DNA of 39,381 nucleotides from Anaerolineae bacterium CFX9 (lineage in GTDB: Bacteria > Chloroflexota > Anaerolineae > Aggregatilineales > Phototrophicaceae): positions 1 to 39,381 of the forward strand of contig SZPD01000003.1 of assembly GCA_030263515.1 (NCBI GenBank), read 5' to 3'. The notes beneath the pieces are model-generated. The model saw only the letters and a list, made by a program, of their open reading frames with translations. It was not told where the DNA came from and searched no databases. Of the stretch, positions 1 through 39,381 are shown piece after piece. The position numbers were made by a program, and so were the translations under genes. Numbering within the stretch: position 1 is the first letter of the stretch; the number at the start of each line of letters is the position of its first letter.

Positions 1-81
1 CAGGTCAAGTGTTCCAACCGCTTCAACGACCCGCTCGACGCGACTGCTCGGTCCGCTGACGGTCACCTGGCGAACCTCATG
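1..81 (-). pseudogene. In-frame continuation of cdaR beyond an amber codon (partial, runs off the window)
   Basis: Read on the minus strand in the same frame as the YbbR gene at 82-543, the bases after the TAG at 82-84 encode HEVRQVTVSGPSS followed by RVERVVEAVGTLDL. This is the typical start of a further YbbR repeat (Y/H-E-V-x-x-V-x-V-x-G-P, then V-x-T-x-x-[IL]-D-L). There is no frameshift: coding is simply interrupted by one TAG codon. TAG ends other genes here (polA, glgA, mgsA), so genome-wide recoding is unlikely. A sequence error, a real nonsense mutation or readthrough are all possible. The segment leaves the window at base 1, so its end is not seen. Confidence 0.6.
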
Positions 82-543
82 CTACGGTGTGCCTACGGAG
101 ACGACCAGCGGCGGCGGCTCGCTGATGACCAGCCGCACGGGAACCAGACGACTCTCCTGCACTTCCAGCGTGACGGTGATCTGGCTCGGCGAAATCCCCG
201 CTACCGTTGCGCGCCGGTCACGGGCCACACGGGCGGACAGCGGCACAGTGAAAGTTCCCGGACCGAGGTCGGAAAGATCGGCATATACGGTGATGTCGTC
301 TGCCGCCAGCAGTTGGCGCACCGAGCGCTGCGCACGAAGCTGAACGCTGGCTGTCGAGGTCAGCGTGGAAGCGTTGGTGATGATCAGCCCTTCATCGGGC
401 GTGACGCGGATCGGGATCCGTTCGGGCAGCCGCCACTGCTCAATCGGGTCAGACTGCGACATGGCAGTCATCCAGACAAAAAAGGCAATGACAAGCGAAA
501 TGCCGAACCAGATCAGATTGTTGACGAGTTGTTGGCGGTTCAT
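82..543 (-). CDS. cdaR: YbbR-domain protein, CdaA regulator (N-terminal part up to in-frame TAG)
   Basis: This 153-aa reading frame starts with a short cytoplasmic stretch and one membrane helix (about residues 8-27, LIWFGISLVIAFFVWMTA), followed by one extracytoplasmic YbbR repeat that ends in PPLVVSVGTP. YbbR/CdaR proteins normally carry two to four such repeats and modulate the membrane diadenylate cyclase CdaA. The ATG overlaps the cdaA stop codon as ATGA (540-543), so translation is probably coupled. The frame closes at TAG 82-84, exactly where a linker to the next repeat is expected, and repeat-like sequence continues in frame beyond it. The visible product is therefore probably truncated, unless the TAG is an error or is read through. 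Confidence 0.85.
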   Translation of the reverse strand: MNRQQLVNNLIWFGISLVIAFFVWMTAMSQSDPIEQWRLPERIPIRVTPDEGLIITNASTLTSTASVQLRAQRSVRQLLAADDITVYADLSDLGPGTFTVPLSARVARDRRATVAGISPSQITVTLEVQESRLVPVRLVISEPPPLVVSVGTP

Positions 544-1406
544 GAGCGGAGGTTCTTTTGCCCCTGCTGGCGATTAAAAAGCAGCGCGAACTGCTCCCGC
601 ACCTTCATCAGCAGGGAAGCCGTTTCATTCTGAGGCTGTCCATAAAAAGCGTTCAGCACGGTGCGCAGACGCTTGCCGTCCAGCTTCGGGATCAGACGCC
701 CGCCATTGGCGATCGTGATACGTCCCGTTTCCTCAGAGACCACGACGCAGATCGCATCGCTGACTTCGCTCATACCGAGCGCGGCGCGGTGGCGCGTCCC
801 CAGCTTGGGGCCGCCGACATGACGACTTGAGGACAGCGGCAGCACCGCCGCGGCCGCGGCGATTCTGCCCGACGTTTCGATGATGACCGCGCCATCGTGC
901 AGTTCAGTCTTGGGCCAGAAGATGGTCAGCAGAAGCTGCGGGCTGACATCGCTGTGCAGCGGAATGCCCGTGCGCATGTATTCATCCAGGCTGCTGTTGC
1001 GCTCCAGCACGATCAGCGCGCCGTGACGGCGTTCGCTCAGACGTTCACAGGCTGTAGCAACAGCTTCGATGACCTGTGCCCGCTGATTTTCCGCCGGCTG
1101 GCGGCTGATGATGCCGGCGCGCCCCAGCCTTTCCAGGGCGCGGCGCAGTTCCGGTTGGAAGATGACGGGAATGGCGACCGCCAGCAGCGTGATGATATTT
1201 TCCAGCAGCCAGCGGAGCGCGGTCAGGTTAAGCAGATTGGAGAGCAGGACGACCGCGACGAACAGAAACAGCATGCCGCGCAGAAGCGTCATGGCGGTCG
1301 TACCGCGGACGAGCAGGCTGGCTGCAAAGACGATCGACGCGACGAGCAGAATATCCAGTATGGCGTTGAAGTTCAGGCTTTCAAACGCCCACAGAAGCTG
1401 TTCCAC
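540..1406 (-). CDS. cdaA: Diadenylate cyclase CdaA (membrane-bound DAC)
   Basis: CdaA condenses two ATP into the second messenger c-di-AMP at the cytoplasmic face of the membrane. The 288-aa product has three N-terminal hydrophobic helices (about residues 13-33, 40-58 and 66-83), then a DAC domain. The DGA motif is at residues 171-173 (LHDGAVII) and the RHR motif at 205-207 (GTRHRAALG), both needed for ATP binding and catalysis. Length matches the family. The start is GTG (1404-1406). An AGGAGG lies unusually far upstream and overlaps the TAG stop of the TPR gene, so the two genes are probably coupled; a nearer AAGG may serve. The next gene, cdaR, overlaps by ATGA, which is the standard cdaA-cdaR arrangement. 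Confidence 0.95.
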   Translation of the reverse strand: MEQLLWAFESLNFNAILDILLVASIVFAASLLVRGTTAMTLLRGMLFLFVAVVLLSNLLNLTALRWLLENIITLLAVAIPVIFQPELRRALERLGRAGIISRQPAENQRAQVIEAVATACERLSERRHGALIVLERNSSLDEYMRTGIPLHSDVSPQLLLTIFWPKTELHDGAVIIETSGRIAAAAAVLPLSSSRHVGGPKLGTRHRAALGMSEVSDAICVVVSEETGRITIANGGRLIPKLDGKRLRTVLNAFYGQPQNETASLLMKVREQFALLFNRQQGQKNLRS

Positions 1407-1423
1407 GCGCCTTCATCTGCCTC

Positions 1424-3691
1424 CTAGCCGCCCAGTTGTGCGAGCAGCTTTTTGTAGTCATCAACGTGATCAGGTCCCAGTGCGATGATCTGCCGGATGG
1501 TTCCTGCGGCATCCTTGTTAAGACCCGCTTCAAGCTGAAGATCTCCAAGTGCATCCAGTTGTACAATCGCATCCCGCTTTCGCCCCAACTGCTTGTAGAT
1601 CTGAGCGAGGCGAGAGCGCAAACCAGTGTCGTTCGGGTAGAGCGTCACCAGCTCTTCAAGGAGCTGGGTGATCCGGTTGACCTGCCGGTTGCGGGCGAAA
1701 ATGCTCAGCAGGCTGTCCAGACGGCGCACCGCCTCAACCTGATTCCCCTGCCGGAAGTTCAGATCGACCAGCATGCGATGCGCCCGCTCATCTGCCGGCT
1801 CGATCTGGATGATCTCCTCATAGATCTTCTGTGCGCGGCGCATATCCAGCCGCATCTGATCAATATCCGCCATGCGGTGTTTGATATGCACGATCTTGTC
1901 TTTGGGAGCGCTGACACGGTTGGCGATCCGCTCTGCCAGCACATACGTATCCCTCGACTGATCGAAATTGCCAAGCTGATGATAGGTATCCGCCAGATCG
2001 ATGTACTGATCGAGCGCCTCATCCCAGCGTTCTTCGCTTTCCAGCAGCTCGATCAGGCTTTCGCGCACGGAAACATCCAGCGGAGCCAGCTCAAGCACCT
2101 GCGTCAGGATATCCGCTGCGCGCTCATTTTCGCCACGCGCCAGGAACGTCTTGGCGATCACGTTGTATTTGGTGATCGCGTTACGCACACGCCCTTCGCG
2201 CATCATGATCTCTGCCATCCGGATGTGAATCGGCAGATAGTTCGGAGACCATTCCACTGCGCGATGTGCTTCGTCCATCGCCAGCGTGAACAACCCCTGA
2301 CGCATATAACGGTCGATCAGCAGCACCGACTGCGTGAGTTTGTCTCCATGCGCCGCCATCAGGATGTCGATAACGCCCTTTTCGCCCTGTTCGCGCAGCG
2401 TTTCCTCAAGCTGACGGCGTGTATCCGCAACGCGCTGTTTCCAGTCCTTGCCTTCCAGCAGCGCGATAAAACGTCGGTTGATGGCGGTGAGCGTTTCCTC
2501 GTTCATCTGGTCGGTCATACGCGCCAGATGCGTGTAGATCGTCTCGACTTCAGCCGGGTTATCGATCATGTCCGGACGCAGAGAGGCGTCAAAAACCTGC
2601 AAACAGTGCAGCAGGGTCTTGGCGGCATTCTTGTGCCGGTTGAGCTTGAAATATGCCTGTCCCAATCCGTGCAGCGCGCCGAGCGCCAGGCGGGGATCCT
2701 CCGCGGCTTCGCTGAGCGGACGGATCGCTTCCTCCGCTTTCCCCGTCATCAGCAGCAGTCCGCCCAGATTCATCCTGAGCGCCGGGCTGATCATGCGCGA
2801 CTGTGCGAACTGATAGGACGCGATCGCCGACTCATAATTACCCTGACGGTGCGCCTCCATCGCCGCGAGCGCATCGCCAGCAGCTTCCAGCGCGCCGCCT
2901 TCGATCACCTGCATCGCCAGCAGCCCCAGCGCATCGTTGATCGACTCGCCCAGTGGGCCAAGCGGATCACCCTCATCCTGCGGCTCGCGCGAGGTCTCTC
3001 TCGTAACTTCCCGAACTGCCTTCTGGGTGCGCGCCTCCCGGTCAAACGTTCCCACGCGCTGCGCTGCCGGGGCGGTGTCATCTTCAGGCGGCAGAACCCG
3101 TCCGCCGCTTTCCAGGGCACGGAGCGTATTCAGCACCTGCGGGTTGTTCTTGTCCAGCCGCAGGGCGCGCTGCGCTGCCTTGAGCGCCTTGTCGTTCTCG
3201 TCGGTGCGCTGGAAGTTGAACGCCAGAGTCAGGAATTCGCGGACGGCTTTCTTCTTGTCGCCGATGCGCTCATACGCCTGCGCCAGCTTCATATGAACAG
3301 GGATCAGACCGGGGGAAAGTTTGGTCGCGCGATCCCAGTTGGCGATTGCCTTGTTCAGATCGCGCACACTGAGATAGATTTCAGCCACGTTGACGTACTG
3401 CTGTGCCGCTTCGCGCAGGCGTCCCATGCGTTCAAGCACATCAGCGCTCTTCTCCAGCGGGATCGGGTCATCAGGCGCAAGCTGGTGCGCGCGTGTGTAG
3501 ACCTTGAGCGCATCTTCCAGCCGTCCGACTTCGAGCAGCCCCAGCCCCAGATGAATGTGCGCCTCCGCGTCATCAGGAAATTCCTGAATGGCGCGTCCAT
3601 ACGAGGCGATGGCGACCTGCCAGTCCTGGTCCCACGCCGCAGTATGGCCCGCATTCATCGCTTGTTCGTATGCCTGCCGATTTCCGGGCAT
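1424..3691 (-). CDS. Large TPR-repeat protein
   Basis: The 755-aa product is built almost wholly of tetratricopeptide repeats. One block spans about residues 8-190 (for example DAEAHIHLGLGLLEVGRLEDA) and another about 270-750. Between them, at about 195-250, is a charged, Arg/Glu-rich linker. No signal peptide or membrane helix is seen, so it is probably a cytoplasmic scaffold. No catalytic motif is visible and the function is unknown. The ATG is preceded by GAGG at good spacing. The gene lies 40 bp after argF and 17 bp before cdaA on the same strand, so it may be transcribed with the c-di-AMP genes. That link is only contextual. Confidence 0.85.
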   Translation of the reverse strand: MPGNRQAYEQAMNAGHTAAWDQDWQVAIASYGRAIQEFPDDAEAHIHLGLGLLEVGRLEDALKVYTRAHQLAPDDPIPLEKSADVLERMGRLREAAQQYVNVAEIYLSVRDLNKAIANWDRATKLSPGLIPVHMKLAQAYERIGDKKKAVREFLTLAFNFQRTDENDKALKAAQRALRLDKNNPQVLNTLRALESGGRVLPPEDDTAPAAQRVGTFDREARTQKAVREVTRETSREPQDEGDPLGPLGESINDALGLLAMQVIEGGALEAAGDALAAMEAHRQGNYESAIASYQFAQSRMISPALRMNLGGLLLMTGKAEEAIRPLSEAAEDPRLALGALHGLGQAYFKLNRHKNAAKTLLHCLQVFDASLRPDMIDNPAEVETIYTHLARMTDQMNEETLTAINRRFIALLEGKDWKQRVADTRRQLEETLREQGEKGVIDILMAAHGDKLTQSVLLIDRYMRQGLFTLAMDEAHRAVEWSPNYLPIHIRMAEIMMREGRVRNAITKYNVIAKTFLARGENERAADILTQVLELAPLDVSVRESLIELLESEERWDEALDQYIDLADTYHQLGNFDQSRDTYVLAERIANRVSAPKDKIVHIKHRMADIDQMRLDMRRAQKIYEEIIQIEPADERAHRMLVDLNFRQGNQVEAVRRLDSLLSIFARNRQVNRITQLLEELVTLYPNDTGLRSRLAQIYKQLGRKRDAIVQLDALGDLQLEAGLNKDAAGTIRQIIALGPDHVDDYKKLLAQLGG

Positions 3692-3731
3692 AGAAGCCTC
3701 ACGCTTTGTCCGTCACACTCAACATTTCGTA

Positions 3732-4655
3732 TTACGCTGTATCTAATAGTGTAACCAGAATTGCTTTTTGCGCGTGTAAACGGTTTTCCGCCTGCTGAAA
3801 GACGGCAGACTGCGCACCATCCGCCACCTCATCGGTGATTTCGACGCCTCGATGTGCTGGCAGACAGTGCATGACGATAGCATGTCTGCGCGCCAGCTTC
3901 ACCAGATCGCTGTTGACCTGCCAGCCTTCAAAATCCCTCAGGCGGCGCTCCATCTCAGCTTCCTGCCCCATGCTCACCCAGGTATCCGTGTAGATGACAT
4001 CGGCATCAGCCGCCGCCTCACGCGGGTCATTTACAGCATGGAACGAGCCGCCGTTCTTTTCTGCCAGCTCGCTGACCGCTTCCATAAACTGACCATCAAG
4101 TTCATAACCGACAGGCGTGCCGATCACGAAGTGACCACCCAGGTGCGCCACCGCATGGACGAGCGACGTAGCGACATTATTGCCATCCCCCACATACGCC
4201 ACGCGCACACCCCGCACATCGCCAAGCCGCTCGCGGATGGTCAGCACATCCGCCATCGCCTGGCACGGATGATGCGTATCGCTCAAGCCGTTGATCACGG
4301 GAACACCCGCCCACTTTGCCAGTTCAACGACGTGGGCATGGGCGAACACACGCGCCATGATGATATGGGTATACCCGGCCAGCACGCGCGCAATATCGGC
4401 GATGCTCTCGCGCTTGCCAAAGCCGATCTCATCAGGGAGCATATTGATCGCAGTGCCGCCAAGCTGCTGCATCCCCACTTCAAATGAGACGCGCGTCCGC
4501 AAAGACGGCTTCTGAAACACCATCGAGAGAATTTTTCCGCGCAGGAGCGGCTGATTGCCCCCATTACGGAGTTCACGTTTGAGGTCAACTGCGAGATCGA
4601 TGAGCTGCTGGATTTCCTCGCTCGTCCAATCCGCCAGATCGAGAAAGTGACGCAT
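3732..4655 (-). CDS. argF: Ornithine carbamoyltransferase
   Basis: The enzyme makes citrulline from ornithine and carbamoyl phosphate in arginine synthesis. With the start at 4655 (MRHFLDLADW) the protein is 307 aa, the usual family length. The carbamoyl-phosphate loop is at residues 51-55 (SLRTR), HPCQ at 129-132, the ornithine-binding D-x3-SMG at 224-230 and HCLP at 263-266. The frame is open for 17 more codons upstream, but those residues do not resemble the family, and the -10 box of the likely promoter lies inside that stretch, so I prefer the later ATG. The SMG loop argues for OTCase rather than aspartate carbamoyltransferase. It is isolated from other arginine genes in this window. Confidence 0.95.
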   Translation of the reverse strand: MRHFLDLADWTSEEIQQLIDLAVDLKRELRNGGNQPLLRGKILSMVFQKPSLRTRVSFEVGMQQLGGTAINMLPDEIGFGKRESIADIARVLAGYTHIIMARVFAHAHVVELAKWAGVPVINGLSDTHHPCQAMADVLTIRERLGDVRGVRVAYVGDGNNVATSLVHAVAHLGGHFVIGTPVGYELDGQFMEAVSELAEKNGGSFHAVNDPREAAADADVIYTDTWVSMGQEAEMERRLRDFEGWQVNSDLVKLARRHAIVMHCLPAHRGVEITDEVADGAQSAVFQQAENRLHAQKAILVTLLDTA

Positions 4656-4696
4656 GATAATCCCGGGAGACGAAAAAGCGTTTAAGAGTGGCGCTG

Positions 4697-4725
4697 AGTA
4701 TACCACGCGCTCCCGTAATGTCGAA
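4697..4725 (-). promoter_or_regulatory. Sigma70-like promoter of argF
   Basis: On the minus strand TTCGAC (4720-4725) and TATACT (4697-4702) are 17 bp apart. The -10 is also preceded by TGG, giving an extended -10. It lies about 40 bp upstream of the argF ATG. An inverted repeat, CTCGTC (4726-4731) and GACGAG (4734-4739), touches the -35 box and could be a regulator site. Confidence 0.6.
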
Positions 4726-4772
4726 CTCGTCTGGACGAGCGTCCGTTTGCAGAAAAGGCAGCGGCGCAGCGC

Positions 4773-7589
4773 CTAAATGTCGGTCATATCCCGCCAGTTC
4801 TGTCCGACTGACGCATTGCAGACCAGCGGAGCGCGCAGATCTGCCGCGCTCTCCATCACATGGCTGACCAGGCGCGCGGTGGATTCAGCTTCGGCTTCGG
4901 GCACTTCAAGCACCAGTTCGTCATGCACCTGAAGCAGCATCCGGGCGCGGCTTTTTCGCTCACGCAGTTCAGCATGCAGCCGGATCATCGCCAGCTTGAT
5001 GATATCCGCCGCCGTGCCCTGAATCGGCATATTGATCGCTTCACGCTCTGCGGCTTGCTGGATCGTACGATTGCCCTGAAAGAGTCCGGGGAACGTCCGG
5101 CGGCGTCCAAACAGCGTGGTCAGGAACTTCTGCTCACGTGCCAGCCGCTTGGCTTTCTCGATATATTCGCGAACGCCGGGAAGACGCGCAAAATACGTCT
5201 CGATAAACTTCTCGGCTTCTGGCAGGGTGAGATCGCTGTCCCGCGCCAGGCGGAAAGCCCCCATACCATACAGCAGACCGAAATTCACCCGTTTGGCAAA
5301 GCCACGCTGCACTTTGGTGACCTGCTCCAGCGGAATATTGTAGACCAGCGCCGCCGTCGCCGCATGGATATCCTGCCCCTGATGGAAGGCTTCCAGCAGG
5401 TTCGGCTCCTGCGTGATATGCGCCATGATGCGCAGTTCAACCTGTGAATAATCGACCGAGAGCAGCAGGCAGCCTTCCTGAGCGATGAAAGCGCGCCGTA
5501 CTTCGCGTCCTGCCTCGGTGCGAATGGGAATGTTCTGAAGGTTCGGGTTGCTGCTGCTCAGCCGCCCTGTGCCCGCCCCCGTCTGGCTGTAACTGGTGTG
5601 AACGCGCCCCGTCTCCGGATGCACCATGTTCGGCAGGGCGTCTACATAGGTTCCCTGAAGCTTGGTGAGTTCACGGTAATGCAGGATCTTCTCGACGATG
5701 GGATGTTCACCGCGCAGATTGTCCAGCACATCGGCAGCCGTGCTGAAACCATGCGTCGTCTTGCGCAGACCTTCCGCCTTCAGCCCCAGCTTGCCGAACA
5801 ACACGTCATTGAGCTGTTTGGGGCTGTTGATGTTGAATGCGCCAAAACCGCCGCTGAGGTCGAAGATTTCCTGTTCGATGCGCGCGATCTCGGCTCTGAG
5901 GCGCTGGCTGTAGTCCATCAGGAACGGGATATCGAGCTTGATCCCGGTCATCTCCATATCTGTCAGCACCGGGACGAGCGGCATTTCGATCTGCTCGAAG
6001 ACATCGCGCGTGCTGGGCGGGTTGACCGTCCCCCACAGCGGATCGACCTCCGGATCGCCTTCCTGCCTGCCCAGCTTCGGTTCCAGACTGCGCACCAGCC
6101 GATAAGTCACCACTGCATCTGCCGCGGCGTAGGGTGCAGCGCGATCGATGGCGACGCGATCCATTGTGATCTGATCCTTGCCCTTGCCGATCAGTTCCGA
6201 GATCTGCGTCATGTTGACATCAAGTTCGCGCTTGGCCAGCCGTTTCAGCCCCAGCGACTCGCTGCGGGTATCGCGCACCCACTCCGCGATCATGGTATCG
6301 AACGCAACGGGCGAGACGACGATGCCATGCCTTGCCATGACCGCATCGTCATAAGCGGCGTGGTGCGCATACTTCGGTATCTTCGGGCTGGTGAGCGCAG
6401 GGCGCAGCGCCTCGATCACGGTCTCCAGCGGAAGCTGCCTGCCCTCTGCATGACCCACGGGGATGTAATAGCCCGTTTCGCCGTCTGCGCTCAGCGCAAT
6501 GCCGACCAGGACGGCGCGCATCTGATCCGTGCCGGTCGTCTCGGTATCAAAGGCAATGCCCGCCGCGCCGTTCATCACAGCGGCACAGGCAGCCAGCGCT
6601 TCCTCGTCCTGCACGATCACAGTGGGAAACAGTGTGGGCGGCGGCTCCAGCTCGATCTCAGGCTTTGCTTCCAGTTCCGCCATCGCGAACAGCGGAAGCT
6701 GCTCACCGGAGCGCGTCGTCAGGCGGTTCAACTGTTCATAGAAGCGCGTGAATTCAAGCTCACGGAAGATCGCCTCAACAGCGGCTTTATCAAAATCATG
6801 CGCCACACAAGCCGCCAGATCGAGCGTGATCGGCACATCCCGCCGGATCGTCGCAAGATCCTTGCTCAGGAAGGCGAGATCCCGCCCGGCTTCAAGCTTC
6901 TTGCGCACTGACTCCCTGATCTGGTCAAGATTCTCATAGATCGCCTCCAGCGAAGAAAACTGCTGTAAAAGCGCGGTCGCCGTTTTCTCGCCGATTCCGG
7001 GCACACCGGGAATGTTGTCACTGGTATCCCCTTCAAGCGCTTTCAGATCGATGAGCTGACGCGGCTCAAGCTGCCACTTTTCCCGGAAGCGGGCGACATC
7101 GTAAAGCTCATCGGGAACGCCGGGCTTGGGGATCGCCAGCCGGACGGTCGTATGGTCAGTCAGAAGCTGCAGCAGATCGCGATCGCCGGTGATGATGCGC
7201 ACATCCACCCCCTGCGCTTCTGCCTGCCGGGCGGCGGTTCCCATCACGTCGTCTGCTTCATAAGTCGCCAGTTTGAGCACGGGGATGTTGAACGCCTGTA
7301 CCAGCGCGTCGATCCGCCCCAGTTGGTGCGCCAGTTCATCAGGCATTTTTTCCCGTGTGCCCTTGTATTCGGCGTATAACTGATCGCGCCCGCTCAGCCC
7401 TTCGTCAAAGCTGACTGCCAGATAGTTCGGTTTGTCCTTTTCAAGGATATCCATCAGCGCGCGCGCAAAGCCGAAGACGGCGCTCGTCGGCTCACCCTTG
7501 CTGGTCATCAGCGGGCGGTTAATCTGCGCGAAGTAAAAGCGGTATGCCAGCGCATGACCATCCAGCAGGTAGAGCAGCGGGCGCGCCAT
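4773..7589 (-). CDS. polA: DNA polymerase I (with 5'-3' and 3'-5' exonuclease domains)
   Basis: This 938-aa protein fills gaps and removes primers during replication and repair. The N-terminal 5'-nuclease domain spans about residues 1-300 and includes the helix-hairpin-helix GVPGIGEKTA. The 3'-5' proofreading domain keeps the DxE motif (AFDTETTG) and a late YAAAD motif, so it should be active. The polymerase domain shows motif A (DYSQVELRI), motif B (RGFAKRVNFGLLYGMG) and motif C (VHDEL). The start at 7589 (MARPLLYLLDGHALAYR) has GAGGAG seven bases upstream and matches the family N terminus, so the 11-codon upstream extension is rejected. It has its own promoter and ends in TAG. Confidence 0.97.
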   Translation of the reverse strand: MARPLLYLLDGHALAYRFYFAQINRPLMTSKGEPTSAVFGFARALMDILEKDKPNYLAVSFDEGLSGRDQLYAEYKGTREKMPDELAHQLGRIDALVQAFNIPVLKLATYEADDVMGTAARQAEAQGVDVRIITGDRDLLQLLTDHTTVRLAIPKPGVPDELYDVARFREKWQLEPRQLIDLKALEGDTSDNIPGVPGIGEKTATALLQQFSSLEAIYENLDQIRESVRKKLEAGRDLAFLSKDLATIRRDVPITLDLAACVAHDFDKAAVEAIFRELEFTRFYEQLNRLTTRSGEQLPLFAMAELEAKPEIELEPPPTLFPTVIVQDEEALAACAAVMNGAAGIAFDTETTGTDQMRAVLVGIALSADGETGYYIPVGHAEGRQLPLETVIEALRPALTSPKIPKYAHHAAYDDAVMARHGIVVSPVAFDTMIAEWVRDTRSESLGLKRLAKRELDVNMTQISELIGKGKDQITMDRVAIDRAAPYAAADAVVTYRLVRSLEPKLGRQEGDPEVDPLWGTVNPPSTRDVFEQIEMPLVPVLTDMEMTGIKLDIPFLMDYSQRLRAEIARIEQEIFDLSGGFGAFNINSPKQLNDVLFGKLGLKAEGLRKTTHGFSTAADVLDNLRGEHPIVEKILHYRELTKLQGTYVDALPNMVHPETGRVHTSYSQTGAGTGRLSSSNPNLQNIPIRTEAGREVRRAFIAQEGCLLLSVDYSQVELRIMAHITQEPNLLEAFHQGQDIHAATAALVYNIPLEQVTKVQRGFAKRVNFGLLYGMGAFRLARDSDLTLPEAEKFIETYFARLPGVREYIEKAKRLAREQKFLTTLFGRRRTFPGLFQGNRTIQQAAEREAINMPIQGTAADIIKLAMIRLHAELRERKSRARMLLQVHDELVLEVPEAEAESTARLVSHVMESAADLRAPLVCNASVGQNWRDMTDI

Positions 7590-7627
7590 GACTTGACTCC
7601 TCAGTTGAAAATGCGAACACATGAGCG

Positions 7628-7658
7628 ATTATAACGCGGGTACGGCGTTCCGCGCCAA
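7628..7658 (-). promoter_or_regulatory. Likely polA promoter
   Basis: A perfect TATAAT (7628-7633, minus strand) lies 38 bp upstream of the polA start codon. A TTGGCG (7653-7658) sits 19 bp further upstream as a weak -35. Confidence 0.55.
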
Positions 7659-7679
7659 CCTTCTGCTGCGCAGAAACGA

Positions 7680-7710
7680 ACAGCGCACGGATTTTGCCTC
7701 CATGCGCTGT
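7680..7710 (-). terminator. Terminator-like hairpin after the 981-aa gene
   Basis: An 11-bp stem (7680-7690 pairing with 7700-7710, one G-T pair) with a 9-base loop begins 6 bases after the stop codon of the 981-aa gene. On the minus strand it is followed by TCGTTTCT, a weak U tract. It separates this gene from the polA promoter. Confidence 0.55.
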
Positions 7711-7716
7711 CAGGGC

Positions 7717-10662
7717 TTACATCATGCGCTCAAACTCGATGAACTGGCGGATCTCATCTTCCTCAAGCCTGCGTCCGGGCGTGACGATCAGGTAACTATC
7801 CGCCCACACAGAAGCCGGGTCAAGCTGGGGATTCTGTTTGACGACAATTTCCGCCGCGCGCCGCTTGAGGTCGCGGATGACCTCATAGGGTGGCGTCTCT
7901 CCGGGAACCTCGGCCACCAGATACACATATTCATCGGCGGCGCGGATTTCCTCAATCCGCCACGCTTCCTGCCGAAGCTGAAGGTTCATGCCCGCGATCA
8001 GCGCCTTGGACATGCGGTCGCTCAACTGCGCATTGGGATCGCGCAGCATCCACAGATAGGCGTAAGGTGAACGCGCCATCGCTTCCTGTTCGGGCGTCAG
8101 GACAGGGAGCGACTCCATCGTCGCCTTGATCTCCGCCTCAAATTCCAGAGTCGTGGGATCAGGCACAGCGCGCAGAGCTTCGATGATCCGCTTGCCCTGG
8201 CGCTGGATGTCACGCAGATGCGTCGAACCGGCAAAGATCAGTGACAGCGTCAGCTCATCATCCGTGCGCCGGCTGTAGAGCATGAAATCCTTGCCGCTGG
8301 CGGGCAGGTTGATGAAGCGGATGCGTGCCTCATCTGGCTTGGCGTCCCAGTCATCCTTGATGGCGGCGCGCAGCTCATCGATTTCCTCGCCCGGCATCCG
8401 CCCGGCATAAGCGACGATTTCGCCATCCCGTGTGAGCAGGGTCGCTTCAGCAGTCAGCTCCAGCGAGACATCGGTCAGGCTGAGCGCAAGCTGCGCGATG
8501 TAGGGATCATCGATATGGGTCGCTGCGTAGGGAGAAGTCGGCGCTTCGACCTCAACCTCATCCGGCTCAGGCACAAGATCGGAACCGAACTGCGGCGTCC
8601 GCTGCTCGTCATCCTCGCCGTGTGTGGGGCCGAGTTCCTCAACGGCCTCTGCGAAAGCCTCGCCCCACTCAAATTCAGGCAGGCTGGACGGCGCTTTCGG
8701 CGTCTTCCTTTCTTCGCCAAAATCGCCAAAGCCATCGAAATCATCCGCGTCAGGATCGCCGCGGAACTGCATCGATTCCGTTTCGAGATCGCCGGGCTTC
8801 TCCACCACCTCCGCCCCACGACCTGACATGGTGGTCAGGTCAAAGTCGTCACCGGTGAAGCTGCTTTCTGCGGCGTCTTCCGCCTCCAGATAGCTGACCG
8901 CCGCGTCATGCGGGACGGTCATGGCCGCTTCTTCTGCCTCGATACCTGCGATGAACTGCGTAGTATCGAACTCGAAAACATCCGACGGCTCCGGTTCAGG
9001 CGGGAATTCCGGCAGAAAATCCGGCTCGCTCACGAACTTCTCGATATCCTCGTCAAGCGCCTTTCGCCGCTTCCCCTTCTTCGACTTGCCTTCCTTGACC
9101 CAAGACGGCAGCGGCTGCACTTTCGGGCGATGCTCCGGAAGCTGTTTCTCGATGCTGGAGATCAGTTCGGAGATGGAGAATGATTCGTCTTCGGTACTCT
9201 CCAGCACCAGGCGGGCAGTGTTCGTTCCCTCAGATTCAGGTTCGATACGCGGTTCTTCCCCTCGCCGCAGATCAGCCTCGACCTCTGCAAACAGGTCATC
9301 CACTTCTTCCGCCAGCGGAGATTTCTGCCGTGTGCGGCGTTCCTGCTCCCCTCTGGAAGGTTCCGCCGCGCCGCTCTCGTAGTAGGACGCAAAGGCATCC
9401 TGAAGGTCACGGCTGGAGTAGACAACGCTGTCGCTTTCTTCTTCCTCGATAACCTCTTCACCGCGCAGCGCCGCCAGCACATTCCTGAAACCGGGATCAG
9501 TGACGCCGCCAACCAGATCGCTGACCGTGCCCGCTTCTTCCAGCGGTGTGGTGAAGAAATCGTCATCATCAGGCGCGGCTGGCTCAGCCTCAGGCTCGGC
9601 CGCGAGCATGTCTGGAGGAATTTCCGGCAGGTTGGAAGTGGTCTCTTTACGCTGCCGCTCGATCTCGCTGAGCAGCGCATCCATATCGCCGCCAAACGTG
9701 AACTCAACCTGGCGGGCAGTCAGCGGAGGGCGCTGTTCCTGCTGCGGTCGCATCGAATTCACCAGCGTCTCAAACTGGTCTGCCCCTCTGGGTCGATCGT
9801 CCTCAGGGTTGATCGTACCCAGCACACTGGAGAAGAGATCATCGGTCTTCGGCGGAGAAACATCCTGAAGCGGCAGATCGAAGGTCAGCTCATCGACGGA
9901 CGGCTGCTCAGCTTCCACCTCAGCATCAGGAGTGGACAGCGCACCAGAATCCACCATGTCCGCAAACAGATCGCTCGTATCGATCTTGGAAGGCGGCTTC
10001 TCAGCGCGGTGCGGAAAGTCCTCCGGCGTGATGACGAAATCCGCCTCGTCTTCGTCTTCCTCAAAAATCGAGAAATCCTCGAAACTGAGTTCCGGCGGCT
10101 CAAAATCTTCAGCCACATCGTCTTCAGCCGGAACGGCGGGCATCTCACTGGATGAAAACAGGTTTTGCAGCGGTGTGTATTCCGGCAGGTCGGGCGGTCG
10201 ATGCTGGCTGGGGCGCGTGACCGCGTTCGGTGTGGTCGGCGGCATCTCTTCTCGGCTGAGCTTGCGCGTCGGCTTTGACGTGGACTCGCCGAGCCGTGTG
10301 GTGCGCCCTGTCCCTTCAACCGCCTTGTTGATCAGCGGCATGATGTCGCGGGCGGTGAACGGCGCATTGATCGAACCGTTCAGGCTCAGCGAAGCGGTCA
10401 CGCGATCGTCCTGACGCGGCGTCGCGATCACTGCGATATCCGCCTGAATGGTGCGCACCTTGTTCACCAGCGACGAGCCGCTTTCCTGAGGATGTCTGAA
10501 ATCGATGATCACCACGTCATGCGGGTTCTGTGCGAGATACTCAAGCGCGGCAGACGGCGTGACGAACGGGTGTACTTCGTAGTTCCCCGTGCGCTCAAGC
10601 GCCTGCTTGATCGAGATCGCAAACGGAAGCTCCCGGTAGATGATTAAGACATGCGTGATCAC
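7717..10662 (-). CDS. Receiver-like / Roadblock-like / degenerate IS200-transposase-fold fusion protein
   Basis: The 981-aa product begins with a receiver-like domain (about residues 1-118). It keeps the phospho-acceptor position (VVIIDFRHP) but lacks the N-terminal acidic pair (LIIYRE) and the conserved Lys (NAPF). Residues about 120-690 form an acidic, low-complexity linker. About 715-845 (ATLLTRDGEIVAYAGRMPG and after) resembles a Roadblock/LC7 fold. The C terminus (about 867-981) reads like a Y1 transposase: EYVYLVAEVP, then EVIRDLKRRAAEIV, WADSYLIVTPG and EIRQFIEFE. The HUH histidines are Tyr912 and Tyr914 and the catalytic Tyr is Phe974, so it should not cut DNA. Start is GTG with GAGGGAGAG upstream. 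It follows the lipoprotein gene by 31 bp. The function is unknown; domain assignments beyond the receiver are inference. Confidence 0.85.
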   Translation of the reverse strand: MITHVLIIYRELPFAISIKQALERTGNYEVHPFVTPSAALEYLAQNPHDVVIIDFRHPQESGSSLVNKVRTIQADIAVIATPRQDDRVTASLSLNGSINAPFTARDIMPLINKAVEGTGRTTRLGESTSKPTRKLSREEMPPTTPNAVTRPSQHRPPDLPEYTPLQNLFSSSEMPAVPAEDDVAEDFEPPELSFEDFSIFEEDEDEADFVITPEDFPHRAEKPPSKIDTSDLFADMVDSGALSTPDAEVEAEQPSVDELTFDLPLQDVSPPKTDDLFSSVLGTINPEDDRPRGADQFETLVNSMRPQQEQRPPLTARQVEFTFGGDMDALLSEIERQRKETTSNLPEIPPDMLAAEPEAEPAAPDDDDFFTTPLEEAGTVSDLVGGVTDPGFRNVLAALRGEEVIEEEESDSVVYSSRDLQDAFASYYESGAAEPSRGEQERRTRQKSPLAEEVDDLFAEVEADLRRGEEPRIEPESEGTNTARLVLESTEDESFSISELISSIEKQLPEHRPKVQPLPSWVKEGKSKKGKRRKALDEDIEKFVSEPDFLPEFPPEPEPSDVFEFDTTQFIAGIEAEEAAMTVPHDAAVSYLEAEDAAESSFTGDDFDLTTMSGRGAEVVEKPGDLETESMQFRGDPDADDFDGFGDFGEERKTPKAPSSLPEFEWGEAFAEAVEELGPTHGEDDEQRTPQFGSDLVPEPDEVEVEAPTSPYAATHIDDPYIAQLALSLTDVSLELTAEATLLTRDGEIVAYAGRMPGEEIDELRAAIKDDWDAKPDEARIRFINLPASGKDFMLYSRRTDDELTLSLIFAGSTHLRDIQRQGKRIIEALRAVPDPTTLEFEAEIKATMESLPVLTPEQEAMARSPYAYLWMLRDPNAQLSDRMSKALIAGMNLQLRQEAWRIEEIRAADEYVYLVAEVPGETPPYEVIRDLKRRAAEIVVKQNPQLDPASVWADSYLIVTPGRRLEEDEIRQFIEFERMM

Positions 10663-10693
10663 CGCATCTCTCCCTCAGTCAAATCGACACCCG

Positions 10694-11938
10694 CTATGGC
10701 GTCGGCGGCAGGATCAGGTCGAAGTTGATCGTCGAGAACGGCGGGATCAGCGTGAGCGGCAGCGGACTCAGAGAGAACGGGCTGACTGTCACCGTAAAGA
10801 TGCCGACGTTGTTGACCTCGCTGACCTCGGTTACCTGATTGCCACTGTCCACACGCGCCTGCACATTGTAGGTTCCGGCAGAATTGAATGTCAGGCTGAC
10901 ATTGAGCACGATGCTCTCGCCCGGATTCAGGTTGGCGACCACGCCCAGCGGCGACTCTGTGCCCGGCGGAGACACGCTGATCGTGTTCGAGAACTGGCCG
11001 GTGCTGCCCTGCCCCGTGTTGGTAATCTGGACGGTGAAGCTGGAGGATACCGGCGAGTTGCCGGGACCGAGCATGAGCGTCGTCGGACCCGTGATATTGC
11101 TGATGACGAGATCCGCTGGTCCGGGTGTCGGCGTTGCCGTGGGCGGAACAGGCGTCAGTGTCAGCGTGCTGGTCGGCGGCGGGGTGGCGGTCACAGCGCT
11201 GGTCGGCGGCGGCGGCGTCGGCACGATCGGGATGCCGGCGCAGAGCGTGCCGAGCAGCGTGACGAACTGACCACTGAACCAGCCGATATTGACTCCTACA
11301 CGCACCTGCCACCAGTCATTCGAGCCTGTACGCCCGATCACCGGAGCCTGCACGCCAGCCCCCACAGTCGTGATGATGGGATAGTTTGTGCCCGGTCCCT
11401 GACGCAGGTTGAGACCGACATTGGTCAGCACGCGGCAGGTCGGGTCATTCGGGTTGATGATCGGCAGGTTGGGGCTGACGGCGATCGTCGCCGTGACCTG
11501 TGCCTGCTGTGTGCGGGCATTGATGGTGATCTGCGCCGGGTCGCTGGCGACGTTGGCGCGATAGGCGATCACCTGAAGCGGGATCGAACCGGCGGTCGTC
11601 GGCGTGTAATCGAGCACGGCGTTCATATTGCGGTCGCCCGTCGGCGCTTCGGATGAGATCGTCTTGACGATCGTGCCGTTGGCAGACAGCGTGATCCGTG
11701 TAATGCCGACGGAGTCAGTGGCGTTCACGCTCACCAGCACCTGGCTGCCGACGACGATTTCACTGTTATTGGCGGGGGAAATGATCGTCACCTGAGGTCT
11801 GCCGCTGGCAGGCTGCGACGGCGCGATCGTTTGCTGCTGGTTGGAAGGCCCTGTCGTCAGGTTGCACGCCGTGACGGTGAACAGGACGACACTGATGAAC
11901 AACGAGATCAGGCGCGGTCGCGACACAAGTGAACGCAT
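10694..11938 (-). CDS. Lipoprotein with Ig-like, SH3b and CARDB-like domains
   Basis: This 414-aa protein starts with a signal peptide and lipobox (FTVTAC, Cys25), so it should be anchored on the outer face of the cytoplasmic membrane. In order it has an Ig-like beta domain (about 48-140), a bacterial SH3 domain (about 168-232, with LNLRQGPGTNYPII and GWFSGQFV), a Pro/Thr-rich linker (about 238-275) and a CARDB-like adhesive domain (about 276-385, ending EVNNVGIFTV). Such proteins usually bind cell-wall or surface polymers; no enzyme motif is present. AGAGGA precedes the ATG at good spacing. The next gene, encoding the receiver/transposase-fold protein, follows by 31 bp and is likely co-transcribed. 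Confidence 0.85.
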   Translation of the reverse strand: MRSLVSRPRLISLFISVVLFTVTACNLTTGPSNQQQTIAPSQPASGRPQVTIISPANNSEIVVGSQVLVSVNATDSVGITRITLSANGTIVKTISSEAPTGDRNMNAVLDYTPTTAGSIPLQVIAYRANVASDPAQITINARTQQAQVTATIAVSPNLPIINPNDPTCRVLTNVGLNLRQGPGTNYPIITTVGAGVQAPVIGRTGSNDWWQVRVGVNIGWFSGQFVTLLGTLCAGIPIVPTPPPPTSAVTATPPPTSTLTLTPVPPTATPTPGPADLVISNITGPTTLMLGPGNSPVSSSFTVQITNTGQGSTGQFSNTISVSPPGTESPLGVVANLNPGESIVLNVSLTFNSAGTYNVQARVDSGNQVTEVSEVNNVGIFTVTVSPFSLSPLPLTLIPPFSTINFDLILPPTP

Positions 11939-11979
11939 ACCATTTCCTCTGGGTGCAGACGATTTTTGTCGTAACAGAA

Positions 11980-11988
11980 ATCATACCA
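11980..11988 (-). promoter_or_regulatory. Extended -10 promoter of the lipoprotein operon
   Basis: On the minus strand the sequence TGGTATGAT gives an extended -10 element 41 bp upstream of the lipoprotein ATG. No clear -35 is seen. It lies downstream of the V4R-gene terminator, so it probably starts the lipoprotein and 981-aa gene transcript. Confidence 0.45.
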
Positions 11989-12049
11989 CGAACCACGCAA
12001 AACCGCTGTGCGTTCCGCCATCGAAATCTGTACGCCGACACCCGGCATG

Positions 12050-12080
12050 AAAACAGCCCCGCGATATCTGCGAGGCTGTG
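12050..12080 (-). terminator. Terminator of the V4R gene
   Basis: On the minus strand ACAGCC and CGC pair with GCG and GGCTGT around one mismatch and a seven-base loop, followed directly by TTTT. It lies about 30 bp after the V4R stop codon. Confidence 0.6.
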
Positions 12081-12109
12081 TGAGGATCAGGCTGAAAGCG
12101 CCGTTTGCG

Positions 12110-12742
12110 TCAGGAGAGCGGTTCCTTGAAGATCGTATAACGCCCCATATCATCTCCCTTGGCGATACACGTGGTCATATCGACCTTGAATTCGCGCCCG
12201 CCGCTGACCCAGCTCAAGCCTTCCTGAAGCAGCCCCTGCCCCATGTAGCAGACCGGCTTGTCCACCTTCCGGTTCCAGCACATCGGGCAGCGTTCCAGCG
12301 TATAGATGATCCTGTCGCTGCCTTCTTCGTAGACATTCGAGATCTGGTCAGAAAACTGTGAGAAGATGTTCGCCATGGCAGGCACGCCAACGCGGAGCTT
12401 GGCATTGAGCGGCAGCACCTTGAAGGCGAGATCTCCAACCCCGGCAAGCGCGCCGAACGAGCGCAGCCCGCCCGCAAAGATCGCTCGCCCGGCTCTCAGC
12501 GCCAGTCCACGACCGCCGCGCGGGCCGTACATTTCTTCGAGCGCCATGTTCAGCGCGGTGAAATCGGAGAAATCAAAGCCTTTTTCGAGGTTGTCCGCCG
12601 GATAGTTATCGATGTACTGAGAAAGCCCCGCAAGATTGAGAATGGCGTTGAGACCGTTCCGTCCCATGATCTCTTCCATCGCATCGATGGTCAGCCGGGC
12701 AAACTTGTTGGGATAGTAATATCCGCTTTTCTCCGGTGGCAT
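12110..12742 (-). CDS. V4R (4-vinyl reductase-like) domain protein
   Basis: The 210-aa product fits the V4R/hydrocarbon-binding family, which folds like heme-NO-binding sensors and binds small hydrophobic ligands. The N-terminal half (YYYPNKFARLTIDAMEEIMG) is the typical helical part. The C-terminal half has the Cys-containing V4R core: ERCPMCWNRK, KPVCYMGQGLLQEGL and MTTCIAKGDDMGRY. The last Cys often found in GD-x-x-C is Gly here. No membrane segment is seen. GGAGG stands upstream of the ATG. The gene has its own promoter and terminator, so it is probably a single unit. The ligand is unknown, and nothing nearby points to bacteriochlorophyll synthesis. Confidence 0.8.
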   Translation of the reverse strand: MPPEKSGYYYPNKFARLTIDAMEEIMGRNGLNAILNLAGLSQYIDNYPADNLEKGFDFSDFTALNMALEEMYGPRGGRGLALRAGRAIFAGGLRSFGALAGVGDLAFKVLPLNAKLRVGVPAMANIFSQFSDQISNVYEEGSDRIIYTLERCPMCWNRKVDKPVCYMGQGLLQEGLSWVSGGREFKVDMTTCIAKGDDMGRYTIFKEPLS

Positions 12743-12830
12743 TATGCCGAGTCCTCCAGTCGGTGCGCAGGCGTCGCTTCGCCGGGTTACGCCATCAGTT
12801 TAACGCTGCGATTGTCATATCCGTCTTTTT

Positions 12831-12860
12831 AGTATACGGCACAACCAGCGAGATTCCCAA
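12831..12860 (-). promoter_or_regulatory. Promoter of the V4R gene
   Basis: On the minus strand TTGGGA (12855-12860) and TATACT (12831-12836) are separated by 18 bp, about 88 bp upstream of the V4R start codon. The rest of the 154-bp gap to miaB shows nothing else that I can support. Confidence 0.5.
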
Positions 12861-12896
12861 CATTGCAAGGCGGGTGAAGGATTAAGGTTCGCCTCG

Positions 12897-14282
12897 TTAT
12901 CCGGCGAAAACCATCAGCGAGTCATCGAGCGGCGTGGGCAGTTGAGTCCCCGGCAGGCGACCGAGCATACTCCATGCGCCCGTCCATGTGATCTCGACGT
13001 TTGCCAGCCGCCCCTTCCAATCCGCCTCATCCTCGAAGAAGACCAGCTTGTTCTGCGGCGTGCGTCCGCGCCAGCGCCCCTTGACGTTCTCCTCGACGAG
13101 GACTTCAACGACCCTGCCGAGGTAGCGTCCATTGATCTCGCTCAGCACCTGTTCCTGCAGTGCCTCGATGGCGTGCAGGCGGGCATGCTTGACCGCTTCC
13201 GGCACATCGTCGATCATGCGCCGCTCGCTCACCGTGCCGGGGCGCGGGCTGTAGCGCGCCAGATGTACCTTGTCGAGCCGGAGGTCAGCCAGCAGGTCAT
13301 ACGTTCCCTGGAACTGCGCATCCGTCTCGCCGCAGAAGCCCACGATGATATCGGTGTGGATGGCTACTTCAGGAATGCGCGCACGGATACGGTCGATCAG
13401 GCGGCGATACTGCTCGACAGTGTAGCCGCGCTTCATGTTTTCCAGCACCACATCATCGCCTGCCTGCACCGGAACCTCGATATGCGGCATCACGCGCGGC
13501 AGCTCGGCAACCGTGTCGAGCAGCTTGTCGGTCATCCAGTTCGGGTGGCTGGTCAGGAAGCGGATGCGCAGGATACCGGTCTCCTCAGCTACCTGATGCA
13601 CCACGCGCAGCAGATCCGCCAGGTCAGGGCCATCGGGAATATCCTTGCCATAGCGATCGACGATCTGCCCCAGCAGCGTGATCTCTTTCACACCCTGAAG
13701 CGCCAGACTCCGCACATGCGCTACGATCTCGCCGACGCTGCGGCTGCGCTCGATGCCACGGCGGAAAGGGATGATGCAGAATGAGCAGGCGTGCGAACAG
13801 CCGTAGACCACCGGCACATGTGCCGAGACCAGATTGCCCTGCTCGTGCAGCGGCAGCAGCAGCTCACCATCCTGAATCCGATCGCGGCGGTCCCGCTCGA
13901 TCACTTCCTGTTCGAGAACTTCCGCCTCGGTCAGGCGATCCTTGAGGAAGTTCACCATCGGCTGCGGCTCAGACGGCGGCATAAAGACATCGACGTAGGG
14001 CAGCTTTTTGCGCAGCGCCAGCGGATCGCGCACGCCGACCATGCAGCCCATCACGCCGATGATCGTATTGGGTTGTTCACGCTTGCGCTGTGCCAGCAGG
14101 TTGAGGCGTCCGTATGCCTTGTCTTCTGCGCTCTGGCGAACAACGCAGGTGTTGACGACAAAGATTTCGGCGTCATCCGGGTTTTCCGCCGCGGTGTGCC
14201 CCATGCGCTCCAGTTCGGAAGCGAGAAGCTGAGAATCGGCGGTATTCATTTGACATCCGAGAGTCCAGATGTGATAACGCAT
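12897..14282 (-). CDS. miaB: tRNA-2-methylthio-N6-dimethylallyladenosine synthase
   Basis: MiaB is a radical-SAM methylthiotransferase that modifies adenosine 37 in tRNAs. The 461-aa product has the N-terminal MTTase domain with three cluster-binding cysteines (Cys10 in LGCQMN, Cys46 in NTCVVR, Cys80 in GCMV). The radical-SAM CxxxCxxC is at Cys162, Cys166 and Cys169 (CSHACSFC), and a C-terminal TRAM domain spans about 390-450. I place the start at 14282 (MRYHIWTLGCQMN); the frame is open 19 codons further upstream, but that stretch is not family-like and contains the predicted -10 box. MiaB fits better than RimO or MtaB on the N-terminal motifs and Cys spacing, but the substrate cannot be proved by eye. 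Confidence 0.9.
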   Translation of the reverse strand: MRYHIWTLGCQMNTADSQLLASELERMGHTAAENPDDAEIFVVNTCVVRQSAEDKAYGRLNLLAQRKREQPNTIIGVMGCMVGVRDPLALRKKLPYVDVFMPPSEPQPMVNFLKDRLTEAEVLEQEVIERDRRDRIQDGELLLPLHEQGNLVSAHVPVVYGCSHACSFCIIPFRRGIERSRSVGEIVAHVRSLALQGVKEITLLGQIVDRYGKDIPDGPDLADLLRVVHQVAEETGILRIRFLTSHPNWMTDKLLDTVAELPRVMPHIEVPVQAGDDVVLENMKRGYTVEQYRRLIDRIRARIPEVAIHTDIIVGFCGETDAQFQGTYDLLADLRLDKVHLARYSPRPGTVSERRMIDDVPEAVKHARLHAIEALQEQVLSEINGRYLGRVVEVLVEENVKGRWRGRTPQNKLVFFEDEADWKGRLANVEITWTGAWSMLGRLPGTQLPTPLDDSLMVFAG

Positions 14283-14319
14283 GAGCTTTTCAGACCGTGA
14301 ATTTAGTTGACGAACGTTT

Positions 14320-14349
14320 ATTTTAACGGGTGGGCGCAAGCCGCGTCAA
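14320..14349 (-). promoter_or_regulatory. miaB promoter
   Basis: On the minus strand TTGACG (14344-14349) and TAAAAT (14320-14325) are 18 bp apart, a near-consensus sigma70-type promoter. It lies 37 bp upstream of the chosen miaB ATG and supports that start over the longer reading frame. Confidence 0.65.
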
Positions 14350-14381
14350 TGCAGTCGTCGGCTGTGGCAGCGGCGTCCGTC

Positions 14382-14795
14382 TCACGACTCACACGGCACT
14401 TGCAGCAAAGCCACCGCCCCAAACCCGGCATCCTCGCGGCATTCCACACGGAAAGCGATCCGGTTATCTTCCAGTGTGACGTAATCAGTCACGTCGAACA
14501 TGAACGGAACAGAGCCGTCAACCGCGCCCATCCGCCGCCCGTTCAGATACAGGATGAGCGTGCCCGGCGCATGCTCGATAGAGAGATAGTAGCGCACACA
14601 GATTTCCGCGATCTCCAGATCAAACGTGCGCTGAAGCGTCGCCCCCCATCGTTCATCAAAACGTTCACTGCATCGCCACAGCCTGAGCGATTCGACAGGC
14701 TGCGCCTCTGCGCCGAACTCAAACAGGTCGGGCTGAAGTTCAAAATATTCGACTGTCCAGCCGGCATCCAGTGAGATGATCTGCGTGGGTTCCAT
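14382..14795 (-). CDS. Small beta-sandwich (galactose-binding-like) protein, possibly leaderless
   Basis: The 137-aa product (MEPTQIISLDAGWTVEYFE) resembles the sugar-binding jelly-roll found at the N terminus of GH2 enzymes: WGATLQRTFDL, then APGTLILYLNGRRMGAVDG and VPFMFDVTDYV. It stands alone, with no catalytic domain. No signal peptide is seen. The start is uncertain. I chose ATG 14795 because an extended -10 (TGGTACAAT) ends seven bases before it, which would give a leaderless mRNA, and no ribosome binding site is visible. The earlier ATG at 14804 overlaps that -10. The function is unknown; carbohydrate binding is inference from the fold-like pattern. Confidence 0.7.
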   Translation of the reverse strand: MEPTQIISLDAGWTVEYFELQPDLFEFGAEAQPVESLRLWRCSERFDERWGATLQRTFDLEIAEICVRYYLSIEHAPGTLILYLNGRRMGAVDGSVPFMFDVTDYVTLEDNRIAFRVECREDAGFGAVALLQVPCES

Positions 14796-14802
14796 AGCGC
14801 AC

Positions 14803-14811
14803 ATTGTACCA
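14803..14811 (-). promoter_or_regulatory. Extended -10 placed for a leaderless transcript
   Basis: On the minus strand TGGTACAAT ends seven bases before the ATG at 14795, so transcription would begin at or next to the start codon. No convincing -35 is present. Confidence 0.4.
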
Positions 14812-14880
14812 TGCGCTGGATACGCCGCATCCCCGCCCGCAGCAACAGTCACCAGACCGCTAAGGGTCGGAAAAGCTCAC

Positions 14881-14921
14881 TTTTGCGCAATTTCAGATTT
14901 AGCCGCACAATTGCGCCAAAA
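14881..14921. repeat. Inverted repeat in a divergent promoter region
   Basis: TTTTGCGCAATT (14881-14892) and AATTGCGCCAAAA (14909-14921) are inverted copies differing by one base insertion. The left arm contains the 8-bp palindrome TTGCGCAA. The pair lies between the beta-sandwich gene (minus) and the radical SAM gene (plus), so it could be an operator or an mRNA stem-loop for the latter. Confidence 0.45.
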
Positions 14922-14962
14922 GATCCTGTTCGCTTGTCTGGTGGTTTTCCTGAGGTTGCAGC

Positions 14963-16453
14963 ATGCGCTCTACCGTCCTGCTCTATAACCCGATCAGCAC
15001 CTCACCCGGCAAGCAGCGGCTTCCCCTTTCGCTGCTGTCGGTCGCGGCGGTGATCGCAGCGGATTACGATGTCGAGTTCATCGACGGCAACCTGATCGCC
15101 GATCCGGCGCAGGCGATCATTGACCGCGCCAGGGCAACCGGCGCAAAACTGCTGGCTTGCACGGTGATGCCGGGTCCCCAGCTTCGGCAGGCTGTCCCCG
15201 TCTGCAAGCGCGTCAAGGCAGCGCTGCCCGATCTGACGATCCTGTGGGGCGGTTACTTCCCCACCCAGCATGAAAAAGTCGTGCTCGCCAGCGGCTACGT
15301 CGATTATGTCATTCAGGGTCAGGGCGAAGCGCCGTTCCGGCAGTTTGTTGATCGCCTGCACCAGGGTGGCTCACTGACGGATATTCCCTCGCTCGGATAC
15401 ATCGAGAATGGCGAAGTCCGGGTGAATCCCCGCGCGCCTGTGGTTCCGCTCAACAACCTGCCGTGGTATCCCTACGATCGGATTGATGTCTCGCGTTACA
15501 TCGGCAAAAGCTACCTCGGCAGCCGGGTTCTTTCGCACAACACGTCATTCGGCTGCCCGTTCGCCTGCAATTTCTGTGCCGTGGTTGCGCTGGCGAACCG
15601 CCGCTGGATTCCTGAAAGCGGTGAGCGCATCAGCGAGATCGTGCTGCATCTGCACAAAAACTGGCAGATCGACGGTCTGGAGTTCCACGACATGGACTTC
15701 TTCGTCCGGGAAGACCGCACCGCAGATTTCGCCGACCGCCTGTCGCACGCTGTCGGCGATTCGATCCGCTGGTGGGGGCTGGGGCGGATCGACACGCTGA
15801 TGAGCTACAGCGACGAGACTTGGGAAAAAATGAAGCGCAGCGGCGCTAAAATGATCTTCATGGGCGCAGAAAGCGGCGATGACGACACCCTCAAACGGAT
15901 GAACAAGGGCGGCAAAAGCAGCACCAGCATGACGCTGGCGCTGGTTGAGCGGATGAAGCACTATGGCATCATCCCAGAGCTGTCATTCGTGCTCGGCAAT
16001 CCGCCAGACCCGGCAGCAGACATCGAAGCGACCATCGCCTTCATCCGCAAAATCAAGCAGATCAACCCGGCGACCGAACTCGTCCTCTACATCTATACGC
16101 CCGTGCCCCAGGAAGGCAGCATCCTGCTGGATGAAGCCACCAAACTCGGCTTTCGCTTCCCGGAAACGCTCGACGAATGGGCTAGCCCGGAATGGGCAAA
16201 ATTCGCCATGCGCCGCGATCCGGGAACACCGTGGTTCAAGGATACCGTCCGCAGCCGGGTGCGCAACTTTGAGTCGGTCATCAACGCCTACTACCCGACA
16301 GTCACCGATCTGCGCCTGAAAGGCAATGTGCGCCATTTGCTCAAGGGGCTTTCCGGCTGGCGCTACAGGCTGGAATACTATCAGTGGCCTTATGAGCTGA
16401 AGGCGCTTCAGCGGCTGATCCATTATCGCCGCCCGGAGACGACAGGATTTTAG
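14963..16453 (+). CDS. Radical SAM protein with N-terminal B12-binding-type domain
   Basis: The 496-aa product has a cobalamin-binding-type Rossmann domain at about residues 1-135 (VLLYNPISTSPGKQRLPLSL and ILWGGYFPTQHEKVVLA), then a radical SAM domain with CxxxCxxC at Cys198, Cys202 and Cys205 (CPFACNFC). The GE motif and later GAESGDDDTLKRMNKG are typical of the class B methylase-like family. No DxHxxG motif is seen in the first domain, so any cobalamin would not be bound by that His. The C terminus (about 400-496) is family-specific. TGAGGT lies upstream of the ATG. Substrate unknown; members act in lipid, cofactor or natural-product chemistry. It stands as a single gene. Confidence 0.85.
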   Translation: MRSTVLLYNPISTSPGKQRLPLSLLSVAAVIAADYDVEFIDGNLIADPAQAIIDRARATGAKLLACTVMPGPQLRQAVPVCKRVKAALPDLTILWGGYFPTQHEKVVLASGYVDYVIQGQGEAPFRQFVDRLHQGGSLTDIPSLGYIENGEVRVNPRAPVVPLNNLPWYPYDRIDVSRYIGKSYLGSRVLSHNTSFGCPFACNFCAVVALANRRWIPESGERISEIVLHLHKNWQIDGLEFHDMDFFVREDRTADFADRLSHAVGDSIRWWGLGRIDTLMSYSDETWEKMKRSGAKMIFMGAESGDDDTLKRMNKGGKSSTSMTLALVERMKHYGIIPELSFVLGNPPDPAADIEATIAFIRKIKQINPATELVLYIYTPVPQEGSILLDEATKLGFRFPETLDEWASPEWAKFAMRRDPGTPWFKDTVRSRVRNFESVINAYYPTVTDLRLKGNVRHLLKGLSGWRYRLEYYQWPYELKALQRLIHYRRPETTGF

Positions 16454-16541
16454 AGGGGCGCGCTGAAATCAACGGCGCAGCAGCAAGCGATCAGGGGCGC
16501 GTCTGCATCCGCCGAATCACGTTCAGCACAGCTTGCGCATA

Positions 16542-16570
16542 TTGAAGCAGACCGAACGCCGCGCTATACT
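16542..16570 (+). promoter_or_regulatory. Promoter of the cytochrome c gene
   Basis: TTGAAG (16542-16547) and TATACT (16565-16570) are separated by exactly 17 bp, 47 bp upstream of the cytochrome start codon. This is a good sigma70-type match. Confidence 0.65.
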
Positions 16571-16617
16571 CAACGCATTGTTCTTTACGTCACAATGTAG
16601 AGAGGACGCTGGTTCCT

Positions 16618-17307
16618 ATGCGCGGCACGTTGACTCGATTCTTGTTTGCCACGGTGGCACTGCTCGCCGTGAGCCTTGTGGCAGCCTGCGGCACTGTCGC
16701 CACACCGGAATGGGCAGCCGAAGCCCAGGAAACACGCGCCGCGCTGGCGGTCACACAGACTTACCTGACCTCGATCGCGCCGACCGCAACGCCTGTGCCT
16801 CCGACGCCTACACCCACCTCAGTCCCCCCCACTGCCACCCCGATCCCGCCCACAGCGACGGAAGCGCCGCCGACCGCCACCCCTGAGCCGACTGCCGCGC
16901 CGACCGCCACAGCGGAGCCTTCCGGGGCGGACGCCAATGCCGAAGCGATTACCGCAGCGCTGGCTGCCGGTGATGCCGCCCGTGGTCAGACCGTGTTCGC
17001 CGCACAGCATACCCTGCCGGATGGATCGGCCTGGGCATGCTCGTCCTGCCACTCGGTAACGCCGGATGAACTGCGGCTGATCGGTCCCGGACTGTGGAAC
17101 GTGGCAGCCCGTTCCCAGGCATATGACATCGGACAAACCGCGCCAGCATACATCGAAGCTTCCATCCTGCATCCACAGGAATTCATCGCGCCGGTGGCAG
17201 AGGGCCAGCCCGGCTGGGCTTTGAATATGCCTGCTGGCTGGGATGAAGCCCTCAGCGATCAGGAAGTCGCGGATCTCGTCGCCTATCTGCTGACGCTGGG
17301 CGAGTAA
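16618..17307 (+). CDS. Monoheme cytochrome c lipoprotein
   Basis: The 229-aa product has a lipoprotein signal (SLVAAC, Cys24), then a long Pro/Thr/Ala-rich linker (about 53-102), then a class I cytochrome c domain. The heme motif CSSCH is at residues 141-145, and Met204 (LNMPAGW) is a likely axial ligand. The final helix (DQEVADLVAYLLTLGE) is typical of small c-type cytochromes. It should sit on the outer face of the membrane and carry electrons. No oxidase or maturation gene is nearby, so its partners are unknown. Its own promoter lies upstream and a strong terminator follows. AGAGAGGA is about 12 bases before the ATG, a little far. Confidence 0.9.
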   Translation: MRGTLTRFLFATVALLAVSLVAACGTVATPEWAAEAQETRAALAVTQTYLTSIAPTATPVPPTPTPTSVPPTATPIPPTATEAPPTATPEPTAAPTATAEPSGADANAEAITAALAAGDAARGQTVFAAQHTLPDGSAWACSSCHSVTPDELRLIGPGLWNVAARSQAYDIGQTAPAYIEASILHPQEFIAPVAEGQPGWALNMPAGWDEALSDQEVADLVAYLLTLGE

Positions 17308-17340
17308 ACAACCAGCGCGCAGTCATCTCGCCATGCAGAC

Positions 17341-17383
17341 AAACAAACGCGGATGCCATCGACGGCATCCGCGTTTGTTTTAT
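17341..17383. terminator. Bidirectional terminator between convergent genes
   Basis: A perfect 17-bp stem (17341-17357 with 17364-17380) and a six-base loop lie between the cytochrome gene (plus) and the kinase-like gene (minus). The stem ends in AAAC/GTTT runs, so both directions have U-rich 3' arms (GTTTGTTTTAT on plus). Confidence 0.85.
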
Positions 17384-17420
17384 CTGTCAGGTTCGATATC
17401 AGGCAAAGCAGGTGTTACAG

Positions 17421-18935
17421 CTAATCCTCCGCTTGTGGCGAGATAAAATCGCCCGGCTGGATCTGGAGGGTTTCGCTGTCAGCGCTGTCGTCCGCGGCAT
17501 GAGAGGGTAGTTCGTAACCCACGGGCGCAGTCAGCGGAAGCGTGATATAGACCGCCGTCCCGATGCCGACGGCGCTCTTCATTTTAACCGTGCCGCCATG
17601 CGCCTCAATGATCTGCTGGGACACGGTCAGCCCCTGCCCCGTGCCCGGCGCGCGGATCGTGCGCCCTTCCTTCGTCACCGGCGTACCACGGAAGAACCGC
17701 TCGAACACGCGCGGCAGTTCTTCCGGCAGAATGCCCGTTCCGTTATCACGGATGCGCAGGCGCGCCCTGCCATCTTCCTCCGTCTTGATCTCCAGCGAGA
17801 AAGCGCCGCCCGGCGGGGTGTATTTGATGGCATTATCAACGATATTGCCCAGCGCCCAGCGCAGACGCCGCTCATCCCCCAGCACGTGCAGCCCTTTCTG
17901 CTCAACGATCACGTCCATCCGCAGATTAGCTGCCTGCGCAACCTGACGCCATTCGTTGGCAACTGCCCAGATCAGCGTCTCCAGGTTGAGCGGCTTGCTG
18001 GAAGCCGCCGCCGGCACAACACGCGCTTCCATCATCAGCTCGCGCATCTCCACGACCAGCTTCTGCAAGCCGATGGCATGGCGAGACAGTTCGCGGGCAA
18101 AGCGAGACAGCACATCATCCTGTGGGCGATTCTGCATCCCTGCCGCAAGCTCAACCGCCTGCGCGTGCGCCTCGATATGCGCCAGCGCCACCTCGCGAGC
18201 GCGTTCACGCCGCACCTCATCGGTGGCATCGCGCAGCACAATCACCGTGCCGACGCGCTGACGAGTGACCGAGAGCAGAGCAGCGGCGCGCGCGTGGATC
18301 ACCTTACCGCCGACGTGGACATGACGCGGATCGCCCAGAGCATATAATCCCGGAGCCAGCGCCGCGCCCAGAATATCCGTGACAGTCGCCGTCATGCCTG
18401 TCAGCGTATCCAGCTCTGAGTTCGCCTTGCCGAGCAGGCTTTTCGCCAGCTCGTTCATGAAGATCACCCTGCCATCGCCATCCTGCACGATCACGCCATC
18501 CGGCAGCGCGTCCAGCACGCCGGTGAGATGTTCGATCTCGCGCCGCTGGCGACGCAGCGAAACGCGCAGTGCATCCTGTTTCTGCTGCACATGATCTGCG
18601 TACACGTCCAGCGCGCTGCCGATCAACCCGATCTCGTCGCTGCCCGTCATATGAGTACGGGCGGTTGGATCGCCTGCCGAGAGCCGCTGCGCCACTGCGC
18701 GAATACGCTCCAGCCGGGCGATCTGCCACAGCGTGCCCAGGTAGGCGATGATGATGACTGTCGCAGCGCCAGTTGCCATGCTCAGCCCGGCGATCTGGCG
18801 CGCCGCGGGAGAAGCCTGTGCCGCCGCCACAGGCGCATAAACCATCACCATCATGATGACCGTGACCACTGCAAAGGGCACAACCAGCCGCCAACGCAGG
18901 GAGATGAAACGGGGTTCTGCATCAACTCTGGTCAT
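17421..18935 (-). CDS. Histidine-kinase-like membrane protein without a canonical H box
   Basis: The 504-aa product has two membrane helices (about 17-36 and 50-70), a HAMP region (about 71-125), a PAS domain (about 135-235) and a HATPase_c domain (about 350-475). The ATPase boxes are intact: DNAIKYTPPGG, RDNGTGI and GTGQGLTVSQQI. The phospho-acceptor helix is degenerate: where the kinase at 30793-32004 has SHELRTP, this protein has a HIEAHAQA-like stretch. Both share an unusual insertion between the F box and the last Gly-rich box (TPVTKEGRTIRAPGTGQGL here). The start at 18935 has GGGGA at good spacing. It may bind ATP but not phosphorylate by the usual route, or may use a non-canonical His. 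No receiver gene is adjacent. Confidence 0.85.
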   Translation of the reverse strand: MTRVDAEPRFISLRWRLVVPFAVVTVIMMVMVYAPVAAAQASPAARQIAGLSMATGAATVIIIAYLGTLWQIARLERIRAVAQRLSAGDPTARTHMTGSDEIGLIGSALDVYADHVQQKQDALRVSLRRQRREIEHLTGVLDALPDGVIVQDGDGRVIFMNELAKSLLGKANSELDTLTGMTATVTDILGAALAPGLYALGDPRHVHVGGKVIHARAAALLSVTRQRVGTVIVLRDATDEVRRERAREVALAHIEAHAQAVELAAGMQNRPQDDVLSRFARELSRHAIGLQKLVVEMRELMMEARVVPAAASSKPLNLETLIWAVANEWRQVAQAANLRMDVIVEQKGLHVLGDERRLRWALGNIVDNAIKYTPPGGAFSLEIKTEEDGRARLRIRDNGTGILPEELPRVFERFFRGTPVTKEGRTIRAPGTGQGLTVSQQIIEAHGGTVKMKSAVGIGTAVYITLPLTAPVGYELPSHAADDSADSETLQIQPGDFISPQAED

Positions 18936-19146
18936 CGAATAATCCCCACGAAAAATATACCTCAATCAAATGTATCACGAATTTACAGGACTTCTGCATA
19001 GTTCTGTGGTCGGATGCCTGCAATCACCCCGTGAGCTTCTTTAGCACAACTCACATCATCCCTTAGTGTGGGCTTCACACTCATCGGCTACGTTAATACT
19101 AAGCAGACCCTGACATGGTTATTCGCTGGATTGAGAGGATCTCCGG
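18936..19146. other. Divergent intergenic region
   Basis: This 211-bp gap separates the kinase-like gene (minus) from the PHP gene (plus). A TATATT on the minus strand about 17 bases upstream of the kinase start and a TTAATACT at 19093-19100 on plus are possible -10 boxes, without good -35 partners. I see no gene in it. Confidence 0.4.
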
Positions 19147-19878
19147 ATGATCCCGACGCTCAACGGACGCGCCGATCTCCACATTCACACGACGTGCAGC
19201 GATGGCAGCGCCTCGCCAGAAGCAACACTGGATTACATCGCCGAACATCGGCAGCTCGACGTGATCGCCATCACCGATCATGACACGCTTGAAGGCAGCC
19301 TGTGGGCATATCATCATCGTCACCGCTACCCGTTCGATATTGTCCCCGGCGTCGAAGTGACCTCGGCAGATGGGCATGTGCTGGCGCTGTGGGTGACCCG
19401 GCCAATCCCCAAACATCTGCCGCTGGCGGAAACCGTAGCGGCGATCCATGCCCAGAACGGCATCGCCATCCTGGCGCATCCGTTTGAGCTTTTTATCGCG
19501 CCTCACACCTTCCTGCGTTACCTCCTGAACCCCAGGGGGTTAATAGAATCAGGAATAGATGCTGTTGAGGTTCACAACGCAGGCGCGTTTACTCCTTTCG
19601 GCAACTGGCTGGCTCGCCGGATGTACGGGCGCAGCCCGCTGCCCGGCGTTGGCGGCAGCGATTCGCATTTGCCGACGACCATCGGCACTGGCGTCACCCG
19701 TTTCCACGGCACGGACGCCCGTGCGCTCCGGAACTCGCTTGCGCTGGGACACGTCGCCGCCGAAGGATCACGATGGGGACTCACCGTCTACTTGAAAATC
19801 TATCGCACATCTCGCCGGAACAGGCAGAGCGCCTATTTGGAAACGAATGTCTCCTCAACCCGCCTGATCCGGCAGTGA
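19147..19878 (+). CDS. PHP-domain metal-dependent phosphoesterase
   Basis: The 243-aa product is a stand-alone PHP domain, a trinuclear-metal phosphoesterase fold. Motifs seen are ADLHIHTTCSDGS (His12, His14, Asp19), AITDHDT, VPGVEVT, ILAHPFE and GVGGSDSHLP. These match the YciV/TrpH-like family, which cleaves nucleoside bisphosphates or RNA 5' ends. There is no polymerase domain. AGAGGA is upstream of the ATG. The TGA stop overlaps a GTG start of the glycosyltransferase as GTGA, so the two are probably translationally coupled. In this context a role on phosphorylated sugar or lipid intermediates is also possible; that is only context. Confidence 0.88.
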   Translation: MIPTLNGRADLHIHTTCSDGSASPEATLDYIAEHRQLDVIAITDHDTLEGSLWAYHHRHRYPFDIVPGVEVTSADGHVLALWVTRPIPKHLPLAETVAAIHAQNGIAILAHPFELFIAPHTFLRYLLNPRGLIESGIDAVEVHNAGAFTPFGNWLARRMYGRSPLPGVGGSDSHLPTTIGTGVTRFHGTDARALRNSLALGHVAAEGSRWGLTVYLKIYRTSRRNRQSAYLETNVSSTRLIRQ

Positions 19879-21104
19879 CACTTGCGCCCGTTCGGCGCGT
19901 GGCGATCTTCGCTGAAGCCTTCCTGCCCAAGGTGGATGGCGTTTCCAAGACCGCCTTTCTCACCATGCGCTATCTCCAGCAGACCGGGCGCGAAGTGCTG
20001 GTTTTCGCCCCGGATATCGCCGTCCAGTCAGTCGGCAAGACCAAAGTCATTCCCCTGCCCTCGCTCGGCATGCCTTCCGCGCCGGAAACGCGCATCGCGC
20101 TGCCACATCCGAGCGTGGCGCAGCATCTGAACGCCTTCCAGCCTGAACTGATTCACCTCTTTAACCCGGCGCTGCTGTCGTGGAGCGGTATCGCCATCGG
20201 GCGGCAGAACCGCATCCCGATCATCGCCAACTATCAGACTGATCTGCCGGCGTATGCCCATCACTACGGCTACCCGTTTCTGTCGAACCTGATCCGCGAG
20301 TATCTGCGCCGCACCCATAACGCCTGCCATCTGACTCTTGCGCCCTCGAACTGGACGATCGATGAGCTTCACCGCGAAGGCTATCACCGCCTGCGGCGCT
20401 GGAGCCGCGGCGTCAACAGCCAGCATTTTCATCCGGCGCGCCGGAGCGACGCGATGCGCCAGCGCCTGCTGAACGGGCGCGATCCGGCATCCCTGCTCTG
20501 TATCTACGTCGGCCGGCTCGCCAACGAGAAACGTATCGACCTGCTGCTGGAAACCGCCCGCACACCGGGCATCGCGCTGACGATCATCGGCGATGGGGCC
20601 CGCCGCACCGAGCTTGAAGCGCAGTTTGCGGGCACAGACACGCATTTCACCGGCTACCTGTTCGGCGATGAGCTTGCCCAGGCTTATGCCAGCGCCGATG
20701 TCTTCATGTTCACCGGCATGTCAGAAACGTTCGGTCAGGTGGTACAGGAAGCGATGGCGAGCGGTCTGCCGAGCATCATCGTCAATCAGGGGGGAATCGT
20801 CGATCTGGTCGAGCAGGGGGTGGAAGGCTTCCTGTGCCCGCCCGACCCGGCAGCTTTTGCCAGCGCTGCCGCCGCTCTGCGCGACGATCCTGTCTTGCGC
20901 GCGCGAATGGGGTACAATGCCCGTCAAAGGGCGGAAGCCAGTCCGTGGGAAGTCGTCATGGCACAGCTTGAAGGTTTCTACAGCGAAGCGGTGCGCATGA
21001 ACGACCGCAGCAACCGGCTGCACCCGCCCGCGCCCGGTATCCTGGCGCGCCTGGTGCAGCGCGGCGCGCCGCCCGCGAGGACGATGTATGACCGAGTCTC
21101 TTGA
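19875..21104 (+). CDS. GT4-family glycosyltransferase
   Basis: This GT-B glycosyltransferase resembles MgtA/SqdX-type enzymes that add mannose or another sugar to membrane lipids. The N-terminal acceptor domain begins RRVAIFAEAFLPKVDGVSKT. The donor domain has ICIYVGRLANEKRIDLLL-like sequence and the E-x7-E motif in SETFGQVVQEAMASGLP. I place the start at GTG 19875 (409 aa), giving a 4-base GTGA overlap with the PHP gene. The ATG at 19773 would give a 106-base overlap and 34 residues that do not look like the family, so it is less likely. The 3' end overlaps mgsA by 17 bases. The donor and acceptor are unknown. Confidence 0.85.
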   Translation: MTLAPVRRVAIFAEAFLPKVDGVSKTAFLTMRYLQQTGREVLVFAPDIAVQSVGKTKVIPLPSLGMPSAPETRIALPHPSVAQHLNAFQPELIHLFNPALLSWSGIAIGRQNRIPIIANYQTDLPAYAHHYGYPFLSNLIREYLRRTHNACHLTLAPSNWTIDELHREGYHRLRRWSRGVNSQHFHPARRSDAMRQRLLNGRDPASLLCIYVGRLANEKRIDLLLETARTPGIALTIIGDGARRTELEAQFAGTDTHFTGYLFGDELAQAYASADVFMFTGMSETFGQVVQEAMASGLPSIIVNQGGIVDLVEQGVEGFLCPPDPAAFASAAAALRDDPVLRARMGYNARQRAEASPWEVVMAQLEGFYSEAVRMNDRSNRLHPPAPGILARLVQRGAPPARTMYDRVS

Positions 21105-21573
21105 ACAAACCATGCTGTCAGCGTATCAGGAAGCCCAGGCGCAGGATCGCAAGATCAATGGAGAGACTGACCCGCTGATGGAGCAGGATACGACTGAAAT
21201 GTCTGCCAAGACCGTCGCCCTGATTGCCCATGATGGCAAGAAGGATGAGATGATCACGTTTGCGCTGGCACACCGCGACGTGCTGTCAAAGTATCAGCTC
21301 ATCGCAACCGGGACGACCGGAAGACTGCTTCAGGAAAAGGCGGGGCTGACGGTGACGCGGCTGCTCTCCGGCCCGATCGGCGGTGACGCCCAGATCGCCG
21401 CGCAGGTGGCGGAAGGCAAGGTGGAAGCGGTCTTCTTCTTCATCGATCCGCTGGGCAAGCACCCGCATGACCCGGATATCAATTCCCTGCTGCGCATCTG
21501 CAACGTCCACGATGTGCCGCTGGCGACCAACCCGGCGACGGCATCGTTCATCATCAGCGATCGCGCGCTCTAG
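21088..21573 (+). CDS. mgsA: Methylglyoxal synthase with N-terminal extension
   Basis: MgsA converts dihydroxyacetone phosphate to methylglyoxal and phosphate. The core starts at about residue 38 (MSAKTVALIAHDGKK) and contains GTTGRLL, SGPIGGDAQIAA (catalytic Asp) and the signature FFIDPLGKHPHDPDI with catalytic His and Asp, then TNPATASFII. The 161-aa frame begins about 37 residues before the usual start. I keep ATG 21088 because GAGGA lies six bases upstream, inside the glycosyltransferase gene. A start at 21199 would give a normal-length enzyme but has no clear binding site. The TAG stop lies in a CTAG shared with the convergent membrane-protein gene. Confidence 0.92.
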   Translation: MTESLEQTMLSAYQEAQAQDRKINGETDPLMEQDTTEMSAKTVALIAHDGKKDEMITFALAHRDVLSKYQLIATGTTGRLLQEKAGLTVTRLLSGPIGGDAQIAAQVAEGKVEAVFFFIDPLGKHPHDPDINSLLRICNVHDVPLATNPATASFIISDRAL

Positions 21574-22541
21574 CCGCGTTTCTGGGCGCGGCGCACCGCC
21601 AGCGCGAGCAGTTGATCAGCCGCAAACGCCTGCGCAATGGCAAAGATCATCAGCGCCAGACCAAAGAAGATGCTGTACGGAACCGTCGCCCAGACTTCAG
21701 CATATTTGCCGAGGTTGAGGTATGACAGGCTCCAGTCGCCGATCGCGCCATAACCGCCCATCAGCAGCCACGCATTGAGATCGGTGGTCACCAGCGCCCC
21801 GCTGAGGAAACGCGCTGCTTCCAGCGACAGCACAATCGTGATCCCGACACGGAACAGCAGCCAGAGGAACTGAAGCAGCATACTGTAGGCGCGCGTCTGC
21901 ACCAGCGACGAGATCAGCGCGCCGACGCTGGCGTCAAAGCCGATCCCCGTAATTGGCAGGATGATCGCGGCGGTCATCGTTCCCGCCAGCAGCAGGATGG
22001 CCATCACGACGCTGATATCTGGCGTGATGCCGCTGATCAGCAGATCGATATATTTCCCCTGAAACGCCGTCAGATCCCAGAGCAGACAGGCGATCAGGAT
22101 GAAGCGCACCACCAGGATCACGCCGATCAGCCCGCGCAGACGGTAGAACACCGATGCCCAGCGCGAACGCAGCGTGAGTTCAGCGCCGCGTTCGGTCGCC
22201 CGCAGGTTGTCCCAGTTCTGCCGTCGAATCTCGTCGGCAACCGTCCCCGACGTCAGCGCTACGGCGATCACCCGCGCCAGCACTTGCAGCGCCAGCGCCG
22301 GAAAATACAGCGTATGATTGATGATCTCGACCCAGTTCTGTCCGGCAGGTCGGTTAAACGTCCCCGTCGCAACCACATAGCCTGCGCCGAGCATCAGAAC
22401 GCCCAGCAGGATCACCCCCAGCGCCCGCAGATAGCGCACCCGCGCTGGCGGCTGAACCGTCCGCCCACGCTGATAACGCAGTACCGGATGCTGAGGTTGT
22501 GCCCAGTGCGGCAGGTTGCTGAGGAAAAGTCGTCGGATCAT
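21570..22541 (-). CDS. ABC-2-like multi-pass membrane protein
   Basis: The 323-aa product has about six hydrophobic segments. The region VADEIRRQNWDNLRATERGAEL after the second helix resembles the cytoplasmic loop of ABC-2 type permeases (E-x-x-x-G-T-W-D-x-L). No ATPase gene is nearby in the window, so the transporter idea is tentative. The ATG overlaps the addA stop codon as ATGA (22538-22541), which sets the start and suggests translational coupling. The frame is open 11 codons further upstream inside addA. The stop codon is shared through CTAG with mgsA on the other strand. The function is unknown. Confidence 0.75.
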   Translation of the reverse strand: MIRRLFLSNLPHWAQPQHPVLRYQRGRTVQPPARVRYLRALGVILLGVLMLGAGYVVATGTFNRPAGQNWVEIINHTLYFPALALQVLARVIAVALTSGTVADEIRRQNWDNLRATERGAELTLRSRWASVFYRLRGLIGVILVVRFILIACLLWDLTAFQGKYIDLLISGITPDISVVMAILLLAGTMTAAIILPITGIGFDASVGALISSLVQTRAYSMLLQFLWLLFRVGITIVLSLEAARFLSGALVTTDLNAWLLMGGYGAIGDWSLSYLNLGKYAEVWATVPYSIFFGLALMIFAIAQAFAADQLLALAVRRAQKRG

Positions 22542-25500
22542 CCGTCTTCCATGTCTGCAAGCTGACCGATACACGGCTCAAGATCGCGCAGGGCGCTTTC
22601 CCATGCATCCGCAGCCACCGAAACTGTCGTGCCGGAACGAATGTAATGAATATACACAGCGATCTCGCTGACGTTCAAAAACTGGCGGGCAGCCGCAGCA
22701 TAAACCCCGACCTGGAGATAGTACCGGCGGGCATGCGCCTGCGGATCAGCCGCGCGCGAAGTCTTGTAGTCTACCAGCCGCCACTCGCCATCCTGCCCCT
22801 GAATCAGCACGTCGATCACGCCGTGAATCGTGCGTTTTTCCGTCCTGTACATAAACGGCACTTCCCGCAGAACACGCCGTCCCTGCTCAATCCAGCGCAG
22901 CACATCAGAGTTGAGGACGCGGCGCATCAGCTTCTGCGCCTGCTCAACGGCGCGCTGGCGGATCGACGGCTGGATCATCCCGGCTTCCCAGGCATAGCGA
23001 TCAAGCAGATGCTCAAGCGCATGGGGTTCGCGTCCGTACCACTGCGGCTGCCACTGAAGCGCCCGATGCACCATGTCCCCCACCATGCGCTCAAAACCGG
23101 CTTCGCGGGGAAGACCAGCCGCCCTGATCTGATGCGGCGCGTCGTGGAAGACTGCCCGCCGCCAGCGATACGTAAAGACCGTCTTTTCGGGATCATCCGT
23201 CGTGAGGGCAGTCCCCAGGTCAGCGATATGCGTGGCAGACAGGGATCGCGCCGGCGCATCTCGTTCCAGCGTCAGCGGCAGCAGCCCCGGCGGCGGCTCA
23301 GCAGGCGTGCTGACCGGCAGATGCCACTCGCTGAAAACCACTGTTTCCCGCATTGATACACCTTCATCTGGTGGATCCGTCGGGAAAGTCAGCGCCAGCT
23401 CGCCCCACGGATATGCCAGTCTTGTGCTGACCGGCTCGGCAAAGCGGATGTCAAAAGCGTCCATCAGCCACGGAAGCCAGTCTCCACGCGCCTGCCAGCC
23501 GATATCGGTCACTGTCTCTTTCTGTTTTCGGCTGCCGCGTTTGATCTGCCCGCTGATGATCAGGTGATCCTGCGCCCGCGTCATCGCAACGTAGAGCAGG
23601 CGGCGCTGCTCGGCATCCTCACGCGCCTTCACCTGCTTCCTGAGCCGATCATAAGCCGCGCTTTCGGCAAACTTCCCGTCTGGGCGCTTGTAGCGCGCGC
23701 CCGCCCCGTGCTTCGGATCACAAAGCAGAGGCAGAGTCTCGCCGCCAGACGCCTGTCGTGAGGCATCGGCGACGATCACCAGCGGAAACTCCAGCCCCTT
23801 GCTCTTGTGGATGGTCATCAGCGTGACCGCGTCGCCCGCGTCGAGGACAGCTTCCCCCTCACGCACCTCACGCGACGTGACATCCTTCAGATACTGCGTG
23901 AACGCGCTGAGGGTCACAGTCCGGCTGGCACGGGCGATCTCGACCAGCTTTTCCAGGTTGGCGCGGCGGCGTGCGCCGTCAGGCAGCCCTGTCAGAACAG
24001 CCAGATAGCCGGTAGTCTCAAGGATCACGCGCAGCAGTTCCGCCACCTGAACCCGCCCCGCTATCGCCCGGAGACGCCGCAGCGTCTCCAGCGCGAACGT
24101 CACCTGTGGACGTTCATCGGCGGGAACACGATCGACAGAGGCCAGCGCTTCCCAGAGCGAGACCGGTCTGCCGTCCTGATCCGTCACCGAACGCAGCGCG
24201 AACAGCGCATCATCGCTCAGGTTGAAAAGCGGCGAGCGCAGCGCAGTGGCGAGCGACAGATCGTCAGCAGGCAGATAGAGCGCTTCCAGCAGGCTGTATA
24301 CATCCCAGATTTCCTGCCGTTCATAAAAACCCTTGCCTGCGATCGTCAGATAAGGGACACGCTCAGCCCGCAGCGCCGCCTCATACACGTCAACGTCGCT
24401 CATCGCCCGAAAGAGGATCGCCGCATCTCCATAGCGCATCGGGCGAACCTGCCGCGTTTCCTTGTCATAGATCGGGCGCTGCTCGAACTCGACAAGCTGA
24501 CGCAGACGCCGCGCCAGCACTGCCGCTTCCCACTCGCGCCCCTGCTCAGAATTGATCGCCCGGCCGTCGTGGATATCCGAACGCAGCAGGATCAGCTCAA
24601 CGGACGGATCCGCGCACGGCGCAGACTCGCGCTCAGCGATCATGGCATCGACTGACTCATCAAAGATGACGGCGTACTCGTCCCCTCCACGCATGATATG
24701 ACGAAAGACCGCGTTGAAACATTCTGTCAGCGGTTTGTGTGCCCGATACGATTGTCTGAGCGGATTTTCCACACCCCCTGACAGGCGAATCTGCTGCCGC
24801 GCCTGCTGAAAGGCCGCGATATCTGCGCCGCGAAAGGCATAGATACTCTGTTTGGGATCGCCAACCAGAAACAGACGCCCCTGCTGATCCGGTGGAGCCA
24901 GCGCGCTGACGATCTGCCACTGCACCGGATTGGTGTCCTGAAATTCATCGACCAGCAGGTGCTGAAATTCGCCGTCCAGATAGCGCTGGCGCACCTCATC
25001 ATGCGTCACCAGCAGATCGCGTGTGCGCTGTTCGAGATCGTCAAAATCGAGCGCTGCCCTTTCCTGCTTGAGCGCGCGATATGCGGCGTTGGCGCGGGCG
25101 ATCAGCCCAGTCCAGTATTGGGCAAGCTGCGCCAGGTGTGGATCTTCGTCTTCCGCGGGCTGCTCTGCAGGCGCGCTGCCGAGATAGGCTCGCAGGGTGT
25201 TTTTCACCTGCTTGATCGGGTAGATATCGAGCAGATCAAGCAGCGGAGAGCGCTCGGCAGCCAGCCTTCTCAGCGTCTCGTCAAGCGCCTGCTCACGCAG
25301 AATGCCGGACTGCACCTCATCCAGCACGGTAAACTGTGGATCAATGCCAGCAGGCGCAGCATTCACGCGCAGGATGGACGCACACAGCGCATGGATCGTA
25401 TCGATGCGGGCGCTGTCCATCTGGCTCAGCAGCGCATACCAGCGCAGATCGCCGCTGGACTGCGCCATCGTCGCCAGCGCCATGCGGACGCGATCGCGCA

Positions 25501-25714
25501 TTTCCTGCGCCGCCTTCTGCGTAAAAGTGATGGCGACCAGTTGATTCAACTGCCACGGATTGTGTACCAGCAGTTCCAGGTAACGCCGCACCAGCACACG
25601 CGTCTTGCCGGAACCCGCGCCCGCCACCACCACCTGATTGCGATTCGCCAGCCCGGAAATGCCTGCCTGTGCCACGCTCAGCGGCAGATACTGGTTGAGC
25701 AGGATCAGCGACAT
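22538..25714 (-). CDS. addA: AddA helicase-nuclease subunit
   Basis: AddA is the UvrD-like helicase and nuclease subunit of AddAB, which resects double-strand breaks for RecA. In the 1058-aa product the Walker A is AGAGSGKT (residues 31-38). Also seen are the DExx motif HLLVDEFQDTNPVQWQ, FLVGDPKQSIYAFRGAD, LMTIHKSKGLEFPLVIVA and LLYVAMTRAQDHLI. The C-terminal nuclease has HGVIDVLIQG and LVDYKTSRA (PD-(D/E)XK) with a following Q motif (YYLQVGVYAAA), so it looks active. The ATG at 25714 overlaps the addB stop as TGATG. Sixteen upstream codons are open in frame but lie within addB. Confidence 0.93.
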   Translation of the reverse strand: MSLILLNQYLPLSVAQAGISGLANRNQVVVAGAGSGKTRVLVRRYLELLVHNPWQLNQLVAITFTQKAAQEMRDRVRMALATMAQSSGDLRWYALLSQMDSARIDTIHALCASILRVNAAPAGIDPQFTVLDEVQSGILREQALDETLRRLAAERSPLLDLLDIYPIKQVKNTLRAYLGSAPAEQPAEDEDPHLAQLAQYWTGLIARANAAYRALKQERAALDFDDLEQRTRDLLVTHDEVRQRYLDGEFQHLLVDEFQDTNPVQWQIVSALAPPDQQGRLFLVGDPKQSIYAFRGADIAAFQQARQQIRLSGGVENPLRQSYRAHKPLTECFNAVFRHIMRGGDEYAVIFDESVDAMIAERESAPCADPSVELILLRSDIHDGRAINSEQGREWEAAVLARRLRQLVEFEQRPIYDKETRQVRPMRYGDAAILFRAMSDVDVYEAALRAERVPYLTIAGKGFYERQEIWDVYSLLEALYLPADDLSLATALRSPLFNLSDDALFALRSVTDQDGRPVSLWEALASVDRVPADERPQVTFALETLRRLRAIAGRVQVAELLRVILETTGYLAVLTGLPDGARRRANLEKLVEIARASRTVTLSAFTQYLKDVTSREVREGEAVLDAGDAVTLMTIHKSKGLEFPLVIVADASRQASGGETLPLLCDPKHGAGARYKRPDGKFAESAAYDRLRKQVKAREDAEQRRLLYVAMTRAQDHLIISGQIKRGSRKQKETVTDIGWQARGDWLPWLMDAFDIRFAEPVSTRLAYPWGELALTFPTDPPDEGVSMRETVVFSEWHLPVSTPAEPPPGLLPLTLERDAPARSLSATHIADLGTALTTDDPEKTVFTYRWRRAVFHDAPHQIRAAGLPREAGFERMVGDMVHRALQWQPQWYGREPHALEHLLDRYAWEAGMIQPSIRQRAVEQAQKLMRRVLNSDVLRWIEQGRRVLREVPFMYRTEKRTIHGVIDVLIQGQDGEWRLVDYKTSRAADPQAHARRYYLQVGVYAAAARQFLNVSEIAVYIHYIRSGTTVSVAADAWESALRDLEPCIGQLADMEDG

Positions 25715-28700
25715 CAGGCATCCCCCATCCGTTTGCTGCGGCTCATCACACTGACGCGGCACAGATGGCTGAACTCACAGTAGCGGGCACATTTGCCATC
25801 CGTCAGGCGGGCAGGCTGAGCAGAAAAATCAGCGCGCATCACCGCTTCCAGAGTGCGGGCGATGTGCTGTTTGCCAGCATCCATCGCTGTCATGCCCGCA
25901 TCGTCGTAAGCCAGCGGCTCACTGAGTTTTGCGTCGCCAAGATGCCAGAAATAACCCGTCACACCCTCAGAAAAGCGATCTTCCAGCGCCATCAGATAGA
26001 TCAGAAGCTGCACATTCTGCCCGCGTTCCAGCGCTGCGCGGCGGTAAAGTTCGCCGCCGCTGCTGCTGCTCTTGTAATCGATGACAAAGACCTGATCGCC
26101 ATACTGATCGATCCGGTCGATCACGCCCTTCAGCCGCATCGACAGGCGGCTGATGATAAACGCCTGCTCCACCTCAAGCACCATCCGCGGCACGGGCAGC
26201 GCGTCCCCGCTGAAGTCGGTCATCACCAGTTGGCGGAGCCGCTGAAGAATTTCGGCGCGTTCCTTTTCCCACAGCACAGAGGGGCGAAAACCGAACATGG
26301 CAGGCGCATCCGCAAAGACCGCATTTGCCTCAGCATCCAGAACAGCCAGCGCCTCCGCTTCACCTTCCGGGCTGATCACGCCGATTTCGGCGCGGATGCG
26401 GCGGTATGCGCGCTCCAGAATGGCGTGCTGGAGAGAACCAAGCTGAAGCGCATCCATCCCATCCTCAAGGGCTTTGATCGGTTCCAGCCGCAGCAGCCGC
26501 CGGGCAAAAAACTGATAGCCACAGGCTGCCAGTTCATTGAGCTGGCTGGCGCTCCAGCGGCGTTCCGGTGTGAACTGTGCCAGCAGCGCCGTCCGCACAT
26601 CAGCGCTATGCAGACGACCGGCATACTGATCTGCCGGCTCGGAGGACATCCGCCTGAGTTCGACTGTCCGCGCAGCGACCAGCCGCTGCCACGCGGGCTG
26701 CTGTGACAGCCAGCCGGAGTAGACGGGTGGCGCATTCTCTCGCTGCACACAGTCGGCGGCGGCCAGCGCAGCCTCGGCGAATGTACACACCTCATCAGGG
26801 GCGACAACCTGATCAGCGCGCATCACTTCCAGCGCTGCGCTCGGCAGCACCTTTCTGACCGACCGCCACAGGTGACTTTCAGGAATAGGCGCGCCATCGC
26901 GCACCATCGGTCTAGACAAGGTGAGGCTTGAACCCGCCAGGCTGAGCATCTCATAAAACAATCCGTCGTCATGCGCACGTTCGCTTTGCAGCGTCAGCGG
27001 CAGCCCGGCACGGCGCAGCGCGTCGCGCTCGCTGTCCAGCAGCAGCCTGTCTTCCGGAACTGGCGCGGGGAAGATGCCCTCACTGAGACCCACGATGAAC
27101 ACATGCCGATGCGGAAGCCCGCGCGCATCACTCACCGATGTGACCAAGACCCGCCCATCCCGACCGATGGTACGCTGGACAGACACGGTGTCGATCGTCC
27201 CGCGCAGCAGGCGCAGGAAAGCATTCCACGTCAGGCGGCGGCTCGCCTGTTCAGGGCGCAGCGTGGCGATCAGCCCCTCAGCGCCCAGCAGCCCACGCAG
27301 CACCTGCATCAGCGTTTCCAGCGCCGCCAGATCGCGCTCGATCACCCCTCGCACAAGGAGTTCATCCGTTTGCAGGATGCGCACCTGATCCGGCAAATGC
27401 AGCCCGGTTCGCTGTCTTTCTTCTCCGGGTTCGTCTGCGTCAGAGGGATCCGGGGTGATCAGCGCGTCGATCCAGCCGATCCAGGCATCAAGCGCCGCTT
27501 CAGCCGGCGGAGTCAGCAGCGCAAACACGGCAGCCAGCGCCGCCCGCGCAGCGGCGATATGCTCTGGAGCGTGGGCGGCGGCAGGCGGCGGCGGGCGATC
27601 CTCATCGGGATCATCTGCCTGCTGCGATAGCCAGCGGCGCGCGCTGATCTCCCACTGATCGAGCGCTTCCAGCCAGGCAGCTTTCCCTGCGGTGATGATT
27701 TCCGCGCGGCTGACTGCATCGATCAGATCAACCGCCTCTGGTGTCAGCCCTATGCCGCGCAGATCTGTATACGGGCTGCGCAGCAGATCGAGCAGCTCGC
27801 GGCGGGGAAAATCATGCTGTGCCAGTTCGAGCGCGCCCATCAGGGTTCGCACAACCGGGTTATCGCCAAGTGGCTGCCCCAGGTGCAGCGCCAGCGGCAG
27901 GTTGTAGGCACGCCCCAGCTCAGACAGCAGATCGCCATAGCGCGCCCAGTCCCGCACGGCGATCACGATATCATCGGGGCGCGCGCCGCTGAGGATGAGA
28001 TGACGGATACGGCGCAGCACCATGCCAACCTCACGCGCCTCATCCGGAGCGCCAATCAGGCGAACCTCAGGGCACACCTCATCGAATGCCGGCGCTTCGG
28101 AGATGAAAACACGATCTGTCAGGGCGCGCAGGGCTGGCGGACGAGCATCACCCTCCTGCGGCAGAACAGCCGCAGACAGCTTTTCGCCAGCGGCAGCTTC
28201 CAGAATTTCCAGCGCCATCTCAAATCGCCGCCCGACAGTCTGCTCACGTTCCGGCGCGGTCGTCAGCGTGACGATTGTCTCCGGAATCTGCCTGCCCAGT
28301 GTAGTCAGCAGGCGCGCCTGGAGAGGATTGAACTGGTCATAGCCATCAGCGATCAGCAGTGCCACATCCCGGCACAGATCACCTCGCTCGGCGGCTTCCA
28401 GCGCCAGCCAGCCTTCGCCTTCTCGATCCACAATGTCATCGCGCATCAGCGTGTGCTGATAGGCGTCATAGAGCAGCGCCAGTTCACGCACTTTCGGTGT
28501 GCGGGCGGCGGCGGTGAACGTCTCCGGGCGGATCAGATTCTGCTTGAGTTCATAGAAGAAGTCGGCCAGGATGCGGGCAAAGCCCGCCGTCCCGGCGATC
28601 GGCGCGAAGTAGCGCAGGTCCGGCTGGACGTTCTCGATCACCGCGCGCAGCAGGGCAAAGCGGGCTGAGTCATCGAGCGTGCGCTGCGGGGTTCCCGCCA

Positions 28701-28932
28701 TCGCCAGCAGATGGCGGTAGAGTGTGGGGAAACTGAAGAATTCGACGTTGAACAGCACTGAAACGCCGTCCCGCGCCATGATACGCTGGCGGAACGCGAG
28801 TTCCTGGCGCGTCGTCGCCGTCAGCACCCAGATACGGGCCAGCGGATCGCGCGCCCGGACATCGAGCAGCACCCGCTGCGCATGCTCGGTCTTGCCCGCG
28901 CCAACAGGTGCGCGCAAAACGCGGAGCGTCAT
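25714..28932 (-). CDS. addB: AddB helicase-like nuclease subunit (Fe-S)
   Basis: AddB pairs with AddA; it has an inactive or weak helicase fold, a Chi-recognition role in known systems and a nuclease domain. The 1072-aa product has a Walker A-like APVGAGKTEHA at residues 8-18. The C-terminal nuclease region starts WSASQLNELAACGYQFF, continues GVIDRIDQYGDQVFVIDYKS and ends KCARYCEFSHLCR. The first Cys plus C-x3-C-x5-C fit the Fe-S cluster that staples AddB-type nucleases. The ATG is 4 bases after the NERD-like gene stop, and the stop overlaps addA. The nuclease motif is intact. Confidence 0.92.
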   Translation of the reverse strand: MTLRVLRAPVGAGKTEHAQRVLLDVRARDPLARIWVLTATTRQELAFRQRIMARDGVSVLFNVEFFSFPTLYRHLLAMAGTPQRTLDDSARFALLRAVIENVQPDLRYFAPIAGTAGFARILADFFYELKQNLIRPETFTAAARTPKVRELALLYDAYQHTLMRDDIVDREGEGWLALEAAERGDLCRDVALLIADGYDQFNPLQARLLTTLGRQIPETIVTLTTAPEREQTVGRRFEMALEILEAAAGEKLSAAVLPQEGDARPPALRALTDRVFISEAPAFDEVCPEVRLIGAPDEAREVGMVLRRIRHLILSGARPDDIVIAVRDWARYGDLLSELGRAYNLPLALHLGQPLGDNPVVRTLMGALELAQHDFPRRELLDLLRSPYTDLRGIGLTPEAVDLIDAVSRAEIITAGKAAWLEALDQWEISARRWLSQQADDPDEDRPPPPAAAHAPEHIAAARAALAAVFALLTPPAEAALDAWIGWIDALITPDPSDADEPGEERQRTGLHLPDQVRILQTDELLVRGVIERDLAALETLMQVLRGLLGAEGLIATLRPEQASRRLTWNAFLRLLRGTIDTVSVQRTIGRDGRVLVTSVSDARGLPHRHVFIVGLSEGIFPAPVPEDRLLLDSERDALRRAGLPLTLQSERAHDDGLFYEMLSLAGSSLTLSRPMVRDGAPIPESHLWRSVRKVLPSAALEVMRADQVVAPDEVCTFAEAALAAADCVQRENAPPVYSGWLSQQPAWQRLVAARTVELRRMSSEPADQYAGRLHSADVRTALLAQFTPERRWSASQLNELAACGYQFFARRLLRLEPIKALEDGMDALQLGSLQHAILERAYRRIRAEIGVISPEGEAEALAVLDAEANAVFADAPAMFGFRPSVLWEKERAEILQRLRQLVMTDFSGDALPVPRMVLEVEQAFIISRLSMRLKGVIDRIDQYGDQVFVIDYKSSSSGGELYRRAALERGQNVQLLIYLMALEDRFSEGVTGYFWHLGDAKLSEPLAYDDAGMTAMDAGKQHIARTLEAVMRADFSAQPARLTDGKCARYCEFSHLCRVSVMSRSKRMGDA

Positions 28933-28936
28933 CCGG

Positions 28937-29674
28937 TTATTCGCCCATCAGATACTTGCGGATCGGCTCGACCTGCTGCGGCGGAATGCGGTCTACCGCC
29001 AGATAATTCCCCTGGATCGACTGGACGAGCGCCGTCAGATGGGTGATCGGCACGACAGGCTCTTTGACATTGAGCTGCACATCCCGTGGGTCTTTCGTAA
29101 AGACGACAATGCCGAAGACAGGAATTTCGCCGATGCGCTTCTGAAGGGCATCGCGCATCTTCTGAATATCGGCGACGCACTCGCGAGTCGGGTCGATCCG
29201 GGCGGGGACCAGCTCACCGCTGCGGCTCTGGAGCCAGTTGGCCCCTTCATTAAAAAATATGCCCGTTGCATCGAGAATGCGGAAGACGAGCGCGCCCGGT
29301 GGACCGATCAGCACGGCATCGACATAACCGATTTCGCGCTTGCTGACATTGCGAATGAAGACGAAGCGATCATCCAGCGCAGACGCCAGCACACGGGCGG
29401 TGATCTGCGCCAGGTCGTTATCCGTCTTCCATGTGAAAGCGCGGATGAACAGCGCGATGGCGATCAGGATCGTGATCACGCCGACGATCAGGATCAACTG
29501 CGCGACGAACAGATAAGCTCCATGCGACGATGATGACCGTGGGACAAGCTGCACGACGTTGAGGAAGACGCCGAGCGCCGCGATGAAAATGCCCAGCGCC
29601 AGCACGATGAAGGCGAGCGTTTTAAGCTGGTTGGAACGGCGGGTAAGCGAGCCAGTGGGAGCGATGTTCTTCAT
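28937..29674 (-). CDS. Membrane protein with degenerate NERD-like domain
   Basis: The 245-aa product has two membrane helices (about 17-42 and 53-78), then a domain that resembles NERD (nuclease-related): DDRFVFIRNVSKREIGYVDAVLI-like start, GPPGALVFRILDATG, EGANWLQ and later PVFGIVVFTKD. In NERD nucleases the iDhvvi Asp is followed by E-x-K; here Asp119 is present, but the E and K positions are Arg132 and Leu134. It is therefore probably not a nuclease and may bind DNA or partner proteins at the membrane. It lies 9 bp after the receiver gene and 4 bp before addB, so the genes are almost certainly co-transcribed. Confidence 0.75.
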   Translation of the reverse strand: MKNIAPTGSLTRRSNQLKTLAFIVLALGIFIAALGVFLNVVQLVPRSSSSHGAYLFVAQLILIVGVITILIAIALFIRAFTWKTDNDLAQITARVLASALDDRFVFIRNVSKREIGYVDAVLIGPPGALVFRILDATGIFFNEGANWLQSRSGELVPARIDPTRECVADIQKMRDALQKRIGEIPVFGIVVFTKDPRDVQLNVKEPVVPITHLTALVQSIQGNYLAVDRIPPQQVEPIRKYLMGE

Positions 29675-29683
29675 AACGGCGAC

Positions 29684-30220
29684 CTATTTACTGCGCGGCT
29701 TGGGCTTGGCGGCGGGGCGGCGAGCCGGTCGCCGGGGCTTGACAGGCGCTTTCCGGGGCAAAGCAGTCTCCGGCGTGCCGGCAGCCGGCTGAGCTTCCGG
29801 AAGCGGCAGCCTCGCGCGGCGCTCGGCAAGCGTCTTTTCGAGGATCAGCTTGAATTCGTTCAGACGAGGCAGCGGCTTGCGCACATAGGCATCGGCATCA
29901 GCTTCACGGATGGCAGCCTGTTCCTCCTCCACGCTCAGCAGGTAGGCGCTGGTGATCACAATCGCGATATCCTTCAGCCGTGGGCTGCGCCGCAGACGCG
30001 CGCCGATCGCCGGCCCCTGAAGCGCGCCGGGCAGCCGAACATCGATCAGCGCCAGTTCCGGCAGTTCCCCTTTGAAGCGCAGGGCATCCACATCCTCGAT
30101 CCACGCCATCGCTTCCTCACCGTTGACAAACGCTGCGCCATCGATGCCCCACATCTGGAACATCGCCATCAGCATATCGTAAATCGAAGGCTCGTCTTCG
30201 ACGATCATCCACGTAGACAA
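29684..30220 (-). CDS. Receiver protein with basic histone-H1-like tail
   Basis: The 178-aa product has a complete receiver domain (about 1-130): acidic residues in IVEDEP, phospho-acceptor Asp60 (LALIDVRLPG) and Lys115 (VRKPLP). There is no HTH output domain. Instead the last 40 residues or so are rich in Ala, Pro, Arg and Lys (RKAPVKPRRPARRPAAKP), as in histone-H1-like tails that bind nucleic acids. I chose TTG 30220 (STWMIVEDEP) because GGAG lies eight bases upstream and the divergent paralogue also starts at TTG; the frame is open to 30235. It is the first gene of the addBA operon. Its kinase may be the one at 30793-32004. Confidence 0.8.
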   Translation of the reverse strand: MSTWMIVEDEPSIYDMLMAMFQMWGIDGAAFVNGEEAMAWIEDVDALRFKGELPELALIDVRLPGALQGPAIGARLRRSPRLKDIAIVITSAYLLSVEEEQAAIREADADAYVRKPLPRLNEFKLILEKTLAERRARLPLPEAQPAAGTPETALPRKAPVKPRRPARRPAAKPKPRSK

Positions 30221-30249
30221 AGGCACGCACTCCAAACGTCAGCAATGCG

Positions 30250-30258
30250 GTTATATCA
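30250..30258 (-). promoter_or_regulatory. Extended -10 promoter of the receiver-NERD-addBA operon
   Basis: On the minus strand TGATATAAC gives TGnTATAAC, an extended -10 element, 29 bp upstream of the chosen TTG start. The surrounding 30236-30385 region is AT-rich and divergent. Confidence 0.5.
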
Positions 30259-30345
30259 TGAATTTAACGGACTATACACCTATTTATGATACGTTTATTA
30301 CGTGCTTTCAGCAAACGATTACATAATCATTTTATGAACCGGCGT

Positions 30346-30351
30346 TATACT
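30346..30351 (+). promoter_or_regulatory. -10 box of the receiver-kinase operon
   Basis: TATACT lies 34 bp upstream of the TTG start of the second receiver gene. No convincing -35 is seen 16-18 bp upstream. Confidence 0.4.
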
Positions 30352-30385
30352 GATTAGGAATCCGTTACATCTCAGGAGGCTGGCG

Positions 30386-30796
30386 TTGATCTGGCTCATC
30401 GCTGAAGACGAACTCGATATTCGAGTCCTCATCTCCACCATGTTTCAGGTATGGGGGAAAAACGCCGTCGTCTATGAGAACGGACAGAAAGTGTGGGAAT
30501 GGCTGGACACGATCGAATCCGGCGGAACCGTCGGCGATCTGCCAGAGCTGATCCTGATGGACATCCGCATGCCGGGCAAAAAAGGCAACGAAATTGCCAA
30601 CCGGATGCGCAAGCTCAAAACGTTCGATCATACGCCGATCGTGCTGATGACCGCCTTCGCGCTCAGCGAGAGCGAGAAGCAGGAAATCATGACCAATGAC
30701 GGCGTGGATCATATCATTTACAAACCCTTGCCCGATTTTGACCAGCTTCGCGTTATACTTCACGATATTGTCGACAACAAGCGAAAATCGGCATGA
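30386..30796 (+). CDS. Single-domain response regulator
   Basis: The 136-aa product is a bare receiver: acidic pair in IAEDEL, phospho-acceptor Asp59 (LILMDIRMPG), Thr near 89 (VLMTAF) and Lys113 (IYKPLP). There is no output domain. The TTG start has AGGAGG six bases upstream. The stop overlaps the kinase start as ATGA (30793-30796), so kinase and receiver are coupled and probably work together. It is clearly paralogous to the receiver at 29684-30220 (shared EDE, MFQ-WG, LPEL and KPLP), which is divergently transcribed. Confidence 0.9.
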   Translation: MIWLIAEDELDIRVLISTMFQVWGKNAVVYENGQKVWEWLDTIESGGTVGDLPELILMDIRMPGKKGNEIANRMRKLKTFDHTPIVLMTAFALSESEKQEIMTNDGVDHIIYKPLPDFDQLRVILHDIVDNKRKSA

Positions 30797-32004
30797 CGAA
30801 AACACCGCATGATCCACAGGACATCAGCACTGCAATTGAACATGTCAACGAGATGGGATCTGCCAGCGAGCACCTGTTCCGGCGGATCTATCGGGGAATC
30901 ATGCGCCGCAGCCGCCCATCGCTGAAAGAGCAAACCCAGGTGCTGGAGCGGCGGCTTCGGCTGAAGGAAGAAGAAGTCGAGCGGCTGAACGGCATTCTCG
31001 CTGCCATCGATCAGGGCGTGATCATGCAGGACAATGAGGGGCGCGTGGTCATCGTCAATGCCGCGGCGCGCAACCTGCTGGGCAGTATCAAGACCTTCTG
31101 GGAGTCGGAACTCGGCACGCTGTTCAACAACTATCGTGATATCGTCGCTCTGGATGCCGAGATCTCTCCGCTGAGCGAGCCGACCCGTGTTCAGGTCAAT
31201 AACCGGGTGATCGGCGCACAGCTTGCCGCTGTCGCGGATGAACAGGGGCAGCGGCTGGGCACGCTGATCGTCCTGCGCGATGTGACGAAGGCAGTCGTGA
31301 GCGAGCGGCTGAAGGATCAGTTCATCACAGCGATGTCGCATGAGCTGCGGACGCCGATGACGGTCATCAAGGGCATGACCGATCTGATCGCCGAACATGT
31401 CGAAGCCGGCACGAAACCGGATCCCCGGCTGCTGGATACGCTGACGCGCAACGTCGATATCCTCGACCGGATGATCGTCGAACTGCTCGACGTGTCTGAG
31501 CTGAATACGGAAGATATCAGCGTCCGCCAGGATCGGCTGGCGCTGGAAGAGCTGCTCTGGCGCGTCGTCGAAGGGCTTTCGCCAGAGACGCAGCGCAGCG
31601 GGCTGGATGTCGCCGTGATGCTGCGCCACCCGGACGAACTGTACGTCAAGGGCGATGATCAGAAACTGCGCTGGGCGATGGGGCATCTGCTGGAGAACAG
31701 CATCCGCTATACCGAGCCGGGCGGGCATATCTTTTTCATCGCAGGCAAGCATGATGAGCGCCACGTCTCGATCCAGGTCGTTGATACCGGCGTAGGCATT
31801 TCCGACCGGGATCTGCCGCACATTTTTGACCAGTTCTACCGTGGCGAGCCGCGCACCCCCAGCGGCAAGCTGATCGATCCGCGCGGTCTGGGTCAGGGGC
31901 TGTACATTGCGCGGCGGGTCACCGAAGCGCACGGCGGCTACCTGAGCGTCAAGAGCACACCGGGTCAGGGCACGATCTTCACCGTCGTGCTGCCTGCTGC
32001 CTGA
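30793..32004 (+). CDS. PAS-containing sensor histidine kinase
   Basis: The 403-aa product has a short coiled-coil-like N terminus (about 45-68), a PAS domain (about 66-165), a HisKA domain with His183 in SHELRTPMT and a HATPase_c domain (about 270-403). Motifs are ENSIRYTEPGG, VVDTGVGIS, FDQFYRG and GLGQGLYIARR. No membrane helix is seen, so it is a soluble kinase sensing through PAS. It carries the same insertion between the F box and the last Gly-rich box (EPRTPSGKLIDPRGLGQGL) as the kinase-like protein at 17421-18935. It is translationally coupled to the receiver gene before it, and a terminator follows. Confidence 0.93.
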   Translation: MTKTPHDPQDISTAIEHVNEMGSASEHLFRRIYRGIMRRSRPSLKEQTQVLERRLRLKEEEVERLNGILAAIDQGVIMQDNEGRVVIVNAAARNLLGSIKTFWESELGTLFNNYRDIVALDAEISPLSEPTRVQVNNRVIGAQLAAVADEQGQRLGTLIVLRDVTKAVVSERLKDQFITAMSHELRTPMTVIKGMTDLIAEHVEAGTKPDPRLLDTLTRNVDILDRMIVELLDVSELNTEDISVRQDRLALEELLWRVVEGLSPETQRSGLDVAVMLRHPDELYVKGDDQKLRWAMGHLLENSIRYTEPGGHIFFIAGKHDERHVSIQVVDTGVGISDRDLPHIFDQFYRGEPRTPSGKLIDPRGLGQGLYIARRVTEAHGGYLSVKSTPGQGTIFTVVLPAA

Positions 32005-32037
32005 GATCATGCCGTTCATCCCCCATACACAACCTTC

Positions 32038-32059
32038 AGGGCGCAGACGCGCCTTTTTT
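32038..32059 (+). terminator. Rho-independent terminator after the kinase gene
   Basis: A seven-pair stem AGGGCGC (32038-32044) with GCGCCTT (32049-32055), loop AGAC, is followed by a run of T. It separates the two-component genes from the glg genes. Confidence 0.75.
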
Positions 32060-32081
32060 ATTGCCGGATCGTATTCAGCAG

Positions 32082-32111
32082 TTGCACCTACGCAGGCGAA
32101 ACCGATACAAT
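32082..32111 (+). promoter_or_regulatory. Promoter of the glycogen operon
   Basis: TTGCAC (32082-32087) and TACAAT (32106-32111) are 18 bp apart, 37 bp upstream of the chosen start of the branching enzyme gene. Confidence 0.6.
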
Positions 32112-32148
32112 CAATAAGATGATGTTAACCAGTTGAGTGGGGACTGTG

Positions 32149-33813
32149 GTGGGAAACCTGGGAGCTTTTACATTCGTTCTGCACAGCCACCTGCCCTATG
32201 TGCGGCTGGCGGGACGATGGCCGCACGGCGAGGAATGGATCCACGAGGCAGCCTGTGAAACCTACATTCCCCTTCTTGCCCTCATGGAGAACCTGCGCGC
32301 AGACGGCGTTCCTTTCCGGCTGACCATCGGCATCACCCCGACCCTTGCAGAACAGCTTGCAGACCCGCTCGTCCTCGATCATCTTGACCAGTATATCGAA
32401 GAGCGCATCGCCGCCGCTGAGCGCGATCGCGCCGAATTTGACTCGCCTTCCAGCTACAACGAACATCTGCGCTCACTGGCAGAAGGGTATCTGGAGTCGT
32501 ATCGCGGCGTTCGAGACTTCTTCCATCAGCAGTTGGGTCGGGATATCATCGGCGCATTCCGACGGCTTCAGGATGCCGGGCTGATCGAGATTGTCGCCAG
32601 CGCTGCCACCCACGGCTATCTGCCGCTGCTCTCGCGAGACAGCACGCTGCGCGCCCAGATCGGGATCGGCATCCAGACCTACCGCAGACTGTTCGGCCGT
32701 GAACCGCGCAGTTTCTGGCTTCCGGAGTGTGGCTATCGCCCGGCGTACCTGACAGAAGACGGCACGCCAAGGCAGGGGCTGGAAGCCTTCCTTCAGGCAT
32801 ACGGCATCCAATGCTTCTTCAGTGAAACACACAGCATTACCGGCGGAACGCCCGTCGGTGTCGCCACTGGCGATGTGGTCGGTCCCTACAGCGAGATCAA
32901 ACGGCGCTATGTGCTGCCTGTGGCGCATTCTCGTGAAGTCGGGCGGCCAGCCACCACCTATCTGCCCTATCATGTGGCTGACAGCCGCGTCAGCGTCATC
33001 GGGCGGGATCACAAGGTCGGGCAGCAGGTCTGGTCATCTGACTGGGGGTATCCCGGAGATTTTGACTACCGCGAGTTTCACCGGCAGAACGGAGCCAGCG
33101 GTCTGAAATACTGGCGCATCACGGGCAAACCCGTGGACCTGAGTCAGAAGGATTACTACCGCCCTGACTGGGCGTACTGCAAGGTGGAGCAGCATGCCGA
33201 GCATTTTGCGCACCTGGTTGGCGACCGGCTGCGCAAACTGCACAAGGAAACGGGCGATTACGGCATCATTTCCGCCGCCTTCGATACCGAGCTTTTCGGT
33301 CACTGGTGGGCAGAAGGCATTCAGTGGCTGGGCGAAACCCTGCGTCATCTGGCCGCCAACCCGGAAATCGAGCTGACGACGGCATCCGATTATCTGGAAG
33401 CGCACCCCCCGGTGAGTTCGCTCAATCTGCCGGAGAGTTCATGGGGCGCGGGCGGGGCCCATTTCATCTGGGAAAACAACGATACGCAGTGGATGTGGAA
33501 ACCGATCCACGAGACCGAGCTGCGGATGGAACGCCTGGCAGCGCGGTTCGATGCGCCGAACGACGCCGAACGCCTGACGCTCAATCAGGCAGCCCGCGAG
33601 GCGCTGCTGATGCAAAGCTCTGACTGGTCATTTCTGGTCACCACTGGGCAGGCGCGTGAGTATGCCATTCAGCGCTTCAACCAGCATTTTGAGCGCTTCG
33701 ACAAGCTGGCGTCAAAGCTGGAAGCGGGCGAAGCGGATGCAGCGCTGGCGCAGGAATTTTTTGAACAGGACAATCTGTTCCCGGACATCAACTACCGGGA
33801 CTTTGCAACGTAA
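32149..33813 (+). CDS. GH57-family 1,4-alpha-glucan branching enzyme
   Basis: This enzyme makes alpha-1,6 branches in glycogen. The 554-aa product is of the GH57 type, not GH13: HSHLPYVRL near the start, the catalytic Glu at about 193 (WLPECGY) and the catalytic Asp at about 379 (AAFDTELFGHWW), followed by the helical C-terminal DUF1957-like region. The spacing of the two catalytic residues matches known GH57 branching enzymes. The start is uncertain among GTG codons at 32137, 32146 and 32149; I chose 32149 because GGGGA lies five bases before it. The product would be soluble. It leads the cluster with glgA, the small membrane gene and glgC. Confidence 0.9.
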   Translation: MGNLGAFTFVLHSHLPYVRLAGRWPHGEEWIHEAACETYIPLLALMENLRADGVPFRLTIGITPTLAEQLADPLVLDHLDQYIEERIAAAERDRAEFDSPSSYNEHLRSLAEGYLESYRGVRDFFHQQLGRDIIGAFRRLQDAGLIEIVASAATHGYLPLLSRDSTLRAQIGIGIQTYRRLFGREPRSFWLPECGYRPAYLTEDGTPRQGLEAFLQAYGIQCFFSETHSITGGTPVGVATGDVVGPYSEIKRRYVLPVAHSREVGRPATTYLPYHVADSRVSVIGRDHKVGQQVWSSDWGYPGDFDYREFHRQNGASGLKYWRITGKPVDLSQKDYYRPDWAYCKVEQHAEHFAHLVGDRLRKLHKETGDYGIISAAFDTELFGHWWAEGIQWLGETLRHLAANPEIELTTASDYLEAHPPVSSLNLPESSWGAGGAHFIWENNDTQWMWKPIHETELRMERLAARFDAPNDAERLTLNQAAREALLMQSSDWSFLVTTGQAREYAIQRFNQHFERFDKLASKLEAGEADAALAQEFFEQDNLFPDINYRDFAT

Positions 33814-33830
33814 CGGGCAGGAGAACGCGC

Positions 33831-35303
33831 ATGAATGTGCTTTTCGTCAGCGCTGAGGTCGATCCGTTTGCCAAAGTGGGCGGATTGGCGGACGTGATCG
33901 GCTCATTACCGGCTGCGCTGCGACGACTGGGAATTGATGCCCGCGTCATCATGCCGAACTACAATTTCATCTCTCACGAGAAATTCAACATACGCCCCCT
34001 GATCAGTTTTCCGCTGGAACGGAAAACCGGCACGACCCAGGTCGAGATCTTCCTGACTCATCATGACGACGTGCCGGTGTATTTTCTGCGCGGCTGGCCG
34101 CACTTTGGTCACAGCGAGGAGACATCCGTTTATGCGGGCTATCACTACGACGGCCCCCGATTCATCTTCTTCTCGCAGGCCGTGATCGCCGCCTGCGACA
34201 TTCTGCGTGAACATACGGGCTTCTTCCCCGATGTGATGCATGTCAACGACTGGCACACCGGGCTGATCCCGTTTCTGATCAGCCAGCAGCGCCAGGCCGA
34301 TCCGCGCTGGCGCGGCGTCGGCGCAGTGCTGGGTATCCACAACATGGCCTATCAGGGCGATCATATGGGGGGCTGGCTGTTTGAGGAAGGCATTCCGATG
34401 CGCAATCAGCCCGATCTGATGGTCAGCGGGCTGAGCGATAATCTGCTGGCGATCGCGATCGCCTATTCGGACGTGATCACCACCGTCAGCCCGCGCTACG
34501 CCACCGAAATTCAGTATCCGTACATGGGCTATGGGCTGGAGGGGCTGATCCGCACCCGCCTGCCCGATCTGCGCGGCATCCTGAACGGGATCGATGTCGA
34601 TCTGTGGAATCCGGCGACCGATCCACAGCTCAAGGTGAACTTCGACGCCGACACCTTCCGGCAGAAGCGCATCCTGAACAAGCGCGCGCTCCAGGCGGAA
34701 AGCGATCTGCCTGTGCGTGATGACGTGCCGCTGATCGGGCTGGTGACGCGGCTGGTCTGGCAGAAGGGTATCGATCTCGCCTTTCCTGCCCTGCGTGGGC
34801 TGCTGGCGACTGAGGATGTGCAGTTTATCGGTCTCGGCGCGGGCGAGCCACAGTATAACGAAGAGCTGCACCAGCTCGGCGCAGATTTCAAAGGCAAGGC
34901 GAGCGCTTACGTGGGCTATAACGCCGCCATCGCACAGCATATCTATGGCGGCTGCGATATCTTCCTGATGCCCAGCCACTATGAACCCTGCGGCGTCGGG
35001 CAGATGCTGGCGATGCGCTATGGCGCGCTGCCGCTGGTGCGCGAAACCGGAGGGCTGGCGGATACCGTCACCAACTATGACGGCGCAGACGCGGACGAAG
35101 GCACTGGCTTTGTGTTCGAATGGGAAACCGCAGACGCCGTCTTTGGCACGCTGCGCTGGGCAACACAGACCTACCGCGAAAATCAGCCTGCCTGGCAGCG
35201 GATGCAGGAACGAGCCATGCGAACAGATTTCAGTTGGAAAAAGAGCGCGCTCGAATATATCGAAGTCTACGAAAAATCAGCCGCCCGGCATCGTGAGTCT
35301 TAG
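33831..35303 (+). CDS. glgA: Glycogen synthase (GT5)
   Basis: GlgA extends the alpha-1,4-glucan chain using ADP-glucose, probably made by the GlgC encoded downstream. The 490-aa product has the N-terminal KxGG donor loop (Lys15 in FAKVGGLADV), VNDWHTGLIPF, LVTRLVWQKGIDL and the C-terminal active-site region MPSHYEPCGVGQM with ETGGLADTV. AGGAG precedes the ATG at good spacing. It is 17 bp after the branching enzyme gene and one base before the small membrane-peptide gene. The stop is TAG. Length is normal and no key residue is missing. Confidence 0.96.
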   Translation: MNVLFVSAEVDPFAKVGGLADVIGSLPAALRRLGIDARVIMPNYNFISHEKFNIRPLISFPLERKTGTTQVEIFLTHHDDVPVYFLRGWPHFGHSEETSVYAGYHYDGPRFIFFSQAVIAACDILREHTGFFPDVMHVNDWHTGLIPFLISQQRQADPRWRGVGAVLGIHNMAYQGDHMGGWLFEEGIPMRNQPDLMVSGLSDNLLAIAIAYSDVITTVSPRYATEIQYPYMGYGLEGLIRTRLPDLRGILNGIDVDLWNPATDPQLKVNFDADTFRQKRILNKRALQAESDLPVRDDVPLIGLVTRLVWQKGIDLAFPALRGLLATEDVQFIGLGAGEPQYNEELHQLGADFKGKASAYVGYNAAIAQHIYGGCDIFLMPSHYEPCGVGQMLAMRYGALPLVRETGGLADTVTNYDGADADEGTGFVFEWETADAVFGTLRWATQTYRENQPAWQRMQERAMRTDFSWKKSALEYIEVYEKSAARHRES

Positions 35304-35304
35304 G

Positions 35305-35475
35305 ATGAACATTCGTCTCTCAAACCGGCTGGAGGGTGACCGCGAACTGCCGAAGCAGATGGGATATGGCGCGTGGATCGTCCATGTGGATGCCAGCGCG
35401 GTGGTCGTGATCGTGCTGGCAATCACCATCCTCATCATGGGAATCGCGCTGGCGCGGCGCACTTTTAAAGCATGA
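35305..35475 (+). CDS. Small single-pass membrane protein
   Basis: This 56-aa frame starts one base after the glgA stop codon. The first 25 or so residues are polar (MNIRLSNRLEGDRELPKQMG), followed by one strong membrane helix at about 30-50 (SAVVVIVLAITILIMGIALA) and a basic end (RRTFKA). The charge pattern suggests the C terminus is in the cytoplasm. No good ribosome binding site is seen, so it would depend on coupling to glgA. A clean hydrophobic segment with polar flanks is unlikely by chance, but the family is unknown to me. It could tether glycogen enzymes to the membrane; that is speculation. Confidence 0.6.
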   Translation: MNIRLSNRLEGDRELPKQMGYGAWIVHVDASAVVVIVLAITILIMGIALARRTFKA

Positions 35476-35497
35476 TGATCGCCGCGCTGCGTTCGGC

Positions 35498-35527
35498 TTG
35501 TCAAAATAGGGTTTTAGAGTCTTTTAT
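35498..35527 (+). promoter_or_regulatory. Possible internal promoter of glgC
   Basis: TTGTCA (35498-35503) and TTTTAT (35522-35527) are 18 bp apart in the 66-bp gap before glgC, 14 bp upstream of the start codon. The -10 is poor, and a transcript from here would have a very short leader. Confidence 0.3.
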
Positions 35528-35541
35528 GCGGAGGCAAGATA

Positions 35542-36807
35542 ATGAAGGTTAAAGCGGTTATTCTGGCCGGCGGCGAGGGAACGCGCCTCGCAACGCTGAC
35601 CGCCAAGCGCGCCAAACCCGCCGTGCCATTCGCGGGCAAATATCGCATCATCGATTTCGCGCTGAGCAACTGCGTCAACTCGAATATCTTTGACGTTCTC
35701 ATCCTCACCCAGTACCGGCCGCACAGCCTGAACGATCATATCGAGCGCGGCCGCCCCTGGGATCTTGACCGTTCTTTCACCGGCGGCGTGCAGATCCTTC
35801 AGCCATACAAGGGACGCCTGGATACCGACTGGTACAGCGGGACTGCCGACGCGGTGACGCAGAATCTCAATTTCGTCCGCCGCGGACGCCCGGATTACGT
35901 GCTGATCCTGAGCGGCGATCACATCTATGAGATGGATTATGACATCCTGATCAACTATCACCGCGATAAGGGCGCAGACGCCACTATCTGCGTGATCACT
36001 GTTCCGCTTGATGAAGCCAGCCGCTACGGCATCCTTGAAACGGATGACGATTCCCGCGTGACGCGCTTTGTCGAAAAGCCCGCCAACCCGCCCAGCAATC
36101 TCGCCAGCATGGGGGTATATGTGTTCACATATTCCGTGCTGGAGAAGCTGCTGACAGAGGATCATGACAAGAGGGAGTCCAGCCACGACTTCGGCAAGGA
36201 TATCATTCCGCGCATGATCGCAGAGCAGATGGAAGTCTTTGCCTACTCTTATGGCGGCTACTGGATCGATGTCGGCACGATCGACGCCTATTGGGAAGCC
36301 CATATGGATCTGCTGGCATCGCCACCCTCGATCAATCTGAACGACCGCACCTGGGTCATCCATACCAAGAGCGAGGAACGCCCGCCGGCGCATATCGCGG
36401 CCGGGGCGACGATCCGTAACAGCCTGATCACGCACGGCGTTGTCATCAGCGAAGGCGCAGTCGTCGAGCGTTCGGTGCTTTCGCCGGGGACATTCGTGGG
36501 GCCCAACGCCATCGTGCGCGAGTCGATCATCCTGACAGATACCTATATTGAAGCGGGCGCGGTTGTCGAGCGCTGCATCCTCGACAAGATCGTGGTCATC
36601 GGGCATAACGCGCGTATCGGCTCTGTGAGCGACGTGGGCGAGCTGAACATCACCTGCGTCGGCAAGGATACGCATGTACCGGCGGGCTACACTGTGGGCG
36701 CGGGCAGCATCCTCGGCACTGACCTGCGCATGGAAGATTTTGCCGGCTTTGCGGACAAGGTCGTCCCCCCCGGCAGCAAACTCGGCTACCCGACCAAAAA
36801 GCGCTGA
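35542..36807 (+). CDS. glgC: Glucose-1-phosphate adenylyltransferase
   Basis: GlgC makes ADP-glucose from glucose-1-phosphate and ATP, the first committed step of glycogen synthesis. The 421-aa product starts [14 protein letters not shown] (nucleotidyl-transferase loop), then [31 protein letters not shown] (metal and sugar-phosphate site), FVEKP and [16 protein letters not shown]. The C terminus (about 290-421) is the left-handed beta-helix of this family. GGAGG lies seven bases before the ATG. It follows glgA and the small membrane gene, with a terminator after it. Regulatory effectors cannot be read by eye. Confidence 0.96.
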
Positions 36808-36829
36808 TCCACAGCCTGCATACAAATCA

Positions 36830-36860
36830 AAAGCCCGGTTGAGCAGACCGGGCTTTCTGT
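36830..36860. terminator. Terminator after glgC (probably bidirectional)
   Basis: A ten-pair stem AAAGCCCGGT with ACCGGGCTTT (36830-36839 and 36847-36856) and a 7-base loop follows glgC. The T-rich 3' arm serves plus transcripts, and the reverse strand also continues TTTTGATTTG, so it may also stop the CBM48 transcript. Confidence 0.8.
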
Positions 36861-36953
36861 TATGGAACGGGTGATACCAGAACGTTTCACAAAGCGCGTA
36901 TTTTTGAGAGTTGGGCTAAATTCCTGTTCCAGAAAATAGTCGCTCCGGGAAGT

Positions 36954-36984
36954 AAGGGGAGAGTTCGCGCGCCGCTCTCCCCTT
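36954..36984. repeat. Stem-loop downstream of the CBM48 gene
   Basis: A perfect 10-bp inverted repeat, AAGGGGAGAG and CTCTCCCCTT, with an 11-base GC-rich loop lies 16 bases past the CBM48 stop codon. Neither strand has a U tract after it, so it is a stable stem-loop but not a standard terminator. It might protect the 3' end of the transcript. Confidence 0.5.
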
Positions 36985-37000
36985 CCCTGAAACTCAGAGA

Positions 37001-37303
37001 CTAAAGGACGACGACGCTGTTATCGCCGCTGAACGGATTGGGCAGATACTTGTCTGCATTCCAGTCGTTGTGCCACTCCGTACCATTGACGAGATAACGG
37101 AACTGATATTCCCTGCCGGTGTCCAGCTTGAGCGTCACCGCAAAGCTGCCGTCCTTCTGCTTCTTCATCGGGGTGGCAGTTTCATTCCACTCATTGAAAT
37201 CGCCCACCAGATGAACCGTTTCCCCCTGAATGGAGCTGGGAAGCGAGAACTTCACTTCCGCCAGGGGCTTCGTCTTCAGGTACTTCTTCTCAACCATGCT
37301 CAT
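37001..37303 (-). CDS. Free-standing CBM48 (glycogen-binding) protein
   Basis: The 100-aa product is a single CBM48/isoamylase-N-like domain: VKFSLPSSIQGETVHLVGDF, then NEWNETATPMKKQKDGSF, GREYQFRYLVNG and DKYLPNPFSGDNSVVVL. This domain is normally fused to branching or debranching enzymes or to AMPK-type proteins; here it stands alone. I chose ATG 37303 because GAAGGA lies six bases upstream; the frame is open 29 codons further, into the promoter region. It is divergent from glgP. It may bring proteins to glycogen or modulate them. No catalytic residues are present. Confidence 0.85.
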   Translation of the reverse strand: MSMVEKKYLKTKPLAEVKFSLPSSIQGETVHLVGDFNEWNETATPMKKQKDGSFAVTLKLDTGREYQFRYLVNGTEWHNDWNADKYLPNPFSGDNSVVVL

Positions 37304-37330
37304 TGCCGTTCCTTCATTTGCTTGCTGATT

Positions 37331-37388
37331 TGCAAGGGTCTTGCATATGTTCATGCTATCACAAATGGTAAAGGGTTTGGCAAGGGTC
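37331..37388. promoter_or_regulatory. Operator-like dyad and direct repeat upstream of the CBM48 gene
   Basis: TGCAAG-GGT-CTTGCA (37331-37345) is a perfect six-base dyad with a three-base spacer, about 28 bp upstream of the CBM48 start. GCAAGGGTC from it recurs at 37380-37388 in the same orientation. Together they look like binding sites for a repressor or activator in the divergent CBM48-glgP region. Confidence 0.45.
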
Positions 37389-37494
37389 ATTTTTCACAAA
37401 AAGATGGTGATGATATTTCATGATCCGATCGCACCGGCACGCGCATGCGAAGTGCATGATAAACAATTCACGCATCTGCGCTTTTGCGCTATGC

Positions 37495-37526
37495 TTGACA
37501 CCGTGCTTTCATGGCACATACATAAT
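37495..37526 (+). promoter_or_regulatory. glgP promoter
   Basis: A perfect TTGACA (37495-37500) is followed after 17 bp by ATACAT and after 20 bp by CATAAT, either of which could be the -10. The start codon is 17-20 bp further on. An AGGAG lies at 37528-37532. Confidence 0.5.
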
Positions 37527-37543
37527 CAGGAGTGCATGTATTC

Positions 37544-39381
37544 ATGGTTAAACCCATAGCGACAATCAGCGTCGTCCCCAACCTGCCAGCGCAGCTCAGC
37601 CGGCTTGAAGAGCTGGCGTATAACCTGCGCTGGAGCTGGGATCACGACACGATCGGGCTGTTCCGCCGTCTGGATCGCGAACTCTGGGAAAGCACCTATC
37701 ACAACCCGGTAGCCATGCTGGGACTGGTGAACCAGAGCCGTCTGGAGGCGGTCTGCGACGACCCTGCATTCATGGCGCATTACCGCCGTGTCTGCGACGA
37801 TTTCGACGCCTATATGCAGGCGGGCAACACCTGGTTTGCCGATCATTACGACGGCAAGGACAAGCCGGTGATCGCCTATTTCTCCACTGAATTCGGGCTG
37901 ACGGAATGCCTTCAGAATTATTCCGGCGGTCTGGGGGTGCTGAGCGGCGATCACCTCAAGAGCGCCAGCGATCTCGGCATTCCGCTGGTCGGCGTCGGGC
38001 TGCTGTATCAGGAAGGCTATTTCCGCCAGTATCTCAACAATGACGGCTATCAGCAGGAACTGTATCCGATCAATGACTATTCGACGCTGCCTGTGCGGCT
38101 GCAAACCGGCGCGGATGGCAAGCCGATCCTGATCAGCGTTTCGCTGCCGGGTCGCGAGCTGTATGCCCAGATCTGGAAGGTGCAGGTTGGGCGCGTGCCG
38201 CTCTACCTGCTCGACTCCAACCTGCCCCAGAATCGTGAAGCCGAAGATCGCTCGCTGACCGACCGCCTCTACGGTGGCGACCGGCGCACCCGCATCCGGC
38301 AGGAAATCCTGATGGGCATCGGCGGCATCCGCGCGCTGGAAGCCCTCGGTCTGCGCCCGACGATCTGCCACATGAACGAAGGGCATTCCGCCTTTCTGGC
38401 GCTTGAGCGGATCCGTATGTTTATGGAAGAACACAAGGTCAGCTTCCAGCAGGCAAAGGTGATCACGGCGGCATCGCATATCTTCACGACGCATACGCCC
38501 GTGCCCGCCGGTCTGGAACGCTTCGGCTATGACCTGATCGACGAGCATTTCACCGATTACTGGAAGAGCCTCGGTCTGACCCGTGAGCAGTTCATCGCTC
38601 TCGGACGCGAGAACATGGGCGATTACGAACTCTTTTCGATGCCGGTGCTGGCGCTGAACACCTCGGCGATGAGCAATGGCGTCGCGCAGCTTCACGGCGT
38701 CGTCAGCCGTCACCTGTGGCAGTGGATGTTCCCGAACGTGCCGGAGCAGGAAATCCCCGTCAGCGCGATCACCAACGGCATCCACACGCAGACCTGGATC
38801 AGCAACGACATGATCCAACTGCTCGACCGTTACCTGGATCCCGACTGGCGCACGGAAGAATGGCGTTCGGATATCTGGGAAGGGATCGACAGCGTGCCCG
38901 ATACCGAGCTGTGGCGTACACATGAGCGCCGCCGCGAACGGCTGATCGCGTTCACCCGCAAGCGCGTTCAGTCCCAGCTCACGCATCGCGGCGTGGCGCA
39001 GCACGAAGTTGCCCATGCCGAAGAAATCCTCAACCCGGACGCGCTCACAATCGGGTTTGCCCGCCGCTTCGCCACCTACAAGCGCGCAACGCTGCTCTTC
39101 CGTGATCCGGAACGGCTGAGCCGTATCCTCAACGACCCGGAACGCCCGGTGCAGATCATCTTCGCCGGCAAGGCGCATCCGCACGATGTTCCCGGAAAAG
39201 ACCTGATCCGCCAGATCGCCAACCTGGCGATGGGCGCAGAATTCCGTAATTCAGTGGTCTTCCTCGAAGACTATGACATGCAGATCGCCCGCTACCTGAT
39301 TCAGGGTGTCGATGTCTGGCTGAATACGCCGCGCCGCCCCAAGGAAGCCAGCGGCACAAGCGGGATGAAAGTGATCTATAA
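37544..39381 (+). CDS. glgP: Alpha-glucan phosphorylase (3' end cut by window)
   Basis: GlgP releases glucose-1-phosphate from glycogen. The 612 codons visible have no stop and run off the window. The N terminus is MVKPIATISVVPNLP, then LEELAYNLRWSW, typical of the bacterial TIGR02094-type phosphorylases. Other landmarks are FSTEFGLTECLQNYSGGLGV, GVGLLYQEGYF, ICHMNEGHSAFLALE, TTHTPVPAGLERF, ITNGIHTQTWIS and FARRFATYKRATLL, ending ASGTSGMKVIY. The pyridoxal-phosphate Lys lies at or just beyond this end. AGGAG is 11 bases upstream of the ATG, a long spacing. The gene is divergent from the CBM48 gene. Confidence 0.95.
   Translation, partial: MVKPIATISVVPNLPAQLSRLEELAYNLRWSWDHDTIGLFRRLDRELWESTYHNPVAMLGLVNQSRLEAVCDDPAFMAHYRRVCDDFDAYMQAGNTWFADHYDGKDKPVIAYFSTEFGLTECLQNYSGGLGVLSGDHLKSASDLGIPLVGVGLLYQEGYFRQYLNNDGYQQELYPINDYSTLPVRLQTGADGKPILISVSLPGRELYAQIWKVQVGRVPLYLLDSNLPQNREAEDRSLTDRLYGGDRRTRIRQEILMGIGGIRALEALGLRPTICHMNEGHSAFLALERIRMFMEEHKVSFQQAKVITAASHIFTTHTPVPAGLERFGYDLIDEHFTDYWKSLGLTREQFIALGRENMGDYELFSMPVLALNTSAMSNGVAQLHGVVSRHLWQWMFPNVPEQEIPVSAITNGIHTQTWISNDMIQLLDRYLDPDWRTEEWRSDIWEGIDSVPDTELWRTHERRRERLIAFTRKRVQSQLTHRGVAQHEVAHAEEILNPDALTIGFARRFATYKRATLLFRDPERLSRILNDPERPVQIIFAGKAHPHDVPGKDLIRQIANLAMGAEFRNSVVFLEDYDMQIARYLIQGVDVWLNTPRRPKEASGTSGMKVIY

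Follow-up and report, generated by a model that had tools for sequence, protein, structure and literature searches.

The minus-strand gene at positions 7717..10662 of the window, the 39,381-nucleotide stretch of Anaerolineae bacterium CFX9 analysed here, starts with GTG and encodes a protein of 981 aa in which a receiver-like domain, an acidic linker, a Roadblock domain and a dead IS200/IS605-type (Y1) transposase domain follow each other. The sequence data support reading this gene as a vertically inherited, non-catalytic TnpA exaptation outside any mobile element, because the HUH motif is lost in 71 of 71 homologous domains, the gene is present in a single copy, its synteny with polA is conserved, it is under purifying selection and the dead domains form one clade apart from the TnpAs. 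This suggests that these poorly known bacteria (Chloroflexota, class Anaerolineae) have put a transposase to new use as a part that binds or acts as a scaffold without cutting. A first-pass annotation of this DNA had proposed that a domesticated transposase domain now serves for binding within a protein of signalling or scaffold type; its domesticated and non-catalytic nature is borne out by the same five observations, while the reuse for binding fits them but is inferred.

The Y1 domain (residues ~865-981; 7720..8070, minus strand) is assigned from Pfam, AlphaFold2 (AF2) modelling and structure search. The Pfam family Y1_Tnp matches residues 871-976 with 28.5 bits against a cut-off of 23 (E 1.8e-6), and the NCBIfam IS200 model matches residues 869-976 (E 3.6e-7), under its own equivalog cut-off. 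Y1_Tnp is also matched independently by 42 of 47 homologues (best E 4.5e-11) and by a homologue from a sister family (E 7.3e-14), and a PDB sequence search with the 981-aa protein finds the IS200 transposase 2f4f (E 7e-4). In an AF2 model of residues 695-981, based on 47 sequences and with a mean pLDDT of 91.5, residues ~857-981 resemble TnpA, with a Foldseek E-value of 2.5e-6 to 2xma and a VIA Z-score of 14.3 to 2fyx over 120 residues at 3.1 A. ISDra2, IS608, 2f4f and 2fyx are the TnpA-fold matches of the model in Foldseek and VIA-align, and TnpA-DNA complexes rank among the best structural matches. The first-pass annotation had read a Y1 pattern at about residues 867-981 and advised AlphaFold and Foldseek runs on the C-terminal region; the pattern is confirmed by the Y1_Tnp score and the TnpA matches of the model, in which TnpA and Roadblock folds were both found, and a C terminus without the Y1 fold, the outcome named as refuting, was not obtained.

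The catalytic residues of this fold are missing. Y912-V913-Y914 (7921..7929, minus strand) stands at the HUH position and F974 (7741..7743, minus strand) at the position of the nucleophile tyrosine in the alignment, exactly where the first-pass annotation had placed Tyr912, Tyr914 and Phe974. Both HUH histidines are present in none of the 71 aligned homologous Y1 domains, in contrast to 14 of 15 Chloroflexota TnpAs. Within the order of the window (47 domains) the HUH position mostly reads Y/F-V/I-Y, and in other families of the class mostly YLQ; at the nucleophile position 42 of the 47 domains of the order have phenylalanine, whereas 14 of the 18 from the rest of the class have tyrosine. The domain also differs in charge: in the order, window included, its pI is nearly always ~4-6, and in the sister family it is ~9, a difference that the first-pass annotation had not reported. 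HUH is retained by none of the homologues, and none was seen in a mobile setting; homologues with the catalytic residues in mobile elements would have spoken against domestication.

The Roadblock/LC7-fold domain (residues ~715-862; 8077..8520, minus strand) was assigned from the AF2 model and structure search. Residues ~711-836 resemble MglB (6hjm, Foldseek E 1.2e-4, Z 12.3) and 3cpt (Z 12.1), and the structures matched by Foldseek and VIA-align are MglB, Ragulator p14/MP1 and Mon1, which agrees with the Roadblock-like segment that the first reading had seen between linker and Y1 domain. The Pfam profile Robl_LC7 matches neither the 981-aa protein at an E-value of 1 nor its homologues at 0.1; therefore this assignment is one by structure only. 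The same profile does pick out three other proteins of the genome.

The receiver-like domain comprises residues 1-120 (10303..10662, minus strand) and is recognised by Pfam (Response_reg, E 2.8e-6, slightly below the cut-off) and by sequence matches, the best being to CheY2 (E 6e-5). Its phosphorylation site is incomplete. The acidic pair is replaced by Y9-R10 and the lysine by A100, as had been noticed before, but the phospho-acceptor D54, which the first-pass annotation had missed, is retained. Most sister-family receivers, and some in the window's order, do have the lysine. Between receiver and Roadblock domain lies the linker (residues 126-705; 8548..10287, minus strand), defined by composition and presumably disordered, whose acidic character had been recognised from the beginning; it has a net charge of -99 and 26% Asp/Glu. 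The linker evolves faster than the three domains by dN/dS comparison, yet it holds two conserved blocks which are candidate short binding motifs, one at residues ~376-405 (GTVSDLVGGVTDPGFRNVLAALRGEE; 9448..9537, minus strand) and one at residues ~483-522 (LESTEDESFSISELISSIEKQLPEHRPKVQPLPSWV; 9097..9216, minus strand).

Matches to the protein were found in 57 of 61 genomes (the window's own and 60 relatives), some of these matches being other receivers, and in about 44 homologues, not counting the window's, a single ORF encodes all three domains. Most genomes of the order encode the three-domain protein, which also turns up in other Anaerolineae families; a phylum-wide search revealed the pair of Roadblock and Y1 in several more families of that class. 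A homologue search for the same domain order with a conserved YxY had been suggested; the domain combination and, within the order, mostly the Y/F-V/I-Y signature are indeed shared, but the other families mostly depart from it. In the sister family (f9) the domain order is receiver-Roadblock-linker-Y1, as seen in the sequence and in a second AF2 model of one homologue, whose mean pLDDT is 73 because of the low-confidence linker. This model matches receiver, Rag (Roadblock-bearing) and TnpA structures, the receiver with a Z-score of 18.0 to Spo0F; its Roadblock part was judged by Foldseek (Rag proteins) and profile, the VIA matches being to the receiver. Sister-family genomes also contain, beside the fusion, separate Y1 proteins (L203, L204, L205, L206, L207, L209) that lack HUH, measure ~150-205 aa and carry a polar tail at the N terminus; one genome has two of them.

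Against public genome contigs a query with the single protein found no relatives, and a query with the alignment found 25. The named ones are metagenome bins of Anaerolineae and Aggregatilineales, among them Chloroflexi bacterium OLB15. One contig carrying the gene, JAHHHY010000002.1 (L253), is labelled as the cyanobacterium Pleurocapsa minor, a label that looks wrong.

With respect to descent, the dead Y1 domains form one clade apart from the TnpAs with a bootstrap value of 100, a grouping which the alignment to the dead-domain profile may favour. The dN/dS values of the Y1 domain, for computable pairs only, lie between 0.01 and 0.33 and are similar to those of the receiver and Roadblock domains, and the gene is the sole Y1_Tnp match in its genome. 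Two further origins were weighed against this background. That the resemblance to TnpA is convergence on a ferredoxin-like fold without kinship could appeal to the mere 13-20% identity between the window's domain and solved TnpAs, but the domain is matched above a curated cut-off by sequence alone, the Y1 half of the family profile retrieves ordinary TnpAs at E ~1e-17 in the phylum search, and the sister-family domain reaches 28% identity to a solved TnpA; we regard convergence as extremely improbable. Hardly more credible is an active or recently inactivated transposon gene that was captured by fusion and is decaying or still mobile. It would account for the fold and the Pfam family which the domain has in common with true TnpAs, but not for a single copy, conserved synteny, purifying selection and family-wide loss of HUH. 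On these four grounds a mobile element was rejected; a pseudogene was rejected on purifying selection, and a chance pattern on the Y1_Tnp matches in the protein and its homologues.

A conserved neighbour, which the first-pass annotation had not reported, is polA, the gene of DNA polymerase I (4773..7622, minus strand), 95 nt downstream. It follows on the same strand within 5 kb at 26 of 45 loci in the order and at 19 of 20 in other families, and within 500 nt at 20 of 45 and 18 of 20 loci, respectively. The run of genes that contains polA also includes a CdaA-like diadenylate cyclase (DAC domain, 540-1406). On the other side, 32 nt upstream, a CARDB / Big_7 / SH3 protein (10694..11938, minus strand) is a conserved neighbour within the order, being close upstream in most of it, and a V4R-domain protein (12110..12742, minus strand) is an upstream neighbour in part of the order. 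Neither CARDB nor V4R neighbours were seen at the sister-family loci, whereas polA is present there. A paralogue of the V4R protein (43% identity) is encoded at another place in the genome, next to a Roadblock gene (L220 183-1215), so that the pairing of Roadblock and V4R recurs, near the fusion and at L220.

The site upstream of polA is also occupied by simpler genes. Receiver-Roadblock genes without Y1 stand there in other families (L108/L126, L109/L125, L176 212-940, L180 371-1159), and so does a Roadblock-only ORF of 152 aa, directly upstream of polA (L197 319-777). In a class-wide scan of this site most other families had no recognisable gene of this kind; hence the family does not extend to the whole class. 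These arrangements suggest that the pair of Roadblock and polA came first, the dead TnpA being a later addition, or that the families without Y1 have lost it.

As to function, we consider it an even call that the protein is an adaptor in which an exapted TnpA (Y1) domain, fused to a receiver-Roadblock protein upstream of polA, serves as a dimeric scaffold for Roadblock/small-GTPase signalling. Roadblock and TnpA folds each dimerise in known relatives, and therefore the 981-aa protein is probably a constitutive dimer. Its two Roadblock domains would together offer a docking platform to a small GTPase of the Ras type or to a further Roadblock protein. The receiver would serve as an input that binds proteins or can still be phosphorylated to some extent, and partners would be tethered by the acidic linker with the conserved short motifs it contains. 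The dimer of dead Y1 domains, which are acidic in this order, would be a dimerisation or protein-binding module and no DNA cutter. A role with a GTPase is possible given that the genome also encodes, elsewhere, a Ras-like GTPase and three other Roadblock proteins. However, no GTPase gene was found among the Pfam-scanned neighbours (540-17307), which counts against this part of the reading, as does the missing Robl_LC7 match of the Roadblock domain, and no MglA gene was found adjacent to the fusion.

Against the scaffold stand the linkage to polA, which points to DNA metabolism over GTPase signalling, and the basic Y1 domains of the sister family (pI ~9), which suit DNA binding. Reading of DNA by the Y1 domain is possible, more so in the basic sister-family versions; the acidic domain makes it less likely for the window. 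The corresponding alternative, that the dead Y1 domain binds single-stranded or hairpin DNA without cutting and that the protein couples PolA, or the signalling by Roadblock and receiver, to the state of the DNA (gap, fork, repair), gains from a place directly upstream of polA that is conserved across families, from a sister family with a basic domain and a mostly retained tyrosine, and from the DNA complexes among the top structural matches. We nevertheless hold it to be unlikely, since almost all domains of the order, the window's included, are acidic, and since receiver-Roadblock and Roadblock-only versions also sit at polA, so that the polA link needs no Y1 domain. The still more specific proposal of a DNA-structure reader, made from the dead HUH transposase fold, through which signalling by receiver and Roadblock/small GTPase would be linked with the activity of DNA polymerase I, seems distinctly improbable to us. 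It is unlikely, too, that polA is linked by shared transcription only and that the protein acts elsewhere (cell polarity, envelope, pili) together with its CARDB/SH3 and V4R neighbours. The closeness of the CARDB/SH3 gene in most of the order, the Roadblock gene paired with the V4R paralogue at its separate locus and the precedent of MglA/MglB/RomR (PMC12719032) favour this explanation, but the sister family has kept polA without CARDB or V4R neighbours.

A search of the open-access literature found no description of a receiver-Roadblock-dead Y1 fusion, in agreement with the first-pass annotation, which knew of no described role. A 2018 survey of TnpA_Y1 proteins took those of unusual length for fusions or annotation errors and dropped them, required a complete core domain and read missing core motifs as non-function (PMC6006769); therefore proteins of the fusion type are probably absent from it, and such families could be filtered out. 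Compared with known systems, the fusion shares with the IS200/IS605 TnpAs (2f4f, 2xma, 2ec2, IS608, 2fyx) the fold, the core hydrophobics, a conserved Trp before the last strand and the final helix. It differs from them in the loss of HUH and, in the window's order, mostly also of the tyrosine, in the attached receiver and Roadblock domains, in its single copy and syntenic position, and in a surface that is acidic in the order. Exaptation of a gene from the IS605 world for regulation is also seen in TldR, which derives from TnpB and not, like the fusion, from TnpA. The function of TldR is known: it is an RNA-guided transcription factor (PMC13418256). Among Roadblock/LC7 proteins, MglB, MglC and Ragulator resemble the fusion in fold by structure comparison, but here the domain is part of a three-domain chain and is unmatched by Robl_LC7. 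Functionally, the nearest parallel to a receiver-linker protein with Roadblock partners is RomR of Myxococcus xanthus, which speaks for the scaffold reading as a hub for Roadblock proteins with an N-terminal receiver, a long disordered linker and an acidic tail (PMC12719032); going by its described architecture, however, RomR has neither a Roadblock nor a Y1 domain. The exaptation has been inherited widely, often beside polA, and the ladder of Roadblock-only, receiver-Roadblock and receiver-Roadblock-dead Y1 genes at one locus makes its path testable. TnpA_REP/RAYT proteins are likewise Y1 domains kept by the host without a transposon, and they retain HUH and tyrosine and act on REP DNA (PMC8266576, PMC6006769). 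While these known domesticated transposases keep their chemistry, the fusion family is without the residues for it, and the fold is kept as a module of signalling type.
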